Of a DNA stretch of 64,000 nucleotides, positions 1-64,000 are shown one piece after another. Source of the stretch: Lachnospiraceae bacterium MA2020 (GTDB lineage: Bacteria; Bacillota; Clostridia; Lachnospirales; Lachnospiraceae); the NCBI GenBank assembly GCA_000746015.1, contig JQKK01000016.1, positions 1 through 64,000 on the forward strand. The letters run 5' to 3'. Under the pieces are notes generated by a model. The model was not told where the DNA came from. It was given only the letters and a program-made list of their open reading frames with translations, and made no database searches. The first letter of the stretch is position 1. Each line of letters begins with the position of its first letter. The translations under genes were made by a program, and so were the position numbers.

Positions 1-116
1 CCCCCCCAGACCGTCCCAAAACTGGGATTTATCAGCATTTTCGTTGATGTTTTTTAATCCACATCTACTAATTTTAAGCACAAAAATAGCCTCACTTTTC
101 TTTTATTACTTTCGCA

Positions 117-1962
117 ATTGAAAACTGAATAAAATGCATAATATTTAGAAAAGTTAGGCTTGTTATTGTACCATTAATTCCATTAACTTATTGAATCCAA
201 GCATGTTTTTTGCCCGTTCTATATTATAGCCCAGGCACATGAGCGCAAATTCACCATCCACTTTCCGCATGCCTTTCAGCAGGAAGTAAGTGGCTCCCAT
301 TGCTCTTTTTATAGTTCCAAAAGGATGCTCAGACAGGCACATTCTTTTGGCTGTTTTTTGTCTGTCAGGCTTCAAGAAAAACTTTACTACCTGCAAAACT
401 TTATAATGAAACTTTGATGCTTTTCTTTTTGACTTTGCCTGACTCACATCTATTGTTTCTTCTGCTTCATTCCAAGTTTTGCAAGGTCTTTCTAATCCAT
501 CTTTTGTAAAATCAAGTTCCTTCCACTCGTTTTTTCCTTTGTAGCATTTATTGCGATTTTTACAATGACGGCAGGCTGTTTTATTTGCATATCTGATGCT
601 TCCATTTTTCTTGATACATTTCTGTCTTAGTATTTCTCCTGCGGGACAATACACGAGATTTCTTTCTGGGTCTCTTACAAAATATCCTTCCAATGCTCGT
701 GCCTTCATGGATTCCTCTGTACCATACACAGACTTTTCCGACTCTATTTTCTCGCTGTCAAGATCCTTACGCCGCACAGTTTTAACTTCCATTCCGCTTA
801 TTATATCTTTATAAACTTCTGGAATAACACCGGCATGAAGACATTTTTTTATTTCTTCTGGATTGTTGCTTTTTTCATTCGCTTCTGCTTCTTCGTAAGA
901 AATTTCAAGTTCATAACTATCTTTTCCGTCATCAGTAATTACATGTGGGATAATTCCATTTTCAAGACAAGATATCATATCATCTTCTTGTTCATATCCC
1001 TTATCTGCTACAACTTCGATTATTTCATCACCATTATTTTTCTTTATATCTTTTAGAGTTGAAAACAATAGGCCATGGTCTGTAACTTGATTTGTAGTAT
1101 TATAATCGCGAATAATATGAGTGTTTGAATCAACCGCAGTCTGTGGATTATAAGATACTGTAAACCCATTTTTATTTTTCATAAGTCTGGCATCCGAATC
1201 AGTAAGTGATTTTTGAGCTGCACCTGATTCTTCCATTTCACGCTGATAGCATTTGTATTTTTCCTGACGTTCTTTGGCTTCTTTAAGCTTTTCCTCTACA
1301 AGTTTTCTTTCTTCAGAATCAGAATTTTCATCTTTATCTTCAGCGTCCAAAACCCTCATATACTCTTCGATATGTCCATCAAGCCATTTAATTCTGTCAT
1401 CAATCTTATTTTTTGTAAAATTCCTGTCCTTGGAATTACATGCTTGAAATTTACTTCCATCTACGGAAATAAATCCCCACTCAACAGCCGAATCAATTCT
1501 TTTATTGAACTCATGAAATACTTTTTTCAAGCATTCAGCATTCTTTCTTCTGAATTCTGAAATAGTTCTATAATCTGGTTCAACTCCACCAATCAGCCAT
1601 TTGACTTCAATATTCACTTTACAATTTTTTGCAAGCTTTCGTGATGACCGAATCTGATTCTTATATCCATAAATGTAAAGCTTTAGCATTCCCTTCGGAT
1701 CATACAGAGGTCTTCCTTCTATTGCAGCTTCCTTAATGTCGAATTGCCCAAGATTAAGACCATCAACAAACTTATCGATAATTCTTGCGTCACTATCATC
1801 CGCTACCAGCGAATCCCATGCAACCATCATCAATTGATTTCTATCAAAAGTCTTTACATATGGCATAATTATCACCTCAATATTTAGTGGTTTAATACAT
1901 CTATTATACCATAAAAGCAAACTCCTAAACCTTGAATTTATGCACTTTATTCAGTTTTCAAT
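117..1962 (-). mobile_element. IS1182-family insertion sequence
   Basis: The transposase gene is bracketed by terminal inverted repeats of about 25 bp. The left end begins at 117 (ATTGAAAACTGAATAAAATG) and the right end finishes at 1962; its reverse complement reads the same apart from one A/G difference. No clear target duplication is seen, although short similar sequence (TTCG..) lies just outside both ends. Intact ends together with an intact transposase suggest a recent or still movable copy. Confidence 0.85.
163..1866 (-). CDS. IS1182 family DDE transposase
   Basis: This 567-residue transposase catalyses cut-and-paste movement of the surrounding element. The start chosen is the ATG of MPYVKTFDRNQ, because GAGGTGATAATT precedes it; longer upstream reading lacks a ribosome site. 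The N-terminal DUF772-type region is followed by the DDE core: VDGSKFQAC holds the first Asp, VVADKGYEQ the second, and SEHPFGTIKRAMG the Glu. A C-terminal cysteine set (CRHCKNRNKC) matches the zinc-ribbon-like part of the family. The reading frame is complete and of normal family length, so it is probably functional. Confidence 0.93.
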   Translation of the reverse strand: MPYVKTFDRNQLMMVAWDSLVADDSDARIIDKFVDGLNLGQFDIKEAAIEGRPLYDPKGMLKLYIYGYKNQIRSSRKLAKNCKVNIEVKWLIGGVEPDYRTISEFRRKNAECLKKVFHEFNKRIDSAVEWGFISVDGSKFQACNSKDRNFTKNKIDDRIKWLDGHIEEYMRVLDAEDKDENSDSEERKLVEEKLKEAKERQEKYKCYQREMEESGAAQKSLTDSDARLMKNKNGFTVSYNPQTAVDSNTHIIRDYNTTNQVTDHGLLFSTLKDIKKNNGDEIIEVVADKGYEQEDDMISCLENGIIPHVITDDGKDSYELEISYEEAEANEKSNNPEEIKKCLHAGVIPEVYKDIISGMEVKTVRRKDLDSEKIESEKSVYGTEESMKARALEGYFVRDPERNLVYCPAGEILRQKCIKKNGSIRYANKTACRHCKNRNKCYKGKNEWKELDFTKDGLERPCKTWNEAEETIDVSQAKSKRKASKFHYKVLQVVKFFLKPDRQKTAKRMCLSEHPFGTIKRAMGATYFLLKGMRKVDGEFALMCLGYNIERAKNMLGFNKLMELMVQ

Positions 1963-2140
1963 GTACGAATTTATATGTTAAACACCACAATATTTTGAGG
2001 TGCATTAACCATTAATATATACTGTCAAAGATTGACTTAATTTATCATTCATCTAGTTTTTAGACAGTCTCCCCCGAGTATTCTGTCAACAGTTTTGGAT
2101 TATGTTCTAAATATTATACATTTATATATTAATAGTAAAA
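1963..2140. other. AT-rich gap between IS end and pseudogene
   Basis: I see no gene, strong promoter or terminator here. The sequence is very AT-rich and probably belongs to the decayed locus that the insertion sequence entered. Confidence 0.5.
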
Positions 2141-2483
2141 TTGTCTGAATTTTTAAATTGTAGTTCTAAACTTTTCAGATGGATTTATGTCTGTCCGCAC
2201 AGGATAGAATTTGCAGATGCAATACGTAAAGTAAGTCATAAGGACACAATTATCCGTATACAGGAAAGTGATAAACTAATACGAGATGTTGTCGAAATGA
2301 ACGAAGCAGCTGTCGCTGCGCAAATAATGTAATGATACCGCCGACGGTGCAATTAAACAAATTCTTGAAAGAGATTATCCGGATAAGCTGAAGGACAGAG
2401 GTGAAGAGATACTTTTGGTAGGGATAAGCTACAATAAAAACGACCCTGATAAACATCACAGCTGCAAAATTGAAAAGATATAA
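2141..2483 (+). pseudogene. Remnant of AAA-ATPase-like/PD-(D/E)XK nuclease protein
   Basis: Two pieces of one protein family sit in different frames. The first piece (to about 2332) contains ESDKLIRDVVEMNEAAVAAQ, which resembles the linker of the large Lachnospiraceae/Bacteroidetes AAA-ATPase-like (DUF1703) proteins. The second, 2340-2483, reads ADGAIKQILERDYPDKL...EEILLVGISYNKN, the usual C-terminal end of the PD-(D/E)XK domain. Most of the nuclease domain between them, and the whole ATPase part, are missing. The gene has therefore lost its 5' part, suffered an internal deletion, and is not expected to make a working product. Family assignment is from memory of the motif pattern. Confidence 0.6.
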
Positions 2484-2492
2484 ATAAAGAAA

Positions 2493-2530
2493 GAACAGAT
2501 GCCTGCAAAAACAGACACCTGCTCTTTTTT
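2493..2530. terminator. Imperfect hairpin with T-run
   Basis: GAACAGATGCCTG pairs with CAGACACCTGCTC (three mismatches) and is followed by six T on the plus strand. The complementary A-rich side also gives the minus-strand operon (EamA gene end) a possible terminator. Confidence 0.55.
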
Positions 2531-2542
2531 ATAAACAATCAC

Positions 2543-3433
2543 CTATTTTTGTATTTTTACATTGTAATACCATTTAACTACCGACGCGCCGATTATTATG
2601 ACATAACCTATTATACTGTACACGTTTGGTACTTCTCCCAAAAACATGATTCCAATCAATGCTGCAAAGATGACCTGGGTATAGTCAAATACCGAGATCT
2701 CCTTTGCAGGGGCAAGGCTATACGCCTTTGTGATGCAGAACTGACCAAGTGCGGCAGATGCTCCTGCAAGTACAAGGCATTCCCACTGCTGTACGCTCAT
2801 CGGCTTGAAATTAAATATCAGAGACGGAAGAGTCACGAGCACGGAGAACATTGAGAAGCAAAAGACTATCACCGGTCCTCTCTCTCCCATCATGCCAAGC
2901 TTACGCACAAAAGTATACGCCGTACCTGCGCCAAAACCACTCAGAAGTCCTACAAGTGCCGGCAGGCTTGCAAGTCCCGCTGTCGGCTGTACGATGAAAA
3001 GCACTCCGACAAACGCAATGGCAACCATAAGCCACTCAAACTTATTTGGTATTTCTTTCAAAATGAACACTGACATCACGATAGCAAAAAATGGAGACAT
3101 TTTATTAAGGATATTTGCATCTGCTATAGCCAGATGGTCAATTGCCCAAAAGTTCATGATAAGACCCGTCGTGCCAAAAAGGCATCTCATAAATATGCCC
3201 TTATAACTCGTCTTCTTTATCTTAAAACCGTCATCAGATCTTGCAAGAGTAATACCCGCGATAACAGCCGCAACTGCATTTCTGAAAAAGGCTTTCTGCA
3301 TGGTCGGTACATCACCCGATAGCCTTACAAAAAACGTCATCATCGAAAAGCCAAAAGCTTCAAGTATTACAAATAAGATCGCGAGTGCATGTCTGTTTTG
3401 AACTTTAGTATTTTCGATCCTCGTATTTTCCAT
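2543..3433 (-). CDS. EamA/DMT family transporter
   Basis: A drug/metabolite-transporter family membrane protein of about 296 residues with two EamA repeats and roughly ten hydrophobic helices; substrate unknown. The repeats begin near HALAILFVILEAFGFSMMTF and near GPVIVFCFSMFSVLVTLPSL. It is the last gene of the Nif-like/Hyp operon, and its start region overlaps the end of hypE, so translation is probably coupled. An ATG at 3442 is also possible, but GAGG lies only 2 nt before it and 11 nt before the ATG at 3433, which I prefer. The context could mean export or uptake of a metabolite used or made by the operon, but this is inference. It may equally be an unrelated passenger. Confidence 0.8.
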   Translation of the reverse strand: MENTRIENTKVQNRHALAILFVILEAFGFSMMTFFVRLSGDVPTMQKAFFRNAVAAVIAGITLARSDDGFKIKKTSYKGIFMRCLFGTTGLIMNFWAIDHLAIADANILNKMSPFFAIVMSVFILKEIPNKFEWLMVAIAFVGVLFIVQPTAGLASLPALVGLLSGFGAGTAYTFVRKLGMMGERGPVIVFCFSMFSVLVTLPSLIFNFKPMSVQQWECLVLAGASAALGQFCITKAYSLAPAKEISVFDYTQVIFAALIGIMFLGEVPNVYSIIGYVIIIGASVVKWYYNVKIQK

Positions 3434-3435
3434 TT

Positions 3436-4440
3436 TTAGCATATCCTCGGAAGCAGCTCATTTCCCGGCTGCGGAAGTATTGTCTGAGTGCCTATCTCTG
3501 TTTCCATGATAACTCTGCCCCGATTTTCCTCAGTGATCACACCGATCTTGGCAGCTCCTGCAGTATCCGGGAACTCTTTTAATACTTCGATAAGCTTATC
3601 AGCCTTTTCTTCCGGAAGTATGATAACAAGTCTGCCCTCGCATGCGAGATAGAGCGGCTCAAGTCCAAGCATACCGGTAACTCCTCTTACCTCGTCGGCA
3701 ACAGGGATATCGCTTGCGCAAAGCTTTACACCGACTCCGCTCTCCTTTGTGATCTCGTAAAGAACTGTGCCTACTCCGCCTCGTGTAGCGTCTCTTACGA
3801 CGTGGATATCTCCTACCTTTGTGATAGCCGCTTCAACCGGATGCCAAAGCGGTGCACAGTCACTCTTTACATCAGCCTCGATACCATAGTCATCCCTTGC
3901 GAGAAGTATGCATGTTCCATGCCTTCCGACATCTCCGGTCACAACGATGGCATCACCCGGTCTTGCAAGGGCTCCCGAAGTATTTGCTCCTTCTATAAGC
4001 TCTCCGACACCGGTAGTAGTGATAAATACGCCGTCAACCTGACCCTTTCCTGCAACCTTTGTATCACCGGCAACGATCCTTACGCCGACTTTTGCAGCCG
4101 TCTCAGCCATAGCCGCTGCGATCTCTTTGAGCTTGTCCATCTCAAAGCCTTCCTCGATGACAAAACCACATGTCAGATATAGTGGTCTTGCTCCCATGCA
4201 TGAGAGGTCATTTACTGTACCGCAAATTGACAGCTTACCGATATTTCCGCCGTTAAAAAATGCCGGTGAAACAATGAAGCCGTCTGTTGTCATGGCTATC
4301 CTGCCATTTGGTCTTGGAAGTATAGCCGCATCGTCTGCTGTAAAAAATTCATTTGAAAAGTGTTCCTTGAACACTTTCTCTATAAGCTCGCTTGTCTGTT
4401 TACCACCTGCGCCATGTGCAAGCGTTACTGTTTCTGTCAT
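3436..4440 (-). CDS. hypE: Hydrogenase expression/formation protein HypE
   Basis: HypE accepts a carbamoyl group from HypF on its C-terminal cysteine and dehydrates it with ATP to a thiocyanate, the source of cyanide ligands for iron. The protein is about 334 residues, the normal length, and ends in PRIC, so the essential terminal Cys is present. The glycine-rich N-terminus (LAHGAGGKQTSELI) and ATP-binding AIRS-type core (TTDGFIVSPAFFNGGNIGKL) are typical. I chose the ATG of MTETVTL, with AGAGG 8 nt upstream. It follows hypD by 23 nt and overlaps the EamA gene. With HypC, D and F it would form the Fe(CN)2CO group, yet no NiFe hydrogenase is in the window. Confidence 0.95.
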   Translation of the reverse strand: MTETVTLAHGAGGKQTSELIEKVFKEHFSNEFFTADDAAILPRPNGRIAMTTDGFIVSPAFFNGGNIGKLSICGTVNDLSCMGARPLYLTCGFVIEEGFEMDKLKEIAAAMAETAAKVGVRIVAGDTKVAGKGQVDGVFITTTGVGELIEGANTSGALARPGDAIVVTGDVGRHGTCILLARDDYGIEADVKSDCAPLWHPVEAAITKVGDIHVVRDATRGGVGTVLYEITKESGVGVKLCASDIPVADEVRGVTGMLGLEPLYLACEGRLVIILPEEKADKLIEVLKEFPDTAGAAKIGVITEENRGRVIMETEIGTQTILPQPGNELLPRIC

Positions 4441-4463
4441 TTTCATTTCCTCTTTTTCTATGA

Positions 4464-5504
4464 TTAACCGAACTGATAATATGCGCTGCATGTACCCTCA
4501 TTTGATACCATGCACGCTCCTACCGGGTGCTCCGGTGTGCATACCTTGCCAAAGAGCGGACACTCATGTGGCTTGCACTGGCCTTTGAGTATCTCACCGC
4601 ATCTGCAGCCAGGATTACTCCTGCCGGAGGTACGTGTGATATTGAATTTCTTTGCCGCATCAAAGCCTGCATACTCCTCGCGCAGCTCTCTCCCGGAATT
4701 TTCTATAACTCCGATTCCTCTCCACTCAGCGTCGCAAGGCTGCATATACTTATCAACAAGAGCCATTGCTTCCGGGCTGCCCTTTCCTGTGACTACACGT
4801 GGATATGCATTTACCAAAAATGGCTTACCCTCACCAAACTTCTTGACAGCTATAGCCAGAGCTGTAAGAAGCTCAGACGGAGTAAAGCCTGCTATTACAC
4901 CGCTCATACCCTTTGCAAGCATATCTTCACAGTCCTTAAGTCCTGTAATAGTATGGACATGTCCCGGATAAAGATATACATCCGTATGATCTGCCATCGC
5001 ACTATATGCACCCGGCATTGTCTTGTTTGCTGTGAGAAGTGAAAAATTGCTGATACCGTCAGCTTCTGCATTTTTTACAGCTATGCATGATGAAGGAGTA
5101 GTCGTTTCAAATCCAACCGACAAAAACGCAACCTCTTCATCCGGATGCTCAACAGCATACTTCTCTGCATCCTGCGGAGAATAAACAGTCTGAATCCTTG
5201 CACCTTTCGCTCTTGCTCCGGCAAGACTCATCTCAGAGCCCGGCACTCTTACGAGATCTCCAAATGTGCATATCGTAACATTATGCTCAAGCGCCAGTTC
5301 CACTGCCTCATCTATAAAACCGGCAGGTGTAACGCATACCGGGCATCCAGGTCCCGATATCAGCTCTATCTTATCAGACAGAAGATTTCTTATTCCATGT
5401 CTGAAAATTTCATGTGTATGTGTTCCGCAGACCTCCATTATACGGATCTTTTCACCGTCATAATTTTTCAAAAGCTCTGCAGCTTTTTTCGTAGCTTCTG
5501 TCAT
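4464..5504 (-). CDS. hypD: Hydrogenase formation protein HypD
   Basis: HypD is an iron-sulfur protein that with HypC forms the scaffold on which iron receives two CN and one CO. Its 346 residues carry the family signatures: MEVCGTHTHEIFRHG near residue 25, GPGCPVCVTP near 50, and a C-terminal cysteine cluster for the [4Fe-4S] centre (NPGCRCGEILKGQC then CPLFGKVC). All expected cysteines appear present. The start ATG overlaps the hypC stop by one base (TAATG), so the pair is translationally coupled. The gene is complete with no sign of decay. Confidence 0.96.
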   Translation of the reverse strand: MTEATKKAAELLKNYDGEKIRIMEVCGTHTHEIFRHGIRNLLSDKIELISGPGCPVCVTPAGFIDEAVELALEHNVTICTFGDLVRVPGSEMSLAGARAKGARIQTVYSPQDAEKYAVEHPDEEVAFLSVGFETTTPSSCIAVKNAEADGISNFSLLTANKTMPGAYSAMADHTDVYLYPGHVHTITGLKDCEDMLAKGMSGVIAGFTPSELLTALAIAVKKFGEGKPFLVNAYPRVVTGKGSPEAMALVDKYMQPCDAEWRGIGVIENSGRELREEYAGFDAAKKFNITRTSGRSNPGCRCGEILKGQCKPHECPLFGKVCTPEHPVGACMVSNEGTCSAYYQFG

Positions 5505-5716
5505 TATTTCAAGAACTCCTCTGCAAGAATATCTGATTCATTTTCATCATCATCTGTGATCTTTGCGATAGCTGAACCCGCATGAACCATGACAAAATCT
5601 CCCGGCTCAAGATCAGCGATAAGCTCTGATGACACACTTCTCCTTGCTCCGGATGCGTCAACCAACGCTGTACCATTACTTACCTTTATTACTCTAGCTG
5701 ATAAACCAACACACAT
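5504..5716 (-). CDS. hypC: Hydrogenase maturation chaperone HypC
   Basis: A 70-residue HypC/HybG-type chaperone that binds HypD and carries the Fe(CN)2CO unit to its target. The invariant N-terminal Met-Cys (MCVGLSARVIKV) is present; the Cys is exposed after Met removal and binds iron. The OB-fold continues as EPGDFVMVHAGSAIAKI, the family hallmark. It lies between hypF (6-nt gap) and hypD (1-nt overlap). The acidic tail (TDDDENESDILAEEF) is ordinary for the family. The target protein in this organism is uncertain because no hydrogenase gene is adjacent. Confidence 0.95.
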   Translation of the reverse strand: MCVGLSARVIKVSNGTALVDASGARRSVSSELIADLEPGDFVMVHAGSAIAKITDDDENESDILAEEFLK

Positions 5717-5722
5717 AACTTT

Positions 5723-8020
5723 TTACTCCTTATTAATAAACGAAGCCTGTCCAAGGCATAATCCGCCGTCATTTGGCGGAACCAATGAATGGATGAGTAC
5801 ATTATAACCGTATCTCTCTAATCGGCTATGAGTCAACTCAAGAAGCAGTGTATTTTGAAATACTCCGCCACTCAATGCGATCGTACTGATACCGGTCTTG
5901 TCTGAAGCATATTTCAAAGCCTCTGCGATCTCGGCGGCAAGCGCCGCATGAAACTCAAATGCAAGCTCATCTGACGGTCTGTGCGCAAGCACACCTTCAA
6001 CCAACGTCTTAAATAAACTGTCGGTAGGCAGATGTGCAAAACCATCTGTATCTATTATCGGCAAAATTTGATCTTTCTCAAGAGCCACTTCAAAAAGACC
6101 TCTTTCTGCTGCAAACTGAAGCTCTGTAGCTGCTTCTCCTTCAAAGCTCGACTCTTTGCATATGCCAAGCAGGGCACTCACCGCATCAAACAGCCTTCCG
6201 GCACTGGTCGAAACTGCTGTATTTAAGCCTTTCTCAGTCATTTTTGCGATCAGCTTTACATCTGATGCCTTGCAAAGACCTGTCTCTTCTGCTATCGCTG
6301 CTGCTCTGTCTGAGCCATAGACAGATGCAAGAAGCGATGCTGCGATCCTCCAGCCTGATTTTGAAGCGCTATCACCGCCCACCTGCTTGAACGGCACTAT
6401 CGAGCCAAGCCTTTCAAAACTGCTGCAAGTGCACCTCAGAATTTCGCCGCCCCATATCGTGCCATCCGTGCCGTAACCGGTACCATCAAAGGATGCTCCA
6501 AGCACTTCGCCATCAAAGGCATTTTCTGCCATACACGATAAAATATGGGCATAATGATGCTGAATTTTTACCGGCTTTACACCATAGCTTTCAGAGAGCA
6601 TCTCTGCGACTTCTGTAGAATGATATCCCGGATGCAGGTCACAGACCACCTCCGGCTTCTCTATCTCAAGCATCCTTCCTACAAGATCTATTGAACTTTT
6701 CAACGCTTCAACAGATCTGATATCAGCAAGATCTCCGATAAAAGCAGATGGATAAGCCATATTCCTGCGCCTGTAGCAAAACGTATTTTTCAGCTCTCCG
6801 CCAACCGCAAGCGTATTACCATCTTTCGTTCTTCCAAGCTTAAAAGGAAGAGGTGCAAATCCACGCGAGCGGCGTATCATGTATGGCTTGCCGCGATAAA
6901 AATCCATCACTGTATCATCGGCACGAGTCCTTATCGGACGGTCATGCGACAGTATCAGATCTACAAAACTTCCAATCTCTTTTAATGCTTCATCATCGGT
7001 ATGACATATCGGCGCTCCAGATACATTTCCGCTCGTCATCACAAGCGCAGACGGCATATTGACGCCATCCGGATAATCAAACAACAGCATGTGAAGAGGT
7101 GTGTACGGCAGCATAACGCCTAGTCGCGGATTGCCCGGTGCAACCGAATCAGCAAGTGAAGTATCATCTTTACGCTTAAGCAGCACTATCGGCTTTTGAT
7201 GCCCCATCAGCATCTCGCGCTGCTCCGGAGTAATCTCGCACTCATCCTCTGCCGCTTCTATATCTTTCATCATAACGGCAAACGGCTTACGCGGGCGGTT
7301 TTTCCTTTCTCTAAGGAGCTCAACCGCTGCCTCATTTGTAGCATCACATGCCAGATGAAATCCACCAATGCCCTTTATGGCTACGATCTTGCCATCAGCC
7401 AAAGCCTTCCTTGCATGAGTGATCGCATCGCCACTTTTTATATCACTTCCGACGATGTACACTTCCGGGCCACAGTCCGGGCAGCATACCGGCTGCGCAT
7501 CATAGCGCCTGTCAGTGCTGTCGTGATACTCTCTGCTGCACTCATCGCACATAGGAAAATCCTTCATGGTAGTGCGCTCCCGGTCATACGGAAGATTTTC
7601 AAGTATAGTAAATCTCGGTCCACACTGGGTACAGTTAATGAATGGATGCAGATATCTTCGGTTATTTTTGTCAAATAATTCTCTCCTGCAGTCCTCACAT
7701 GTCGCAATATCCGCCGGGATAAAAATCTCCCCTGAAGTTCCACGGCTCTCGACTATCTCAAAACCGTCATACTCCCTATACGCCAGAGAAATATCATCAA
7801 TCCTCTGAATATCTGCCCTGTCGGGAGGACTTTCACGAAGAAGCTTCTTCAGTGCATTTATCGAGCTGCTTTCGCCCGTCGCAATTATCTCCACATAAGG
7901 TCCATAATTGCACACACTTCCTGAAACCCCATGCATTTCGGCAAAGCGAGCCACTGTCGGGCGAAATCCCACCCCCTGCACAATTCCATAAATCTTTAAT
8001 TGTCTTGTCTCTCTTGCCAA
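5723..8020 (-). CDS. hypF: Carbamoyltransferase HypF
   Basis: HypF makes carbamoyl-adenylate from carbamoyl phosphate and ATP and transfers the carbamoyl to HypE. Domains in order: acylphosphatase (YGIVQGVGFRPTVARF), two zinc fingers (CEDC with CTQC; CDEC with CPDC), YrdC-like domain (KGIGGFHLACDA), and Kae1-like domain (HHYAHILSC; SFDGTGYGTDG; ALSGGVFQN). Length is normal, about 765 residues. A GTG at 8062 extends the frame but overlaps the upstream gene and has no ribosome site. I prefer the TTG at 8020: GAGGGAG lies 11 nt before it, and the resulting N-terminus MARETRQLKIYGIVQGVG matches family practice. The gene follows the NifDK-like fusion closely, in one operon. Confidence 0.94.
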   Translation of the reverse strand: MARETRQLKIYGIVQGVGFRPTVARFAEMHGVSGSVCNYGPYVEIIATGESSSINALKKLLRESPPDRADIQRIDDISLAYREYDGFEIVESRGTSGEIFIPADIATCEDCRRELFDKNNRRYLHPFINCTQCGPRFTILENLPYDRERTTMKDFPMCDECSREYHDSTDRRYDAQPVCCPDCGPEVYIVGSDIKSGDAITHARKALADGKIVAIKGIGGFHLACDATNEAAVELLRERKNRPRKPFAVMMKDIEAAEDECEITPEQREMLMGHQKPIVLLKRKDDTSLADSVAPGNPRLGVMLPYTPLHMLLFDYPDGVNMPSALVMTSGNVSGAPICHTDDEALKEIGSFVDLILSHDRPIRTRADDTVMDFYRGKPYMIRRSRGFAPLPFKLGRTKDGNTLAVGGELKNTFCYRRRNMAYPSAFIGDLADIRSVEALKSSIDLVGRMLEIEKPEVVCDLHPGYHSTEVAEMLSESYGVKPVKIQHHYAHILSCMAENAFDGEVLGASFDGTGYGTDGTIWGGEILRCTCSSFERLGSIVPFKQVGGDSASKSGWRIAASLLASVYGSDRAAAIAEETGLCKASDVKLIAKMTEKGLNTAVSTSAGRLFDAVSALLGICKESSFEGEAATELQFAAERGLFEVALEKDQILPIIDTDGFAHLPTDSLFKTLVEGVLAHRPSDELAFEFHAALAAEIAEALKYASDKTGISTIALSGGVFQNTLLLELTHSRLERYGYNVLIHSLVPPNDGGLCLGQASFINKE

Positions 8021-8036
8021 AATTACATCATCTCCC

Positions 8037-10352
8037 TCAAGTACCTTCAGGTCTTGTACCACTTATCGCAAAATGCGTCATATTTGTCCATTCACCGCTG
8101 AAGTCTTTTGCGAGAGCCTTCAGACATTCATCAGCAAATATATGATCAAATCCGGAACCTGCAAGCTCCATGAAGTCGTTTTCTTCACGAAGTTTTACAT
8201 CCTGACTCTCCTTGATCTCACGATTCATCATAAAGAAAGAAGCCACCGTCACATCTACAGACGGATACTTTGAACGTATCAGATCTCTGAGCGAATTTGC
8301 TGCCACCTGGCTGTGAACGATAAGTATCTTTTTATTGTTTAAATCCTGCTCATCGCGTAAGTATCTGCCCGCCAGAGGGTATCCTATCTCATAAGTTTTG
8401 CCTGTCTTTTCAGCCAGTTTTTTAGCCGCCTTTATCGCACCCGAAGACACCACAAGCATATCTGTCTTTGCCGACTTCTTCCACTCTGCCATAAGCTCAT
8501 CTTCTGTAATCCCCATAAAATCAAGCGGTGTAAAGCCTAAAAGCTCTCTTGTATCATCATAAGAAACCAGCTCAAGCTCAGCTTTCTCAATACCCTTGTC
8601 ATAAAGATCCATTCCATTGGAAGAAACTGCAATAACATCAATCCCTGTGCGCTTTTTCACCATAGTTGCAAGCGCTCTGTAGTCAGTACCTATAACAGCC
8701 GGTACCGGAGTACCCACAAGCGCTATGAACTTCGCATCAATGATCTTAGCTGCATTTTCAAGCTTCTGCACAAGAGCCTCGTCACGCCCTAAGATCGCAT
8801 CCATATCTCGAAGTCCTGCACTGAATACTGCACTTTTGCTGTCAGTCCATCTTGGCTCATCAAAGCCACACACATTTCCCGTACAGCCACCTGCATCAAT
8901 GATGACTATTAATCCGTCAAGCCCATAAAGAAGGGAGACTGCTCCACTCTGATCCGGCGCAAAAGGTGTCAGTATCTTTCTGAATCCCTTAACCTTAGAA
9001 CTTTGGATATTTCTGACTATCTCAGGCCTGTAAACATTCTCCGGTACTATCGGCTTTTGAAGCTCGCCAGAGCTGAGCGCAGCATCTACAGCACCTAAAA
9101 GTCTGATCAGTCCATCATATCCAAACGGCTGCTCATCACTATTCCATGCGACATTTGGACATTCACTATGGTAAAGACCTGCGTCGCGCCCGATAGTTAT
9201 GTCAACTATTACTTCATCAGAATTATAATAAAGCATCGAAGGATCCTGATTGCAGTATATACGAGTCTGGGGACTGAGCTCAGAAAGCCTGTCTATCCAG
9301 AAGTATGACTCAGCCGTAACTACTGCAAAAATTTCCTTTATTGCTACACCCATCTGTGACAGCGCCACTGCAAGCTCAAACGGATTGCCATTCATGCTCT
9401 CACCGATTGAAACAGCAAGCCCTTTATGACGACTGCTAAAATCCTCGACAGCCTTTTTTGCATTTTCATACATTCCACTATCGTCACACTTCGTACCGAT
9501 AGCATGGAAAAACGCATTATACTGTCTGTGTATCCTCTCAACATCGTGGAATCTCTGTAATTCAACATAAGGCTGTCCGAGTCTTGTCGAAAGATCATCC
9601 GCTGCCGCTCTCGCCTCCTGATTCAGCACGATATTAAAACTGGCCTCAGACATTCCCATGAACTCATCATAGGACGCACAGCGTGATATCTCATTTATCT
9701 TTTTTACTCCTGCACTCTTAAGCAGAGTATAAAGCTCTGATGTCTCAAAAAGCCCCGCAAAAAATCCAAGCAGATTTACATGTGTAGAGCGGCGCTTTCT
9801 CTTTTCAAGAAGTGAATACAACGACTGCCTTACATGAACCATTGGTGGCTTGCGGCCTTCGCGCGTAAGCGCATACATGTAGCACGGTCTCACCCTTACG
9901 CCGCACTTCTCCTCCGCCTGCCTCGAAACCCTGTCCATATCAGTGCCCAAAAGCGCATCAGCACATGTAACACAGAGCATCACAAGACTAGGCTTCTCGC
10001 CAAGATAAGTAATTATATCGTCTATCGCACCGCTTATCTTTGAAAGATGCCTTCCTGTGACAAGGTCTGTCTCGTCCATTGTCAGATAGAAAAATCTGTC
10101 CCTGTACTGCGGAAGCGTGCTGAGCTCAGACGTATTACGTCCGCAGCATCCCGGTGATATGATCAGCATCACAGATCCCGGTATAGAAAGACCTGCCCTC
10201 TTTACTCCAAAGCCCTTGGCTCCGGGAGAATTATAGGCAAGCGTTGCAGGTGAACTATATATAAGATGCGATGAAAGCGTAAACTCGGACGGGATATCAG
10301 CACTCGTTCTCTTTGATAATTCACTTGCAGTATAAAAGGTTGCTTTACTCAT
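8037..10352 (-). CDS. Fused NifD/NifK-like nitrogenase component 1 protein
   Basis: A 771-residue protein made of two successive nitrogenase component-1 (oxidoreductase) domains, roughly residues 30-440 and 450-760. The family includes NifDK, BchNB, CfbD and uncharacterised Nfl proteins; it takes electrons from a NifH-type ATPase to reduce a bound substrate or cofactor. In the N-half, SPGCCGRN (Cys69/70) and [12 protein letters not shown] (Cys127/130) fall where P-cluster ligands 2 and 3 lie. In the C-half, [10 protein letters not shown] (Cys490/495) is present, but the third position reads [11 protein letters not shown], without Cys. A simple [4Fe-4S] centre rather than a P-cluster is the likely result. 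The fused arrangement resembles a minimal ancestral half-dimer. ATG chosen with AAGGTG upstream; it overlaps nifH by 8 nt. Substrate unknown. Confidence 0.85.
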
Positions 10353-11106
10353 TTTCTTCACCTTCTAAGAGCTTCTTCGCAAGCTCCATATACTGTCTGC
10401 TTACTGGAAGCGTATCGTCTCCCTCGATGACAGTCCTGCCCATTTCCTCATATCTGATGATATCATCACTTCTGTCGATATGACCTATTATCTCAAGACC
10501 GTTCTCCTTAGCAAAAGCTTCAACCTTTTCATTTTCATTCTCGACATTTCTATGATTAAGGACGACCCCCCTTACTCTTGCATAGCCTCTGTCTGCAAAA
10601 TTCTTAACTGCCTCGTTGATATTTCTTGCAGCATAAAGTGCCATCTTCTCACCGGATGTCACTATCACTACCTGCTCGGCATATCCTTCACGGATAGGTG
10701 CTGCAAATCCACCGCACACAACATCTCCGAGTACGTCATAAAGCACTACATCGGGCTTCTCTATCTCAAAAAGCTCAAGCTCATCGAGCAGGTGAAATGT
10801 AGTAATGATTCCGCGGCCTGCGCATCCGAGTCCCGGTGTAGGTCCGCCTGTCTCTATGCAGAGCACTCCGCCGTATCCCTCTTTAGTTATCTCGTGATAG
10901 TCCTCCGGCAAAGTGTCATATTTTCTCATATAGTCCATTACGGATCCGACTGCTTCTCCTCCGAGAAGATTCATTGTAGAGTCTGCCTTTGGATCACATC
11001 CGATCTGTATTACTTTTTTTCCAAGCTTTGTAAAAGCTGCCGCAAGGTTAGCCGTAGTAGTAGATTTACCTATGCCACCCTTACCGTATATTGCAAGTTT
11101 TAACAT
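10345..11106 (-). CDS. NifH-like nitrogenase iron protein (reductase ATPase)
   Basis: A 253-residue NifH/BchL/CfbC-type homodimeric ATPase that donates electrons to a component-1 protein. The deviant Walker [10 protein letters not shown] is at residues 8-16; GCDPKADST follows at 37-44. The two [4Fe-4S] ligands are intact: Cys95 in GLGCAGRGI and Cys131 in [11 protein letters not shown]. It is shorter than true NifH and lacks nearby nifE/N/B genes, so dinitrogen fixation is not supported. Start: ATG with AGAGGA 6 nt upstream. First gene of the operon, overlapping the NifDK-like gene. The pair thus looks like a complete reductase of an uncharacterised nitrogenase-like group. Confidence 0.9.
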
Positions 11107-11159
11107 CAAAATTCCTCTTAATAATCTTTGTTAATTTATTATCTAATTCATGTCCTACC

Positions 11160-11188
11160 ATTGTATGCCAAAAACAGGATAGAAGCAA
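11160..11188 (-). promoter_or_regulatory. Promoter of nifH-like/hyp operon
   Basis: On the minus strand, -35 TTGCTT (11183-11188) and -10 TACAAT (11160-11165) are 17 bp apart. Transcription would start near 11153, about 45 nt before the NifH-like gene. Confidence 0.65.
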
Positions 11189-11210
11189 GGTGAAAATAAT
11201 GAACAATATT

Positions 11211-11245
11211 GAAAAAGAGCCATCCGGCACACACCGGACAGCTCT
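11211..11245 (-). terminator. Terminator of ecf-truA operon
   Basis: Read on the minus strand, AGAGCTGTCCGG pairs with CCGGATGGCTCT, followed by a T-run. It lies just after the truA stop and separates this operon from the NifH-like promoter. Confidence 0.8.
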
Positions 11246-11255
11246 CACCTACGAG

Positions 11256-11999
11256 TTACTCATCCAAAATCCTTATCTCAACCAGCGTCAGTCCACATGC
11301 CGGAGCAGTCGGACCGGCGGCATTTCTGTCACATGCATCGAGTATCTCCTGCATCTTTTCAGGCGGATACTTTCCGGCACCGATCTCCATTAAAGTCCCT
11401 GCAATGATGCGTACCATGTTGTATAAAAATCCATAGCCCTTCACAGTTATCCTGATCTCATCATCAACACGCTCGACTTTTGCAGCCGTGATCTCCCTGA
11501 CAGTAGTCTTTGCCTGCGTATGGATCGATGACAAACTCTTGAAGTCATGCTCTCCTACCAGATAGTCTGCTGCTCTCTGCATCAGATCCGTATCCATCTT
11601 TGTGTAGCTGTAATGAGTATACAGGCGCTTAAGAGGATTAGGAAACTGTGAATTGCATATCCTGTAACAATATGTCTTTTCAGTCTGTACAAATCTGGGA
11701 TGAAAATCGGCCGCCACCTCTCTCGAGGCCACGACCTTAATATCATCCGGAAGATGAGTATTCAGCGCATAGCTGAACTTCTCCGCAGGCATCCTTGCAT
11801 TGGTATCAAAAACCGCAAGGTTTCCCATTGCATGCACGCCTGCATCAGTTCTGCTCGCGCCGCTCACTTCCACCTTTTCATGTGTTATCTCTTCTATTGC
11901 ACGATTAAGCTCACTTTCAATAGTCTGAGCTCCATCCTGCACCTGCCACCCATGATATGCAGTGCCATCATAGGCTACAGTAAGCATTACTCTTTTCAT
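11256..11999 (-). CDS. truA: tRNA pseudouridine(38-40) synthase TruA
   Basis: TruA converts uridines 38-40 of the tRNA anticodon arm to pseudouridine in the cytoplasm. The 247-residue protein has the standard start (MLTVAYDGTAYHGWQ), the catalytic Asp in GASRTDAGVHAMGN, and the C-terminal KGYGFLYNMVRIIAGT segment. It overlaps the ecfT stop by 4 nt (ATGA), keeping the common Firmicutes order ecfA-ecfA-ecfT-truA. In many Firmicutes that set is embedded in the ribosomal protein cluster; here rplQ and rplM-rpsI are absent, so the module has been relocated or separated. Confidence 0.97.
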   Translation of the reverse strand: MKRVMLTVAYDGTAYHGWQVQDGAQTIESELNRAIEEITHEKVEVSGASRTDAGVHAMGNLAVFDTNARMPAEKFSYALNTHLPDDIKVVASREVAADFHPRFVQTEKTYCYRICNSQFPNPLKRLYTHYSYTKMDTDLMQRAADYLVGEHDFKSLSSIHTQAKTTVREITAAKVERVDDEIRITVKGYGFLYNMVRIIAGTLMEIGAGKYPPEKMQEILDACDRNAAGPTAPACGLTLVEIRILDE

Positions 12000-12802
12000 A
12001 TAGGGCTCATTTCTCCTGCAACTATAACGCCGACAAAATAAACTGCAAGTACCGCAAATGTCACATAGTCAAGATGGATATACTTAAGCGGCTTCATCTT
12101 TGTCCTGCCGTCTCCGCCTCGATAGCATCTGGCTTCCATAGCCATTGCAAGGTCATTTGCACGTCTGAATGCTGATACAAAAAGCGGCACAAGTATAGGC
12201 ACAAGGCTCTTTGCTCTCTCTATCAGATTGCCGTGCTCAAAATCGGCACCTCTCGCAGCCTGCGCTCTCATTATCTTGTCTGTCTCATCCATAAGTATAG
12301 GAATAAATCTGAGCGCAATAGACATCATCATAGCTATCTCATGCACCGGGGCCTTAAAAAATCTCAGTGGATTCATGAGGCTCTCAAGTCCGTCTGTAAG
12401 CTGGTTTGGCGTAGTCGTCAACGTCAGAAGTGAAGTGCCTATGATGAGATAGATAAGCCTTACCGCTGTAAATATCGCCATCTTCAAGCCTTCATCAGTT
12501 ATTGCAAACTTACCGAAACTGACTAAAGGATTTCCCGGTGTCAAAAACATATTGAAGACTACAGTGATCAAAAGAATGGTTATAATGCTCTTCATTCCAC
12601 GCATGATGTAGCTGAAAGGAACTGTAGATGCCTTTACCATCAGTATCAAAAATAAAGTTGCTACTGCAAAAGCTCCGACATTTCTGAAAATGAAAAGCGA
12701 AACGAGATACACCAGCGTACCGACAAGCTTAGTGCGCGGGTCCATCCTGTGAAGCGGTGACTCCGCCTGATAATATTGTCCAATTGTTATGTCTCTAAGC
12801 AT
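11996..12802 (-). CDS. ecfT: ECF transporter transmembrane protein EcfT
   Basis: EcfT is the membrane coupling subunit of group II energy-coupling-factor transporters; it links two ATPases to exchangeable vitamin-binding S components. The 268-residue protein has several hydrophobic helices and two coupling-helix motifs near the C-terminus, seen as AQAARGADFEHG and AMEARCYRGGDG. The start overlaps the end of the ATPase gene by 8 nt, indicating coupled synthesis. No S component lies nearby, as expected for a shared ECF module. Confidence 0.95.
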   Translation of the reverse strand: MLRDITIGQYYQAESPLHRMDPRTKLVGTLVYLVSLFIFRNVGAFAVATLFLILMVKASTVPFSYIMRGMKSIITILLITVVFNMFLTPGNPLVSFGKFAITDEGLKMAIFTAVRLIYLIIGTSLLTLTTTPNQLTDGLESLMNPLRFFKAPVHEIAMMMSIALRFIPILMDETDKIMRAQAARGADFEHGNLIERAKSLVPILVPLFVSAFRRANDLAMAMEARCYRGGDGRTKMKPLKYIHLDYVTFAVLAVYFVGVIVAGEMSPI

Positions 12803-14603
12803 TTTCCCTAAAACTCCTTAGTATCTCAACTCTCGCCTCTGCAACAGTAGTCACATTAGTCCCCACCTTGAAGCCCGTATCTTTAAGATCCTGCATGATG
12901 TATGAAACATTTGGCGCTGCAAGTCCCATCTTTTCAAGGTCTTCTTTATATGCAAATACATCATGAGGCTCGCCGTCCATCATGATCTTGCCATCATTTA
13001 CTACAAGTATACGGTTTACATAATCAGCAACATCTTCCATACTGTGTGATACAAGTATGACCGTGATGCCCTGCTCATCGTGAAGATCTTTCACAAGTCC
13101 AAGTATCTCATCTCTTCCCTGCGGATCAAGCCCGGCTGTTGGCTCATCAAGCACGAGGATATCCGGCTTCATCGCAAGTACTCCGGCGATAGCAACTCTC
13201 CTCTTTTGTCCTCCGGAAAGCTCAAACGGAGATGCGTAGAAATATTCATCCGGAAGCTTTACGGCCTTGAGAGCAGCGTATGCTGACAGCTCTATCTCTT
13301 TTTCTGACAGCCCCATATTTTTAGGTCCAAAGCAAACATCCTTAAAAACAGTCTCCTCAAAAAGCTGGTGCTCCGGATACTGAAATACCAGACCCACGTG
13401 TGAACGGAGCTTACGCATGTCATAGCCCTTTTCGTATATATCCTCACCATTAAAATATATGTGCCCGCCTGTCGCCTTTGTAAGACCATTTAAGTGCTGT
13501 ACAAGAGTAGATTTTCCCGATCCGGTGTGACCGATAAGACCAATAAACTCTCCCTTATTTATAGTAATGGATACATCATTAAGTGCATGTATCTCGTCAG
13601 CAGTTCCCTTGCTGTAGACATAGTCAACATGATCAAGTATCAAAAGCGGCTTTTCTTCCGAAAGAGACTTATGCTCGACCTCAGCGCCCTGCTGCTCTGC
13701 AAGACTTGCCTCTGCCTTTGCGATAACGCTGTCTGATACAGTTGCTCCCATCGTTTTTCTCTCTTTAAGTGCGGCGATGAGCTCTTTTTTATCAAGTACG
13801 CCCTTTTTATTTATAAGTCCATCATTCTCAAGATGCCATGCAAGTACTGTCGCCTGCGGTACATCAAGTCGGAGCTCTCTAAGTTTATCCACATTTGAGA
13901 AGATCTCCCTTGGTGTTCCCTGCATAGCCACCTTTCCCTTACTCATGACGATGACTTTGTTGGCAAATACTACCTCTTCCATGTAATGAGTGATAAGGAT
14001 GACTGTTACACCCTCAACCTGATTTAAGGCACGGGCTGCCCTTATTACCTCATGACGTCCGGAAGGATCGAGCATCGCAGTAGACTCATCAAGTATTATG
14101 CATTTTGGATGCATGGCAACTACTCCGGCTATAGCCACTCTCTGCTTCTGTCCTCCGGAAAGCTTATTGGGAGAGTGCTTGCGATACTTATACATATCAA
14201 CAGTCTTGAGTGCTTCCTCGACTCTCTCCCAGATCTGCTCTGTAGGTATGCCCATATTTTCAGGACCAAATCCGACATCTTCTTCAACTACATTTCCGAT
14301 GATCTGGTTGTCAGGATTCTGAAATACCATACCGGCAGTCTGTCGTATGCTCCACGTATTCTCAAATGCAGAAGTGTCCTTGCCGTCAACCATCACTTTA
14401 CCTTCTGTCGGATAAAGTATCGCGTTTATGTGCTTTGCAAGTGTAGACTTTCCAGATCCGTTACCTCCAAGGATAGCTACAAAGTCACCCTTCTTTATAT
14501 CAATATTTACCTTGTCAACGGCTCTTGTGATGCCCTCGACATTTCCTTCTTCATCTCGCCTTATATATTCAAATACCAGGTCTTTTGTCTCAACTATTCC
14601 CAT
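12795..14603 (-). CDS. Fused ECF transporter ATPases EcfA1-EcfA2
   Basis: A 602-residue protein carrying two complete ABC ATPase domains that are usually separate genes. Domain 1 (about 1-270, EcfA1-like) has GGNGSGKST, LSGGQKQRVAIAG and CIILDESTAML. Domain 2 (about 310-600, EcfA2-like) has GHTGSGKST, LSGGQKRRVAIAG and ILVLDEPTAGLD. A linker of roughly 40 residues, rich in Ala, Glu and Lys, joins them. Both sites look catalytically complete. It feeds ATP energy to EcfT for vitamin or metal uptake. The ATG has only a weak ribosome site. The fusion would force heterodimer formation with fixed stoichiometry; the domains are in the normal A1-A2 order. Confidence 0.94.
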   Translation of the reverse strand: MGIVETKDLVFEYIRRDEEGNVEGITRAVDKVNIDIKKGDFVAILGGNGSGKSTLAKHINAILYPTEGKVMVDGKDTSAFENTWSIRQTAGMVFQNPDNQIIGNVVEEDVGFGPENMGIPTEQIWERVEEALKTVDMYKYRKHSPNKLSGGQKQRVAIAGVVAMHPKCIILDESTAMLDPSGRHEVIRAARALNQVEGVTVILITHYMEEVVFANKVIVMSKGKVAMQGTPREIFSNVDKLRELRLDVPQATVLAWHLENDGLINKKGVLDKKELIAALKERKTMGATVSDSVIAKAEASLAEQQGAEVEHKSLSEEKPLLILDHVDYVYSKGTADEIHALNDVSITINKGEFIGLIGHTGSGKSTLVQHLNGLTKATGGHIYFNGEDIYEKGYDMRKLRSHVGLVFQYPEHQLFEETVFKDVCFGPKNMGLSEKEIELSAYAALKAVKLPDEYFYASPFELSGGQKRRVAIAGVLAMKPDILVLDEPTAGLDPQGRDEILGLVKDLHDEQGITVILVSHSMEDVADYVNRILVVNDGKIMMDGEPHDVFAYKEDLEKMGLAAPNVSYIMQDLKDTGFKVGTNVTTVAEARVEILRSFRENA

Positions 14604-14648
14604 GTGTTTTACCGTTTTTCCATAATTATCGTAGTGTTCAACTTTATA

Positions 14649-14676
14649 ATTATACCGTCTATGCTGTATTTTTGAA
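14649..14676 (-). promoter_or_regulatory. Probable promoter of ecfA-ecfT-truA
   Basis: A perfect TATAAT on the minus strand (14649-14654) lies about 45 nt before the ATPase start. The -35 at 17-bp spacing (TTTCAA) is weak. Confidence 0.5.
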
Positions 14677-14716
14677 AGTAAAAATTACACACCCTGAATT
14701 GTATTTACTTTTGTAC

Positions 14717-14745
14717 TTGCTATTTTAAATTGTCTATGCTATTAT
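14717..14745 (+). promoter_or_regulatory. Promoter of candidate small RNA
   Basis: TTGCTA (14717-14722) and TATTAT (14740-14745) are separated by 17 bp on the plus strand; the start would be near 14752. No protein gene follows on this strand, only the two-hairpin RNA candidate. Confidence 0.6.
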
Positions 14746-14751
14746 TAATTC

Positions 14752-14873
14752 ATCAAAAACAAACAAACGAAAGGCGGCGAGTGCTTCACCTAACGGCTGT
14801 TTGTAAAACGTTTAGAAGATGGATTAGAAAGAGTGGCGCGTGCCTCGCTCAATCGAAACCATCTTTTTTTTTT
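14752..14873 (+). ncRNA. Candidate two-hairpin small RNA with intrinsic terminator
   Basis: Two tandem hairpin units lie between a good promoter and a ten-T run. Unit A is closed by ACAAAC (14763-14768) with GTTTGT (14799-14804); unit B by AGATGG (14817-14822) with CCATCT (14859-14864). Inside both, the same architecture recurs: 3-bp stem, single bulge, GGC, a GNGT tetraloop (GAGT or GCGT), GCY, TCR bulge, 3-bp stem, AAY. The 3-bp stems differ between units (AGG/CCT versus GAG/CTC) but still pair, which supports a real RNA fold. It matches no RNA class I can name. It lies between divergent and convergent protein genes, so it looks free-standing rather than a leader. Confidence 0.6.
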
Positions 14874-14901
14874 GCGCTTTTTAAATGACTGATAATATAC
14901 G

Positions 14902-14926
14902 AAAAGAGCCACCGCATGGTGACTCT
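14902..14926 (-). terminator. Terminator of 4-epimerase gene
   Basis: Minus-strand AGAGTCACC-ATGC-GGTGGCTCT followed by TTTT, directly after the epimerase stop. Confidence 0.8.
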
Positions 14927-14930
14927 CTTA

Positions 14931-15905
14931 TCATAAGTTTTCTTTATACCAGTCGATTGCTTCTTTGATACCTCTCTCAAAATCATACTCCGGATGGTAT
15001 CCTAAAAGCTCTTTAGCCTTTGAGATATCAGCATTGCTGTGCTTGATATCACCCGGTCTGTCAGGTCCAAATATCGGCTCGACATCTTTTCCAAGTGCCT
15101 CAGTAAGACGATAGTACATATCGATAAGGAACTCTCTGCCGCCTGCAGCAACGTTGTATGCCTGTCCTGCTGCCTCATGAGAAGCTTTGCAGGCCTTTAA
15201 GTTTGCCTCGATAACATTCTCAATATAAGTAAAGTCACGGCTCTGCTTACCATCACCGTTGATAGTTGGTGTCTCACCATCAAGAAGCTGCTTGATAAAC
15301 TTAGGGATAACTGCTGCATAAGCACCATTTGGATCCTGTCTGCGTCCAAATACGTTGAAGTATCTAAGTCCATAAGTATCAAGGCCGTAAAGCTTATAAT
15401 AAAGCTTTCCATATTCTTCACATACTCTCTTTGTAAGTGCATAAGGAGAAAGAAGATTGCCCTCCTGTCCCTCCTTCTTAGGAAGTACCGGATGATCACC
15501 ATATACTGATGAACTTGATGCATATACAAACTTCTTTACATGATTCTGCCTTGCAGCTTCCATCATGTTGAGTGTGCCTCTGATATTTACCTCTTCATAG
15601 TAGAGTGGCATCTCTATACTTCTTGGAACGCTGCCCCATGCTGCCTGATTGAGCACGTAAGTCACACCCTCACATGCCTTCATGCATGTATCAAGATCTG
15701 TGATGTCTCCCTTGATAAATGTATAATTTGGGTTATCTATAAAGAGATCTACATTTTCCTGCTTACCTGTAGAGAGATTATCAAGGCATCTTACCTTGTG
15801 TCCCTTTTTGAGCAGTGCTTCTACAAGATTTGAGCCTATAAATCCGGCACCACCAGTTACCAAAAAAACTGCATCTTCCTCAAATTTAACTTCACTATAT
15901 GACAT
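14931..15905 (-). CDS. NAD-dependent 4-epimerase, WbpP/TviC-like
   Basis: An extended short-chain dehydrogenase of about 324 residues that probably interconverts UDP-GlcNAc and UDP-GalNAc (or the uronic acids) at C4. It has the Rossmann motif TGGAGFIGSN near residue 18, ASSSSVYGDHP with the Ser, and PYALTKRVCEEY with the catalytic Tyr and Lys. AAWGSVPRSIEMP strongly resembles WbpP/TviC rather than GalE. I start at MSYSEVKF, which has AGAGGAG 11 nt upstream; a longer ORF exists without a ribosome site. It is monocistronic, with its own promoter and terminator, and could serve the polysaccharide locus at the other end of the window. Confidence 0.85.
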   Translation of the reverse strand: MSYSEVKFEEDAVFLVTGGAGFIGSNLVEALLKKGHKVRCLDNLSTGKQENVDLFIDNPNYTFIKGDITDLDTCMKACEGVTYVLNQAAWGSVPRSIEMPLYYEEVNIRGTLNMMEAARQNHVKKFVYASSSSVYGDHPVLPKKEGQEGNLLSPYALTKRVCEEYGKLYYKLYGLDTYGLRYFNVFGRRQDPNGAYAAVIPKFIKQLLDGETPTINGDGKQSRDFTYIENVIEANLKACKASHEAAGQAYNVAAGGREFLIDMYYRLTEALGKDVEPIFGPDRPGDIKHSNADISKAKELLGYHPEYDFERGIKEAIDWYKENL

Positions 15906-15960
15906 TGCTATTTTCGCTCCTCTAAACTCAAAAAACATTGGTTTTTCCACAATGAAGATA

Positions 15961-15989
15961 AGTATAGCTCATTTTAAAACATAGTGCAA
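15961..15989 (-). promoter_or_regulatory. Promoter of 4-epimerase gene
   Basis: Minus strand: -35 TTGCAC (15984-15989), 17-bp spacer, -10 TATACT (15961-15966). Confidence 0.65.
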
Positions 15990-15995
15990 ATACTC

Positions 15996-16030
15996 AAAAG
16001 AACCCGCAAGCAAAAATGCTTTGCGGGTTC
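15996..16030 (-). terminator. Terminator after glgB
   Basis: GAACCCGCAA pairs with TTGCGGGTTC and is followed by TTTT on the minus strand. A second hairpin (16041-16073, ATAGTAA..TTACTAT) lies between it and the glgB stop. Confidence 0.8.
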
Positions 16031-16075
16031 TATGTTTTTTATAGTAAGCGACAAAAGTCTTTTCGTTTACTATGC

Positions 16076-18148
16076 TTAATCAAATTCGTACATTACTACG
16101 CCAAACGGAGGAAGCTTAAATCCGATAGAATATTCCTGATTATCCCAAGGCTCCTTCTCTGTCTTAACAGTTTCCGGAAGCTTAACTCCTGTTCCGCCAT
16201 ACTTTGTCTCATCACTGTTCATGATGAGCCTGCATGTTGTTTCTTTGTAAAGTCCCATGCGGTAGTCATCTCTTTCAACAGGTGTGAAGTTAACAACTAT
16301 TGCAATATTCTTCTTTCCAGACTTTCCTTTACGTACAAATGAGTAAAGGCTCTTTTCTGTATCATCAGCATTGATCCACTGGAATCCTTCGTGAGAATTA
16401 TCAAGCTCCCAAAATGCAGGATACTTTCTGTAGATCTTCAAAAGATCACATACATAATTCTTCATAGCCACGTGCTTAGGATCTCCGAGCAGGAACCAGT
16501 CAAGCTCTCTTGCCTCACTCCACTCTCTCTCCTGTGCAAACTCCTGTCCCATGAAGAGAAGCTTCTTTCCCGCATGTCCCATCATAAATCCGTAGCCGGC
16601 ACGTAGATTTGCAAACTTCTGGTCAATAGCGCCAGGCATCTTATTTATCATAGAGCACTTAAGATGAACAACCTCATCATGTGAAAGAACCAGGATATAA
16701 TTCTCAGCACCATTGTAGCTCATAGCAAAAGTCATCTTGTAATGATTATCTTTGCGGAAGTATGGATCAAGGCTCATATAGTCGCAGAAGTCATGCATCC
16801 ATCCCATGTTCCACTTAAATGTGAATCCAAGGCCGTCATCTTCAGGCTTTCCGGTAACCTTTGGCCATGCTGTAGACTCCTCAGCGATCATCATTGCTCC
16901 GTGGAACATACCTGTTACTACGGAGTTAAGGTGCTTAAAGAACTCGATAGCTTCAAGGTTCTTATTGCCGCCGTACTGATTTGCTACCCACTGTCCTGAC
17001 TGCTTGCCGTAGTCAAGATAAAGCATGGAAGCTACAGCATCAACTCTGAGACCGTCTACGTGGAACTCCTTTATCCAGTAAATAGCGTTTGCAATGAGGA
17101 AGTTCTTTACTTCGCTCTTGCCATAGTCAAATATCTTTGTGCCCCAGTCAGGATGCTCACCCTTACGAGGATCTGCATACTCAAAAAGTGCCTCTCCATC
17201 AAAGTCAGCAAGACCAAATTCATCACGTGGGAAGTGTGCAGGTACCCAGTCAAGGATAACACCGATATTGTTCTCATGAAGCTTATTTACAAGATATCTG
17301 AAATCGTCAGGATTTCCGTATCTTGAAGTCGGTGCATAATATCCTGTTACCTGATATCCCCATGATCCATCAAAAGGATACTCAGCGATACCCATAAGCT
17401 CTACGTGGGTGTACTGCATCTCCTTGAGGTAATCAACGATTCTGTCTGCAAACTCGCGATATGAATAAAATCCGTCATTGTCCGGATGAGGATGACGCAT
17501 CCATGAACCCATGTGGCACTCATAGATAGCTACAGGCTCAGCGTTCATATCCTTATTGCTTCTTGCATCGATCCATTTCTTATCTGTCCATGCAAAGTTA
17601 TCAGAAATAAATACCTTTGAAGCTGTTCCAGGTCTCTCCTCAGCATATGCTGCAAATGGATCTGCCTTGTAAACAACTCCTCCCATACGTTTCTCAATGC
17701 AGAACTTGTACATCGTGCCTGTGCCGATACCCGGAACAAATGTCTGCCAGATGCCAAGAGGCTCAAGCCTCTCCATCGGATTGCGAGATGGATCCCACTC
17801 GTTAAAATCTCCAACCAGGCTCACATGACGTGCATGCGGAGCCCATACTGCAAAGTAGACACCTTCCTGTCCATCCTGTACAGATGCATGTGCTCCAAGC
17901 TTTTTATAGATATCATAGTGAGTTCCCTGACCAAAGTAGTACTGATCCTGTTCAGAAATGAAAACTCTTTCTACAGTTTTCTTATCTTCCTTAACCTCTT
18001 CTACTTCTTTAACCTGAGGCTCTGCGACGATCTGTGGCTTTACAGCTGCTTCCTCGTCCTTAATCTCATGGCTTGCTAAAGGTATTATAACCCTAGCGTT
18101 CTTCTGTGGTTGAATCTTATGTGCCTTGCCAGACTTCTTCTTGCTCAT
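16076..18148 (-). CDS. glgB: 1,4-alpha-glucan branching enzyme
   Basis: GlgB cuts alpha-1,4 glucan chains and rejoins them as alpha-1,6 branches during glycogen synthesis. The 690-residue protein has a lysine/glutamate-rich N-terminal extension (about 1-65), a CBM48 domain (FAVWAPHARHVSLVGDFNEW) and a GH13 barrel. Catalytic sites are visible: nucleophile Asp in GLRVDAVASMLY, acid/base Glu in MIAEESTAWP, and the third Asp in LSHDEVVH. No other glycogen genes are adjacent; it follows the TPR/AAA-like gene by 33 nt and may be cotranscribed with it. GGGGG lies 10 nt before the ATG. Confidence 0.96.
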   Translation of the reverse strand: MSKKKSGKAHKIQPQKNARVIIPLASHEIKDEEAAVKPQIVAEPQVKEVEEVKEDKKTVERVFISEQDQYYFGQGTHYDIYKKLGAHASVQDGQEGVYFAVWAPHARHVSLVGDFNEWDPSRNPMERLEPLGIWQTFVPGIGTGTMYKFCIEKRMGGVVYKADPFAAYAEERPGTASKVFISDNFAWTDKKWIDARSNKDMNAEPVAIYECHMGSWMRHPHPDNDGFYSYREFADRIVDYLKEMQYTHVELMGIAEYPFDGSWGYQVTGYYAPTSRYGNPDDFRYLVNKLHENNIGVILDWVPAHFPRDEFGLADFDGEALFEYADPRKGEHPDWGTKIFDYGKSEVKNFLIANAIYWIKEFHVDGLRVDAVASMLYLDYGKQSGQWVANQYGGNKNLEAIEFFKHLNSVVTGMFHGAMMIAEESTAWPKVTGKPEDDGLGFTFKWNMGWMHDFCDYMSLDPYFRKDNHYKMTFAMSYNGAENYILVLSHDEVVHLKCSMINKMPGAIDQKFANLRAGYGFMMGHAGKKLLFMGQEFAQEREWSEARELDWFLLGDPKHVAMKNYVCDLLKIYRKYPAFWELDNSHEGFQWINADDTEKSLYSFVRKGKSGKKNIAIVVNFTPVERDDYRMGLYKETTCRLIMNSDETKYGGTGVKLPETVKTEKEPWDNQEYSIGFKLPPFGVVMYEFD

Positions 18149-18181
18149 TATTTAATTGCCCCCATTATATATTTTTTGACT

Positions 18182-20617
18182 TTATATAAAGTCTTTTTCC
18201 CTCAGTACGATAAGATCGTTATCATCATAACGCTTACCCATCAACAGATCTATCAGATGGCTTGGTGTACGCTTATCTGCGTGCTTAATAGCCTCGTCAA
18301 CGATCTCCTCCACTTCATTGATAGTAACAAAGTGGTCTGCTGTCTGCATCTCATCAATCCTTGTATAAAGTGCAAGAACTCCCATATCATCGATAGAATA
18401 TTCCTGCTGGCGCGCGTACTCCCTTCCGTGGAACACCAGATCATCATTTGTATATGTCGGAATATTTATCTTTACATCAAAAAACTCATTTATCCACTCA
18501 TGGCTTGACGCAAGATTTCTTAAAGAAAGTCTTGCATCCTCAAAGAACAATACTATGCTTGTATCCTGGTGAGTAAGTATCTCATGGATATCCTCAAGCG
18601 TTTCCTCACTCAAGTCACCGGCACGCTCTATTACAAGTGCGCCCGCATCAAGTGCCTGTATCGCCTTCTTGGCATCTTTTGTATTAAATGTTGTAGCAGA
18701 GATCTTTGCGATCTTTCCCAAAAACTCAGGATTATTAAGCCTCAGATCATTTGCAAGTGCTCCTGCAAGCTTGATCCTTGCGCTCTGCTCATTACCGGTA
18801 ATAAGTACGTTTCCCTTATTGCCTTCCATCTTGATATTTCCAAGTGCTTCCTTGATGATCTCCGGAAGATCATGCATAGGAAGGAAATCTGCAAATATCT
18901 CTTTTTCAGCATCCGAGAAACCTTCTACTTCTCTTGGCTTTGGAGCGGCATATTTCTTTGGCTTGCCCTCCTTGATCTTGGCAGAAACCTTTATCTCCTC
19001 AGGCTCATCAGCCTCGCGGATGGTCTCTTCATCGCCATACAGATCCTCTTCATCCTGCGCATCATCCTTACCATCTGCCATACCATGAACTACTATCTTG
19101 TATGGTCTGTTGATAGGGGACTCCTCGATTGCTTCCTCCTCATCAGCGGAAAGATCCATGCTGAAGCTTGCTGTTTCAGCCGGAAGCTCTGCATCTGCAG
19201 GAATCTCCTCTGCTTCAAGCTCAGTTGCAGCACTTGCTGTCTCTTCTTCCTCTGCCACTTCAGCTTCAGCAGGCTTTACAGCTGCCTCTGCCCTTGCGAT
19301 AGTCTCCTCGATATGCTCGATCTTCTCTTCCTTCTGACGGATAGGCTGACCTGTCCTCTTTGCAAACTCTGCAAGATTCTTTTTTATCTCAGCCTGAAGA
19401 TTCATTGTGCTGTACTTGCCCACATTAAATGGAGGCACATTGATCTCCTGTGTATCCTGCATCCTGCTGATCTCAGCCTCGATCTCCTTTGACGGGATCC
19501 TCTTTGTAGGCTGATCAGAAATATCTATCTGCTTTATCTCTATTGAGATAGGATTTTCTTCTGCATCCTCTATAGCTCTTGCCTGCATGTCGCCATACTT
19601 TCTGGCTGCCGCAACCTGCTCTGCCATAGATGTGATAGAAATTATATTTTGTGAAACCTCTTCGCTCTCTGCAGGCTCTTCAGAGACTTCTTCTGAAGCT
19701 TCTTCAGCAGCTTCCTCTGGAGCTTCTTCTGCCTCAGCTTCTACCGGATATGACTCTTCCGGATATGTCTCTTCAGGATAGCTCTCTGCCTGATATGTCT
19801 CTTCCGGATAAGTCTCCTGCTGATATACCTGCTCCTGCTCTGTGCTATAGCTTTCCTGCACTTCTTCAGATGGAAGCTCTTCCTCCGTATCCTCCTCACG
19901 CTCTGCATGGGAGCCAGACTGTGCAAACTGAAGAACGTTTCTCTCCAGCTTCTCGATTTCTTCCTCTTCCTGCTCTCTGATGATATCCTCGATAGGACGC
20001 TCCGGCTCGTTTCGCATGTCATACTTGCGCTGCTGATCCTCAGTAAGTGCTGCATGCTGCATCTTGAGCTCAAGTGCCTTTGTCACATACTTACCGCGTC
20101 CAAACCACAGTATCATCTCATCACATTCCTCAACGCACTTTTTCTCCTGTCCGTCAAGGTGATACTGATAAGCCAGCTCATACGCCCATTTCTCAGAATA
20201 TTCTGCTGCCTTAAGCTTAGTTAAAACATCAATACACTCGGCCGCACTCACCCCCTGTGACTTGTAAAGCTTATACTGAAGAATATATATACCGGAGTCC
20301 CCTTTAGCCAGCGCCATATATTCTTTAAGATACTTTACAGCCTCGGTGATCTCTCCGAGCTTAATAGATAATTCACAAAGAGCATAGACAATGGTACGTC
20401 CTTCCGGATATCTTCCATATGCCATCATCAGTATGCCCTTCGCATCATCATATCTCCTGTTTATTTTATAAATCTCACTAACCGTACAAAGCATGGAAAC
20501 GCTCCTCACACGTCTCCAGTCAATTGTATCGGCGATATTCATTGCTTCATAAAAATCCTTATTTTCAATAAGTGACTTTATTTGTGCCACACGCACCTTA
20601 TACTCGTAACGATCCAA
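18182..20617 (-). CDS. TPR protein with acidic repeat region and degenerate AAA domain
   Basis: An 811-residue protein of unknown function. Residues about 1-200 form TPR-like helices (DFYEAMNIADTI; RRYDDAKGILMMAYGRYPEG). Residues about 215-330 are highly acidic and include near-repeats of YPEET/YPEES. The C-terminal 250 residues resemble a CbxX/CfqX-type AAA ATPase: NVLITGNEQSARIKLAGALA sits where Walker A belongs but lacks the GKT lysine, and GALVIERAGDLSEETLEDIH resembles Walker B. Nucleotide hydrolysis is therefore doubtful. The start is a TTG with AGGGG 10 nt upstream; no ATG fits. It precedes glgB by 33 nt. A scaffold or adaptor role is a guess from TPR plus inactive AAA. Confidence 0.75.
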   Translation of the reverse strand: MDRYEYKVRVAQIKSLIENKDFYEAMNIADTIDWRRVRSVSMLCTVSEIYKINRRYDDAKGILMMAYGRYPEGRTIVYALCELSIKLGEITEAVKYLKEYMALAKGDSGIYILQYKLYKSQGVSAAECIDVLTKLKAAEYSEKWAYELAYQYHLDGQEKKCVEECDEMILWFGRGKYVTKALELKMQHAALTEDQQRKYDMRNEPERPIEDIIREQEEEEIEKLERNVLQFAQSGSHAEREEDTEEELPSEEVQESYSTEQEQVYQQETYPEETYQAESYPEETYPEESYPVEAEAEEAPEEAAEEASEEVSEEPAESEEVSQNIISITSMAEQVAAARKYGDMQARAIEDAEENPISIEIKQIDISDQPTKRIPSKEIEAEISRMQDTQEINVPPFNVGKYSTMNLQAEIKKNLAEFAKRTGQPIRQKEEKIEHIEETIARAEAAVKPAEAEVAEEEETASAATELEAEEIPADAELPAETASFSMDLSADEEEAIEESPINRPYKIVVHGMADGKDDAQDEEDLYGDEETIREADEPEEIKVSAKIKEGKPKKYAAPKPREVEGFSDAEKEIFADFLPMHDLPEIIKEALGNIKMEGNKGNVLITGNEQSARIKLAGALANDLRLNNPEFLGKIAKISATTFNTKDAKKAIQALDAGALVIERAGDLSEETLEDIHEILTHQDTSIVLFFEDARLSLRNLASSHEWINEFFDVKINIPTYTNDDLVFHGREYARQQEYSIDDMGVLALYTRIDEMQTADHFVTINEVEEIVDEAIKHADKRTPSHLIDLLMGKRYDDNDLIVLREKDFI

Positions 20618-20641
20618 CTTCTTAATACCCCTGTTAATAAA

Positions 20642-20670
20642 TATAAAGCTAAGTCCAATTTTAAATACAA
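20642..20670 (-). promoter_or_regulatory. Possible promoter of TPR/AAA-glgB pair
   Basis: Minus strand: TTGTAT (20665-20670), 17 bp, TTTATA (20642-20647). I see no terminator between rsmA and this site, so read-through is also possible. Confidence 0.4.
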
Positions 20671-20686
20671 TTACAATCTGAGTTTA

Positions 20687-21559
20687 TCACAGTGAAGTAC
20701 TGCTGTCAAAACAATCTGATAGTTTTGCAAACTCTTCTAATGTAAGTTCTTCTCCCCTGACTGTAGGCTTTTTACCGATAGCCTCTATAGCCTCCAGTAT
20801 CTGCTCTCTCGAGAAATTGAGCATAGGTGCATTTTTAAGTCCGTTTGCAAGAGTTTTCCTTCTCTGATTGAAGGATGCTCTGATGAGTGCAAACATAAGA
20901 CTTTCATTGTTTACCTTTACCTTCGGCTCCTCACATCTAAGCAGATTTACAACTGTAGATCCTACCTTTGGTGCCGGCAAAAAGCATGAAGGCGGAACCT
21001 CTGTCACTATCTCTATATCGGAGTAGTACTGTACCGCAAGTGAAAGTGCTCCATAGATCTTGCTTCCCGGTGATGCCTTCATCCTGTCTGCAACTTCACT
21101 CTGTATCATAATTGTAATGCTCTTTAATGGTGCATGACTTTCAAAAAGTCCCATTATGATCGGAGTAGTGATATAGTATGGAAGATTTGCCACTACCTTT
21201 ATCGGCTTTCCTCCATTCTTTTCCTTTGCAAGTGAAACGATGTCCACCTTAAGTATATCCTGGTTGATGACTGTAACATTTGAATATTCCGAAAGAGTAT
21301 CTTCAAGTACCGGCAGGAGCTTGGTATCTATCTCTACTGCCACGACCTCTCTTGCCGCTTCACAAAGATACTGTGTCATCGTACCTATGCCCGGTCCGAT
21401 CTCAAGCACCATATCATCCTTTGTGATCTCAGCGGCTGATACTATCTTCTTCAATATGTTTTCATCAATGAGAAAGTTCTGTCCAAACTTCTTTTTTACT
21501 GCGAAATCATGCCTCTGCATGACTTCCTTTGTCTTACCGGGATTTCCAAGATAAGCCAT
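20687..21559 (-). CDS. rsmA: 16S rRNA (adenine1518/1519-N6) dimethyltransferase RsmA/KsgA
   Basis: RsmA dimethylates two adjacent adenines in the 3' hairpin of 16S rRNA in late 30S assembly. The 290-residue protein has the SAM motif VLEIGPGIGTMTQYL, the acidic VAVEID loop, and the catalytic NLPYYITTPI motif. The ATG overlaps the tatD stop by one base (TAATG) and has a strong AAAGGAGG site. tatD-rsmA is a common Firmicutes pairing. Complete and of normal length. Confidence 0.97.
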   Translation of the reverse strand: MAYLGNPGKTKEVMQRHDFAVKKKFGQNFLIDENILKKIVSAAEITKDDMVLEIGPGIGTMTQYLCEAAREVVAVEIDTKLLPVLEDTLSEYSNVTVINQDILKVDIVSLAKEKNGGKPIKVVANLPYYITTPIIMGLFESHAPLKSITIMIQSEVADRMKASPGSKIYGALSLAVQYYSDIEIVTEVPPSCFLPAPKVGSTVVNLLRCEEPKVKVNNESLMFALIRASFNQRRKTLANGLKNAPMLNFSREQILEAIEAIGKKPTVRGEELTLEEFAKLSDCFDSSTSL

Positions 21560-22344
21560 TATGCGTCCTCCTTTAACCTATATAACTTCAACGCATTTTT
21601 ATAAGTAACATCATAAACTTCATCGGCAGAAATCCCCTTTATCTCTGCGATCTTTTCTGCAACATACGGCAGATAAACGGATGAATTTCTCTCACCTCTG
21701 TATGGTGATGGGGTAAGATATGGGCAATCCGTCTCAAGCACTATCGACTCAAGCGGTATCTCCTTCACCACTTCCACAACCTTTTTGGCATTTTTGAAAG
21801 TGACAACACCTCCGATACCGATAAAAAATCCCATCTTTACGTATTCTTTTGCCATCTCCTTTGAATAAGAAAAGCAATGAACTACTCCACCAATCTCCTC
21901 AGCATGATTATCTTTCATAATGTTGAAAGTATCCTCTGCCGCGTCGCGCGAATGGATGATTACCGGAAGCTTAACTTCTCTTGCGAGCTCAAGCTGACGG
22001 ATAAACCATTTTTTCTGATCTGCCCTTTCAGCTTCTTCGCCCCAGTAATAGTCGAGACCTATCTCACCTACTGCCACACATCTGTCAAAAGATAAGATCT
22101 TTTCTTTGATGTACTCCATTATCTTTTCGTTAATTCCTTTGATATCAGACGGGTGGATGCCAAGCGCCGCGTAGCTCTCCGGATGCTCCGTGACAAGCTT
22201 AAGTGTGGAGTCTATCGACTCCACACTTGAAGCAACATTCACGAAATGTTGTACACCATTCTTTTTTAGCTTAATAAGCAATTCTTCTCTGTCTTCGTCA
22301 AATCTGTCATCATCATAATGAGCGTGTGTATCAAAAATCTTCAC
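21559..22344 (-). CDS. tatD: TatD family metal-dependent deoxyribonuclease
   Basis: A 261-residue TIM-barrel hydrolase of the TatD/YcfH family, usually assigned DNase activity. Metal-binding motifs are present: FDTHAHYDDDRF at the N-terminus, GEIGLDYYW, IHSRDA, GVVHCFS and ETDCPYLTP. The start is GTG with AAAGG nine bases upstream; no earlier ATG exists. It lies 13 nt after the NRPS-like gene and couples to rsmA, so all three may share a transcript. Confidence 0.94.
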   Translation of the reverse strand: MKIFDTHAHYDDDRFDEDREELLIKLKKNGVQHFVNVASSVESIDSTLKLVTEHPESYAALGIHPSDIKGINEKIMEYIKEKILSFDRCVAVGEIGLDYYWGEEAERADQKKWFIRQLELAREVKLPVIIHSRDAAEDTFNIMKDNHAEEIGGVVHCFSYSKEMAKEYVKMGFFIGIGGVVTFKNAKKVVEVVKEIPLESIVLETDCPYLTPSPYRGERNSSVYLPYVAEKIAEIKGISADEVYDVTYKNALKLYRLKEDA

Positions 22345-22357
22345 TAAATAAAACCTT

Positions 22358-25300
22358 TCAAAAACTCTTTATGTTCCAGTCCTGCGGCAGATGCTCCTTG
22401 CCAACCTGCGCTGCAAGATATCTTGTGAGGTCATCCATCTTTATCTCATGCGATGACTCCACATCCGCAGCAAGATGTATCTTATTATTCTGCGCGTACT
22501 GTGCATAGACATGCGCATATTTAATTGCCGGATAATCAAGGATTGCTTTCTCGATCTCTGCACAGTCATGATAGAGCCTGCCCTGGACGTCCTCGACCAT
22601 TATAGTCCTTCCTGTATTATTAAGGAAGCTTACTTCTCCATTTGGAAGTATTCGTGCAATACGGTCAGTCCTGTACAGTGTACCACCGCCATAAGGATAG
22701 TCAATACTCTCGCCGTCGCCTTTAACCTTATGGTTGAGCACATACAGTTGTCCCCAGCCGCCAAATGGTCTTTTGCGATACTTCTTATCAAGTACATAAA
22801 CCTTGATAAGTTCTTTTTCTCCAACATCGCCTACAAGCTTTTCCCCGGCAGCTTCATTAAGCCTTCCCGCCTCTATATAGAAGTGCTTCGGGAAAATATT
22901 GTCCGGCAGGTGGTCTGCCAGCTTTCTCACTGAAGTCTCAGTGAACATAGCCGTCATCACAGCCTGCATGGCAGCAATGAAAATCTCTAATTGTCTGCCA
23001 TCAAATCTGTTTTTCCAATATCTCAGCTCATATCTGTAACCGAGATCATCAGCATATACCATCATGTGGAACGGAAGCGAATCAAGCTGTATCCTCTCTC
23101 TTGTCGCCGGCGCATCACCTATAGTATCAAGATTCAAAAGCTCTCCCTGATACTGGAAGAACATCTCATCCATATGAAGTGTGGAAATGTGACACTTCAT
23201 TGTACCAAGTATCTGCTTCGCCATGCGCTTTAAAAGCTCTGTGACCGTCTCATGCGGTATATTATTATATCTGAAAAGATACGTAAGGAAAAGTGGTCCT
23301 GCCACTCTGTTCCAACGGCTGTCCGTACGTCCATTGTGTATGGAAGTACTCACGATATCCTTTTCACCACTAAAAATACTTATGCAATAATTAAATGCCG
23401 TAAGGAAAAATACATTCTCAGAAACTCCGTATCTCTGGCAGAAACCTACAAGCTTCTTACGGTTTATCTCATCAAATCTTCCCCATATAACTGCATTATC
23501 CGCCTTGTCGAGATCATGAAAATCTGATATTGTCAAAACACTTTTCTTTGACTCATATCCCTGCATCAGATCCTCATAGTATTTGATGTCCTTCTCTCTT
23601 GAGCCATTTGATTTATTTGCCATGTTATCAAGGACATACTCATAAAGGGTGTACTTCTCTGTTGGAAGCTCCTCTCCCTTATAGAGTCTGTTTATATCAT
23701 CAAATACCAGATTCATAGTCTGACCGTCACCTGCTATGTGCGCAAGGTCAAAGAATAGATAGTTTGCCGAATCCGTCTGATAAATTGCTGAATGGAAAAG
23801 GTCGTTACCCTTTCCGTACATAAACGGCTTTAAAAGCTTCTCTCTTTCAAGCTCAAAACCTTTATCAGAAAGAATAATTATCGGAATCTCAATGTGCCTG
23901 TCGTCATCGCGACGATTTACATACTTTTCTCCATCCCACTCTATGCGCGCCTTGAGCTCCGGATGAACTCTGAAAAGCTCCTCAACTGACCACTTTAAGT
24001 GTCTTAAGTTTACAGCCGGTGAAAGCTTGAAAAGGAATGGAAGATTGGCTGTTGTATTCCCCTTCATCACATATGCGAAGTAAAGCTGAAGCTCTGTAAG
24101 AGGATATACATCTTTCTTCTCGTAGTTAGTGCCCTGCTGCTTTGTTTTCTCCCAGTACAGCTGCTCAAGCATGTCTATGCGTGGGTTTTCCATGAGCTCT
24201 TCCAAAGTAAGCGAAAATCCGATCTTTTCATATAGATCAGAAAGCAAAAGCACACTTCCCATAGAATCAAGACCTACGTCATAAAGATTCATATGGATGC
24301 CGAATCTTCTATGTCCGACTGCCGTCACTGCAAGGTCATAAAGCTCCTGCTGGAGATCTGTCTCCGGCAGCTGCATCTTTGACATAGTCTCCTTTTCTTC
24401 TTCTCTCTTTTCAAAGTATGACGAGCGAATGATCTTTCTCGAAGAAGTCTTTTCAAAAGGATCATTTCTGACTCTCAGGCGCATTATCCTCTGAAATGAA
24501 GGAAGCTTTTCATTTACTCTCTTTACAACTTCAGACAGTGCCTTGTGGATGTCTGCAACGCCCTCCGCATCTGCCCTTGCAAAATTAGGATAGATCTCAG
24601 CGCAGATCGTATCATCACTTCCATAAACAATGATATCCTCTACAAGCGCTTCATCCTCAAACTCCTGCTCTATCTGCTCAGGTGCTACATTTTCACCATT
24701 GCTGAGTATTATAAGATTTTTCTTTCTTCCCGTAAGGAAAAGAAAGCCATCATCGTCAACATAACCTATATCTCCGGTATGAAGCCAGCCTTCACTGTCA
24801 AGCGCCTTTGCCGTCTCCTCAGCATCCTTATAATATCCCATCATTACGGAAGGGCTTCTCACAAGGACTTCATCATCAACGATCCTGACTTCACAGTTTT
24901 TGACAATTTTTCCGACAGACGCTGACTTGTCAGGCCTCGACCAGTCCGGCGCCGCTATCTTTGGCGAGCACTCAGACATTCCATATCCCTGCCCTATCTC
25001 TATGCCTATCTTCTGATATCCTGCAGCAAGTGCCTCCGACAGATATCCGCCTCCGGTAGTGATACGGTGCATCCTCTCACCAAGTACTTCAGCTATAATG
25101 TCCTTCTTTATCCTGCCAGGCTGCTGCAATTCAAGAAGGTTTATCCTATTTAAGAGACTCTTTGCGATCATTGGTACGCATCTCATACTGGTAGGCTTAA
25201 AGACCTTAAGGTGGTCAACAAGCTTTTTCAGATCACGATTCAGGCATACAGTGCTTCCATATCTCATAGCCATCAGGATATCATCATTTATACAGAAAAC

Positions 25301-25957
25301 GTGATGCGGCGGAAGGACTGAAAGATAAACCTCATTGTCCTGTCTGCCCGGCAGATCACAGCAAAAAACATTATCTAAAAGATTGCCCTGAGAAAGCATG
25401 ACTCCCTTTGGCCTGCCCGTCGTACCCGATGTATAAAGTATCATAGCACAGCGATGCTCGCTGAAATCCTCCTCGGACTTCCTGCCGCGATGCTTCTCAA
25501 GCAGATCTCCGATAGAGCGCACTCTCTTGCCATCCTGCAGTGAATAGATCGACTCAATAAGCCTGCATCTCATCTGCGCGCTCTCGACAAGCTCCTTACT
25601 ATCCCAGTCATAAAAAACTATATCAACCGCTGCCCTTTCAAGACAGTCAGACAACGAATCAAGATTCATCTGTACATCAAGTGGAACTACAACATTTCCA
25701 CTCATCATAATACCGAAAAGAGCTATCAGATACTCCTTGCTACTGCCTCCGAAAAAGCCAACATGCAAAGGATGGCCCACTCTTTTCTGCTTCTCTGCCG
25801 CCCATGCCGATATCGCTTCACAATCTGATGCAAACTCTCCATATTTTACATCATAAATGTTGTCATTGTCCTCGAAGCGGATATAAACTTTGTTTCCATA
25901 CTCCACTGCGGCATTTCTCACCAGATCCCTAACAGTCTTGGTATTGCTGGCATCCAT
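22358..25957 (-). CDS. NRPS-like protein, A-PCP-C plus C-terminal A-like remnant
   Basis: A 1199-residue single-module nonribosomal peptide synthetase-like protein. Adenylation domain about 1-515: YTSGTTGRPKG, GYGMSECSP, TGD at 394-396, and the catalytic Lys region KTSSRKIIR near 505. Carrier domain about 530-600 with phosphopantetheine Ser565 in GLDSMGS. Condensation domain about 615-1050: the active motif reads AHIAGDG, keeping the catalytic His but with Ala replacing the first His of HHxxxDG. The last about 115 residues (YRTDRIARILPNG) look like the small lobe of a second adenylation domain without its core. No thioesterase or phosphopantetheinyl transferase is adjacent. The adenylation domain resembles acyl-CoA ligases, so an acyl-amino acid product is possible; substrate not predictable by eye. 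Confidence 0.88.
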   Translation of the reverse strand: MDASNTKTVRDLVRNAAVEYGNKVYIRFEDNDNIYDVKYGEFASDCEAISAWAAEKQKRVGHPLHVGFFGGSSKEYLIALFGIMMSGNVVVPLDVQMNLDSLSDCLERAAVDIVFYDWDSKELVESAQMRCRLIESIYSLQDGKRVRSIGDLLEKHRGRKSEEDFSEHRCAMILYTSGTTGRPKGVMLSQGNLLDNVFCCDLPGRQDNEVYLSVLPPHHVFCINDDILMAMRYGSTVCLNRDLKKLVDHLKVFKPTSMRCVPMIAKSLLNRINLLELQQPGRIKKDIIAEVLGERMHRITTGGGYLSEALAAGYQKIGIEIGQGYGMSECSPKIAAPDWSRPDKSASVGKIVKNCEVRIVDDEVLVRSPSVMMGYYKDAEETAKALDSEGWLHTGDIGYVDDDGFLFLTGRKKNLIILSNGENVAPEQIEQEFEDEALVEDIIVYGSDDTICAEIYPNFARADAEGVADIHKALSEVVKRVNEKLPSFQRIMRLRVRNDPFEKTSSRKIIRSSYFEKREEEKETMSKMQLPETDLQQELYDLAVTAVGHRRFGIHMNLYDVGLDSMGSVLLLSDLYEKIGFSLTLEELMENPRIDMLEQLYWEKTKQQGTNYEKKDVYPLTELQLYFAYVMKGNTTANLPFLFKLSPAVNLRHLKWSVEELFRVHPELKARIEWDGEKYVNRRDDDRHIEIPIIILSDKGFELEREKLLKPFMYGKGNDLFHSAIYQTDSANYLFFDLAHIAGDGQTMNLVFDDINRLYKGEELPTEKYTLYEYVLDNMANKSNGSREKDIKYYEDLMQGYESKKSVLTISDFHDLDKADNAVIWGRFDEINRKKLVGFCQRYGVSENVFFLTAFNYCISIFSGEKDIVSTSIHNGRTDSRWNRVAGPLFLTYLFRYNNIPHETVTELLKRMAKQILGTMKCHISTLHMDEMFFQYQGELLNLDTIGDAPATRERIQLDSLPFHMMVYADDLGYRYELRYWKNRFDGRQLEIFIAAMQAVMTAMFTETSVRKLADHLPDNIFPKHFYIEAGRLNEAAGEKLVGDVGEKELIKVYVLDKKYRKRPFGGWGQLYVLNHKVKGDGESIDYPYGGGTLYRTDRIARILPNGEVSFLNNTGRTIMVEDVQGRLYHDCAEIEKAILDYPAIKYAHVYAQYAQNNKIHLAADVESSHEIKMDDLTRYLAAQVGKEHLPQDWNIKSF

Positions 25958-25975
25958 AACTACCCTCCATTTTTA

Positions 25976-26000
25976 GTATCTCCCGATCACCGGCAGATAC
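25976..26000 (-). promoter_or_regulatory. Leader hairpin before NRPS-like gene
   Basis: In the roughly 120-nt untranslated leader, GTATCT pairs with AGATAC around an inner CCG/CGG pair. It ends a few bases before the GGAGGG ribosome site, so it could modulate translation. Confidence 0.4.
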
Positions 26001-26086
26001 AATTCTATTATCCCTTCATACTGACAGGTATCACCCTTATTACCCTGCCAATTCTAGCCTTAGCAAAACATAAAACGTACTAAGTT

Positions 26087-26115
26087 AGTATACCATATTT
26101 CTCCATATTTTTCAT
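26087..26115 (-). promoter_or_regulatory. Promoter of NRPS-tatD-rsmA
   Basis: Minus strand: -35 ATGAAA (26110-26115), 17-bp spacer, -10 TATACT (26087-26092). Confidence 0.6.
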
Positions 26116-26117
26116 TG

Positions 26118-26147
26118 AAAAAGGAGCCGTCCGAGACAGCTCCTTTA
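26118..26147 (-). terminator. Terminator of LRR gene
   Basis: AAAGGAGCTGTC pairs with GACGGCTCCTTT on the minus strand, followed by Ts, just after the LRR gene stop. Confidence 0.85.
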
Positions 26148-26160
26148 ACATTACTTTAGT

Positions 26161-28752
26161 TTATTTAATCTTAAACTTCATTGTAAACTTCTTACCGTTT
26201 ATTGTATATGGAAGCTTCATACTTCCCTTTCCTGATGCCTTACCTGATACATGCGGATAGCCATCTGCTCCGATAGTGCCAACCTTTATATCAGATATTG
26301 AGCCCTTGCCTGATGCTGAGCCAAATACAGCATTAAGCGGAATATTCTTAAACGGGATATCAAATTCACTTTCTGTACCTATCTGTATCTTCTGCTTCTT
26401 GATAGAAGTAACACCCTTTGCGTTAGATGCCGCATATGAAGTATCGTTAGGATCGATCGCTGTAACCTTTACTTCGACTGTCTTGCTGTCCGCTGTAAAG
26501 GTAACGATGCCATTCTCAACAGACTTCTTGATCTTGAGAACACCCTTCTTGTTGATCTTCATCTGCTTCTTATTTGCCTCAGCAACCTTGAAGTCTGTCG
26601 CACCTGCACACTCAATCTGAATCTTATTACCGGCTGCTACTGTGATATGATTATTAGAAGCTGTTGCATCTATCGTAATCTTACCCATTTTACCTGAAGT
26701 TTCAACCTTTACAGTATCTCCAACAGCTGCAAGACCGCTCTCTTTAGCCTCGGTCGCCTTCTTCTGTTCCTCCGGTACAGCATTAGCTGAAGGTGTAACG
26801 TCTGTTGATGGTTCTGTATTGTCTGAAGGTGTCTTATTTTCTGAAGGTGTCTTGTTTTCTGATGGCGTCTTATTCTCTGAAGGTGTCTTGTTCTCTGATG
26901 GTGTCTTATTTTCAGATGGTGTATCACTGCTGCCGTCATCCTTGTAGATGAGAAGCTTCTTTTCTTTGTCAAGCTTTATGCCATGACTTCCCTTTGCATC
27001 ATCATAAATCAGACTATCAAGATCCTCTATCTTACTTACATCAATCGAAGCAAACTCATTATCCCATGCATCAAGATGCTTGATCTTTGTATTCTTTTCG
27101 ATATTGAGTGCTGCGAGTTTATTATTTGCACAGTCAACAGTCACAAGATCGGGACATCCACTGAGATCGAGTTCTGTGAGCTCATTGTTGCTGACTCTTA
27201 TATTCAAGAGATTCTTGCAGCCAGAAACATTAATACTTGTAAGCTTATTATTGCCTAATTCAATGGATGAAAGGTTTGCAAGTGAAGAAAGGTCAACTGA
27301 TGTGATCTCATTATCTTTTGCAATCAAATTTTCCAGTCCATAGAAAATCTCAATACCCTTCAGGCTCTTAATACCTTTTCCCGTAACTTCTATCGCACCT
27401 TCAATGCCTTCACCCTTTACTGCAGCAATCTCTTCTCCGCTGAGCTTGCCATCTTTATTTGTATCAAAGGTATCAATTACATACTGACGGAAATTTGCAT
27501 CCGGGAAGGTTTCTTCATCAATATCAAGCTTTTTAGGATTATCATATGTAATACACTTGTTGGTTACGTCAAGTGTGCCATCCGGAGCGTTTGTACCGAT
27601 ATCAAAATTAGCTAAACCGCCATATATATATTCTTCTTTTACATGTGAAAGATCTACCTTATTGAAGTAATTATTCCATCCATATAGTCTGTTCAAGCTT
27701 ACGCTGTCACTAACATCAAGAGACGAAATCTCATTATCATCACACTGAAGCCACTCCAAATCAATGCCTGATAAATCCAATGATTGAATTTTGTTCCCTG
27801 AACATTTGAGAGTTCTCAATTTGGTATTATTTCTTACGTCAAGTTTAGAAAGTTTATTATTTTCACAATCTAACCAACCAAGTAATTCATTTGCAGATAA
27901 ATCAAGTTCTGAAATATTATTTTTTCCCAATTCAAGACTTGAAAGTTCAGGACATACAGAAACATCTATACTTTCAAGTTTATTACGCTTCAACGACAAC
28001 CCATAAAGATTAGGGACATCAGAAAGATCAATTTCTGTAAGATTGGCACCATTCATAAAAATGATCCCAACATTTGGACATCCACTAAAATCAGGTTTCT
28101 TCAAACATCCCTTTTGCTCAATACATTGATAATCAAATTGCTCAAATTTATCATTATCACCAAATATGACCTCTTTAAGTGCGTAACAATCCTCAAGTCC
28201 CAAAAAACTCAATTTAGTATTCTTTGATAGATCGAGCTCCGTAAGTCCTGTTATATTGCCACTTGAATCCTCTTCATAAGGATCTTGTATTCTCAGGTAG
28301 TCGATATTAGGGAAAAATTCAATTCCCTTGGTGCTTTTAATCATTTCCCCCGAAGCACCCTTTAGTTCATTTCCATTAAACTGAACACGGGTAACCTGAC
28401 TTCTTTCATCAGCACTCAAGATACCATCATCATTTTGGTCGTATTTTGTTGAACCCCAGTCATGATAACCTACTTGTATGTGCTTTCTAAAGGCTGGATC
28501 TGGAAAATTTGTTTCGTTAATTGCAATATCTCCATCAGCACTTACATCCAGCTTCCCTGAACCTGCGGTGATAACCGGATTCTCATCCTCCTCTGCTACC
28601 TTTTCCGGAGTTTCTAAATTGTCTGTTAACTCAGTAACATCCCCCCCGTTGTTAGAATTTTCAGCATATACAATAGCCGTCTGTGCAGACATAGTCATAG
28701 ACATTGTAAGTATAGCTGACATAGCGATTGCCTGTACTTTTCTTAGCCTCAT
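26161..28752 (-). CDS. Secreted leucine-rich-repeat protein
   Basis: An 863-residue exported protein. A signal peptide occupies about 1-30 (AIAMSAILTMSMTMSAQT, cleavage near the following Ala-Glu). Two calcium-loop-like segments, YDQNDDGILSADE and FDTNKDGKLSGEE, precede two blocks of internalin-like LRRs (units such as LTELDLSKNTKLSFLGL). A spacer repeats TPSENK five times (six-residue period), then comes a beta-rich C-terminal region ending in KFTMKFKIK. There is no LPXTG motif or membrane anchor. Role in adhesion or binding is inferred from LRR architecture only. The ATG follows GAGGGAG. Confidence 0.88.
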   Translation of the reverse strand: MRLRKVQAIAMSAILTMSMTMSAQTAIVYAENSNNGGDVTELTDNLETPEKVAEEDENPVITAGSGKLDVSADGDIAINETNFPDPAFRKHIQVGYHDWGSTKYDQNDDGILSADERSQVTRVQFNGNELKGASGEMIKSTKGIEFFPNIDYLRIQDPYEEDSSGNITGLTELDLSKNTKLSFLGLEDCYALKEVIFGDNDKFEQFDYQCIEQKGCLKKPDFSGCPNVGIIFMNGANLTEIDLSDVPNLYGLSLKRNKLESIDVSVCPELSSLELGKNNISELDLSANELLGWLDCENNKLSKLDVRNNTKLRTLKCSGNKIQSLDLSGIDLEWLQCDDNEISSLDVSDSVSLNRLYGWNNYFNKVDLSHVKEEYIYGGLANFDIGTNAPDGTLDVTNKCITYDNPKKLDIDEETFPDANFRQYVIDTFDTNKDGKLSGEEIAAVKGEGIEGAIEVTGKGIKSLKGIEIFYGLENLIAKDNEITSVDLSSLANLSSIELGNNKLTSINVSGCKNLLNIRVSNNELTELDLSGCPDLVTVDCANNKLAALNIEKNTKIKHLDAWDNEFASIDVSKIEDLDSLIYDDAKGSHGIKLDKEKKLLIYKDDGSSDTPSENKTPSENKTPSENKTPSENKTPSENKTPSDNTEPSTDVTPSANAVPEEQKKATEAKESGLAAVGDTVKVETSGKMGKITIDATASNNHITVAAGNKIQIECAGATDFKVAEANKKQMKINKKGVLKIKKSVENGIVTFTADSKTVEVKVTAIDPNDTSYAASNAKGVTSIKKQKIQIGTESEFDIPFKNIPLNAVFGSASGKGSISDIKVGTIGADGYPHVSGKASGKGSMKLPYTINGKKFTMKFKIK
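26820..26931 (-). repeat. 18-bp tandem repeat coding TPSENK
   Basis: Inside the LRR gene, an 18-bp unit encoding Thr-Pro-Ser-Glu-Asn-Lys recurs five to six times with third-base differences. It forms a flexible linker between the LRR blocks and the C-terminal region and could vary in copy number. Confidence 0.85.
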
Positions 28753-29063
28753 CTACTCCCTCGCTTTCCCGACACCATATTTTTCAATACGCGCTTAAAG
28801 CGGCATTACTAAATAGTGTCTTAACAAATAATGAATAATTACTGAATCATTATAACATATAGTTGTCTGAATATTTAGTAGATATGACATAAATTGTGTA
28901 CTTTATTATATGCTGTATACACGTTTTCATCTTACTCAAGCCAGTAATTTTAGAGCCCAAAAAAGAAAGCCCCAGAGTCTAGCACACTCTGGGGCTTTTG
29001 CCATGGAACTTTTGCTCGAAAATTCCTTACCTATTCCCTAGTATAGCAGATATATGATAAAAG
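28753..29063. other. Intergenic region with LRR promoter and HAD terminator
   Basis: No gene seen. It holds a minus-strand TATAAT (28849-28854) about 95 nt before the LRR gene, with a poor -35, and a strong terminator at 28966-28998. The rest is AT-rich without clear structure. Confidence 0.6.
28966..28998 (-). terminator. Terminator of nucleotidyltransferase-HAD pair
   Basis: AAAGCCCCAGAGT pairs with ACTCTGGGGCTTT almost perfectly, with T-runs on the minus-strand side. Confidence 0.85.
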
Positions 29064-29795
29064 TCAAATCCTCACACTTCCAAGCCTTATCCCACCATCA
29101 CTCAATATACATTCCCTATAATTGTCTATCCTGTCTGTCACTTTGAGTTCTTCTATGAGACGGCGGTCAGCTTCACCTGCATGCGGAGTATACCATACTG
29201 GTATCATTCCTGCTCCTTTTGCGCCCTGCATATCGTTTTTTGCATCGTCTCCGATAAATACGCACTCATCACAGCTGATGCCAAGTTTACCGAGCGCATA
29301 GTCAAAAAATGGCTTTGTAGGCTTCTCTGCAGCAGCTTCCTCACTCGTAACCATGCAGTCAACATACTGGGATATCCCGAGTGCTCTGATCTTTTCAAAC
29401 TGCACAAAAGCTGTCATATTTGTTCCAATTCCAATCTTTATCCCCTTATTTTTGAGTGCCTCAAGCAGTTCAACAAGTCCCTCTTCCACTTTCATATTTC
29501 TAATAAGGGTATTCCAGTAAGTCATTGCAAGCTCCATTGCATGCGGAAACACCGGAAGACCTCGCTTTTCAAGAAAGTACTGGGAACGCACAAGACGGTT
29601 ATGATATGCAGGATTTTCCATACCCATGCGGTCCATCACAGCATCATAGGCTTCTTTCCAGCCCCTCTCGGCTTCATCGATGCTCATGCCAAAATGGACA
29701 TTACAGTACCTTGCAAAAGCTTCTGCTCCGAGCTTTGTTGTCGTGCTGAAATCATAAAGTGTATTATCAATATCAAAAATCACTGCTTTTATCAT
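29064..29795 (-). CDS. HAD superfamily hydrolase (subfamily IA)
   Basis: A 243-residue cytoplasmic phosphatase-like protein. HAD motifs are complete: DIDNTLYDF (nucleophile Asp and acid Asp), GIGTNMT, EKPTKPFFDYAL with the Lys, and FIGDDAKNDMQGA. A helical cap lies between motifs I and II. Closest resemblance is to YjjG-type nucleotidases, but specificity cannot be read from sequence. It follows the nucleotidyltransferase gene by 26 nt, so it may dephosphorylate a sugar or nucleotide intermediate in the same pathway (inference). Confidence 0.88.
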   Translation of the reverse strand: MIKAVIFDIDNTLYDFSTTTKLGAEAFARYCNVHFGMSIDEAERGWKEAYDAVMDRMGMENPAYHNRLVRSQYFLEKRGLPVFPHAMELAMTYWNTLIRNMKVEEGLVELLEALKNKGIKIGIGTNMTAFVQFEKIRALGISQYVDCMVTSEEAAAEKPTKPFFDYALGKLGISCDECVFIGDDAKNDMQGAKGAGMIPVWYTPHAGEADRRLIEELKVTDRIDNYRECILSDGGIRLGSVRI

Positions 29796-29821
29796 ATTGT
29801 GACGCCTTTCTCTACAATTCT

Positions 29822-30553
29822 TTATTTCAAAAATTCCTCAAGTTCCTCAGGTGTTCCAAGTACATGCACCTTATCCGGTGAAATATCGGATATATATATT
29901 TCTCCATTCTTTGAAAGCAGGTAATCATACAACGGTGCTACATATTTCTCACCGTTTACAAGCTCTCTCTCCTCCCCATAATATTCATTATAAAGGTCAC
30001 TGTAAAGTCCGCAAGTTTTGAAATAATACGCACCGAGTGTACAGTAATCAGATATCCTCTGTTTTTCCCTGATCTCAGCCACTTTTCCTTCCTCATCAAG
30101 TCTTACAAAACTCCAGTGGTCTCCCTCTGCCCTAAAGCATGGGATAAAACCGTCCCCCTTCAACTCTGCACTATTCATCTCTCCGGCTTCTACATAAGTA
30201 TCTATGTTGTAAATAAGAAGTGCATTGTCTTTTTTCCAGTATTTTGATGCAAGCATAGCGGTAGTTGCCTGCCCGTCAGTGAGATAATCTATCATTATTA
30301 CATGATAATTATCGAGTCCCATCTCGCTGCACTTATTTTTTATAAACTGCTCAGCATCACACGTCTCATCCTTCATTGCGATAAAAATATACTGATCAAC
30401 ATCCTGTCTATAGCCCTCAAGACTTATCATCGACCATTCAAACAAGGTCTTTCCCTTTGCATCTATCATATATTTAGGCACAGTATATCCTGCCCTGCGA
30501 AAGCGTGAGCCAAGCCCTCCCATAGTTATAACTACATCAATTTTCTTATCCAT
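29822..30553 (-). CDS. Sugar-phosphate nucleotidyltransferase family protein
   Basis: A 243-residue GT-A-fold nucleotidyltransferase. The N-terminal MGGLGSRFRRAGYTVPKYM is the nucleotide-binding signature of sugar-1-phosphate nucleotidyltransferases. LIYNIDTYVEAG carries the metal-binding Asp in place of the more usual NGD. I start at MDKKIDVVITMGG because GGAGAGG lies three bases upstream; a further ten residues upstream are possible without a ribosome site. The substrate sugar is unknown. It and the HAD gene form a two-gene unit that a MITE-like insertion now separates from the next upstream gene. Confidence 0.82.
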   Translation of the reverse strand: MDKKIDVVITMGGLGSRFRRAGYTVPKYMIDAKGKTLFEWSMISLEGYRQDVDQYIFIAMKDETCDAEQFIKNKCSEMGLDNYHVIMIDYLTDGQATTAMLASKYWKKDNALLIYNIDTYVEAGEMNSAELKGDGFIPCFRAEGDHWSFVRLDEEGKVAEIREKQRISDYCTLGAYYFKTCGLYSDLYNEYYGEERELVNGEKYVAPLYDYLLSKNGEIYISDISPDKVHVLGTPEELEEFLK

Positions 30554-30582
30554 AAACCTCTCCTCTGTCACCATGTCTATCA

Positions 30583-30744
30583 CCGATTATGTTACTGTTC
30601 ACTCGCTTACAGCTCGCTCCAGTAACGAGTTTTGCCAATGCAGATTGCCTTCGGCAATGGGCAAAACTCAATGCCCTGCGTAATTTGTTGGGGCATAACT
30701 GCGCAGCTAGTGCGCAGTTTGCCTGTGAACTGTAACCCGATTAT
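30583..30744. mobile_element. MITE-like palindromic element with 8-bp direct repeats
   Basis: A 146-bp element (30591-30736) is bounded by 12-bp inverted ends, GTTACTGTTCAC and GTGAACTGTAAC (11 of 12 pair). The direct repeat CCGATTAT abuts it exactly on both sides (30583-30590 and 30737-30744), as expected of a target duplication. Inside are three strong hairpins: GAGTTTTGCC/GGCAAAACTC (30627-30669), ATGCCC/GGGCAT (30671-30696) and AACTGCGCA/TGCGCAGTT (30697-30719). No coding capacity. It would need a transposase encoded elsewhere. Confidence 0.75.
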
Positions 30745-30781
30745 AACACAGATCAATTTCTTTGAAATTCCTTTACATCAA

Positions 30782-30815
30782 AAAGGCGGCTGCATTTTTA
30801 CGTGCAGCCGCCTTT
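30782..30815 (-). terminator. Terminator of cellobiose phosphorylase gene
   Basis: AAAGGCGGCTGCA pairs with TGCAGCCGCCTTT, followed by Ts on the minus strand. Confidence 0.9.
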
Positions 30816-30826
30816 ATCATTATTTA

Positions 30827-33283
30827 TTATCCCATTGTCACAACAACGTCTACGCTCTTCTTGCCTTCTACAGCCGAAAGAGGGATAGTTGCTGTATCTG
30901 TATATGTCTGTCCATCCACTGTAAGTGATGCAACACCACTCTGTGCATGAGCCTTGTTATCAATAGTGATATTGTAGTTTACACCACGATATGTTCTCTT
31001 AAGTGTGTATCCTTCAAGACTGTCCGGAATACATGGTGTGATCTCAAGTCCGTCAAGTGTAGGCTTGATACCAAGGATATACTGGCTCATAACTGTAAAT
31101 GTCCATGCAGCAGTACCTGTAAGCCATGAATTCTTACCTTCACCCGGATGCTCAGCGTCACGTCCTGCTACCATCTGGCAGTATACGTAAGGCTCTGTAC
31201 GGTGAATCTCTGAAATCTCCTCAAGGTAGATAGGACATGTCTTCTTAAACACTTCAAATGCTCTGTTTCCGTGACCAACAACAGTCTCAGCTGCTGCGAT
31301 CCAAGGATTGTTGTGGCAGAAGATACCGCCATTCTCCTTGTATCCCGGTGGATAAGAAGAAATCTCACCAAGCTCGACATGATATCTGTGATAAGCCGGC
31401 TGGTTAAGAATGATACCATACTCACACTCCAGTCTTTCTTCGACTGACTTAAGAGCCTTCTCAGCCTTTCCGTTTTCAACGCCGATACCAGCCATTACGC
31501 ACATACCCTGTGGCTCGATAAAAATCTTACCCTCACGGCACTCATTAGATCCTACCGGCTTTGAGTAAGCATCAAATGCTCTGATGAACCATTCGCCATC
31601 CCATCCTGCAGTCTCTACAGCCTTTACCATCTCAGCTACTTCAGCCCTTACAGTCATTGCCTCGTCGCCAAGATTAATGTGCTCAAGGATGTCAGCATAC
31701 TCATTTCCATACTTAACAAACATGCCTGCGATAAATACAGACTCAGCAACAGGGCCTTCGCTTGGTCCTGTGATCTGGAAGCTCTCTCCAGGTGTCTCTG
31801 AGAAGCAGTTAAGATTCAGACAGTCATTCCAGTCAGCTCTTCCGATAAGTGGAAGGTTATGTGGTCCCTTATGAGTAACTGTATAATTAAAGCTTCTTCT
31901 AAGATGCTCGATCAAAGGCTTTGCATCTGAGAAATCGCTGTCCCATGCGCACTTCTCATCAAGGATAGAGTAGTCACCTGTCTCAGCAAGATAAGCGTGT
32001 GTACCTGCAATGAGCCAGAGCGGATCATCGTTAAATCCACCACCGATCGCAGCATTTCCCTTCTTTGTAAGTGGCTGGTACTGATGGTAAGCTGAGCCAT
32101 CAGGAAGCTGAGTATTTGCTATATCAAGGATTCTCTCTCTTGCTCTGTCCGGGATGAGGTGTACAAATCCAAGCAGATCCTGGCAGCTGTCACGGAATCC
32201 CATTCCTCTGCCCATGCCGCTCTCAAAGTAAGATGCAGAACGTGACATGTTGAATGTAACCATGCACTGATACTGATTCCAGATATTTACAACTCGGTTG
32301 AGCTTCTCATCCTTTGTATTTACAGAGTATGTTGAAAGAAGCTTATCCCAATATGCATGCAGTTCATCGAGTGCAGCGTCAACCTGTGCATCCTCTTTAT
32401 ACTTTGCAAGAAGCTTGTCAGCAGGCTCTTTATTGATGATTCCAGAATATGGATCGTCATTCTCCCACTTCTTTTCTACCGGATTCTCACAGTAGCCAAG
32501 TACAAATATGAAAGAAGTACTCTCGCCCGGAGAAAGCTCTGCTTCCAAGTGGTGTGATCCGATCGGCTGCCAGCCATGTGCTACAGAATTCTTGCTCTTT
32601 CCGCTCTTTACTACTTCAGGATTATGGAACCCGTTATAAAGACCTACAAATGCCTCACGCTCTGTATCAAAGCCTGCAATCGGCTTATTTACTGAGTAAA
32701 CAGCATAGTGATTGCGTCTCTCACGATACTCTGTCTTATGATAGATAGTGCTTCCAATAACCTCTACTTCACCTGTAGAGAAGTTTCTCTGGAAGTTTGT
32801 AGAGTCATCCTCTGCATTCCAAAGGCAGAACTCAACAAAACTGAAAAGATCAAGCTTCTTAGCTGCATCACTCTCATTTGTAAGTGTGATCCTATTTATC
32901 TCGCAAGTATCAGAAACCGGAACAAATGCTTCAAGCTTAGCATGTACACCGTTCTTTGAGCTCTCGATAACAGTATAGCCAAGTCCATGACGGCACTGAT
33001 ATGAATCAGGCTCAGTCTGTGTAGGCTGCCAGCCCGGATTCCAGATAGTCTCGCCATCCTTTATATAGTAGTATCTTCCGCCATTGTCGAGCGGGCAGTT
33101 ATTATAGCGATATCTTGTCAGACGCAGAAGCTTTGCATCCTTATAAAATGAATATCCGCCTGCCGTATTAGAAATAAGGCTGAAGAAATCATTTGATCCA
33201 AGGTAGTTGATCCAAGGAAGTGGTGTTCTTGGCGTGTCGATAACATACTCTTTTTTCACGTCATCAAAATGTCCGAATTTCAT
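30827..33283 (-). CDS. Cellobiose phosphorylase (GH94)
   Basis: The 818-residue cytoplasmic enzyme splits cellobiose with phosphate to glucose 1-phosphate and glucose, saving ATP. GH94 hallmarks: N-terminal [33 protein letters not shown], and the catalytic Asp region [11 protein letters not shown]. Length equals characterised cellobiose phosphorylases; a cellodextrin phosphorylase would be longer. ACGGAGG lies six bases before the ATG. A LacI-type operator sits in the leader and the LacI gene is directly upstream, so induction by a cello-sugar is likely. No transporter gene is adjacent. Confidence 0.93.
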
Positions 33284-33304
33284 GAAATACCTCCGTAAAA
33301 TAGC

Positions 33305-33318
33305 CGAAATCGTTTTCG
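33305..33318. promoter_or_regulatory. LacI-family operator before cellobiose phosphorylase
   Basis: CGAAATCGTTTTCG, a near-palindromic 14-mer with central CG, lies 22 bases before the ATG. The identical 14-mer occurs before the lacI-type gene (34390-34403). Confidence 0.8.
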
Positions 33319-33335
33319 TTTTTCTTTATAAAATA

Positions 33336-33355
33336 CGCCAGCCTTTACACTGGCG
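33336..33355 (-). terminator. Weak hairpin after lacI-type gene
   Basis: CGCCAG pairs with CTGGCG; the following minus-strand sequence is T-rich (TATTTTATAAAG) but not a pure T-run. It may partly uncouple the regulator from cellobiose phosphorylase. Confidence 0.5.
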
Positions 33356-33373
33356 AATTTATCATTATTAAGT

Positions 33374-34375
33374 TTAGATCTTTGTCACACTCTTCCCCGT
33401 CAGAAGTCTGCCATCGACCTTTATCTGCTCAGGTTTTGCATCCCTGTCCTCTATGTGTGAAATAAGCTTTCTCGCTGCCCTGCGTCCTATCTCCTCACTG
33501 TCCTGCTGATATGTAGTAAGCTGAGGCCTCAGGCACTGCGAAAGATTGATACCGTCATAACCGGTAACACTTACATCCTTTGGAACTTCAAGCCCCATCT
33601 TCTCAAGCTCAGACATACCTCCAAGGTATGCAAAATCATCAGGATACATGATAACTGTAGGCGGCTCTTTTAAGCTCATAAGCTTCCGCGTTGCCTCAGA
33701 GCAGATCTTTGTATCGTGGTATGCGCCCTCTATCTCATACTCAGGCGGTATATTCACGCCATAGTCTGCAAGAGCACTATAAAATCCATCAAGTCGTTTG
33801 CGTGTAACGCATGTATCCTCACCATGAATGATAGCGATCTTTTTATGTCCCATATTTAAAAGGTACTCTGTAAGTACGTAGCTTCCCTCAAAGTCATCCG
33901 ACATGACACTGCTCTTGCCCGGATACTGGTAATCTATCGTAACTGTAGGTATATCGCTGTTTACGAGCTCGACTACTTCCTTATTTTCAAAATCAACACA
34001 TGCTATAAGTACACCGTCACATCTTCTGTACTTTGCATGCTCAAGAAATGTCGCCTCAGTACCGCCTATCGAGTGGTTGATAAACGTAATATCATATCCA
34101 AGCTTCTCAAACTCTATCTTTGCACTATTTAATATTGAAGAAAAGAACTCATGCGTAAGTCCTGAATCTGTATCATCCACAAAAAGCACACCTATATTGT
34201 GGGATGAGTTGATCTTAAGCTGCCTTGCCGCTATATTAGGATGATAATTTGCTTCCTTTGCAAATGCTCTTATTTTTGCTGCTGTCTCAGCATTTATATC
34301 CGAGTAACCATTCAAAGCCTTACTGACTGTGGCTGTGGATACTCCCATTGCTTTAGCTATATCTTTAATTGTCAT
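33374..34375 (-). CDS. LacI family transcriptional regulator
   Basis: A 333-residue repressor. The N-terminal helix-turn-helix and hinge (MTIKDIAKAMGVSTATVSKA) are classic LacI/GalR; the remainder is a periplasmic-binding-like sugar domain (IGVLFVDDTDSG; TEYLLNMGHKKIAIIHG; VTGYDGINLSQCLRPQLTT). It lies directly upstream of cellobiose phosphorylase, and both genes have the same operator. Its own operator spans the predicted start of transcription, so autorepression is expected. The inducer is probably cellobiose or a derivative (inference from neighbourhood). Confidence 0.93.
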   Translation of the reverse strand: MTIKDIAKAMGVSTATVSKALNGYSDINAETAAKIRAFAKEANYHPNIAARQLKINSSHNIGVLFVDDTDSGLTHEFFSSILNSAKIEFEKLGYDITFINHSIGGTEATFLEHAKYRRCDGVLIACVDFENKEVVELVNSDIPTVTIDYQYPGKSSVMSDDFEGSYVLTEYLLNMGHKKIAIIHGEDTCVTRKRLDGFYSALADYGVNIPPEYEIEGAYHDTKICSEATRKLMSLKEPPTVIMYPDDFAYLGGMSELEKMGLEVPKDVSVTGYDGINLSQCLRPQLTTYQQDSEEIGRRAARKLISHIEDRDAKPEQIKVDGRLLTGKSVTKI

Positions 34376-34389
34376 GATACTGTTAACTC

Positions 34390-34403
34390 CGAAATCGTTT
34401 TCG
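34390..34403. promoter_or_regulatory. LacI-family operator before lacI-type gene
   Basis: The same CGAAATCGTTTTCG 14-mer as at 33305. It lies immediately downstream of the -10 box (34411-34416, minus strand), covering +1 to about +14, a placement that blocks transcription. Confidence 0.8.
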
Positions 34404-34410
34404 TCCTTTT

Positions 34411-34439
34411 ATTCTATAATATCTGATAAAAATAATCAA
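34411..34439 (-). promoter_or_regulatory. Promoter of lacI-type gene
   Basis: Minus strand: -35 TTGATT (34434-34439), 17 bp, -10 TAGAAT (34411-34416). Confidence 0.6.
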
Positions 34440-34467
34440 CCCCTTTTTATTCTATTTTACCACTTTC

Positions 34468-34496
34468 TTGACCTTTGTGAAGTTTAATGATATATT
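34468..34496 (+). promoter_or_regulatory. Promoter of ptb-buk
   Basis: TTGACC (34468-34473), 17-bp spacer, TATATT (34491-34496) on the plus strand. The leader is about 100 nt and ends in a strong AAGGAG ribosome site. Confidence 0.7.
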
Positions 34497-34600
34497 TTTA
34501 ACAAACGGTTTTTTTGATGCCTGCAGCATTCATTACGTGAATTCGAGACACTTCGCAGACATCATTTGACGCAATCATTTATTTTAGTAAGGAGATTACA

Positions 34601-35518
34601 ATGGGCAAGCATTTTGAGGACCTGATCGCTCAGGTCAAGAAGTATCCTATGAAAAAGCTCTCTGTTGCTGCAGCCGCTGATTCCAACGTACTCGCAGCCG
34701 TAAAAGAGGCAAAAGAAAAGGGAATCGCTGACGCAATCCTTTTTGGCGACGAGGCAAAAATTAAAGAGATCGCTGCCGAGATTGGTATGGACGCTAGCCA
34801 GTTTGAGATTCACGACATCGCTGATCCTGTAGAGGCTGCACATGAGGCAGTTAAGCTCGTACACGACGGCGGCGCAGATATGTATATGAAGGGCCTTATC
34901 TCAAGTAAGGATTTCCTTAAGAGCATACTTGATAAGGAAGTTGGACTTCGTACAGGCAAGAAGCTCTCACACGTTTGTGTATTTGAGATCAAGGGCATTG
35001 AGCAGCTCCTCTTCCTTACAGACGTTGCATTCCAGACATATCCTACTCTTGAGGACAAGGTAGATATCATCGCTAACACAGTAGAAGTAGCTAATGCATG
35101 CGGCATTGAGAATCCTAAGGTTGCTCCACTTGCTGCAGTTGAAGTTGTAAATCCTAAGATGCCTGTTACTGTTGAGGCTGCCGAGCTCGTTAAGATGAAC
35201 GAGGAAGGCAAGATCACAGGCTGCATCGTTGACGGACCACTTTCACTCGATATGGCTATCTCTCGTGAGGCATGTGAGCACAAGGGTGCGCTTGACCGCA
35301 AGATCGTTGGTGATGCTGACATCCTTCTTTTCCCAGATATCCACGCTGGAAATATCGCTTACAAGTTCATTGTACATACTACAGAGTTCCTTAACGGCTG
35401 TATCCTTACAGGTACTAAGGCTCCTGCTATCCTTACAAGCCGCTCAGACAGCACTGAGACAAAGCTTAATTCTATTGCTCTCGCATCTGTTGTTGCAGAG
35501 CACTTAAAAAATAAATAA
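34601..35518 (+). CDS. ptb: Phosphate butyryltransferase
   Basis: Ptb converts butyryl-CoA and phosphate to butyryl phosphate and CoA in the cytoplasm. The 305-residue protein belongs to the phosphate acetyl/butyryltransferase family, with the usual C-terminal DGPLSLDMAIS and the DILLFPDIHAGNIAYK segment. Length is that of Ptb rather than Pta. It is followed 18 nt later by butyrate kinase, which makes the assignment firm. ptb-buk gives the substrate-level ATP step for the butyryl-CoA made by the minus-strand operon at 38-44 kb. Confidence 0.95.
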   Translation: MGKHFEDLIAQVKKYPMKKLSVAAAADSNVLAAVKEAKEKGIADAILFGDEAKIKEIAAEIGMDASQFEIHDIADPVEAAHEAVKLVHDGGADMYMKGLISSKDFLKSILDKEVGLRTGKKLSHVCVFEIKGIEQLLFLTDVAFQTYPTLEDKVDIIANTVEVANACGIENPKVAPLAAVEVVNPKMPVTVEAAELVKMNEEGKITGCIVDGPLSLDMAISREACEHKGALDRKIVGDADILLFPDIHAGNIAYKFIVHTTEFLNGCILTGTKAPAILTSRSDSTETKLNSIALASVVAEHLKNK

Positions 35519-35536
35519 TTTAGGGGGTATTTTGTA

Positions 35537-36607
35537 ATGGCTATTAAGTCACTTATAATCAATCCAGGTTCAACTTCTACAAAGATTGCTGTTTTTGAAG
35601 ACGAGACAATGCTCTTTGACAAGACTCTCCGTCACAGCAACGAAGAGATCGCCCAGTTCGATTCTATCATCGCTCAGAAGGATTTCAGAAAGGATATCAT
35701 CCTCAACTTCCTTAAAGAGCAGAATTTTGATATTAATACAATCAATGTATGCGTAGGCCGAGGCGGACTTGTCAAGCCTATCCCGGGTGGAACATACGTA
35801 GTAAATGATGCTCTCGAAGCAGATCTTAAGAAAGGCGTTCAGGGTCAGCATGCAAGTAACCTCGGTGGTATCCTTGCACGTGAAATCGGTGATTCTCTCG
35901 GTGTTCCTGCATATATCGTTGATCCTGTAGCTGTTGACGAGCTTGAGCCTATCGCTCGTATCTCAGGCTGCGAAGAGCTTCCAAGAACAGCTATCTCTCA
36001 TCCTCTCAACCAGAAGGCAATGGCAAGAAGATATGCTAAGGAAGTTGGAAAGAAATACGAAGATCTCGACCTTATCGTTGTACACATGGGCGGCGGTGTT
36101 TCATGTGGTGCTCACCACAACGGCAGAATCGTCGATGTATTTAATGCACTTGATGGCGACGGAGCTTTCTCTCCTGAGCGTGCAGGTGCCGTTCCTGTAG
36201 GTCCGCTTGTAAAAATGTGCTTCTCAGGCAAATATACTCAGGCTGAAGTTATGAAAAAGCTTGTTGGAGAAGGTGGTCTTAATTCTTACCTTCACTGCAA
36301 CAACATGCAGGAATGTGAAAAGATGATGAATGACGGCGACAAAAAGGCTGAGCTTGTTGTTAACGCATTTATCTATCAGATTGCAAAGAACATTGGCTCT
36401 ATGGCGACTGTTCTTAAAGGTCACGTTGACCAGATCATCCTTACAGGTGGCATCTCATATGAGAGCTACATCACAGATGGTCTTAAAGAAAGAGTTGGCT
36501 TCATTGCCCCTGTAACAATCTACAAGGGTGAGGACGAGCTTCTCGCACTCGCTCAGGGCGCTCTCAGAGTCCTTAACGGCGAAGAGGAAGCTAAGATTTA
36601 CGAATAA
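35537..36607 (+). CDS. buk: Butyrate kinase
   Basis: Buk forms butyrate and ATP from butyryl phosphate and ADP. The 356-residue ASKHA-fold protein begins with [19 protein letters not shown] and contains [30 protein letters not shown] and [10 protein letters not shown], typical of butyrate rather than acetate kinases. It is cotranscribed with ptb and ends before a strong terminator. No butyryl-CoA:acetate CoA-transferase is seen in this window, so the kinase route is the visible exit to butyrate. Confidence 0.96.
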
Positions 36608-36623
36608 TTTTACTATTTTTTTC

Positions 36624-36658
36624 AGGAGGGATATTTTGATTTTATCCCTCCTTTTTTT
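36624..36658 (+). terminator. Terminator of ptb-buk
   Basis: AGGAGGGATA pairs with TATCCCTCCT and is followed by seven T. Confidence 0.9.
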
Positions 36659-36684
36659 GTTCTGTAGAAAGTACCATAAATCTG

Positions 36685-36713
36685 TTGTTTTATCGCTTTT
36701 TTACCACTATTAT
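36685..36713 (+). promoter_or_regulatory. Promoter of STAS-kinase gene
   Basis: TTGTTT (36685-36690), 17 bp, TATTAT (36708-36713). The leader carries a small GTAACA/TGTTAC hairpin just before the AAGGGGG ribosome site. Confidence 0.6.
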
Positions 36714-36765
36714 ATATGGTGAAGGGTTATCTTCATTTATGTTTTGTTACTATGTATATGACATT

Positions 36766-36781
36766 GCGAGTAAACAGTAAC
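36766..36781 (-). repeat. Short match to MITE terminus
   Basis: Read on the minus strand, the 16 bases match the first 16 bases of the MITE-like element at 30591 with one difference (T for C). It is part of a small inverted repeat (36746-36781, GTTACT..AGTAAC). It may be a remnant or a solo end of the same family; chance is not excluded. Confidence 0.4.
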
Positions 36782-36804
36782 ATATTTGTTACAAGGGGGA
36801 ATCC

Positions 36805-37893
36805 ATGAACTGCATTATTGGTAAAAAGCGAATCGTATTTCATCTTGATGCCAGAATTGATTCAAATAATTCTGCCAGCTTTGAAGAATATCTGATAACT
36901 AATCAATCAAAACATCCCGATAAAGAGGTCACAATTGATGCAAATGATCTAACATACATTTCAAGTGCCGGTCTGAGAGCTCTTCTAAAGCTCAAAAAGA
37001 ACAGCGATAAAAGCATTATAATAATCAATGCATCAGATGAAGTTTATGATATTTTCGCCCTTACAGGCTTCCTTGAGATGTTTGAGGTAAGCAAAAAGAT
37101 ACAGTCCGTAGAGCTAAAAAATAAAGATGTGCTTATGCGCAGCCTTAACGGTAAATTCCATAAACAATCTGACGACAAAATGATTAAGGTATATGATAAG
37201 GGCGTGACCTTTGAGCAGGTCTCCAAAGAGCGAGATCTTGCAAAAAAGGCTCTTGTAATGGGTGTTCCAACACTCATTCCTTTTGATGTCTGCATGGTTG
37301 GTGATAGATTCGGACTAATATTTGAAGCTTCTAACACTATTCCATTATCAAAGGTTATTTCAACTGAGCCTCAGCTTTTAAGAGACTATGCTTTTGATTT
37401 TGCACACTTCATTCATGAACTGCACACCATTAATGCATTTTCCAACGCGTTTCCAAGCATTAAGGAAAGGTACTCTGAATTGATGTATGCTGCAAAAAAC
37501 TGGCTAAAACCCGAAGATAAAGAGCAGATCAATGCGCTGTTTACAGGAATACCTGATGCTCATACATACCTTCACGGAAACATAACTATCGCCAATGTTG
37601 TCTTACATGACGATGAAATGATGGTAGTAGATATGGCAAGCTCCGCGTATGGCCACCCGATCTTTGACCTTCAGAATATATACTCGTCTCTGATTGAAAA
37701 AGAGAAGGAAAAGCCTTTATATTGCAGCAGTGTACTTGGTGTTTCTCCTGAAAACTGCTCTAAATTCTGGGATCTGTTTTTTGCTGAATATATGAGTGGC
37801 TCAAAATATGAAGCTATACAGGGCATGCAGGCTCTCTTAAAGAAGTACTATATATTAAATCAAAAGCTTCTTTCCGTTTTGGAAACCAAATAA
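36805..37893 (+). CDS. STAS domain fused to aminoglycoside-phosphotransferase-like domain
   Basis: A 362-residue two-domain protein. Residues about 1-105 form a STAS (anti-sigma-factor-antagonist) domain with the phospho-acceptor region DLTYISSAGLRAL (Ser53/54). Residues about 125-350 resemble the APH/choline-kinase-like fold. The catalytic loop reads LHGNITIANVV: His257 and Asn264 are kept, but the catalytic Asp of HGD is Asn259; the metal Asp276 (VVDMASS) is present. The kinase half may thus be inactive or altered, acting as a sensor for the STAS half. Single-gene unit with its own promoter and terminator. The signalling pathway is unknown. Confidence 0.8.
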   Translation: MNCIIGKKRIVFHLDARIDSNNSASFEEYLITNQSKHPDKEVTIDANDLTYISSAGLRALLKLKKNSDKSIIIINASDEVYDIFALTGFLEMFEVSKKIQSVELKNKDVLMRSLNGKFHKQSDDKMIKVYDKGVTFEQVSKERDLAKKALVMGVPTLIPFDVCMVGDRFGLIFEASNTIPLSKVISTEPQLLRDYAFDFAHFIHELHTINAFSNAFPSIKERYSELMYAAKNWLKPEDKEQINALFTGIPDAHTYLHGNITIANVVLHDDEMMVVDMASSAYGHPIFDLQNIYSSLIEKEKEKPLYCSSVLGVSPENCSKFWDLFFAEYMSGSKYEAIQGMQALLKKYYILNQKLLSVLETK

Positions 37894-37915
37894 AAAAATT
37901 AAATTTAGAAATGCA

Positions 37916-37951
37916 AAAGACCGCAGAGGGCACACTCTGCGGTCTCTTTTT
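37916..37951 (+). terminator. Terminator of STAS-kinase gene
   Basis: AAAGACCGCAGAG pairs with CTCTGCGGTCT(C)TTT, followed by a five-T run. Two further hairpins follow: GCCGAGG/CCTCGGC and GTATGGGCT/AGCCCATAC, ending near 37996. Confidence 0.88.
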
Positions 37952-38067
37952 GCCGAGGGGGTCTCCTCGGCGTATGGGCTGTACACGAGCCCATACATTT
38001 CGCTATTATACTACATTTTATATACAATTTCCACTATTTTATGAAGAAATTGTTACATTGATAAAAC

Positions 38068-38090
38068 AAAGAGCCACCAAGTGGCTCTTT
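38068..38090 (-). terminator. Terminator of butyryl-CoA operon
   Basis: AAAGAGCCAC pairs with GTGGCTCTTT, followed by TTTT on the minus strand, 37 nt after the etfA stop. Confidence 0.88.
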
Positions 38091-38126
38091 GCTATCTACT
38101 GCTTAGTTATTGCAGTTATTCTCTGA

Positions 38127-39185
38127 TTAAGCTTCCTTTGCAGCCATCTCTGCGCTGAGCTTCTTTGTAAGCTCAGGAAGGATCTTGTTAAGGTCGCCTA
38201 CGATACCATAGTCAGCTACATCAAAGATAGGAGCGTTCTCATCTTTGTTGATAGCGATGATGATATCAGACTCTTCCATACCTGCAACGTGCTGGATAGC
38301 ACCAGAGATACCGATTGCGAAGTAAACGTGTGGACGAACTGTCTTACCAGTCTGACCAACCTGAAGATCCTTTGGCTTCCAGCCAGAATCTACAACTGCA
38401 CGTGAGCATGATACTGTTCCGTGAAGAACCTCTGCAAGGTCCTCAAGAAGCTTGAAGTTCTCTGGTGAGCCAACTCCACGTCCGCCAGATACAAGAATCT
38501 TTGCGTCCTGGATGTTTGCAACGTTAGAAACTTCCTTAACAACCTCAAGGATCTCAACGTACTTGTTGTCTGGTGTGAAACCAGGATTGTAGTTAACGAT
38601 CTCAGCCTTAGCGCCCTTATTTGGAGCGATCTTCTGCATAACGCCCGGACGTACTGTAGCCATCTGTGGACGATAGTCAGGACATGCGATAGTAGCGATT
38701 GTGTTACCACCAAATGCAGGACGAGTCATAAGAAGCTGCTTATGCTTCTGCTCATCTTCCTTACCAGGAACAGCTACGAGTGGGAAATCACCGATCTCAA
38801 GCTGTGTGCAGTCTGCTGTAAGACCTGTATGAACACGAGCTGATACACGAGGACCAAGGTCACGTCCGATAGCTGTAGCGCCTACGAGCATGATCTCTGG
38901 CTTGTACTCGTTGATAACTGATGCAAGAGCGTGAGCATATGGCTCAGTTCTGTACTCTTTAAGCTCAGGATCATCAACTACGATAACTCTGTCTGCACCG
39001 TACTCAGCGAGCTCATCTGTAAGAGAAGCAACGCCTGATCCGATAAGAACTGCTGTAACTGTCTTTGTATCAAGGTCATTTGCAAGATCTCTTGCCTTGC
39101 CAAGAAGCTCTAAGGCGATGCTTGAAATCTTGTTATCAACCTGCTGCGCGAAGATAAATACGCCCTTATATTCTTCCAAACTCAT
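38127..39185 (-). CDS. etfA: Electron transfer flavoprotein subunit alpha
   Basis: EtfA pairs with EtfB to pass electrons between NADH, ferredoxin and butyryl-CoA dehydrogenase; in anaerobes this Etf-Bcd complex is bifurcating. The 352-residue protein has the alpha-subunit FAD domain at its C-terminus: ILVSGGRGVGSPENF, SRAVVDSGWKPKDLQVGQTG and YFAIGISGAIQHVAGM. Last gene of the thl operon, 90 nt after etfB with a hairpin between. Complete and normal length. Confidence 0.96.
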   Translation of the reverse strand: MSLEEYKGVFIFAQQVDNKISSIALELLGKARDLANDLDTKTVTAVLIGSGVASLTDELAEYGADRVIVVDDPELKEYRTEPYAHALASVINEYKPEIMLVGATAIGRDLGPRVSARVHTGLTADCTQLEIGDFPLVAVPGKEDEQKHKQLLMTRPAFGGNTIATIACPDYRPQMATVRPGVMQKIAPNKGAKAEIVNYNPGFTPDNKYVEILEVVKEVSNVANIQDAKILVSGGRGVGSPENFKLLEDLAEVLHGTVSCSRAVVDSGWKPKDLQVGQTGKTVRPHVYFAIGISGAIQHVAGMEESDIIIAINKDENAPIFDVADYGIVGDLNKILPELTKKLSAEMAAKEA

Positions 39186-39233
39186 TTCGAATTTTCCTCC
39201 AATATGAATAAATCTATGTTTTGATGCTATAAC

Positions 39234-39267
39234 GAATTGCTCCGCTGCTTCGCAGCTTCCGCAATTC
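39234..39267 (-). other. Hairpin between etfB and etfA
   Basis: GAATTGC...GCAATTC encloses a perfect GCTGC-TTC-GCAGC stem. No T-run follows, so it is more likely an RNA-stability or processing element than a terminator. Confidence 0.55.
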
Positions 39268-39275
39268 TACGAACA

Positions 39276-40064
39276 TTAAATGACGTGCTTCTCAGCGAGC
39301 TTTGAGAAGATATAGTTTACAGCTTCATCAGCAGAATCAGGTGTAACTACTTCGCCCTTGCCCTTTGCAACCTTATCAGAAGCCTTTGCGATAACAGTTG
39401 GTGAACCAACCTTACCGATATTGCTGTCTTCTACATCAAGCTTATCTCTGCCCCAAACCTGAACTTCCTTATCGAAGCAGTCGAAGATTCCGCCTGGTGT
39501 CATGTATCTAGGCTCATTGAGCTCCTGGAGAGCTGTAACGAGGCAAGGCATCTTAGCCTTGAGCATATGATATCTGTCATCAAACTGACGCTTAACAACA
39601 ACACTGTCACCCTCGATCTTAAGCTCTTCAGCGTAAGAGATTACAGGGATTCCAAGGTGCTCAGAGATCTGAGGACCAACCTGTGCTGTATCACCATCGA
39701 TAGCCTGACGGCCTGTGATGATGAGGTCATATTCCATGTTCTTAAGTGCGCCTGCGATTGTTGAAGATGTAGCCCATGTATCAGCACCACCAAGTACGCG
39801 GTCTGTGATAAGTACGCCCTTATCAGCGCCCATAGCGATTGCTTCTCTAAGAACTTCCTCAGCCTTTGGAAGACCCATTGTAAGAACTGTTACTTCTACG
39901 TTATCAGGATCTGAATCCTTGATGCGAAGAGCTGCCTCAAGACCAGCCTTGTCATCAGGGTTCATGATTGCGAGCATTGCTGCTCTGTCAAGTGTTCCGT
40001 CTGGCTTAAACTTAACGCCACCCTTTGTATCTGGAACCTGCTTTATGCATACTACAATTTTCAT
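39276..40064 (-). CDS. etfB: Electron transfer flavoprotein subunit beta
   Basis: EtfB carries the bifurcating FAD/NADH site in Etf-Bcd complexes. The 262-residue protein opens with MKIVVCIKQVPDTKGGVKF and contains DKGVLITDRVLGGADTWATS and ITGRQAIDGDTAQVGPQIS, the family signature. It lies 60 nt after bcd. Bifurcation (reduction of ferredoxin coupled to crotonyl-CoA reduction by NADH) is family knowledge, not shown by sequence alone. Confidence 0.96.
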   Translation of the reverse strand: MKIVVCIKQVPDTKGGVKFKPDGTLDRAAMLAIMNPDDKAGLEAALRIKDSDPDNVEVTVLTMGLPKAEEVLREAIAMGADKGVLITDRVLGGADTWATSSTIAGALKNMEYDLIITGRQAIDGDTAQVGPQISEHLGIPVISYAEELKIEGDSVVVKRQFDDRYHMLKAKMPCLVTALQELNEPRYMTPGGIFDCFDKEVQVWGRDKLDVEDSNIGKVGSPTVIAKASDKVAKGKGEVVTPDSADEAVNYIFSKLAEKHVI

Positions 40065-40124
40065 GGTATTTGCTCCTTTGTATATTTCGAATTATATTTA
40101 AAAGACTTCGCTAAGTATTCGCTC

Positions 40125-41285
40125 TTATTTCAAGAGAGCTCCAGAGATAACCATTCTCTGAACTTCTGAAGTTCCTTCGTAGATCTCTGTGATCTTAGCA
40201 TCTCTCATCATACGCTCTACTTCGTACTCTCTGATGTAGCCATAACCACCGTGGAGCTGTACAGCCTTAGTTGTAACATCCATAGCAACCTCAGCAGCGA
40301 AAAGCTTAGCCTTAGCAGCCTCTACGCCATAGTAGCTCTTTGTAGCCTTAGCATCAGCAGCCTGATATACAAGAAGTCTTGCAGCTTCACACTGTGTAGC
40401 CATGTTAGCAAGCTGGAACTGAGTATTCTGGAAAGCACCGATTGCTCTGCCGAACTGCTTTCTCTCCTTAACGTACTCAACAGTTCTGTCAAGTGCGCCT
40501 TCAGCGATACCAAGTGCCTGAGCAGCGATACCGATACGTCCGCCGTCAAGAGTATGCATTGCAACTGCAAATCCCTTTCCTCTTGCGCCAAGAAGGTTCT
40601 CAGCTGGGATGTGGCAATCCTGGAAGATAAGCTCATATGTTGAAGAACCGCAGATACCCATCTTGTTTTCCTTTGTTCCGAATGTGAAACCAGGAGTATC
40701 CTTCTCAACGATGAATGCAGAGAACTTCTTCTGCTTTCTGCCCTTCTTATCCTCTACGATATCTGTGTAAGCGATGATGATGTAAACATCAGCTTCCTTA
40801 CCGTTTGTGATGAAGCACTTAGAACCGTTAAGAATCCACTCCTTACCGTCCTCTGTAAGAACAGCCTTTGTCTGAACGCCCTGAGCGTCTGTACCAGCGC
40901 CTGGCTCTGTAAGACCAAATGCACCGAGCTTCTCGCCCTTTGCAAGAGGTACAAGATACTTCTGCTTCTGCTCCTCTGTACCATATGTCATGATAGGATC
41001 GCAGCAAAGTGATGTGTGAGCAGATACGATAACTGCTGTTGTACCACAAACCTTTGCAAGCTCCTCAACGCACATAGCGTATGTAAGAGGATCGCAGCCC
41101 TGTCCGCCGTACTCCTTTGGAATCGGAATACCCATGAAACCGTACTTCTGCATCTTCTTAACAGTCTCACGTGGGAACTCGTGTGTCTCATCTACTTCGA
41201 TAGCGTGTGGCTTAACTTCCTTCTCAGCAAACTCCTTAAAAAGGCTTCTAGCCATCTCATGCTTTTTATCTAACTGGAAATCCAT
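40125..41285 (-). CDS. bcd: Butyryl-CoA dehydrogenase
   Basis: This short-chain acyl-CoA dehydrogenase reduces crotonyl-CoA to butyryl-CoA with electrons from EtfAB. It has 386 residues, the normal length. Visible motifs: FGLTEPGAGTDAQG (FAD/substrate binding), CFITNGKEADVYI, QLHGGYGYIREYEVERMMRDAK, and the catalytic base Glu in ITEIYEGTSEVQRMVI. Strong AGGAGGACAT upstream. The position between hbd and etfB identifies it as the butyrate-pathway enzyme. Confidence 0.97.
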   Translation of the reverse strand: MDFQLDKKHEMARSLFKEFAEKEVKPHAIEVDETHEFPRETVKKMQKYGFMGIPIPKEYGGQGCDPLTYAMCVEELAKVCGTTAVIVSAHTSLCCDPIMTYGTEEQKQKYLVPLAKGEKLGAFGLTEPGAGTDAQGVQTKAVLTEDGKEWILNGSKCFITNGKEADVYIIIAYTDIVEDKKGRKQKKFSAFIVEKDTPGFTFGTKENKMGICGSSTYELIFQDCHIPAENLLGARGKGFAVAMHTLDGGRIGIAAQALGIAEGALDRTVEYVKERKQFGRAIGAFQNTQFQLANMATQCEAARLLVYQAADAKATKSYYGVEAAKAKLFAAEVAMDVTTKAVQLHGGYGYIREYEVERMMRDAKITEIYEGTSEVQRMVISGALLK

Positions 41286-41309
41286 TAATATGTCCTCCTA
41301 AACCATTTT

Positions 41310-41343
41310 TAAGCGTCGGTCAAGCGCAAGAGCTGACCGGCGC
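41310..41343 (-). other. Hairpin between hbd and bcd
   Basis: AGCGCCGGTCA pairs with TGACCGACGCT (one mismatch) in the 83-nt gap. No T-run; likely a processing or stability element. Confidence 0.55.
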
Positions 41344-41368
41344 TAATAATCACAATTACTGTATGGAA

Positions 41369-42244
41369 TTAAAGTTTATCGACAGGTGTCTTTGCGCCGT
41401 TCTCATACTTGTAGAAGCCGATACCTGTCTTACAGCCAAGGTGCTTACCACGAACCATCTTACGAAGGAGTGTGCATGCACGATACTTAGAATCACCAGT
41501 CTCCTTATAGATAACGTCCATGATAGCAAGAACGATATCAAGACCGATGTAATCACCGAGCTCAAGTGGTCCCATTGGGTGGTTGCATCCGAGCTTCATA
41601 GCTGAGTCGATACCCTCGATATCAGCAACACCCTCAGAGTAAACCTGGATACCCTCGTTGATCATTGGAACAAGGATTCTGTTTACTACGAAACCAGGAG
41701 CCTCGTTAACCTGTACAGGTGTCTTGCCAAGCTTCTCAGAGATCTCAACAACCTTTGCAACATCAGCTGCTGGTGTATTGATGCCTGCGATTACCTCAAC
41801 GAGCTTCATAACAGGAGCTGGGTTGAAGAAGTGCATACCAATGATTGGCTTTGGAAGACCATTGCCGATCTCAGTGATTGAAAGTGATGAAGTATTTGAT
41901 GCAAAGATGCAGTCAGGATTCTTAACGATATCCTCCTGAAGCTCCTTGAATGTAGCCTTCTTGATATCCATAACCTCAAGAGCTGCCTCTACTACGAGAT
42001 CTGGATCAACTGCCTGGCTGTTAAGACCTGTCTGGATCTTGTTAAGGATCTTGTCAGCATCTTCCTGAGCCATCTTGCCCTTAGCGATTCTCTTATCGAA
42101 TCCCTTCTTTACCATATCCTTACCGCCATCAGCAAACTCCTGCTTGATGTCGCAAAGATAAACCTTCTCTACTTCGTCACACTGTGCAAATGCCTGTGCG
42201 ATACCTCTGCCCATTGTTCCGGCACCGATAACTGCTACCTTCAT
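41369..42244 (-). CDS. hbd: 3-hydroxybutyryl-CoA dehydrogenase
   Basis: Hbd reduces acetoacetyl-CoA to 3-hydroxybutyryl-CoA. The protein is 291 residues from the ATG of MKVAVIGAGTMGRGIA, which has GGAGG eight bases upstream; a TTG five codons earlier overlaps that site and is unlikely. The Rossmann GxGxxG is at the N-terminus; the catalytic His is in GMHFFNPAPVMKLVE, and NHPMGPLELGDYIGLD marks the C-terminal domain. Third gene of the thl operon. Confidence 0.96.
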   Translation of the reverse strand: MKVAVIGAGTMGRGIAQAFAQCDEVEKVYLCDIKQEFADGGKDMVKKGFDKRIAKGKMAQEDADKILNKIQTGLNSQAVDPDLVVEAALEVMDIKKATFKELQEDIVKNPDCIFASNTSSLSITEIGNGLPKPIIGMHFFNPAPVMKLVEVIAGINTPAADVAKVVEISEKLGKTPVQVNEAPGFVVNRILVPMINEGIQVYSEGVADIEGIDSAMKLGCNHPMGPLELGDYIGLDIVLAIMDVIYKETGDSKYRACTLLRKMVRGKHLGCKTGIGFYKYENGAKTPVDKL

Positions 42245-42272
42245 CTCATTTTCCTCCAAGATTTATTTTATA

Positions 42273-42362
42273 GGAAGTTCTGCTCTCGCGCTTCGCAAGG
42301 AAGTTCTGCTCTCGCTCCGCTCGACAGAACTAAGCTCGATCACGCAAATCATAGATTTGCTA
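42273..42362 (-). repeat. Structured repeat between crt and hbd
   Basis: A 17-bp direct repeat, GGAAGTTCTGCTCTCGC, occurs at 42273-42289 and 42299-42315. The second copy also forms an inverted repeat AGTTCTG/CAGAACT (42302-42331), followed by GCAAATC/GATTTGC (42344-42360). All lie in the transcribed gap between crt and hbd. Confidence 0.6.
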
Positions 42363-42371
42363 TCTCGCTTA

Positions 42372-43166
42372 TCACTTATTCTTAAAATCAACAACCTTTA
42401 CTTTTGCTGGATCATCTTTCTTGCGAAGGAAGTTTGCCATTCCCTCTCTCTGATCCTCTGACTCGAAGCATGAACCGAAGAGCTTCTCTTCGATCTCGAT
42501 AGCCTTGTCCATATCTACTTCAAGACCATCATTGATAGCCTTCTTGCATGCACGAACTGCGATAGGTGCATTCTTTGCAATAGTAGAAGCAAGCTTCTCA
42601 GCTGTAGGAAGAAGCTCCTCAAGAGCTACTACCTGATTTACAAGACCGATTCTCAAAGCCTCGTCAGCCTTGATGTTTCTTGCTGTATAGATAAGCTGCT
42701 TAGCCATGCCAGCACCGATAAGACGTGCAAGTCTCTGTGTGCCTCCGAATCCTGGAGTGATTCCAAGACCAACCTCAGGCTGACCAAACATCGCATTTTC
42801 AGAACAGATTCTGAAATCACAGCTCATTGAAATCTCACAGCCGCCGCCAAGTGCGAAGCCGTTGATAGCTGCGATAACAGGGATTGGGAAAGTCTCGAGA
42901 CGACGGAAAATATCATTTCCCTTCTTACCGAAAGCTTCACCCTCAGCCTTTGTAAGAGTGCTCATCTCACCTATATCAGCACCTGCAACAAATGACTTGT
43001 CGCCAGCACCTGTGAGGATAAGACATCTAACTGCTTCAAGATCAACACCATCAAGTACAGCGTTAAGGTCATCAAGTACCTCAGAATTGAGGGCGTTGAG
43101 TGCCTTTGGACGATTGATAGTGATGATAGCGATTTTATCTTTTACTTCGTAATCAACAAATCCCAT
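42372..43166 (-). CDS. crt: 3-hydroxybutyryl-CoA dehydratase (crotonase)
   Basis: Crt dehydrates 3-hydroxybutyryl-CoA to crotonyl-CoA. The 264-residue enoyl-CoA hydratase family protein has ITINRPKALNALN, the oxyanion-hole segment AGADIGEM, and the catalytic glutamates in FALGGGCEISMSCD and GQPEVGLGITPGFGGTQRL. It lies 50 nt after thl. Normal length and complete. Confidence 0.96.
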   Translation of the reverse strand: MGFVDYEVKDKIAIITINRPKALNALNSEVLDDLNAVLDGVDLEAVRCLILTGAGDKSFVAGADIGEMSTLTKAEGEAFGKKGNDIFRRLETFPIPVIAAINGFALGGGCEISMSCDFRICSENAMFGQPEVGLGITPGFGGTQRLARLIGAGMAKQLIYTARNIKADEALRIGLVNQVVALEELLPTAEKLASTIAKNAPIAVRACKKAINDGLEVDMDKAIEIEEKLFGSCFESEDQREGMANFLRKKDDPAKVKVVDFKNK

Positions 43167-43216
43167 GATCGTTTATCACCTTTCCTCGGTTTATCCGATA
43201 GAATTTTATATTTGAA

Positions 43217-44401
43217 TTATTCCTCGTAAGCCTTAACAACTGTTGAGCAGCCCATTCCGCCGCCGATGCAAAGAGTAGCAAGACCAGTCTTAGCACCTGT
43301 TCTCTCCATGTTGTGAAGAAGTGTTACAAGGATACGGCATCCTGAAGCTCCTACAGGGTGTCCGAGTGCGATAGCGCCACCTGCAAGGTTGAGCTTGTTA
43401 AGATCAAAGTTAAGATCCTTACCAACTGCTACAGACTGTGCAGCGAATGCCTCGTTTGCCTCGTAAATATCGAAGTCCTCGATCTTCATGCCGAGCTTAT
43501 CCATAACCTTACGTGTTGAAGCAACAGGTCCAACACCCATGATTGAAGGATCAACTCCGCCAAGTGCTCCGCCTACCCATGTAGCCATAGGTTTAACGCC
43601 GAGCTCCTTAGCCTTCTCCTCTGACATAACAACAACTGCTGCAGCACCGTCGTTGATACCAGAAGCATTACCAGCTGTAACAACTCCGTCTGGGTTGATA
43701 GCACGAAGCTTTGAAAGAGACTCAGCTGTTGTATCAGGACGAGGACCCTCGTCTGTATCAACGATGATAGTCTGCTTCTTCTGCTTAACTTCTACAGGAA
43801 CGATCTCCTTCTTGAACCATCCCTCAGCCTGAGCCTTAACAGCCTTCTGCTGGCTTGCAGCAGCGAACTCATCGAGCTCTTCACGTGTAAGCTTCCACTG
43901 CTCAGCTACGTTATCAGCTGTCTTGATCATGTGATAATCATTGAATGCATCCCAAAGAGCATCATTGATCATTGTATCTATAAGCTTGCCATTGCCCATT
44001 CTGTAACCAAAACGAGCCTTGTCAAGTGCGAAAGGAGCCATTGACATGTTCTCCATACCACCAGCTACAACGATATCAGCATCGCCAGCCTCGATCATCT
44101 GAGCTGCCATGTTTACGCAGTTAAGACCTGAACCGCAGACAACATTTACTGTAACTGCTGGACACTCAACAGGAAGACCTGCCTTGAGAGTAGCCTGACG
44201 TGCTACGTTCTGTCCAAGACCAGCCTGGATAACGCAACCCATGTAAACGTGATCAACCTTGTCAGCTGGAACTCCTGCTCTTGAAAGAGCTTCCTTGATT
44301 ACGATAGAACCAAGCTCAGCTGCTGGTGTTGTAGAAAGTGCGCCACCCATTTTGCCGATTGCAGTACGGCAAGCGCCTGCAAGTACAATCTTCTTTGCCA
44401 T
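43217..44401 (-). CDS. thlA: Acetyl-CoA acetyltransferase (thiolase)
   Basis: Thiolase condenses two acetyl-CoA to acetoacetyl-CoA, the entry step of butyrate synthesis. It is 394 residues from [16 protein letters not shown], preceded by AAGGAGG; a 20-residue longer ORF is not supported by a ribosome site. Catalytic Cys lies in [14 protein letters not shown], and [17 protein letters not shown] and [12 protein letters not shown] carry the His and second Cys. First gene of the six-gene operon. Confidence 0.96.
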
Positions 44402-44498
44402 AAAATAATGCCTCCTTAAAAAATCTTTTGTATAACTATCTGTTGCATTCGTTACGAACACAGCAGGATTGTTATTTTTTTATCAGTCACCGTTTTTT

Positions 44499-44527
44499 AT
44501 AATACCACAGTAGATTGTTAATTTCAA
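44499..44527 (-). promoter_or_regulatory. Promoter of thl-crt-hbd-bcd-etfBA
   Basis: Minus strand: -35 TTGAAA (44522-44527), 17 bp, -10 TATTAT (44499-44504). The leader is about 90 nt. Confidence 0.75.
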
Positions 44528-44587
44528 GACAAACATGTTAGATTTTTGTCAATCATCTGTGAACACTAATGGCTTGCTTTTTGACCG

Positions 44588-44627
44588 CAAAAAGGGATGC
44601 AGTATACTGAATAATATCCTGCATCCC
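44588..44627 (-). terminator. Terminator of hpf
   Basis: GGGATGCAG pairs with CTGCATCCC followed by TTTTT on the minus strand. Confidence 0.88.
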
Positions 44628-44653
44628 ATCACTTTCATGATCAACTATCCAAA

Positions 44654-45181
44654 TCAGTTCTCAGGCTCAATGAGTCCATAGGTATTACCCTTTCTTCTGT
44701 AAACTACATTGACTTCATCAGTCTCTGCATTCCTAAATACATAGAAGCTGTGTCCTAAAAGCTCCATCTGTACGCATGCATCTTCAGGATACATAGGCTT
44801 GATACCAAACCTCTTACTCCTTACGATCTTGATCTCATCATCATCTTCGAATTCTCTGTCAATGAATTCCTGCTTGAATGAGCCACTGCCCTGTGAACGA
44901 TCAATTATCTTTTTCTTATACTTCTTTAACTGCTTCTCGATGATCTCCTCTACCAGGTCTATAGACACATACATGTCGTTGCTGACCTGCTCTGATCTAA
45001 TGATACTTCCTTTAACCGGAATAGTTACCTCTATCTTGTGCCTTTCTTTCTCCACACTAAGAGTTACATCAATCTGAGTATCCGGAGTAAAATATTTCTC
45101 CAGCTTGCTCATCTTCTCCTCTACTGCTGCTTTAAGACCAGCAGTAACATCAATGTTCTTACCGGTAATAACAAAACGCAT
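44654..45181 (-). CDS. hpf: Ribosome hibernation promoting factor, long form
   Basis: Long HPF binds the 30S decoding region and dimerises 70S ribosomes into inactive 100S particles during stress. It has 175 residues. The N-terminal S30AE domain reads MRFVITGKNIDVTAGLKAAVEEK; a linker rich in charged residues follows; the C-terminal dimerisation domain is RFGIKPMYPEDACVQMELLGH with the usual FYVFRNAETDEVNVVYRRK. Start at MRFV with AAAGGAT upstream. Own promoter and terminator. Confidence 0.95.
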   Translation of the reverse strand: MRFVITGKNIDVTAGLKAAVEEKMSKLEKYFTPDTQIDVTLSVEKERHKIEVTIPVKGSIIRSEQVSNDMYVSIDLVEEIIEKQLKKYKKKIIDRSQGSGSFKQEFIDREFEDDDEIKIVRSKRFGIKPMYPEDACVQMELLGHSFYVFRNAETDEVNVVYRRKGNTYGLIEPEN

Positions 45182-45284
45182 TGACACCACATCCTTTACT
45201 TTTTGTATTTGCCGCTACTACCACGGCGGCATACCGTCAAAATAACCATAAAACCAAGTGTTTTGCGGATGATTTTGTGGATTT

Positions 45285-45313
45285 ATTATAACACAACTAG
45301 TCAACATTAGCAA
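45285..45313 (-). promoter_or_regulatory. Promoter of hpf
   Basis: Minus strand: -35 TTGCTA (45308-45313), 17 bp, perfect TATAAT (45285-45290). Confidence 0.7.
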
Positions 45314-45449
45314 TGTAGAATGTGTTGTCTTTTATTCTTTATTAATAATTAGATATTTGTCTAGACAAAGATTGTTTCAAGTACTAAATCGCAAAAATAA
45401 GTTTTTTATCATATTAACCAAATTTCACACGATTTTAGTTTCCATAAAA

Positions 45450-45567
45450 TTACCCACAAAGTTATCCCCAATTTCGTGTATAATGTGGATAAATTGGTGT
45501 ATAAGTCAGTTTTTCGCTGTTTTTTTGTGTATAAGTTTTGTGGATAAGTGTGTATAAGTCGGGATAA
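45450..45567. repeat. Cluster of DnaA-box-like 9-mers
   Basis: Two perfect DnaA boxes (TGTGGATAA, the complement of TTATCCACA) lie at 45484-45492 and 45539-45547. Single-mismatch copies TGTGTATAA lie at 45526-45534 and 45549-45557. Weaker ones are at 45475 (CGTGTATAA), 45496 (GGTGTATAA) and 45559 (TCGGGATAA). On the other strand are TTACCCACA (45450-45458) and TTATCCCCA (45462-45470). Nine boxes in 118 bp, seven in one orientation, resemble an origin or DnaA-titration site. dnaA and dnaN are not in the window. Confidence 0.6.
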
Positions 45568-45771
45568 CTTTAGATTGCAAAAAATTGTTTTGTGCATTTA
45601 TGACGGTTTTGGCAAAAATAAAAAGTAATTCAGATGGCATACAATCGCGTAATTGACTGACTTCGTCAAACAATTCAGACAATTATTGTTCAATGTATAC
45701 AGTGCTTTAAACAGCTAAAATACAAGATTCCACTAAAGTGAAGGATCTTTCATTAACTCTCAGAACGACAA

Positions 45772-45800
45772 ACAGGACTACCCATTACGGATAGCCCTGT
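45772..45800 (-). terminator. Terminator of NlpC/P60 gene
   Basis: ACAGGGCTATCC pairs with GGGTAGTCCTGT; only a short T-run follows. Confidence 0.6.
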
Positions 45801-45818
45801 CAAAATTACAATATTCAA

Positions 45819-47435
45819 TTAGAAGATTCTTCTAACAGCTACAGGTGTTCTGTAGTTTGCGTTAGAAACCTTGATACCGGTCTTTGCTGTAGAAGCATGT
45901 ACTATCTGGCCGCCACCAATGTAGATAGCAACGTGGCCTGAGTAACATACGATATCACCAGCCTGAGCATTAGCAAGACCACCAGCAACTGCTGATCCTA
46001 CGCCTCTGTCTCCACCGGAGCTGTGTGGAAGTGAGATACCAAACTTCCTGTAAACACTCATAACGAAACCTGAGCAGTCAGCACCATTTGTAAGTGATGT
46101 ACCACCGTATACGTATGGGTTACCTACAAACTGCAATGCGTAGTTTGCTACAGCAGAACCACTTCCGCTGCCGCTTGCTGAGTATCCAGAGCCGCCCGAA
46201 GATCCGCCTGAGCTCTTTCCGCCGGCATTGCCCTTGGCACCCTTAGAGCCCTTAGAAGCATTCTTCTTAGCTGCTTCCTTCTCTCTGGCCTTTCTCTCTG
46301 CTGCCTCAGCTGCTTCAGCCGCCTTACGTGCTGCTTCTCTTTCTCTTTCTTCTCTTTCAAGACGAGCTTCTTCTTCAGCCTTAGACTCAGCGCGTACAAA
46401 ATCAGTGTAGAGCTTTACAAACTCTGTGCTGACGTAGCCTTCACCTTCTTCGACTGAAACCTTTGCCCATCCTTCGGTCTCATCTGTAACAGTAAGCTGA
46501 TCGTCCATCGGAACCATACCAATGATATCTGAATCAGTTGATGCCTCTGTTCTGACATAGAGTGTTGTTGTCAGTACCTTAGCAGTACGTGTACCAACTT
46601 CTTTAGCAAGAGCCTCTGCCTCGTCTCCTGTTACAACGTACTCTTTCTTTACGTAACCTTCTGTAGTACCTGACTTGATCTTGATCCAGTCGCCTTCTAC
46701 TGAAAGCTGATTACCTACAGAATGATTATAGAGTTTTCCAACATATTCGCTGTCCTCTGATGCTTCAGAGCGTACATAAACATAGTCATTAACCTTTGCA
46801 ATTACAAGATCAGAAAGATCCTCATCCTCTTCGTTAGGATTTGTTGTAACTGCATCAACAAGGTTCATGTCTCCATCATCATCATCTGATGTCTCGATAG
46901 CTGTACCTGCGCCAGCTGAAATACTCTCCGCTGTGTCTGCAGAAACTGTAGTCTTTTTCTTCTTATTGGAAGAAGATTTTTCTGATGATGACTTATCATT
47001 ATTATCATCATCGTCCTTTGCAGAATTGCTGCTTGTTACATCGCTTCCTGCCCCGGCTGTTGGAAGTGCATCTGAAGACTTTGAATCAGACTTCTTGCTG
47101 CTTTCCTCCTTTGACTCAGTCTCTTTATCCTGTGTTTCCTTAGTTGCTTCTTTTTCATCCCCGCTGTCCTCAGCAGTGTCATTGGACTTTGTGTCAGTTG
47201 CCTCTTCAACAGGCACCTCTGATGCAACATCCTCAACTACTTCTACAGCTTCGTCATCGGAACTTTCTACTACTGTTGCAACTGATGCTACTCGTACCCC
47301 TTCGCCAAGCACCCTTGCGCTGCCGGCAACCGGAAGTAACAATGCTGCAGTTTCTGTAGCAAAAGCATTTCCCGAAATAAGCATTGCCCCCACAATGCTG
47401 CAGGCGATAAGCCTGATAACTAATTTTCTTTTCAT
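45819..47435 (-). CDS. Secreted SH3-NlpC/P60 peptidoglycan hydrolase
   Basis: A 538-residue exported cell-wall endopeptidase. Signal peptide about 1-27 (MKRKLVIRLIACSIVGAMLI). A long acidic, Ser/Thr-rich linker (about 55-205) is followed by two bacterial SH3 domains (VNDYVYVRSEAS; TTLYVRTEAS), a Glu/Arg/Ala-rich coiled-coil-like stretch, a Gly/Ser linker, and the NlpC/P60 domain with catalytic Cys in NGADCSGFVMSVYR, His in GHVAIYIGGG and the third residue in IVHAST. Start at MKRKLV with AGGAG upstream; the longer ORF lacks a site. Complete. Probably cleaves D-Glu-diamino-acid bonds in stem peptides. Confidence 0.93.
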   Translation of the reverse strand: MKRKLVIRLIACSIVGAMLISGNAFATETAALLLPVAGSARVLGEGVRVASVATVVESSDDEAVEVVEDVASEVPVEEATDTKSNDTAEDSGDEKEATKETQDKETESKEESSKKSDSKSSDALPTAGAGSDVTSSNSAKDDDDNNDKSSSEKSSSNKKKKTTVSADTAESISAGAGTAIETSDDDDGDMNLVDAVTTNPNEEDEDLSDLVIAKVNDYVYVRSEASEDSEYVGKLYNHSVGNQLSVEGDWIKIKSGTTEGYVKKEYVVTGDEAEALAKEVGTRTAKVLTTTLYVRTEASTDSDIIGMVPMDDQLTVTDETEGWAKVSVEEGEGYVSTEFVKLYTDFVRAESKAEEEARLEREEREREAARKAAEAAEAAERKAREKEAAKKNASKGSKGAKGNAGGKSSGGSSGGSGYSASGSGSGSAVANYALQFVGNPYVYGGTSLTNGADCSGFVMSVYRKFGISLPHSSGGDRGVGSAVAGGLANAQAGDIVCYSGHVAIYIGGGQIVHASTAKTGIKVSNANYRTPVAVRRIF

Positions 47436-47769
47436 GGAAATATTTATTCTCCTGTGTCTTTGTTGCGTTCTGTATTCTTTACGCAACCTTAAATGTTACA
47501 ATTATGTTAAAACAAGTTAAATATTAGCATCTAAACTTCTTTTTGTCAATGTGTACTACAATAAAAACACAAAATCTTTAGCGTTATTTAGATTTTTTTG
47601 GCATTTTGTACAAAAATGTAATATAAAATTTGATACATATTAATATGGCTTAATATTTCAGTGTCATTTTTGAAGTATTTCTGATACTATGTTGGTAAAT
47701 AATGACCACTTTGGGCATATATCAAAATTAAACTAATTAATAACTAATCAGAATCCGAGGTAATTTTAT
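47436..47769. other. Divergent intergenic region
   Basis: Contains the NlpC promoter (47521-47549) with an 85-nt leader on the minus side. On the plus side the region before the SDR gene is very AT-rich; TTGATA and TAATAT elements are seen near 47630-47655, but spacing is poor, so that promoter is uncertain. Confidence 0.5.
47521..47549 (-). promoter_or_regulatory. Promoter of NlpC/P60 gene
   Basis: Minus strand: perfect -35 TTGACA (47544-47549), 17 bp, -10 TAATAT (47521-47526). Confidence 0.75.
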
Positions 47770-48465
47770 ATGAATAACCCTAAATACGCACTGGTAACAG
47801 GCGCTTCACGAGGCATAGGGCGTGCTATTGCCGAACATCTGGAAAAGGAAGGTGTAGAGCTTTTCCTCATTTGTCACAAAGATGTACACTCTTTGGAGCC
47901 TCTCAGCGGCACTCACTTTGCCGGTGACATCGGCGACTTTGAATTTGTTTCTAATGTAATAAACTCAATGCCGCGTATAGACTATCTGATCAACAATGCC
48001 GGAATATCAAAGATAGGACTGCTGCAGGACATGAAGCCTTCCGAATGGGACGAGATCTTAAGGACCAATCTCACATCTCTGTATAACACATGTCATGCCG
48101 CCATACCTAAGATGATACATCAAAAATATGGCAAAATTATTAACATATCATCCGCCTGGGGAAATGTAGGTGCATCAACAGAAGTTGCCTATTCAGCTAC
48201 AAAAGGCGGCGTCAATGCATTTACAAGAGCTCTCGCCAAGGAACTTGCACCAAGTAATATACAGGTAAATGCCATTGCCTGTGGTGTAATAGACACTGAT
48301 ATGAACAAATGCTTTGACGAAGAAGAAAGGCAGGCTCTCATAGATGAGATACCTGCCTGTCGTATGGGTACTCCCGATGATGTAGCCGAGCTTGTATCGT
48401 CACTTGTAAACGGCAACAGCTACCTCACCGGTCAGATAATCGGTCTTGATGGTGGATGGATCTGA
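47770..48465 (+). CDS. SDR family oxidoreductase, EF-P 5-aminopentanone reductase-like
   Basis: A 231-residue classical short-chain dehydrogenase. TGASRGIGRAI binds NAD(P), NNAGIS follows, the catalytic Ser lies in INISSAWG, and the YxxxK pair in AYSATKGG. It resembles FabG, but the segment KIINISSAWGNVGASTEVAY and the lone position outside fatty-acid genes fit the Firmicutes YmfI-type reductase that finishes the 5-aminopentanol modification of elongation factor P. That assignment is from family resemblance and is tentative. Its stop touches the stop of the convergent GDPD gene. Confidence 0.8.
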   Translation: MNNPKYALVTGASRGIGRAIAEHLEKEGVELFLICHKDVHSLEPLSGTHFAGDIGDFEFVSNVINSMPRIDYLINNAGISKIGLLQDMKPSEWDEILRTNLTSLYNTCHAAIPKMIHQKYGKIINISSAWGNVGASTEVAYSATKGGVNAFTRALAKELAPSNIQVNAIACGVIDTDMNKCFDEEERQALIDEIPACRMGTPDDVAELVSSLVNGNSYLTGQIIGLDGGWI

Positions 48466-49347
48466 TCAATCAAATAGATTGTCTGTATAAAATCCATATA
48501 CCCCGCGTTCTTTAAGCTCGTCTCTTATTGTGCTGTCATTGATCGTATGCACATAGGGAACGAGCTTTCTTTTTAATAGTTCTTCTTTAAATATACCTTC
48601 ATTCTCAAGATTTTCTAATCGGCCCTCATTCAAGGTTATTACTTCTATTCCATTCCGGACTGCAAAGTCTATTTCCTTTTTGGCATCAAAGTCAGGATCA
48701 TTATCAAATCCATACCATGTATATATCACAGATTTCCACTTATAAACATCCATTATCTGCTCGAGCATTTCTTCATAGTATATCTGCGGGATAATGTGAT
48801 CTAATAATTCCGGTGCACTTTCAGATAAAATATTGTATATCTTCTTATATTCTATAGGTACTTCTTCTTTATTGTCCTCGCCATATTTTCCATCGAGCAC
48901 AACGTAGATATCCGGATAATCCTTTATCAGCTCTGCAAAATCTTTAAACGACATGGTGGTATACTTACCATAGATTTTTGCACTAATAAACTCTTCATAT
49001 GAAAGAGGCTGCTTATTTTCTTCTTTCTCGCGTTCTATCCCAAGAAGTTTCCTTAAATCCCTGTTTCGCCAGCTGTGTATCATAACAAGCTCATCATCAC
49101 TTGTAAGCTTTAAGTCGATTTCAAAAACGCGATATCCTTTTTTATAATTTTCTAAAAAAGCTTCTTTTGAATTTGTATAGGAATACCCGTCTATCTCACC
49201 AAGAGCATGACATATATATCTGTTTTGCTTAACCCATTTATAATCCATTCCCTTAGTATCAAATCCGGCACCACATCCCACTAAACCGGCAAACAGCGAG
49301 AGTATCAGAACTCCCGCTGCCAAAATTTTATTTGATAGTCTGCTCAT
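48466..49347 (-). CDS. Glycerophosphodiester phosphodiesterase family lipoprotein
   Basis: A 293-residue membrane-anchored protein. A hydrophobic leader with lipobox-like GLVGC gives a lipidated Cys near residue 25. GDPD catalytic motifs follow: CHALGEIDG in place of HRG, FEIDLKLTSDDELVMIHS with Glu, Asp and His. Arg of the usual H-R is replaced by Ala, so activity or substrate may differ from standard GDPDs. Overlaps the LtaS-like gene by 4 nt (ATGA). Adjacent phosphoglycerol transferases suggest turnover of glycerophosphate polymers or glycerophosphodiesters outside the membrane. Confidence 0.85.
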   Translation of the reverse strand: MSRLSNKILAAGVLILSLFAGLVGCGAGFDTKGMDYKWVKQNRYICHALGEIDGYSYTNSKEAFLENYKKGYRVFEIDLKLTSDDELVMIHSWRNRDLRKLLGIEREKEENKQPLSYEEFISAKIYGKYTTMSFKDFAELIKDYPDIYVVLDGKYGEDNKEEVPIEYKKIYNILSESAPELLDHIIPQIYYEEMLEQIMDVYKWKSVIYTWYGFDNDPDFDAKKEIDFAVRNGIEVITLNEGRLENLENEGIFKEELLKRKLVPYVHTINDSTIRDELKERGVYGFYTDNLFD

Positions 49348-51146
49348 TTATAGTCATCCTTGTCGTCAAACAATTCATAATACTGCATTTTCTGATAACT
49401 CGAAAGGTCTTTCATTGCCTCAGATACAGGCATTGTCTCGCCCTTACTGTTAACCGCCCTTATCGCAGAAACAACAGGAAAATCTTTCTCAAATTCCCCT
49501 AAAAAGCTTCTGTATTTATTGAGAGGGATCCCAGCGGTATTAAGTACATAGTTACCAAGATAATTAAGCGAAGTCTCAACTCCATTTTTTTCTTCTATAT
49601 CATAGTTTGCCCAGATTACAAAAGGTACTCTGTATAAATTGTTTGTTGCTTCTTCATCAAGCTCCTTATGCGAACCACCATTAAGCTCATATATATTTCT
49701 AAGTACAGATGCTGATGGCTGATGGTCTCCAAACATGACCACTATCAGCTTCCTGTCAGAGTTTTTATACTTTTCCGTAAAATCCTCAAGAGCTTTATCT
49801 GAAAGTCTTACAAGTGAAAGGTAATTACTCAGTCGCTTCACATACTTATCTTCAATATCATCAAGACCATCCACAAATACCGTTCTTTCAAAATTCTCCG
49901 GATCTCCGTCATAGTCTGAGTGATTCTGCATCGATACGCTGAATGAAAAGATCGGAGCATCACTATCTTCCCTGTTATCAAGCTGATAGCTGATCTGGTC
50001 AAAAAGGCTTGCGTCAGAAATATAATTTCTCACAAGGCTCGGATCATACTCATAAAAATAATCCTCAAAATGAACTTCTTCAAATCCAAGTCGCGGATAT
50101 ACTGTTGTACGGTTCCATCCACTGGCATCATAATTATGCTGTCCGATGGTATGGTAGCCGAGTGAGCCAAGGTACCACGGAAGCGCATCTATATTGCCAT
50201 TTACATATGACTGATACGGGATACTTCCCTCCGGCAAAAAGGCCAGTGAATTGCCTGTCAAAAACTCAAACTCAGAATTCGGTGTATTTCCACCATTTAC
50301 TGAAACGTTTACATAGCCGGTAATGGCATTTTCGCCGCCATTTTCAAGAGAATGAATAAAAGGCATGTAATCAACATTTGTTGTAAAGCTGCCATCCACA
50401 AGTGGATCTGAAAATGCCTCATTCATTACGACTACAATATCCGGCATATCTTCATTAATTGAGCTTTCATCTGTTTTTATATTTTCAAGTATACTACGCT
50501 CTTCTTTTGAACTGTATCCCGACGGCTTCTCTACTGACAGATATTTCATCTTATTCAAGAATCCCATGACATAGCCATTGTACTGAGTTGTTACATATAA
50601 TCTAAACTTTCCTTCATGAAAGCCTATACTCTTGGAAAACTCATCAGACTGCATCGCTTTTCCAAAGGTCACAAGACAGACTAACAAAACCACCGCCGCT
50701 GCAATGCGGTATGAAGCTTTCCTGATCGTCTTTCTGATATCCACATCACAAAAGAATGTAAGCACAAATATACCAAGGCACATAACAGTACCAATTATCA
50801 TCCTCTGATCCGGGATAAAGCTAAAATTCCCCGCAACATTCATTGCTGTGTGAAATGACAGGATATCCCATGGCTGAATATATGAATCTCTGAAAATATA
50901 AATATAAGCATCTGCAAGAGCAAAAAACCACATAAATGCAAGCTCTATCCTCAATGCAAGCTTTGTCCTGCCTGTCAGAAGTATAAGAAACCATGCAGTA
51001 ACTTCATAAAAAATCGCATTCGCTATCTGCATCTTCCATCTGACATTCTCAGCTATATCACATATGATGTACTGTGTTGCATAAAATATCAGCACCGGAA
51101 CCGCAAGCAAAATTATCCAGCTCCCAATTTTTTTTATCTTATTCAT
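49344..51146 (-). CDS. LtaS-like phosphoglycerol transferase (copy 2)
   Basis: A 600-residue membrane protein with about five N-terminal helices (to about 160) and an extracellular sulfatase-fold domain. Catalytic features: NEAFSDP with the metal Glu243, GGNTPNSEFEF with Thr288 as nucleophile, and MFGDHQPS with Asp-His. LtaS-family enzymes move phosphoglycerol from phosphatidylglycerol to lipoteichoic acid or glycans. Start at MNKIKKIG, overlapping the upstream paralogue by 8 nt; longer N-terminal extension lies inside that gene and is unlikely. It ends in MQYYELFDDKDDYK, nearly the same tail as the upstream copy. Confidence 0.9.
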   Translation of the reverse strand: MNKIKKIGSWIILLAVPVLIFYATQYIICDIAENVRWKMQIANAIFYEVTAWFLILLTGRTKLALRIELAFMWFFALADAYIYIFRDSYIQPWDILSFHTAMNVAGNFSFIPDQRMIIGTVMCLGIFVLTFFCDVDIRKTIRKASYRIAAAVVLLVCLVTFGKAMQSDEFSKSIGFHEGKFRLYVTTQYNGYVMGFLNKMKYLSVEKPSGYSSKEERSILENIKTDESSINEDMPDIVVVMNEAFSDPLVDGSFTTNVDYMPFIHSLENGGENAITGYVNVSVNGGNTPNSEFEFLTGNSLAFLPEGSIPYQSYVNGNIDALPWYLGSLGYHTIGQHNYDASGWNRTTVYPRLGFEEVHFEDYFYEYDPSLVRNYISDASLFDQISYQLDNREDSDAPIFSFSVSMQNHSDYDGDPENFERTVFVDGLDDIEDKYVKRLSNYLSLVRLSDKALEDFTEKYKNSDRKLIVVMFGDHQPSASVLRNIYELNGGSHKELDEEATNNLYRVPFVIWANYDIEEKNGVETSLNYLGNYVLNTAGIPLNKYRSFLGEFEKDFPVVSAIRAVNSKGETMPVSEAMKDLSSYQKMQYYELFDDKDDYK

Positions 51147-52947
51147 AGTCATCCTTATCGTCAAACATCTCGTAATACTGCATGGCTGCATATTCTTTAA
51201 GCTCAGATGCAACATCATCTGTCGCATAAGAATTTCCATCTGCATCCATTGTTCTGATCGCTGATATCACAGGATATTTTTTTGAAAATTCATCTGTAAA
51301 AGTCCTGTATTTGGTAAGAGGTATACCTGCAGCTTTGAGTGTCATATTTCCAAGATAATTATCCGAAATCTCAAGTCCACTCTTTTCCTCTATATCGTAG
51401 TTTGCCCAAATGATAAAAGGAACCCTGTAAGTATTAAAAGTATCTTCTTTATCAAGTGTATCTGCAGACTTACCATTCTGACTCCACATGATATCATAGA
51501 CATTAGGATCAGGCTGATGGTCTCCAAAGAAAACAACTACTGTAGGTCTATCAGAATTCTTATAATGATCTATCAGCTTCTCAAAAGCTGTATCTGTAAG
51601 CTTTATAAGATTCACATAATTTGTGATCCTTATTGCCTGCTTATTCATTTCCTCAATACCATTAACTGATATCGTCCATGGAAGGTTATCAAACTCCTTT
51701 CCGTAGCTGGAATGATTCTGCATGGTCACATTAAATGAAAATACAGGTCCTTTTTCTGCTTTTTCTGCTCTTGCTGCAACTTCCTTTTCGATCTGTCCAA
51801 AAAATGCATCATCCGAAACATATTTTCTAACTTCCGGCAGATTTAAATTCTCATAATAGTCGTCAAGGAAATACATTTCATCAAACTTAAGCAATGGATA
51901 TACCTTGGTTCTGTTCCAACCGCTTGAATCATATGGATGCATGGCAAGCGTAGAGTAGCCGAGCGACTTAAGGTAGGAAGGCATGGAATCGATCTCATGT
52001 CTGATAAACTGCTGAAATGCAATACTTCCTTTTGGCAAAAATGCCATCGAATGTCCTGTCAGAAACTCAAACTCAGAATTTGGTGTATTGCCGCCTATAA
52101 CCGACATATTCATGTACCCTGACTGTGTATTCTCAGCACCGTTCATAAGTGAATGGATAAACGGCATATAGTCTTCGTTTGTTTCAATCTTTCCATCAAC
52201 AGCAGGATCAGAAAAAGCTTCATCCATTATCACTATGATATCCGGTGTAGAGCCTGCAGAAGTAGTATCTGCATCAATCTTTTCAAGGATCTCCTTCTGC
52301 TTTGAAGAGCTGTAACCTGCCGGCTTCTCTACACTTAGAAATTTAAGTTCATATATAAATCCTGCACCAAGTCCATTGTGCTTTATAAGCCCATCCGCAT
52401 CAAACTGGATCGTATATATACCAAGCTTTTCTATAACTGTGTTTCTATGAATTAGCCATGTGTAACAAAATACACTTGCCAATGCTAATGCAGAAATTAT
52501 AAATCTAAGTGCCGCACGCTTAAAAAGCTTACTAAAATCAACTTTGCAATAGCCTTCTGCCCAAAATAAACCTATAAAAAGAATGCTTACGATCACCATT
52601 CGCGTTGTTGGGACATAGCTGAAATTATCAGCAACATTTAATGCTGTACCTACCGAAAAAATGTCCCACGGCATGATGTATGAGCCTCTAAACTCATAAA
52701 TGTATGCGTCAACAGTGCTTATCAGCCACACCAATACTGTAAGTATCCTAAGTCCCAAAGAAGACTTACCTGCCAGCGACGAAACAAACACCGCAAACAG
52801 CATCATTAAAACAATATTTGCTATCTGCAGCTGCCAGTTGACGCGTCCGATGACATTGGTCAGCATATTCTGGCTCAGATAAAACAACACTACGGGCATG
52901 ACTAAAAAGAGTACCCAGTCTTTCAATCTGTTTGTAATAATCTTCAT
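51139..52947 (-). CDS. LtaS-like phosphoglycerol transferase (copy 1)
   Basis: A 602-residue paralogue of the next gene, with the same layout: about five membrane helices, then a sulfatase domain with MDEAFSDP, GGNTPNSEFEFLTGHS and FFGDHQPDPN. Blocks such as LSVEKPAGYSS and MQYYEMFDDKDDYE are shared almost word for word, so the pair arose by tandem duplication. Start at MKIITNRL, with GAGAGG upstream. It lies 45 nt after the CMP-nonulosonate synthetase gene, in the operon that begins with the GT-C gene. Confidence 0.9.
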   Translation of the reverse strand: MKIITNRLKDWVLFLVMPVVLFYLSQNMLTNVIGRVNWQLQIANIVLMMLFAVFVSSLAGKSSLGLRILTVLVWLISTVDAYIYEFRGSYIMPWDIFSVGTALNVADNFSYVPTTRMVIVSILFIGLFWAEGYCKVDFSKLFKRAALRFIISALALASVFCYTWLIHRNTVIEKLGIYTIQFDADGLIKHNGLGAGFIYELKFLSVEKPAGYSSSKQKEILEKIDADTTSAGSTPDIIVIMDEAFSDPAVDGKIETNEDYMPFIHSLMNGAENTQSGYMNMSVIGGNTPNSEFEFLTGHSMAFLPKGSIAFQQFIRHEIDSMPSYLKSLGYSTLAMHPYDSSGWNRTKVYPLLKFDEMYFLDDYYENLNLPEVRKYVSDDAFFGQIEKEVAARAEKAEKGPVFSFNVTMQNHSSYGKEFDNLPWTISVNGIEEMNKQAIRITNYVNLIKLTDTAFEKLIDHYKNSDRPTVVVFFGDHQPDPNVYDIMWSQNGKSADTLDKEDTFNTYRVPFIIWANYDIEEKSGLEISDNYLGNMTLKAAGIPLTKYRTFTDEFSKKYPVISAIRTMDADGNSYATDDVASELKEYAAMQYYEMFDDKDDYE

Positions 52948-52992
52948 GCTCTTTCCTCTCTTTACTGCCTGCGAGCGCATCCAGCTTTTCTA

Positions 52993-53694
52993 TCACATTT
53001 TCCTTTTTTGAATAATAGCTTCCGCTAAGAACAGATCAAACTCTTCATCAATATCTACAGAGTCTTCTCTTTTCATAAGATATGGCAGGCATCGTGTGCC
53101 ATAAAGGCTCCCTGTCTCTTTATAAACATCGGTGTAAACTGCATAAACTGCCGCACCATTTCTCGCATAGAGATGTGAAAGCTCCTGCCTTGTCGTATAC
53201 TTCTCTCCGTCAGCCTGATAAAACTTAAGCGCTCCGTCTTCTTCAAGCTTCATAAGTTTCATAGGTAGATACTCATGCGGAACATCCACCACACTGACAG
53301 TCGCATCAGCCTTCCCATCATCTATCATTGCCCTAAGTGCTTCATCAATGTGATTCTCTGTCCTAAGTGGAGATGTCGGCTGCAGCAGTATAAATGCGTC
53401 ACTCTTATAGCCGGACTTCTCAAGCTCATCAAGGTGATAATTGATAACATCCTTCATAGGTGTCTTGTCGCCTGCAAGCTCAGCAGGTCTCATGGCAACT
53501 TCAATACCATTTTCCCTTGCAAACTCTGCAAAATTTTCATCATCCGTTGAAAGGATTATCCTATTTATAAGACTGCTTTTTTTAGCTGCTTCAAAGGTAT
53601 AGTAAAGAAGCGGATGTCCCGCAAGCATAGCCATGTTTTTGTGCGGTATCCCCTTTGAACCGCCTCGTGCAGGTATAATTGCAAGAATATTCAT
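52993..53694 (-). CDS. CMP-nonulosonic acid cytidylyltransferase (NeuA-like)
   Basis: A 233-residue enzyme that activates a nonulosonic acid (sialic, legionaminic or similar) with CTP. The N-terminus ILAIIPARGGSKGIPHKN binds the nucleotide; STDDENFAEFA, LLQPTSPLRTENHI and the C-terminal VDIDEEFDLFLAE are diagnostic. It lacks the C-terminal O-acetylesterase domain of some NeuA proteins. Start at MNILAII with GAGG upstream; an ATG five codons earlier overlaps the GT-C stop. NeuB and NeuC are 6-8 kb away on the same strand. The exact sugar cannot be decided. Confidence 0.9.
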   Translation of the reverse strand: MNILAIIPARGGSKGIPHKNMAMLAGHPLLYYTFEAAKKSSLINRIILSTDDENFAEFARENGIEVAMRPAELAGDKTPMKDVINYHLDELEKSGYKSDAFILLQPTSPLRTENHIDEALRAMIDDGKADATVSVVDVPHEYLPMKLMKLEEDGALKFYQADGEKYTTRQELSHLYARNGAAVYAVYTDVYKETGSLYGTRCLPYLMKREDSVDIDEEFDLFLAEAIIQKRKM

Positions 53695-53705
53695 ATTTGT
53701 CAACC

Positions 53706-55217
53706 TCATTTTCTAACATACAATGCTGCTTTTATATCTTCATAGTTCTCTTTTATTTCAAAATTATCTGCAAGATACTCTTTAACATCATCTGCAAGCT
53801 TCTCCATATCACGATGTACATAAACAAGATAAAGCTTATCGTATTTTTTCAGATCTGAAACCGGATCTGTATCCTGCAGGCTTATCATCGGAACAGGGGC
53901 TTTTTTGGCACCTTCTCTGACATAATACTCTACAAAGCCGGCTGTTGCTCTGGGATTTACACTGCAAACGACCGCTGCGTCCTTATCATAAAGACCATCC
54001 TGCACCTTTACCCATGCCGCAGCTTCCCTAAATGTCTCAGAACTTTTAGAAGAGCTGTCGCGTACAATCCTGAGATTTGTAAGCCCTAAATAAAGGATCA
54101 GAAACATTGCAGCCACCGCAGTAATCTCAAGTCTTAGTGCCTTGTTTCTTCCCGATGCGATGAAGTCAAGCGCATCCGCAATACCTGCAGATATGATGAC
54201 GAGCATCACCGGGACCAGCTCAAGGAAGTACCTCTGCACAAAGAAACCGCCTGCCGGATTGATGACCGTGCTATATACAAACACACTTCCAAGCACTGAG
54301 AGTACTACCCATGACAGAACCAGCAGTGACTTATACTTAAACGAAAGCTTGTTGCCCTCAAGCCATATCCTTGCAGTCCTTGCCACGACATATAAAAAAG
54401 TAAGTATCAGTATGACAAATAACGCCTCGTTAGACGACAGCAGCTTACGCATAACTCTGGTGATCTCCGGAAGTGTAGGCTTATCCGGCCAAAATGAGGT
54501 GATACTCTTTTGTTTGTATATAAGCATCAAAGCAAACCACGGCACAAATGATGCCCCGGATATAATGTACGGGATAAACTTTTTTATCCTCGCCTTTTCG
54601 GATAAAAACAATGCAACCTCAGCAGCACCAAGCGCTGCAATAAGTATGCCTCCCATGTAGTGAGTATACAGCGTAAGCGCTAAAAAGATGCCAAACTTTA
54701 TCTCGACCTTCAGGTCACAGCATTCCATGTGCTTTAGAAAATAATATATCGTGCCAGTTCCAAAAAACAGTAAAAATCCATAGCTTCTGAGCTCAAAACC
54801 GCAGCTTAAAATCAGCTTTGTTGAAAAGCTCGCAAGTATGGCTGCAATAAGTCCGCCCTTTTTTCCTGCAACCTTTTCTCCTATCATGCCACACCAGATA
54901 ACTGTCCCAAAGACTGCAAGCTCCGGTAGCAATAGCATGATACGGTCATTTGCCGGCAAAACCCTGTACCATAATGCCGCAACAAGTGGAAAGATCGGAA
55001 GATTAGTAACATCTATCGTAAGATACTGTCCCAAAATATCTCCAACCGACTTATCCTTTGTGATCGTACCAAGCAGCGACATCTCATCGAGCCAAAATGA
55101 CTGCTTCCCTCCCTGATAAAACATAAACATCAGCATGAACAAAGCCAATGCTATATATACTACAGAAAACTTTATTTTAGCTAAACTATTTATACTATTT
55201 TTAATCTTATCTCTCAT
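53706..55217 (-). CDS. GT-C family membrane glycosyltransferase
   Basis: A 503-residue protein with about eleven hydrophobic helices, resembling PMT/ArnT (GT39/GT83) enzymes that use polyprenyl-phosphate sugars outside the membrane. The first external loop has SFWLDEMSLLG with the Asp-Glu pair expected to be catalytic. The C-terminal soluble part (after about 390) is larger than the loop. First gene of the unit GT-C, neuA-like, two ltaS-like, GDPD. Donor and acceptor are unknown. Confidence 0.82.
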   Translation of the reverse strand: MRDKIKNSINSLAKIKFSVVYIALALFMLMFMFYQGGKQSFWLDEMSLLGTITKDKSVGDILGQYLTIDVTNLPIFPLVAALWYRVLPANDRIMLLLPELAVFGTVIWCGMIGEKVAGKKGGLIAAILASFSTKLILSCGFELRSYGFLLFFGTGTIYYFLKHMECCDLKVEIKFGIFLALTLYTHYMGGILIAALGAAEVALFLSEKARIKKFIPYIISGASFVPWFALMLIYKQKSITSFWPDKPTLPEITRVMRKLLSSNEALFVILILTFLYVVARTARIWLEGNKLSFKYKSLLVLSWVVLSVLGSVFVYSTVINPAGGFFVQRYFLELVPVMLVIISAGIADALDFIASGRNKALRLEITAVAAMFLILYLGLTNLRIVRDSSSKSSETFREAAAWVKVQDGLYDKDAAVVCSVNPRATAGFVEYYVREGAKKAPVPMISLQDTDPVSDLKKYDKLYLVYVHRDMEKLADDVKEYLADNFEIKENYEDIKAALYVRK

Positions 55218-55255
55218 ATATACCTCATCAATACAACGTATAGCGCCAATTAATT

Positions 55256-55284
55256 AGTATATCTCAGTTCACAGTATTGCGCAA
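55256..55284 (-). promoter_or_regulatory. Promoter of GT-C operon
   Basis: Minus strand: -35 TTGCGC (55279-55284), 17 bp, -10 TATACT (55256-55261). The -35 overlaps that of the divergent promoter. Confidence 0.65.
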
Positions 55285-55305
55285 ATCCATTTCTTTATTT
55301 ATAAT
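55277..55305 (+). promoter_or_regulatory. Promoter of TupA-like gene
   Basis: Plus strand: -35 TTGCGC (55277-55282), 17 bp, perfect -10 TATAAT (55300-55305). The palindrome TTGCGCAA (55277-55284) serves both strands. Confidence 0.65.
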
Positions 55306-55341
55306 TGTTTGGTAGTTTTTCTGATAAAAGAAAGGTAAAAT

Positions 55342-56244
55342 ATGTTAAACGAAATAATAGATAAGGGCCTCATGTTTATCCGTTACCTTTACAATAAGTC
55401 CCTTAGTGAAAAAAGTTATCCAAAAGCTATCAAAAGATGGTTCAAGAGTGTTACCGGATATGAGCTTGATCTCGATAACCCTAAAACCTTTGATGAAAAG
55501 ATACAATATCTTAAACTTTACGACAAGAACCCTCTCAAAACTACACTTTCAGATAAGTATGCTGTACGTGAATGGGTTTCCAAGACGATCGGTGTAAAAT
55601 ACCTTATACCAATGCTCGGTGCATGGGACAGCTTTGACGAAATTGATTTTTCAAATCTGCCTGACAGATTTGTCCTCAAAGCCAATCACGCTTCCGGTTG
55701 GAATATGATCGTGCAGGACAAGTCAAAGCTTGATATAAATGCTGCCAGACGCAAGTTTAACCGCTGGATGAAGACAGACTTTGCATTTATAGAGGGCTTT
55801 GAGCTCCAGTATCACGATATCAAGCGCAAGATAGTCGCTGAGGAATTCATTGAAAACGGCGGAAATAATCTCTTCGACTACAAGTTTTACTGCTTCAATG
55901 GTAAGCCTGAGTTTATTGAGTATATCGGAGACCGCCTGACCGGTCAGCCAAAAGTACTCTTTCTCAGCACTGACTGGACTCCAGAAGTATTTACAGATGG
56001 TATATACCCAGAGTTCAAGGAGCTTCCGCCTAAGCCTGCATGTCTTGCTGAGTTAAACGAACTTGCCGGAAAGCTCAGTGCAGGTTTCCCATTTGTAAGA
56101 GTTGACCTCTATGTATTGGACGACGGCTCCATCAAGTTTGGCGAGATGACCTTTACACCGGGAAGCGGCAAGCACTCCCATTGGAATCCACCAGAGTACG
56201 CAACAATAATCGGTGATATGATACCATTGCCGCCCAAAAACTGA
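55342..56244 (+). CDS. TupA-like ATP-grasp family protein
   Basis: A 300-residue cytoplasmic protein of the TupA-like ATPgrasp family, found in capsule and teichuronopeptide loci. Typical segments: PKTFDEKIQYLKLYD, LSDKYAVREWVSKTIG, FVLKANHASGWN, FDYKFYCFNGKPEFI, and the end FGEMTFTPGSGKHSHWNP, which carries the metal-binding Glu. It probably ligates or transfers a group to a surface polymer; the reaction is not established. Lone plus-strand gene inside the envelope region, with a good promoter and terminator. Confidence 0.85.
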   Translation: MLNEIIDKGLMFIRYLYNKSLSEKSYPKAIKRWFKSVTGYELDLDNPKTFDEKIQYLKLYDKNPLKTTLSDKYAVREWVSKTIGVKYLIPMLGAWDSFDEIDFSNLPDRFVLKANHASGWNMIVQDKSKLDINAARRKFNRWMKTDFAFIEGFELQYHDIKRKIVAEEFIENGGNNLFDYKFYCFNGKPEFIEYIGDRLTGQPKVLFLSTDWTPEVFTDGIYPEFKELPPKPACLAELNELAGKLSAGFPFVRVDLYVLDDGSIKFGEMTFTPGSGKHSHWNPPEYATIIGDMIPLPPKN

Positions 56245-56255
56245 GCAAAATAAAA

Positions 56256-56290
56256 AGTGCAAAAGTGCCTTATTCAGACACTTCTGCACT
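56256..56290. terminator. Bidirectional terminator
   Basis: AGTGCAAAAGTG pairs with CACTTCTGCACT; T-rich sequence follows on both strands. It serves the convergent TupA-like and SGNH genes. Confidence 0.8.
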
Positions 56291-56293
56291 ATT

Positions 56294-57571
56294 TTATTTT
56301 ACGGTGAAATTTCCACTGTCATTTCTATAAAAATACTGCGCTGCAAGCCAGGTTCCATCAGATTTCCGTCTGACTTCAACCTTCATGTCAAACCCACCTA
56401 TATCATCCTTTTCAACTTTTTCCGGCTCGATTCCCGTCTTTTCAAGACAAAAGTCAAGGCCGTACATACCGCTCGTCTGATCCGGATCAGCCATAAATAC
56501 CTTTATCTGTCTGTCCTCGCCTTCTGCAAGGAAAATATATGATACCGCATCATTTTTATCTTTCAAAAGCTCTATCTTCTGATCATTCCATGCCTTTACA
56601 TCTCTGTCCCACTCAAGGCTGTAATTCTCATCACCTCTGTGATCCTCAATGCCCAGTTCATCATAGAGATACTTTGCAAGATAATCCGCAGTCTTAGCCG
56701 CACCCAAGTGATTCAAATGTGATGAATCTCCAAAATCGGTGTCATAGTCTATACCAACTTCACTTAAAAGAGGCAGGAAATTTATCGTGCATCCACCATT
56801 TTCCCTTGTGTATTCCATAAGAGTATTAAGCTTTTTCTGCTCTTTTTCAGAATAGTTGGACTTGTTTGCCGGGATATTTACAAGTATCGGAATGACTCCT
56901 TTTTCACGGCAAAGCTCCACTATCTTTTTGTATGCCTTTACACCATCTCCGCCCTTGAGCTCTGTGGTATCTTCGATATAGCATCCATCCTCCGGAGCTT
57001 CTGCCTTCACAACTTCCGTCATGATGTAAGCACCCTTGTCATAGGTGATGGTCTTTACAAAGTCCTTCTTTTCAAGCTCAGAAAACCTGCTGTGATATGC
57101 ATACATATTTGAAAGGAATGCCATCTTGCCGCCGTCAAAAAAGCGGGAAGCATAGTCGATCGCTTCAAGCTTGTTCTTGCCAAGAGGAAGTGAATCTATA
57201 GATTCATGTACAAATGCATATCCCTCGTTTATCTCATTTTCTTCATCAGCGATCTTGAATGAATCAATGATAACAGCCTTTGGATGAGTATGCTCAAGTG
57301 CTGCTCTTACCACATGATAAGTCATCTGTATAGACTCTCCTGCAGACGCCAGATTATAAGATGAGATACCATAATTTTCCCACAAATATATCGGATCTAT
57401 GCCTTCATGCATATGTGATGAGCCAAAGAAAAGTACATCATAGTCGAGATCTGATTCAAAAAACTGGTCTTTGTAGTAATAGCTCTCTTTCTTTTTCAGA
57501 ATATTTGATGCCATGAGTATGACAGCCAAAAGGACAGCCATAAAAATTATACATCTTAATGCCTTCTTCAT
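56294..57571 (-). CDS. SGNH-hydrolase-like partner of MBOAT O-acyltransferase
   Basis: A 425-residue protein with one N-terminal membrane helix (CIIFMAVLLAVILMASNIL) and an extracytoplasmic SGNH-like domain. FFGSSHMHEGIDP carries the Ser block and FGDSSHLNHLGA the Asp/His block. Such proteins (AlgJ/AlgX/DltD-like) complete acetyl transfer from the MBOAT protein onto a polysaccharide. It lies 14 nt after the MBOAT gene, so the two form a functional pair. The acceptor polymer is probably the one made by this locus (inference). Confidence 0.84.
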   Translation of the reverse strand: MKKALRCIIFMAVLLAVILMASNILKKKESYYYKDQFFESDLDYDVLFFGSSHMHEGIDPIYLWENYGISSYNLASAGESIQMTYHVVRAALEHTHPKAVIIDSFKIADEENEINEGYAFVHESIDSLPLGKNKLEAIDYASRFFDGGKMAFLSNMYAYHSRFSELEKKDFVKTITYDKGAYIMTEVVKAEAPEDGCYIEDTTELKGGDGVKAYKKIVELCREKGVIPILVNIPANKSNYSEKEQKKLNTLMEYTRENGGCTINFLPLLSEVGIDYDTDFGDSSHLNHLGAAKTADYLAKYLYDELGIEDHRGDENYSLEWDRDVKAWNDQKIELLKDKNDAVSYIFLAEGEDRQIKVFMADPDQTSGMYGLDFCLEKTGIEPEKVEKDDIGGFDMKVEVRRKSDGTWLAAQYFYRNDSGNFTVK

Positions 57572-57585
57572 ATCTCATCCTCCTC

Positions 57586-59067
57586 TTAAAACTTAAAGTA
57601 AATAAAATCAGAGGAATTATATGAAGGGCCATACATTCCAAACACCAATACTGTCAAAATGGCTGCTATGTAAAAAAGCCACTTAAACCAAATCTCCTGA
57701 GATTCGATCTTTTCTCTGATGACGATGCCTTTCTCATTCATAAGGCTCACGCATAACACTATGCAAAGTGAAGCTATAACGATAAATATATCAAAAGCCT
57801 TTAATCCCATATCGAGGATGCTTCCATCAAATAGCACCCACGGGTTGTAAACGAAGCAGCTCTTTATCATTACAAGAGCATTTCTAAAGCTGTCTGCGCG
57901 GAAAAATACCCATGCAAATGACGCAAGCAAAAATGTGACAACCGTCTGGAAAAATTTATGACTGAAGCAATCTTCCCTCATACCGATAACATTTCCGACC
58001 GCTTTCCTCACGCCCCTTAAGAGATCTCCTATAACCTGAAACGCTCCATTCAAGAGCCCCCAAAAAATAAAATTCCAGGAAGCGCCATGCCAAAGCCCGC
58101 TCACCGCAAAAACTATCAAAATATTGATGTACTTACGTAGTCTGCCTTTTCTGTTTCCTCCAAGAGGGATATATACATAATCCCTAAAAAACGAAGTAAG
58201 CGAAATGTGCCATCTTCTCCAGAAATCCGCAATACTTCCGGCAAGATAAGGTCTTTCAAAGTTTGAGATCAAACGAAATCCCATTATCTCTCCGGTTCCG
58301 AGCGCCATATATGAGTAGCTTGCAAAGTCAAAATAAATCTGAAGTGAGTAGAGCAAAACAGCTAACACACTGTAAGTTCCCACAAATGAAGCATTTTCAT
58401 TAAATACTTTATCAACAAAGACCGCTACTCTGTTTGACAGGACAAATTTCATAAAGTATCCCCAAAGCATAAGAAGAAAACCATTCTTTATCCTATCCGT
58501 ATCAAACTTATGCTCCTCCTTAAACTGAGGTATGAGATGCCCTGCTCTCTCGATAGGTCCGGAAAGGATTGCAGGAAAAAATGATACAAACAGTGCATAG
58601 TTTAATACGTTTTTCTCTGCCACTATCTTGCCCTTCCTTACATCAAGCACATATCCCAGCGCTGCAAAGGTATAAAAAGAAATGCCGACAGGCAGCAGTA
58701 TATCAAGCTCAGCGAAATTTCCAAGTCCTATACGTCTTGTAATGATATTTACATTTCTCAAAAAGAAATTGCTGTACTTAAAGACAAGAAGCGGCAGGAT
58801 CGTCACAAGGACCGACAATACGATAACTGCTTTACTCTTAGCCGAACCATCTTTCTTCTTATCAAAAAACAGCCCCAGTCCATAAGTGACAGCCGTAACA
58901 TAAACAAGAAAAATCCCATACAACGGATTACTGCTCATGTAAAAATAGTAGCTTGCCAAACAGAGCCATATATTTTTAAGCAAATTCTCACGACTTTTCG
59001 GAAGAATAAAATAAACCAGCGCACATAAGGGGAAAAATAATGCATATTCTAATGATTGAAATGACAT
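57586..59067 (-). CDS. MBOAT family O-acyltransferase
   Basis: A 493-residue polytopic membrane enzyme of the AlgI/DltB type, moving acyl groups from the cytoplasm to surface polymers. Family motifs are clear: SFFPAILSGPIERAGHLIPQ, FWRRWHISLTSFFRDYVYIP, and the catalytic His in VSGLWHGASWNFIFWG. About ten hydrophobic helices. A strong terminator stands between neuC and this gene, so it is transcribed by read-through or from an unseen start. Complete. Confidence 0.93.
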   Translation of the reverse strand: MSFQSLEYALFFPLCALVYFILPKSRENLLKNIWLCLASYYFYMSSNPLYGIFLVYVTAVTYGLGLFFDKKKDGSAKSKAVIVLSVLVTILPLLVFKYSNFFLRNVNIITRRIGLGNFAELDILLPVGISFYTFAALGYVLDVRKGKIVAEKNVLNYALFVSFFPAILSGPIERAGHLIPQFKEEHKFDTDRIKNGFLLMLWGYFMKFVLSNRVAVFVDKVFNENASFVGTYSVLAVLLYSLQIYFDFASYSYMALGTGEIMGFRLISNFERPYLAGSIADFWRRWHISLTSFFRDYVYIPLGGNRKGRLRKYINILIVFAVSGLWHGASWNFIFWGLLNGAFQVIGDLLRGVRKAVGNVIGMREDCFSHKFFQTVVTFLLASFAWVFFRADSFRNALVMIKSCFVYNPWVLFDGSILDMGLKAFDIFIVIASLCIVLCVSLMNEKGIVIREKIESQEIWFKWLFYIAAILTVLVFGMYGPSYNSSDFIYFKF

Positions 59068-59080
59068 TTTAATACCTCAA

Positions 59081-59114
59081 AAATAGGACGGCTTCCTATG
59101 AAAGCCGCCCTATT
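59081..59114 (-). terminator. Terminator after neuC-like gene
   Basis: AATAGGGCGGCTTTC pairs with GAAGCCGTCCTATT (one G-T/mismatch) and is followed by TTT on the minus strand, only 14 nt before the MBOAT start. Confidence 0.75.
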
Positions 59115-59116
59115 AA

Positions 59117-60274
59117 TTAATAAGTGATCATCTTCTGAACTTCTACATTAACCTTTGAAAGAATATCTGCAATCCTCTCGCCTGCGTGTCCATCACCATA
59201 GATCGGCTCTGACTCATATGGTCCATGCTCGATCTGCTTCATGATAGCTTCGTAGATTGCATTCTCCTCATCAGCTGCATCTATTACATTGCTGCCTCTC
59301 TCACGTCCATTCTGTCTTGTGCCGACATTTACGCAAGGAGTACCGATGAAAGCACCCTCTCTGATACCAGATGAAGAATTACCAACAAGACATGCTGTAT
59401 TCTTCATAAGACGAACGTAAACGCTGATAGGCATATTCTTGAAAACGTGAAGCTTTGCATCAGGATACATCTCTCTGTAGCGTCTGATACCTGTTGAGAT
59501 ACCCTCAGATCCTGCATCGGCATTAGGCCAGAGCATGATGATATTCTTACCGGTTCTCATGCAAGCCTTGATAGTCTCAGTGATCTGCTCCTTTGCATCT
59601 GTGTACTCAGTAGTAACTGAGTGCTGTGAAACAAGGATAAATGGCTCGCTAAGATCAAACTTAGGACCTACACCGCCTTCTGTCTCATAAAGATCCATAG
59701 GCATTGATGAATCAGCATCAAGAATGCGCTTGATATTATCAATTCTAGGGCAGCCAACAGTAAATACGTCAGTTTCCTTCTCACCAAGCTTCAAGATACG
59801 CTCAGCAGCCTCCTTATTTGCAGGGAAGTGAACGTGTGCAAACTTTGTAATAGCGTGACGAATACTCTCGTCGATAGTACCTGTAACCTCACCACCCATT
59901 GTGTGAGCTACACGGATATTCATGTAAGCTGCTGCGATAGTTGCAGCCATAACCTCATATCTGTCTCCGATAACGATAACGAAATCAGGCTCAAGTCTCT
60001 CATAAACATCAGCAAGACCAAGCATACCAAGTCCGGCTGTCTTAACCATTGCGTTTGGCTTATCGCCCTCAACCTGCATGTAAACCTTCTCATCGATCTC
60101 GAAGCCATCTTTTTTCAGAATGTTCTCAAGGTCACCAAACTTATCAACAAGTCCTGATCCACCCAAAACTACCTGAAGTGTCAGGTCCGGATGTGCCTGG
60201 ATTGCCTGCATGGCAGACTTAATTGAGCTGTAGTTGGCTCTGCCGCCGATAAATACACAAATTTTTCTTTTCAC
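59117..60274 (-). CDS. Hydrolysing UDP-N-acetylhexosamine 2-epimerase (NeuC-like)
   Basis: A 385-residue enzyme that hydrolyses and epimerises a UDP-HexNAc to free ManNAc or a related sugar, the precursor for NeuB. GGRANYSSIKSAM at the N-terminus, IVIGDRYEVMAATIAA, GGEVTGTIDESIRHAITK and VGNSSSGIREGAFIGTPCVNVG are characteristic. Start is GTG overlapping the neuB stop by 4 nt (GTGA). Legionaminic-pathway LegG enzymes look similar, so the sugar is undecided. Confidence 0.92.
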   Translation of the reverse strand: MKRKICVFIGGRANYSSIKSAMQAIQAHPDLTLQVVLGGSGLVDKFGDLENILKKDGFEIDEKVYMQVEGDKPNAMVKTAGLGMLGLADVYERLEPDFVIVIGDRYEVMAATIAAAYMNIRVAHTMGGEVTGTIDESIRHAITKFAHVHFPANKEAAERILKLGEKETDVFTVGCPRIDNIKRILDADSSMPMDLYETEGGVGPKFDLSEPFILVSQHSVTTEYTDAKEQITETIKACMRTGKNIIMLWPNADAGSEGISTGIRRYREMYPDAKLHVFKNMPISVYVRLMKNTACLVGNSSSGIREGAFIGTPCVNVGTRQNGRERGSNVIDAADEENAIYEAIMKQIEHGPYESEPIYGDGHAGERIADILSKVNVEVQKMITY

Positions 60275-61278
60275 CAGTTAATATCCTCTTTCTGAATGAT
60301 GTCATCGAAATGAAGGTCACGCTTTGCAGTCTTTCCGATGATCTCTTTATAGTAACGTGTCTCAAGGCCTGTACCAGGCTTCTTGTAGCCAAGCATGTCT
60401 GCTGTGATAGGAGTTCCTGCCGGTATGCATGTGATAGACACGATACTCTTCTGGAAGATCTCCTTCATATCAGCAAACGCTGAGACATCTTTTTTGTCAA
60501 CAGGGCTGTTAAGAGCTATCTCGATATTCTTGATAGACTCTACAAGCTGAGCCATCTCAGCAGGCTCCATTGACATCTTTGCGTCAGGGCCGTACATCTT
60601 CTTACTGAGAGTGAAGTGCTTCTCAATAAGCTTAGCACCCTTCATGAATGCACCGATAGATGCCCATTCTCCCGATGTATGGTCAGAAAAGCCAAGCGGT
60701 ATACCCTTGTACTTTTCTCTGTATTCGTCAATTATGTTAAATCCTACATGCTTAGGATCACATGGATACTCACTTGTACACTGCATGAGCGCTACGTTGC
60801 AGTTTTTCTTAAGGAAGATCTCCATGCAGGTCTCAACTTCAGCCTCAGAGCTCATACCACTTGAAACGATAGTCGGAACCTGTGCATCAGCCAAAAACTC
60901 AAGGTACGGGATATTTGTGATCTCTCCCGACGGAACCTTGAACGCATCAATACCGAGATCCAACAAAAACTTGATAGCCTCGATAGAGAATGGAGAAGAA
61001 ATAAACTCCACATTATTCTCCTTGGCACATGCCTTAAGACGCTTCCACTGATCCATATCAAAAGCTGTACGCTTAAAATACTCATATCTAGGCTCAGCCT
61101 TGAAGTATGGTGGCTGAGGAGCATTACGGATAGTCTCTGCTTCAGAAATATGTGTCTGAAGCTTAACTGCATCAACACCACACTCTGCCGCTGCTATTAT
61201 CATAGCCTCTGCCTGGCCAAGACTTCCGTCATGAGTCATGCCAAGCTCTGCAATTACTTTACGCTTATTAAAATCCAT
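60271..61278 (-). CDS. Nonulosonic acid synthase (NeuB-like)
   Basis: NeuB condenses the 2-epimerase product with phosphoenolpyruvate to a nine-carbon acid. The 335-residue protein has the TIM barrel (VIAELGMTHDGSLGQAEAM; SGEITNIPYLEFLA; GFSDHTSGEWASIGA; EKHFTLSKKMYGPDAKMSM) and the C-terminal SAF (antifreeze-like) domain (IPAGTPITADMLGYKKPG). Start at MDFNKRKV with GGAGATTGTAAG upstream, one base after the dehydrogenase stop. Product may be sialic or legionaminic acid. Confidence 0.93.
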   Translation of the reverse strand: MDFNKRKVIAELGMTHDGSLGQAEAMIIAAAECGVDAVKLQTHISEAETIRNAPQPPYFKAEPRYEYFKRTAFDMDQWKRLKACAKENNVEFISSPFSIEAIKFLLDLGIDAFKVPSGEITNIPYLEFLADAQVPTIVSSGMSSEAEVETCMEIFLKKNCNVALMQCTSEYPCDPKHVGFNIIDEYREKYKGIPLGFSDHTSGEWASIGAFMKGAKLIEKHFTLSKKMYGPDAKMSMEPAEMAQLVESIKNIEIALNSPVDKKDVSAFADMKEIFQKSIVSITCIPAGTPITADMLGYKKPGTGLETRYYKEIIGKTAKRDLHFDDIIQKEDINW

Positions 61279-61279
61279 C

Positions 61280-62599
61280 TTACAATCTCCAATAGATGTA
61301 TCCGGCATCCTTATATGTCTTCTTATCAAGCAGTCCCTTTACATCGCTCAATACTTTTCTATGCTCACCATCCTGCTTATACATAGCATCAAAATCAGCT
61401 ACGTCAAAGTCCTTGAACTGCTCATGTGCTACTGCCAATATCACAGCATCGCAGTCCTTGATATCCTTCATATCCGCAAACTCTACACCATAGAGCATCT
61501 TTGCCTCTGCCGCATCTGCTGCAGGATCTGCGATCATAGGCTCTATGCCATACTCACGAAGCTCATTTACGATGTCGATGACCTTAGTGTTTCTTGTATC
61601 AGGACAATTTTCTTTGAAAGTAAATCCAAGGATTGCCACCCTTGCACCCTTGACCGGTATATTAGCCTTGATAAGATTCTTTACAAGACACTCTGCAACA
61701 TACTTGCCCATATCATCATTTATACGACGTCCTGAAAGGATGATCTGACTGTGATAGCCAAGCTCCTCCGCTTTGTATGTGAGATAGTAAGGGTCAACAC
61801 CGATGCAGTGTCCTCCTACAAGTCCCGGATAGAACTTAAGGAAATTCCACTTTGTGCCCGCTGCTTTCAGGACTGCCTGTGTATCAATATCCATCTTGTT
61901 AAAGATCATTGAAAGCTCGTTCATGAAAGCGATATTGATATCTCTCTGGCTGTTCTCGATAACCTTGGCTGCCTCAGCAACCTTGATGCTCTCAGCTCTG
62001 TAAACGCCTGCCTCTACTACAAGGCTGTATACGTTTGCGACTTCCTCAAGAGTCTCTTCATCCATACCGGAAACGATCTTTGTAATTGTCTCAAGGCGAT
62101 GAACCTTATCACCCGGATTGATACGCTCCGGAGAGTATCCAACCTTGAAATCTACTCCACACTTTAAGCCTGACTCAGCTTCAAGGATAGGTACGCACAC
62201 ATCCTCTGTAACACCCGGATAAACTGTAGACTCATATACAACGATAGAGCCCTTTGTAAGATTTCTTCCGAGCACATGGCTTGCACCCTCGACCGGACTA
62301 AGATCCGGTGTATGATCAGAATTTACAGGTGTAGGAACAGCAACAATGTGGAACTTAGCTTCTTTGAGCCTTGTCTCATCAGCTGTAAAATCAACCTTTG
62401 AATTCTTAATTCTCTCGTTTCCCACCTCATTTGTAGGATCAAAGCCCGCCTTGTATTTCTCGATCTTACTCTCATTGATATCAAAGCCGATAACATCGAT
62501 CTTGTCAGCAAAAGAAACAGCTATAGGCATACCAACGTATCCCAGACCAACAAGCGAAAGCTTTTCCTTATGATTTACTATATCCTCGTATAATGACAT
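61280..62599 (-). CDS. UDP-N-acetylhexosamine 6-dehydrogenase (WbpA/TviB-like)
   Basis: A 439-residue nucleotide-sugar dehydrogenase that oxidises C6 of UDP-GlcNAc or UDP-GalNAc to the uronic acid with two NAD+. LVGLGYVGMPIAVSFA binds NAD; the catalytic Cys lies in GGHCIGVDPYYLT; GFTFKENCPDTRNTKV is the C-terminal family mark. Overall it resembles WbpA/TviB rather than UDP-glucose dehydrogenases. The WbpP/TviC-like 4-epimerase at 15 kb could complete a UDP-GalNAcA route. Start at MSLYED with GGTGG upstream. Confidence 0.9.
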   Translation of the reverse strand: MSLYEDIVNHKEKLSLVGLGYVGMPIAVSFADKIDVIGFDINESKIEKYKAGFDPTNEVGNERIKNSKVDFTADETRLKEAKFHIVAVPTPVNSDHTPDLSPVEGASHVLGRNLTKGSIVVYESTVYPGVTEDVCVPILEAESGLKCGVDFKVGYSPERINPGDKVHRLETITKIVSGMDEETLEEVANVYSLVVEAGVYRAESIKVAEAAKVIENSQRDINIAFMNELSMIFNKMDIDTQAVLKAAGTKWNFLKFYPGLVGGHCIGVDPYYLTYKAEELGYHSQIILSGRRINDDMGKYVAECLVKNLIKANIPVKGARVAILGFTFKENCPDTRNTKVIDIVNELREYGIEPMIADPAADAAEAKMLYGVEFADMKDIKDCDAVILAVAHEQFKDFDVADFDAMYKQDGEHRKVLSDVKGLLDKKTYKDAGYIYWRL

Positions 62600-62623
62600 C
62601 TCTTTAACCACCTTTATTATGCC

Positions 62624-63403
62624 TTACTTTAACCCTAGCTTAATCAAAGCAAGGTTTCTATAATCCCTGAGCTGGTGTACCCAGTGCGGGGTCTTTTCAA
62701 ATCTTTCATAACGCTTAAGCGCTTCTTCGGAGAACATATCCTCAAAACCATCTTTTATATAAGAACGGCAAGGATTGCATGTTCCGCATTTCTCCCCATT
62801 TACCGGAGTGAAGCAAAACCACACTCTCTTTGCAACTTCATCAAGTCCCATCTCCCTCAATATCCTAAACTCATCTTTCTTGAGAGTATTAAAAGACATC
62901 GGGAAACGCATCCTTCCAAAAACTGTCTTGATGTCCTCATCCGCTGTATCATTATCTATTTCAAAATATGTATAACCGTTTTTCTCATGCTGCTGCACAT
63001 TTCCATACTTCGCAACAGTATTTCTTCCCTTTGAATTAGGCGAAAGAACTAATGAAACATAAAGCTCGCTCAAATCATGCTCTTTTGCAAATCTTGCAAG
63101 CCATCCGTACTGTGAGCCTATGCCTGACTTATCACGGATACGCTTATATGCCTCATTGATCTCAGTATCTTTTTTGATATCTTCTACCGGATATGTTATA
63201 AGCGGCAGTATCTTTGCCTTGGTATCCTTATCTGCACGCAGGATCTCCGCGATCTCCTCTATAGCCTTAAGCTCGTATTTCTGGGAGTCCCTATGCTTAT
63301 CCAGTAAGTAATACGGCTGAATCTCAACCTCAAACCTGGAAAAATATGCTACTGTATATGTGGAATCAAGCCCTCCTGTCCACAGACAGTTTATACGTTC
63401 CAT
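62624..63403 (-). CDS. QueC-like PP-loop ATPase in polysaccharide locus
   Basis: A 259-residue adenosine-nucleotide alpha-hydrolase-like protein. The PP-loop LWTGGLDSTYTVAYF resembles SGGxDS of QueC and related ligases, and a C-terminal CGTCNPCRSY could bind zinc as in QueC. Usual queuosine neighbours (queD, queE, queF) are absent; it is first in the dehydrogenase-neuB-neuC operon. A role in adenylating and amidating or otherwise altering a sugar acid is conceivable but unproven. Strong GGAGG before the ATG. It overlaps nothing and is 24 nt from the next gene. Confidence 0.7.
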   Translation of the reverse strand: MERINCLWTGGLDSTYTVAYFSRFEVEIQPYYLLDKHRDSQKYELKAIEEIAEILRADKDTKAKILPLITYPVEDIKKDTEINEAYKRIRDKSGIGSQYGWLARFAKEHDLSELYVSLVLSPNSKGRNTVAKYGNVQQHEKNGYTYFEIDNDTADEDIKTVFGRMRFPMSFNTLKKDEFRILREMGLDEVAKRVWFCFTPVNGEKCGTCNPCRSYIKDGFEDMFSEEALKRYERFEKTPHWVHQLRDYRNLALIKLGLK

Positions 63404-63441
63404 CTTATTCCTCCAAACAAATCTTTCGCATCAACTTATCT

Positions 63442-63470
63442 ATTTTATCAGTGACAGCAATCTTTTTCAA
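63442..63470 (-). promoter_or_regulatory. Promoter of QueC-like/dehydrogenase/neuBC operon
   Basis: Minus strand: -35 TTGAAA (63465-63470), 17 bp, -10 TAAAAT (63442-63447). Confidence 0.7.
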
Positions 63471-63503
63471 GTTTTGGTTGTATAATATAGAAATAATTAC
63501 AAA

Positions 63504-63530
63504 AAGGAAGGGTTCAGAATTCCCTTCCTT
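63504..63530 (-). terminator. Terminator of flippase gene
   Basis: AAGGAAGGG pairs with CCCTTCCTT, followed by TTTTT on the minus strand. Confidence 0.85.
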
Positions 63531-63542
63531 TTACAATTTATT

Positions 63543-64000
63543 TTAAAAATATGCCTTTTTGATCTTATACATACCTGCAAGCGTTATTGTTCCAATAATA
63601 AATGCGATCACTATCCTGACTATCATATACGGATAGAGAAACGGTATGAAAAATGAAATTGTAGACATTACTGCAAGAATTATAAAATTAAACTTATTGT
63701 CATACATTACTGTCAGACCACTCTTACGGCAAATAAGATAGTGCATAAGAAGAAGCACCACAAAGCTTGCACATGTTGTATATGCTGCTGCCATGTATCC
63801 AAACATAGGTATGAAGATGGCATTCGTAATCAGATTAAAGCCTGCTGCTACAAATGTACCCATAGTTACAAGGGCTGTCTTTTTTTCATACTGCTCAACA
63901 TTTACATAATTTGTATAAGCAAACTTAAAACCGTAACCAAGCATTACTGGCGCTACAAGCATTTCAGTTCCTGCATAATCTTTCTTACCCAAAGATAATA
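63543..64000 (-). CDS. Polysaccharide flippase (Wzx/PST family), 3' part
   Basis: Only the last about 152 codons lie in the window; the frame stays open through the right edge, so the gene's start is outside. Four to five hydrophobic helices (TALVTMGTFVAAGFNLITN; FGYMAAAYTTCASFVVLLL; FNFIILAVMSTISFFIPFL) match the C-terminal half of polysaccharide-transport-family flippases that move lipid-linked repeat units across the membrane. Lies upstream of the nonulosonate operon and ends at a strong terminator. Confidence 0.85.
   Translation of the reverse strand, partial: LSLGKKDYAGTEMLVAPVMLGYGFKFAYTNYVNVEQYEKKTALVTMGTFVAAGFNLITNAIFIPMFGYMAAAYTTCASFVVLLLMHYLICRKSGLTVMYDNKFNFIILAVMSTISFFIPFLYPYMIVRIVIAFIIGTITLAGMYKIKKAYF

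What the first reader, a model, noticed from the sequence alone, without database searches (positions are those of the whole stretch)
2543..11106. Operon joining a nitrogenase-like reductase to HypCDEF cyanide/CO ligand synthesis
Seen: seven minus-strand genes, overlapping or within 25 nt, behind a single promoter: NifH-like, fused NifDK-like, HypF, HypC, HypD, HypE, EamA transporter. Known: HypCDEF build the Fe(CN)2CO unit of NiFe hydrogenases; NifH-type ATPases with a component-1 partner reduce nitrogen, tetrapyrroles (BchLNB, CfbCD) or sulfur compounds. Inferred: the operon makes or uses an Fe-cyanide/carbonyl cofactor together with ATP-driven reduction, for a target that is not an adjacent hydrogenase. 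I know no described pathway with this gene set.
Basis: partly seen in the sequence, partly recalled or inferred. Interest (0 to 1): 0.9.

Follow-up and report, generated by a model that had tools for sequence, protein, structure and literature searches.

The report
HydG-free hydrogenase cofactor assembly genes
This operon, shared by many gut and rumen bacteria, looks like an undescribed second way to make the iron-carbon monoxide-cyanide core of hydrogen-producing [FeFe] enzymes, standing in for the usual enzyme HydG and pairing cyanide-making proteins with nitrogenase-like reductases.

Summary
In detail: nifH-like, fused nifDK-like, hypF-C-D-E and an EamA gene form one minus-strand operon. 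Of the 80 best related loci kept (Bacillota, Actinomycetota), all 63 with at least 7.5 kb downstream carry hypF-C-D-E; many run on into TM1266, a second nifDK-like pair, hydF or hydE, genes of [FeFe]-hydrogenase H-cluster maturation. HydG, the known maker of the H-cluster's CO and CN, is over its cut-off in 134 of 295 genomes of the order but in 0 of 15 with the block, and in 0 of 50 genomes of related loci tested; HydF is in 14 of 15 and 47 of 50. The block's HypD is its own clade. Best reading: a HydG replacement, with Hyp proteins making Fe-cyanide and Nif-like reductases supplying CO (perhaps from CO2) or remodelling the Fe unit. The replacement is well supported; the chemistry is inferred. 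Against: 8 of the 15 also hold a group 4 [NiFe]-type subunit, and ten HydF-positive, HydG-less genomes lack a detected block.

The parts
10345..11106 (-). NifH-like Fe protein (253 aa), ATP-dependent reductase (H1)
   Evidence: PF00142 1.2e-88; nifH model 300.8 bits, below its 394 cut-off; P-loop and Cys95/Cys131 conserved in 76 of 76 aligned sequences, window included
8037..10361 (-). fused NifD-like + NifK-like component 1 (774 aa; D1-K1)
   Evidence: PF00148, two stretches; best NCBIfam nifE 85 bits, far below its 505 cut-off; AF2 model pLDDT 88.4 with component-1 fold; fused in 26 of 80 relatives
5723..8062 (-). HypF carbamoyltransferase
   Evidence: TIGR00143 777 bits, cut-off 466
5504..5716 (-). 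HypC scaffold chaperone (starts MC)
   Evidence: TIGR00074 57 bits, cut-off 48; Cys2 and His45 in 68 of 68 aligned sequences, window included
4464..5504 (-). HypD scaffold of the Nif-linked clade
   Evidence: TIGR00075 384 bits, cut-off 193; own clade 100/100
3436..4446 (-). HypE, ends PRIC (start ATG 4446 or 4440; the longest ORF starts at 4491)
   Evidence: TIGR02124 407 bits, cut-off 252; C-terminal PRIC in 64 of 64 aligned sequences, window included; start context read
2543..3442 (-). EamA-family transporter, probably a passenger
   Evidence: PF00892; no match over 60 bits in 80 related loci
2490..2527 (-). terminator-like hairpin, end of operon
   Evidence: 17 pairs plus T-rich tail; consensus match only, region total 8 found against 7.2 expected

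Best explanation
The operon is the core of a HydG-independent pathway for the H-cluster of [FeFe]-hydrogenases. HypF and HypE turn carbamoyl phosphate into an enzyme-bound cyanide donor and a dedicated HypC-HypD pair builds a mononuclear Fe-cyanide/carbonyl unit (inferred from conserved HypCDEF residues and known Hyp chemistry). The NifH-like ATPase drives low-potential electrons into the NifDK-like protein (and, in most relatives, a second NifDK-like protein), most likely to make the CO ligands from CO2 or another one-carbon source, or else to reduce or remodel the Fe unit (inferred). The resulting Fe(CO)x(CN) unit enters the ordinary HydE and HydF steps in place of the HydG product, and HydF delivers the [2Fe] unit to apo-hydrogenase. 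Shown here: gene content, conserved operon linkage to hydE/hydF/TM1266, absence of HydG with HydE/HydF/HydA mostly present, and a separate HypD clade. Inferred: the biochemical roles and the source of CO. The stated confidence is for HydG replacement and includes the scaffold variant listed first among the rivals.
For: Linkage: of 80 related loci kept, 63 of 63 with at least 7.5 kb downstream have hypF,C,D,E; of 55 with at least 9.5 kb, 48 also have hydE (10), hydF (22) or TM1266 (40); operon-like spacing, e.g. hypE-14 nt-hydE in L095 and 18 nt in L096; ten neighbour proteins scanned (HydE 4, HydF 3, TM1266 3) all exceed equivalog cut-offs. Exclusivity: HydG over cut-off in 134 of 295 order genomes but 0 of 15 with the block and 0 of 50 genomes of related loci (50 of the 80); HydF in 14 of 15 and 47 of 50; HydE in 15 of 15, HydA in 12 of 15 (both ran on 25 genomes that I chose). 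Among the 147 HydF genomes whose rows were listed, 0 of 14 block genomes and 123 of 133 others have HydG (p 1.5e-13; relatedness ignored). Controls, chosen by hand: 20 hydF loci of HydG genomes, 17 with HydG beside it, 0 with Nif-like or Hyp; 15 hypD loci of genomes without the block (11 of them in the other clade of the tree), 0 with hydE/hydF/TM1266/Nif-like. HypD tree: Nif-linked 45 rows one clade, 100/100, apart from 19 others; G238 has one of each. Own genome: hydF-hydE adjacent, HydA with TSCCPGW, MPCVAKKAE, EVMACPGGCAGG. Fe proteins reduce CO2 to CO (PMC9571451, passages); anoxic CO origin is open and reducing CO2 would need about -530 mV and ATP (PMC12134894, passages).
Against: No biochemistry. 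In the window's genome hydF/hydE, hydA and the second NifDK pair lie on other contigs. 8 of 15 block genomes in the order and 4 of 50 others carry a group 4 [NiFe]-type large subunit, only one of the 8 (G238) with a second complete HypD; there Hyp may serve both. Ten HydF-positive genomes lack both HydG and a detected block (G008, G017, G053, G129, G151, G156, G174, G252, G260, G268). G151 shows only the second NifDK pair at a contig end, and G151 and G174 are of the genus of G084 and G135, which have the block. G017, G252, G260, G268 (one genus) and G156 have HydE as well as HydF, so HydG loss does not require the block. HydF was not found in G295, G302 and G339 or over the cut-off in G281. 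HydA was below the cut-off in 3 of 15 (G238, G281, G287). Hyp normally makes Fe(CN)2CO (PMC12134894), whereas HydG makes Fe(Cys)(CO)2(CN) (PMC11736057): the ligand ratio must change. For the CO2 step: labelling ruled out exogenous CO2 as a direct CO source for the [NiFe] enzyme of R. eutropha (PMC12134894). The HypD tree carries a long-branch warning.
Confidence: 0.78

Rival explanations
1. Same HydG-replacement pathway, but the NifDK-like proteins are NifEN-like scaffolds: NifH reduces and remodels the HypCD-made Fe unit on them (for example Fe(CN)2CO to Fe(CN)(CO)2), while CO comes from elsewhere. (A variant inside the best explanation; its odds are part of the 0.78.)
For: NifE is the best NCBIfam match and among the best PDB profile matches; fused GmNifEN is the top Foldseek hit; fused forms occur in 26 of 80 loci; two component-1 proteins suggest two steps.
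Against: NifEN, MoFe, DPOR and methylthio-alkane reductase chains tie in Z, so no special NifEN kinship is shown; no gene for a NifEN-type cluster precursor was sought.
Confidence: 0.3
2. Fe(CN)/CO units made by HypCDEF become part of a new cofactor of the NifDK-like enzyme itself, which reduces an unknown substrate; the link to hydE/hydF would be regulatory or shared biosynthesis.
For: The Nif-like pair and hyp genes are the tightest block (63 of 63); component-1 fold.
Against: Does not explain the absence of HydG in the 15 and 50 block genomes tested or hydE/hydF/TM1266 in the same operons. Other conserved neighbours were not excluded: the loci were searched only with the listed reference proteins.
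Confidence: 0.1
3. The hyp genes simply mature a group 4 [NiFe] hydrogenase and the Nif-like genes are an unrelated neighbour.
For: A group 4-type large subunit exists in 8 of 15 order genomes and 4 of 50 others; the six proteins read have both CxxC pairs; in 7 of the 8 no second complete HypD was found.
Against: No [NiFe] large subunit found in the window's genome, in 7 of 15 or in 46 of 50; G238 has a separate hypCDE (and a hypA by eye) beside its large subunit whose HypD falls outside the Nif-linked clade; 0 of 15 control hypD loci have Nif-like genes.
Confidence: 0.04
4. HydG-less organisms fill the H-cluster with trace free CO and cyanide (idea in PMC9431212) and the block is incidental.
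For: HydE+HydF without HydG gave about 1% activation in vitro (PMC9431212 section 17); the genus of G017 has HydE/HydF with neither HydG nor block.
Against: The conserved operon with dedicated HypCDEF and reductases is not expected if trace ligands suffice.
Confidence: 0.06

Closest known systems
HydEFG H-cluster maturation
   Same: HydE, HydF, TM1266 regulator and HydA are present in most block genomes tested and HydE/HydF/TM1266 often in the same operon; place in the cluster comparable to HydG in TM1266-HydE-HydG-HydF clusters
   Different: HydG (TIGR03955) not over cut-off in the 15 and 50 block genomes tested; nifHDK-like and hypFCDE stand there instead
HypA-F [NiFe]-hydrogenase maturation
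   Same: HypC, HypD, HypE, HypF over curated cut-offs, key cysteines kept
   Different: No [NiFe] target found in this genome; HypD in a separate clade; fixed partners are nitrogenase-like genes
Nitrogenase NifHDK and scaffold NifEN
   Same: NifH-like ATPase and component-1 fold; natural fusion as in GmNifEN
   Different: All nif equivalog models listed are below their cut-offs, the D/K ones far below
Nitrogenase-like reductases: DPOR (BchLNB), CfbCD, methylthio-alkane reductase
   Same: ATP-driven NifH-like plus component-1 partner; similar fold scores for DPOR and methylthio-alkane reductase chains
   Different: Below the BchL, BchN/B and CfbC/D model cut-offs; neighbours are Hyp and Hyd genes

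Membership tests
HydEFG H-cluster maturation | HydG (TIGR03955 over cut-off) | tested here: not met
   0 of 15 order genomes with the block, 0 of 50 others
HydEFG H-cluster maturation | HydE and HydF present | tested here: met
   Own genome G000:C18; HydE 15 of 15, HydF 14 of 15, HydF 47 of 50
HydEFG H-cluster maturation | a target HydA with H-cluster motifs in the genome | tested here: met
   G000:C6 576-aa HydA with three motifs (motif patterns recalled); TIGR02512 476 bits, cut-off 406
[NiFe]-hydrogenase maturation | HypC, HypD, HypE, HypF | tested here: met
   Over curated cut-offs
[NiFe]-hydrogenase maturation | [NiFe] large subunit target | tested here: not met
   None found in the own genome; present in 8 of 15 order block genomes and 4 of 50 others
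[NiFe]-hydrogenase maturation | HypA and HypB for nickel | not tested
   No genome search was run for them
Nitrogenase | NifH/NifD/NifK equivalog scores | tested here: not met
   nifH 300.8 of 394; nifD 32 of 654; nifE 85 of 505
Nitrogenase | FeMo-cofactor ligands (Cys275, His442; recalled) | tested here: inconclusive
   Profile alignment covers the P-cluster side only; at 95% over 80 sequences the only conserved His of D1 is His105, though His398 is invariant in the 11 sequences
DPOR / CfbCD | BchL/N/B or CfbC/D equivalog scores | tested here: not met
   BchL 213 of 345, CfbC 295 of 402, BchB 33 of 490, CfbD 36 of 268
NifEN-like scaffold | closest fold to NifEN over other component-1 proteins | tested here: inconclusive
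   Foldseek top is GmNifEN but VIA Z values tie at about 16-17 across the superfamily

The most novel reading that the evidence does not exclude
Nitrogenase-like, ATP-driven reductases make the carbon monoxide ligands of a hydrogenase cofactor, probably from CO2, on or beside a HypCD scaffold. The H-cluster then has a second, non-homologous origin that merges nitrogenase, [NiFe] and [FeFe] cofactor chemistry, and it offers a genetic handle on the open question of where anaerobes get the CO ligand.
Probability: 0.35. Interest if true: 0.97.

Novelty: new variant of a known kind. Interest (0 to 1): 0.9.

Why it matters
A review states that HydE, HydG and HydF were found in all microorganisms with an [FeFe]-hydrogenase (PMC6212873, passage). 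Here none of the 65 block-bearing genomes tested (15 of the order, 50 of the related loci; the two sets share no contig length) has HydG over its cut-off, and 61 have HydF; the related loci come from records named Lachnospiraceae, Oscillospiraceae, Coriobacteriaceae, Atopobiaceae and others. If the reading is right, gut hydrogen metabolism depends in part on an unknown cofactor route, HydG is no longer a safe marker for [FeFe] maturation, and the metabolic origin of CO in anoxic hydrogenase maturation, called the most pressing open question in PMC12134894, can be attacked with defined genes. It would also give nitrogenase-like enzymes a new job.

Tried and rejected
Considered and rejected: (1) EamA as part of the system (0 of 80 relatives over 60 bits). 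(2) Hyp for [NiFe] alone. (3) Ordinary nitrogenase, DPOR or F430 reductase (below the cut-offs). (4) Taking ThiH-type radical SAM proteins for HydG: the best hits in the 50 genomes reach about 206 bits (cut-off 312) and match within positions 14-391 of 470, so the HydG C-terminal part is not matched (the ThiH label is from recall). (5) A known RNA element: none at gathering scores in window 1-20000.

Led nowhere: paper searches for HydG-less organisms (none found); a search for H2 data on a named block-bearing species (nothing relevant). The greedy gene caller missed genes on the right strand, so counts use tblastn; one search's count of the second NifK (51 of 55) probably included cross-matches to the first and was replaced (46 of 55). 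G151 was first counted among the block genomes but shows only the second NifDK pair, so the table was redone without it. HydF: 147 of the 151 genomes over cut-off had listed rows and were used; the lists were copied by hand into. The fold search could not separate subfamilies.

Literature searched for a prior description (held library only, no bioRxiv; listings are capped, e.g. 20 of 371 papers and 15 of 50); no listed paper was seen to describe the gene set. sought mechanism and physiology. Papers: PMC9431212 passages and section 17; PMC12134894, PMC11736057, PMC9571451 and PMC6212873 passages; PMC12578642 abstract, opening and passages; others seen in listings only.
Full report
Observation. 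The window carries, on the minus strand from 11106 to 2543, nifH-like, fused nifDK-like, hypF, hypC, hypD, hypE and an EamA gene with overlaps or gaps under 20 nt. Family scans confirm each assignment. A terminator-like hairpin follows EamA; no promoter meeting the scan's rule was listed just upstream of nifH, so the single promoter is unproven. The fused protein (774 aa) matches the component-1 family in two stretches; AlphaFold2 gives pLDDT 88.4 and pTM 0.88, and Foldseek's best match is the fused GmNifEN. VIA-align Z values of about 16-17 tie NifEN, MoFe, VFe, methylthio-alkane reductase and DPOR chains, aligned mostly to the D half. Conserved cysteines in D1 (72, 73, 130, 133 in 80 of 80 aligned sequences, window included) and K1 (48, 53 in 74 of 74) fit a P-cluster-side Fe-S site (the D1 Cys133 equivalence is seen in the alignment with NifE and an alpha chain; the rest is inference).

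Spread. In 295 genomes of the same order the fused protein finds 33 genomes at 1e-10; 15, own included, have the close D1 type, the rest are distant kinds or the second pair only. Of the other 14, 12 have hyp genes directly next to D1-K1, one contig (G293) ends before them, and in G238 hypFCD lies about 12-16 kb away beside another NifD-like gene. HypD was found in 14 of these 15 genomes, not in G293. A scan of one genome per species gave 476 relatives, of which the best 80 were kept: records named Lachnospiraceae, Oscillospiraceae/Ruminococcaceae, Coriobacteriaceae, Atopobiaceae and others, including Coprococcus comes, Blautia sp. MSJ-19, Eubacterium ramulus, Faecalicatena contorta and Pseudoramibacter alactolyticus. 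By tblastn, 63 of 63 loci with at least 7.5 kb downstream of D1 hold hypF, C, D and E. Of 55 with at least 9.5 kb, 50 hold NifD2, 46 NifK2, 22 NifH2, 40 TM1266, 22 HydF, 10 HydE and 1 HydA; 48 hold at least one of TM1266, HydE, HydF. HydG over 250 bits: 0 of 80.

Link to [FeFe] maturation. Typical orders are nifH-D-K-hypF-C-D-E-TM1266-(nifH2)-D2-K2-hydF or -hydE with operon-like spacing; in several Coriobacteriaceae and Atopobiaceae loci hydE and/or hydF lie upstream on the other strand (L124, L134, L136, L148, L152, L159, L172). L095 and L096, the relatives whose D1 is most identical to the window's (70% and 66%), read nifH-nifDK-hypF-C-D-E-hydE with 14 and 18 nt before hydE. Ten neighbour proteins tested exceed the curated cut-offs of TIGR03956 HydE, TIGR03918 HydF or TIGR03959 TM1266. 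As controls, 20 hydF loci of HydG-bearing genomes of the order, chosen by hand, gave HydG beside hydF in 17 and no Nif-like or Hyp gene; 15 hypD loci of genomes without the block (11 of them in the other clade of the HypD tree, 4 not in the tree but 38-46% identical to the window's HypD) gave no HydE, HydF, TM1266 or Nif-like gene.

HydG is missing. HydG exceeds its cut-off in 134 of 295 order genomes and in 0 of the 15 with the block; HydF in 14 of those 15, HydE in 15 of 15, HydA in 12 of 15. In 50 of the 80 related loci's genomes, HydG 0 of 50, HydF 47 of 50, [NiFe] large subunit 4 of 50. Among the 147 listed HydF genomes, HydG is in 0 of 14 block genomes and 123 of 133 others (species are related, so the p value of 1.5e-13 overstates; the 14 fall in 6 genera of 3 families). 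The own genome has hydF-hydE side by side on C18 and, on C6, a HydA with all three H-cluster motifs next to an NAD(P)-binding partner.

Hyp proteins. HypC Met-Cys, the HypD cysteines and the HypE terminal PRIC are kept, so cyanide chemistry should be intact (established for Hyp proteins; start of the PMC12130793 abstract). The Nif-linked HypD (45 rows: window, 33 of the complete HypDs of the 80 loci taken every second one, 11 order genomes) is one clade, 100/100, against 19 other HypDs; G238 holds one of each, the other sitting with hypC, hypE, a hypA by eye and a group 4-type large subunit. This argues for a dedicated, separately evolving Hyp set. The tree program warned of long branches between the groups.

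How it may work. HydG makes Fe(Cys)(CO)2(CN) from tyrosine and hands it to HydE (PMC11736057, passages). With HydG gone but HydE and HydF kept, something must supply an equivalent. HypEF supply cyanide and HypCD an Fe scaffold; the missing item is CO, whose anoxic origin is unresolved (PMC12134894). Fe proteins of nitrogenase reduce CO2 to CO (PMC9571451). I therefore favour, with modest confidence, a NifH/NifDK-like CO supply; the alternative is a NifEN-like remodelling scaffold. The second NifDK pair may do the other of the two. The same review notes that labelling ruled out exogenous CO2 as the direct CO source in R. eutropha, an organism that has HypX.

Against. 8 of 15 block genomes in the order carry a group 4 [NiFe]-type large subunit, 7 of them with no second complete HypD found. 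Six such proteins from the two sets were read and have both CxxC pairs. Ten HydF genomes lack HydG and a detected block; of these G017, G252, G260, G268 and G156 have HydE too, and so has G151, which shows only the second NifDK pair (TM1266-hydE-hydF read in G017 and G260, hydA-hydE-hydF in G156), so another solution or a dead system exists. In the window's genome the maturation genes are scattered. No experiment has been done. Missing HydG in some acetogens was noted before, without this explanation (PMC9431212 section 17).

Verdict. I saw no description in the held library (capped listings); preprints were not searchable.

Noticed in passing
L031:8187-10579 (G000:C5): The own genome has a second NifD2/NifK2-like pair without an adjacent nifH.
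   Followed up: partly
L181:9047-11544 and L183:8703-11200: TM1266-hydE-hydF clusters in one genus (G017, G260; G252 and G268 by family search have HydE and HydF) with no HydG, HypD or D1-type NifDK found: a possible third route to the H-cluster.
   Followed up: partly
L182:9805-13678 (G156): A hydA-hydE-hydF cluster in a genome with no HydG and no HypD found, which holds a distant NifHDK-like set elsewhere (L020).
   Followed up: no
L047, L048, L049, L050: A distant NifHDK-like set (about 30% identity to D1); in L047 and L049 genes that look by eye like an iron/cobalamin-type ABC transporter lie beside it, and no hyp gene was matched in any of the four.
   Followed up: partly
L034:9125-11676 and L035:8168-13244 (G238): In G238 the D1-K1 fusion is only 592 aa, with the K part cut short, and hypFCD sits about 12-16 kb away next to another NifD-like gene.
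   Followed up: partly
L156:11290-14160 (approximate): In Blautia sp. MSJ-19 about 2.9 kb with three ORFs (204, 245, 132 aa) lies between nifD-like and nifK-like.
   Followed up: no
L180:7010-10581 (G000:C6): HydA (A6-like) is preceded by a 615-aa protein with NuoF-like and NAD(P)-binding glutamate-synthase-type domains, a possible electron-bifurcating partner.
   Followed up: partly
window 163-1920: A 585-aa protein that looks like an insertion-sequence transposase (by eye, not scanned) lies downstream of the operon.
   Followed up: no
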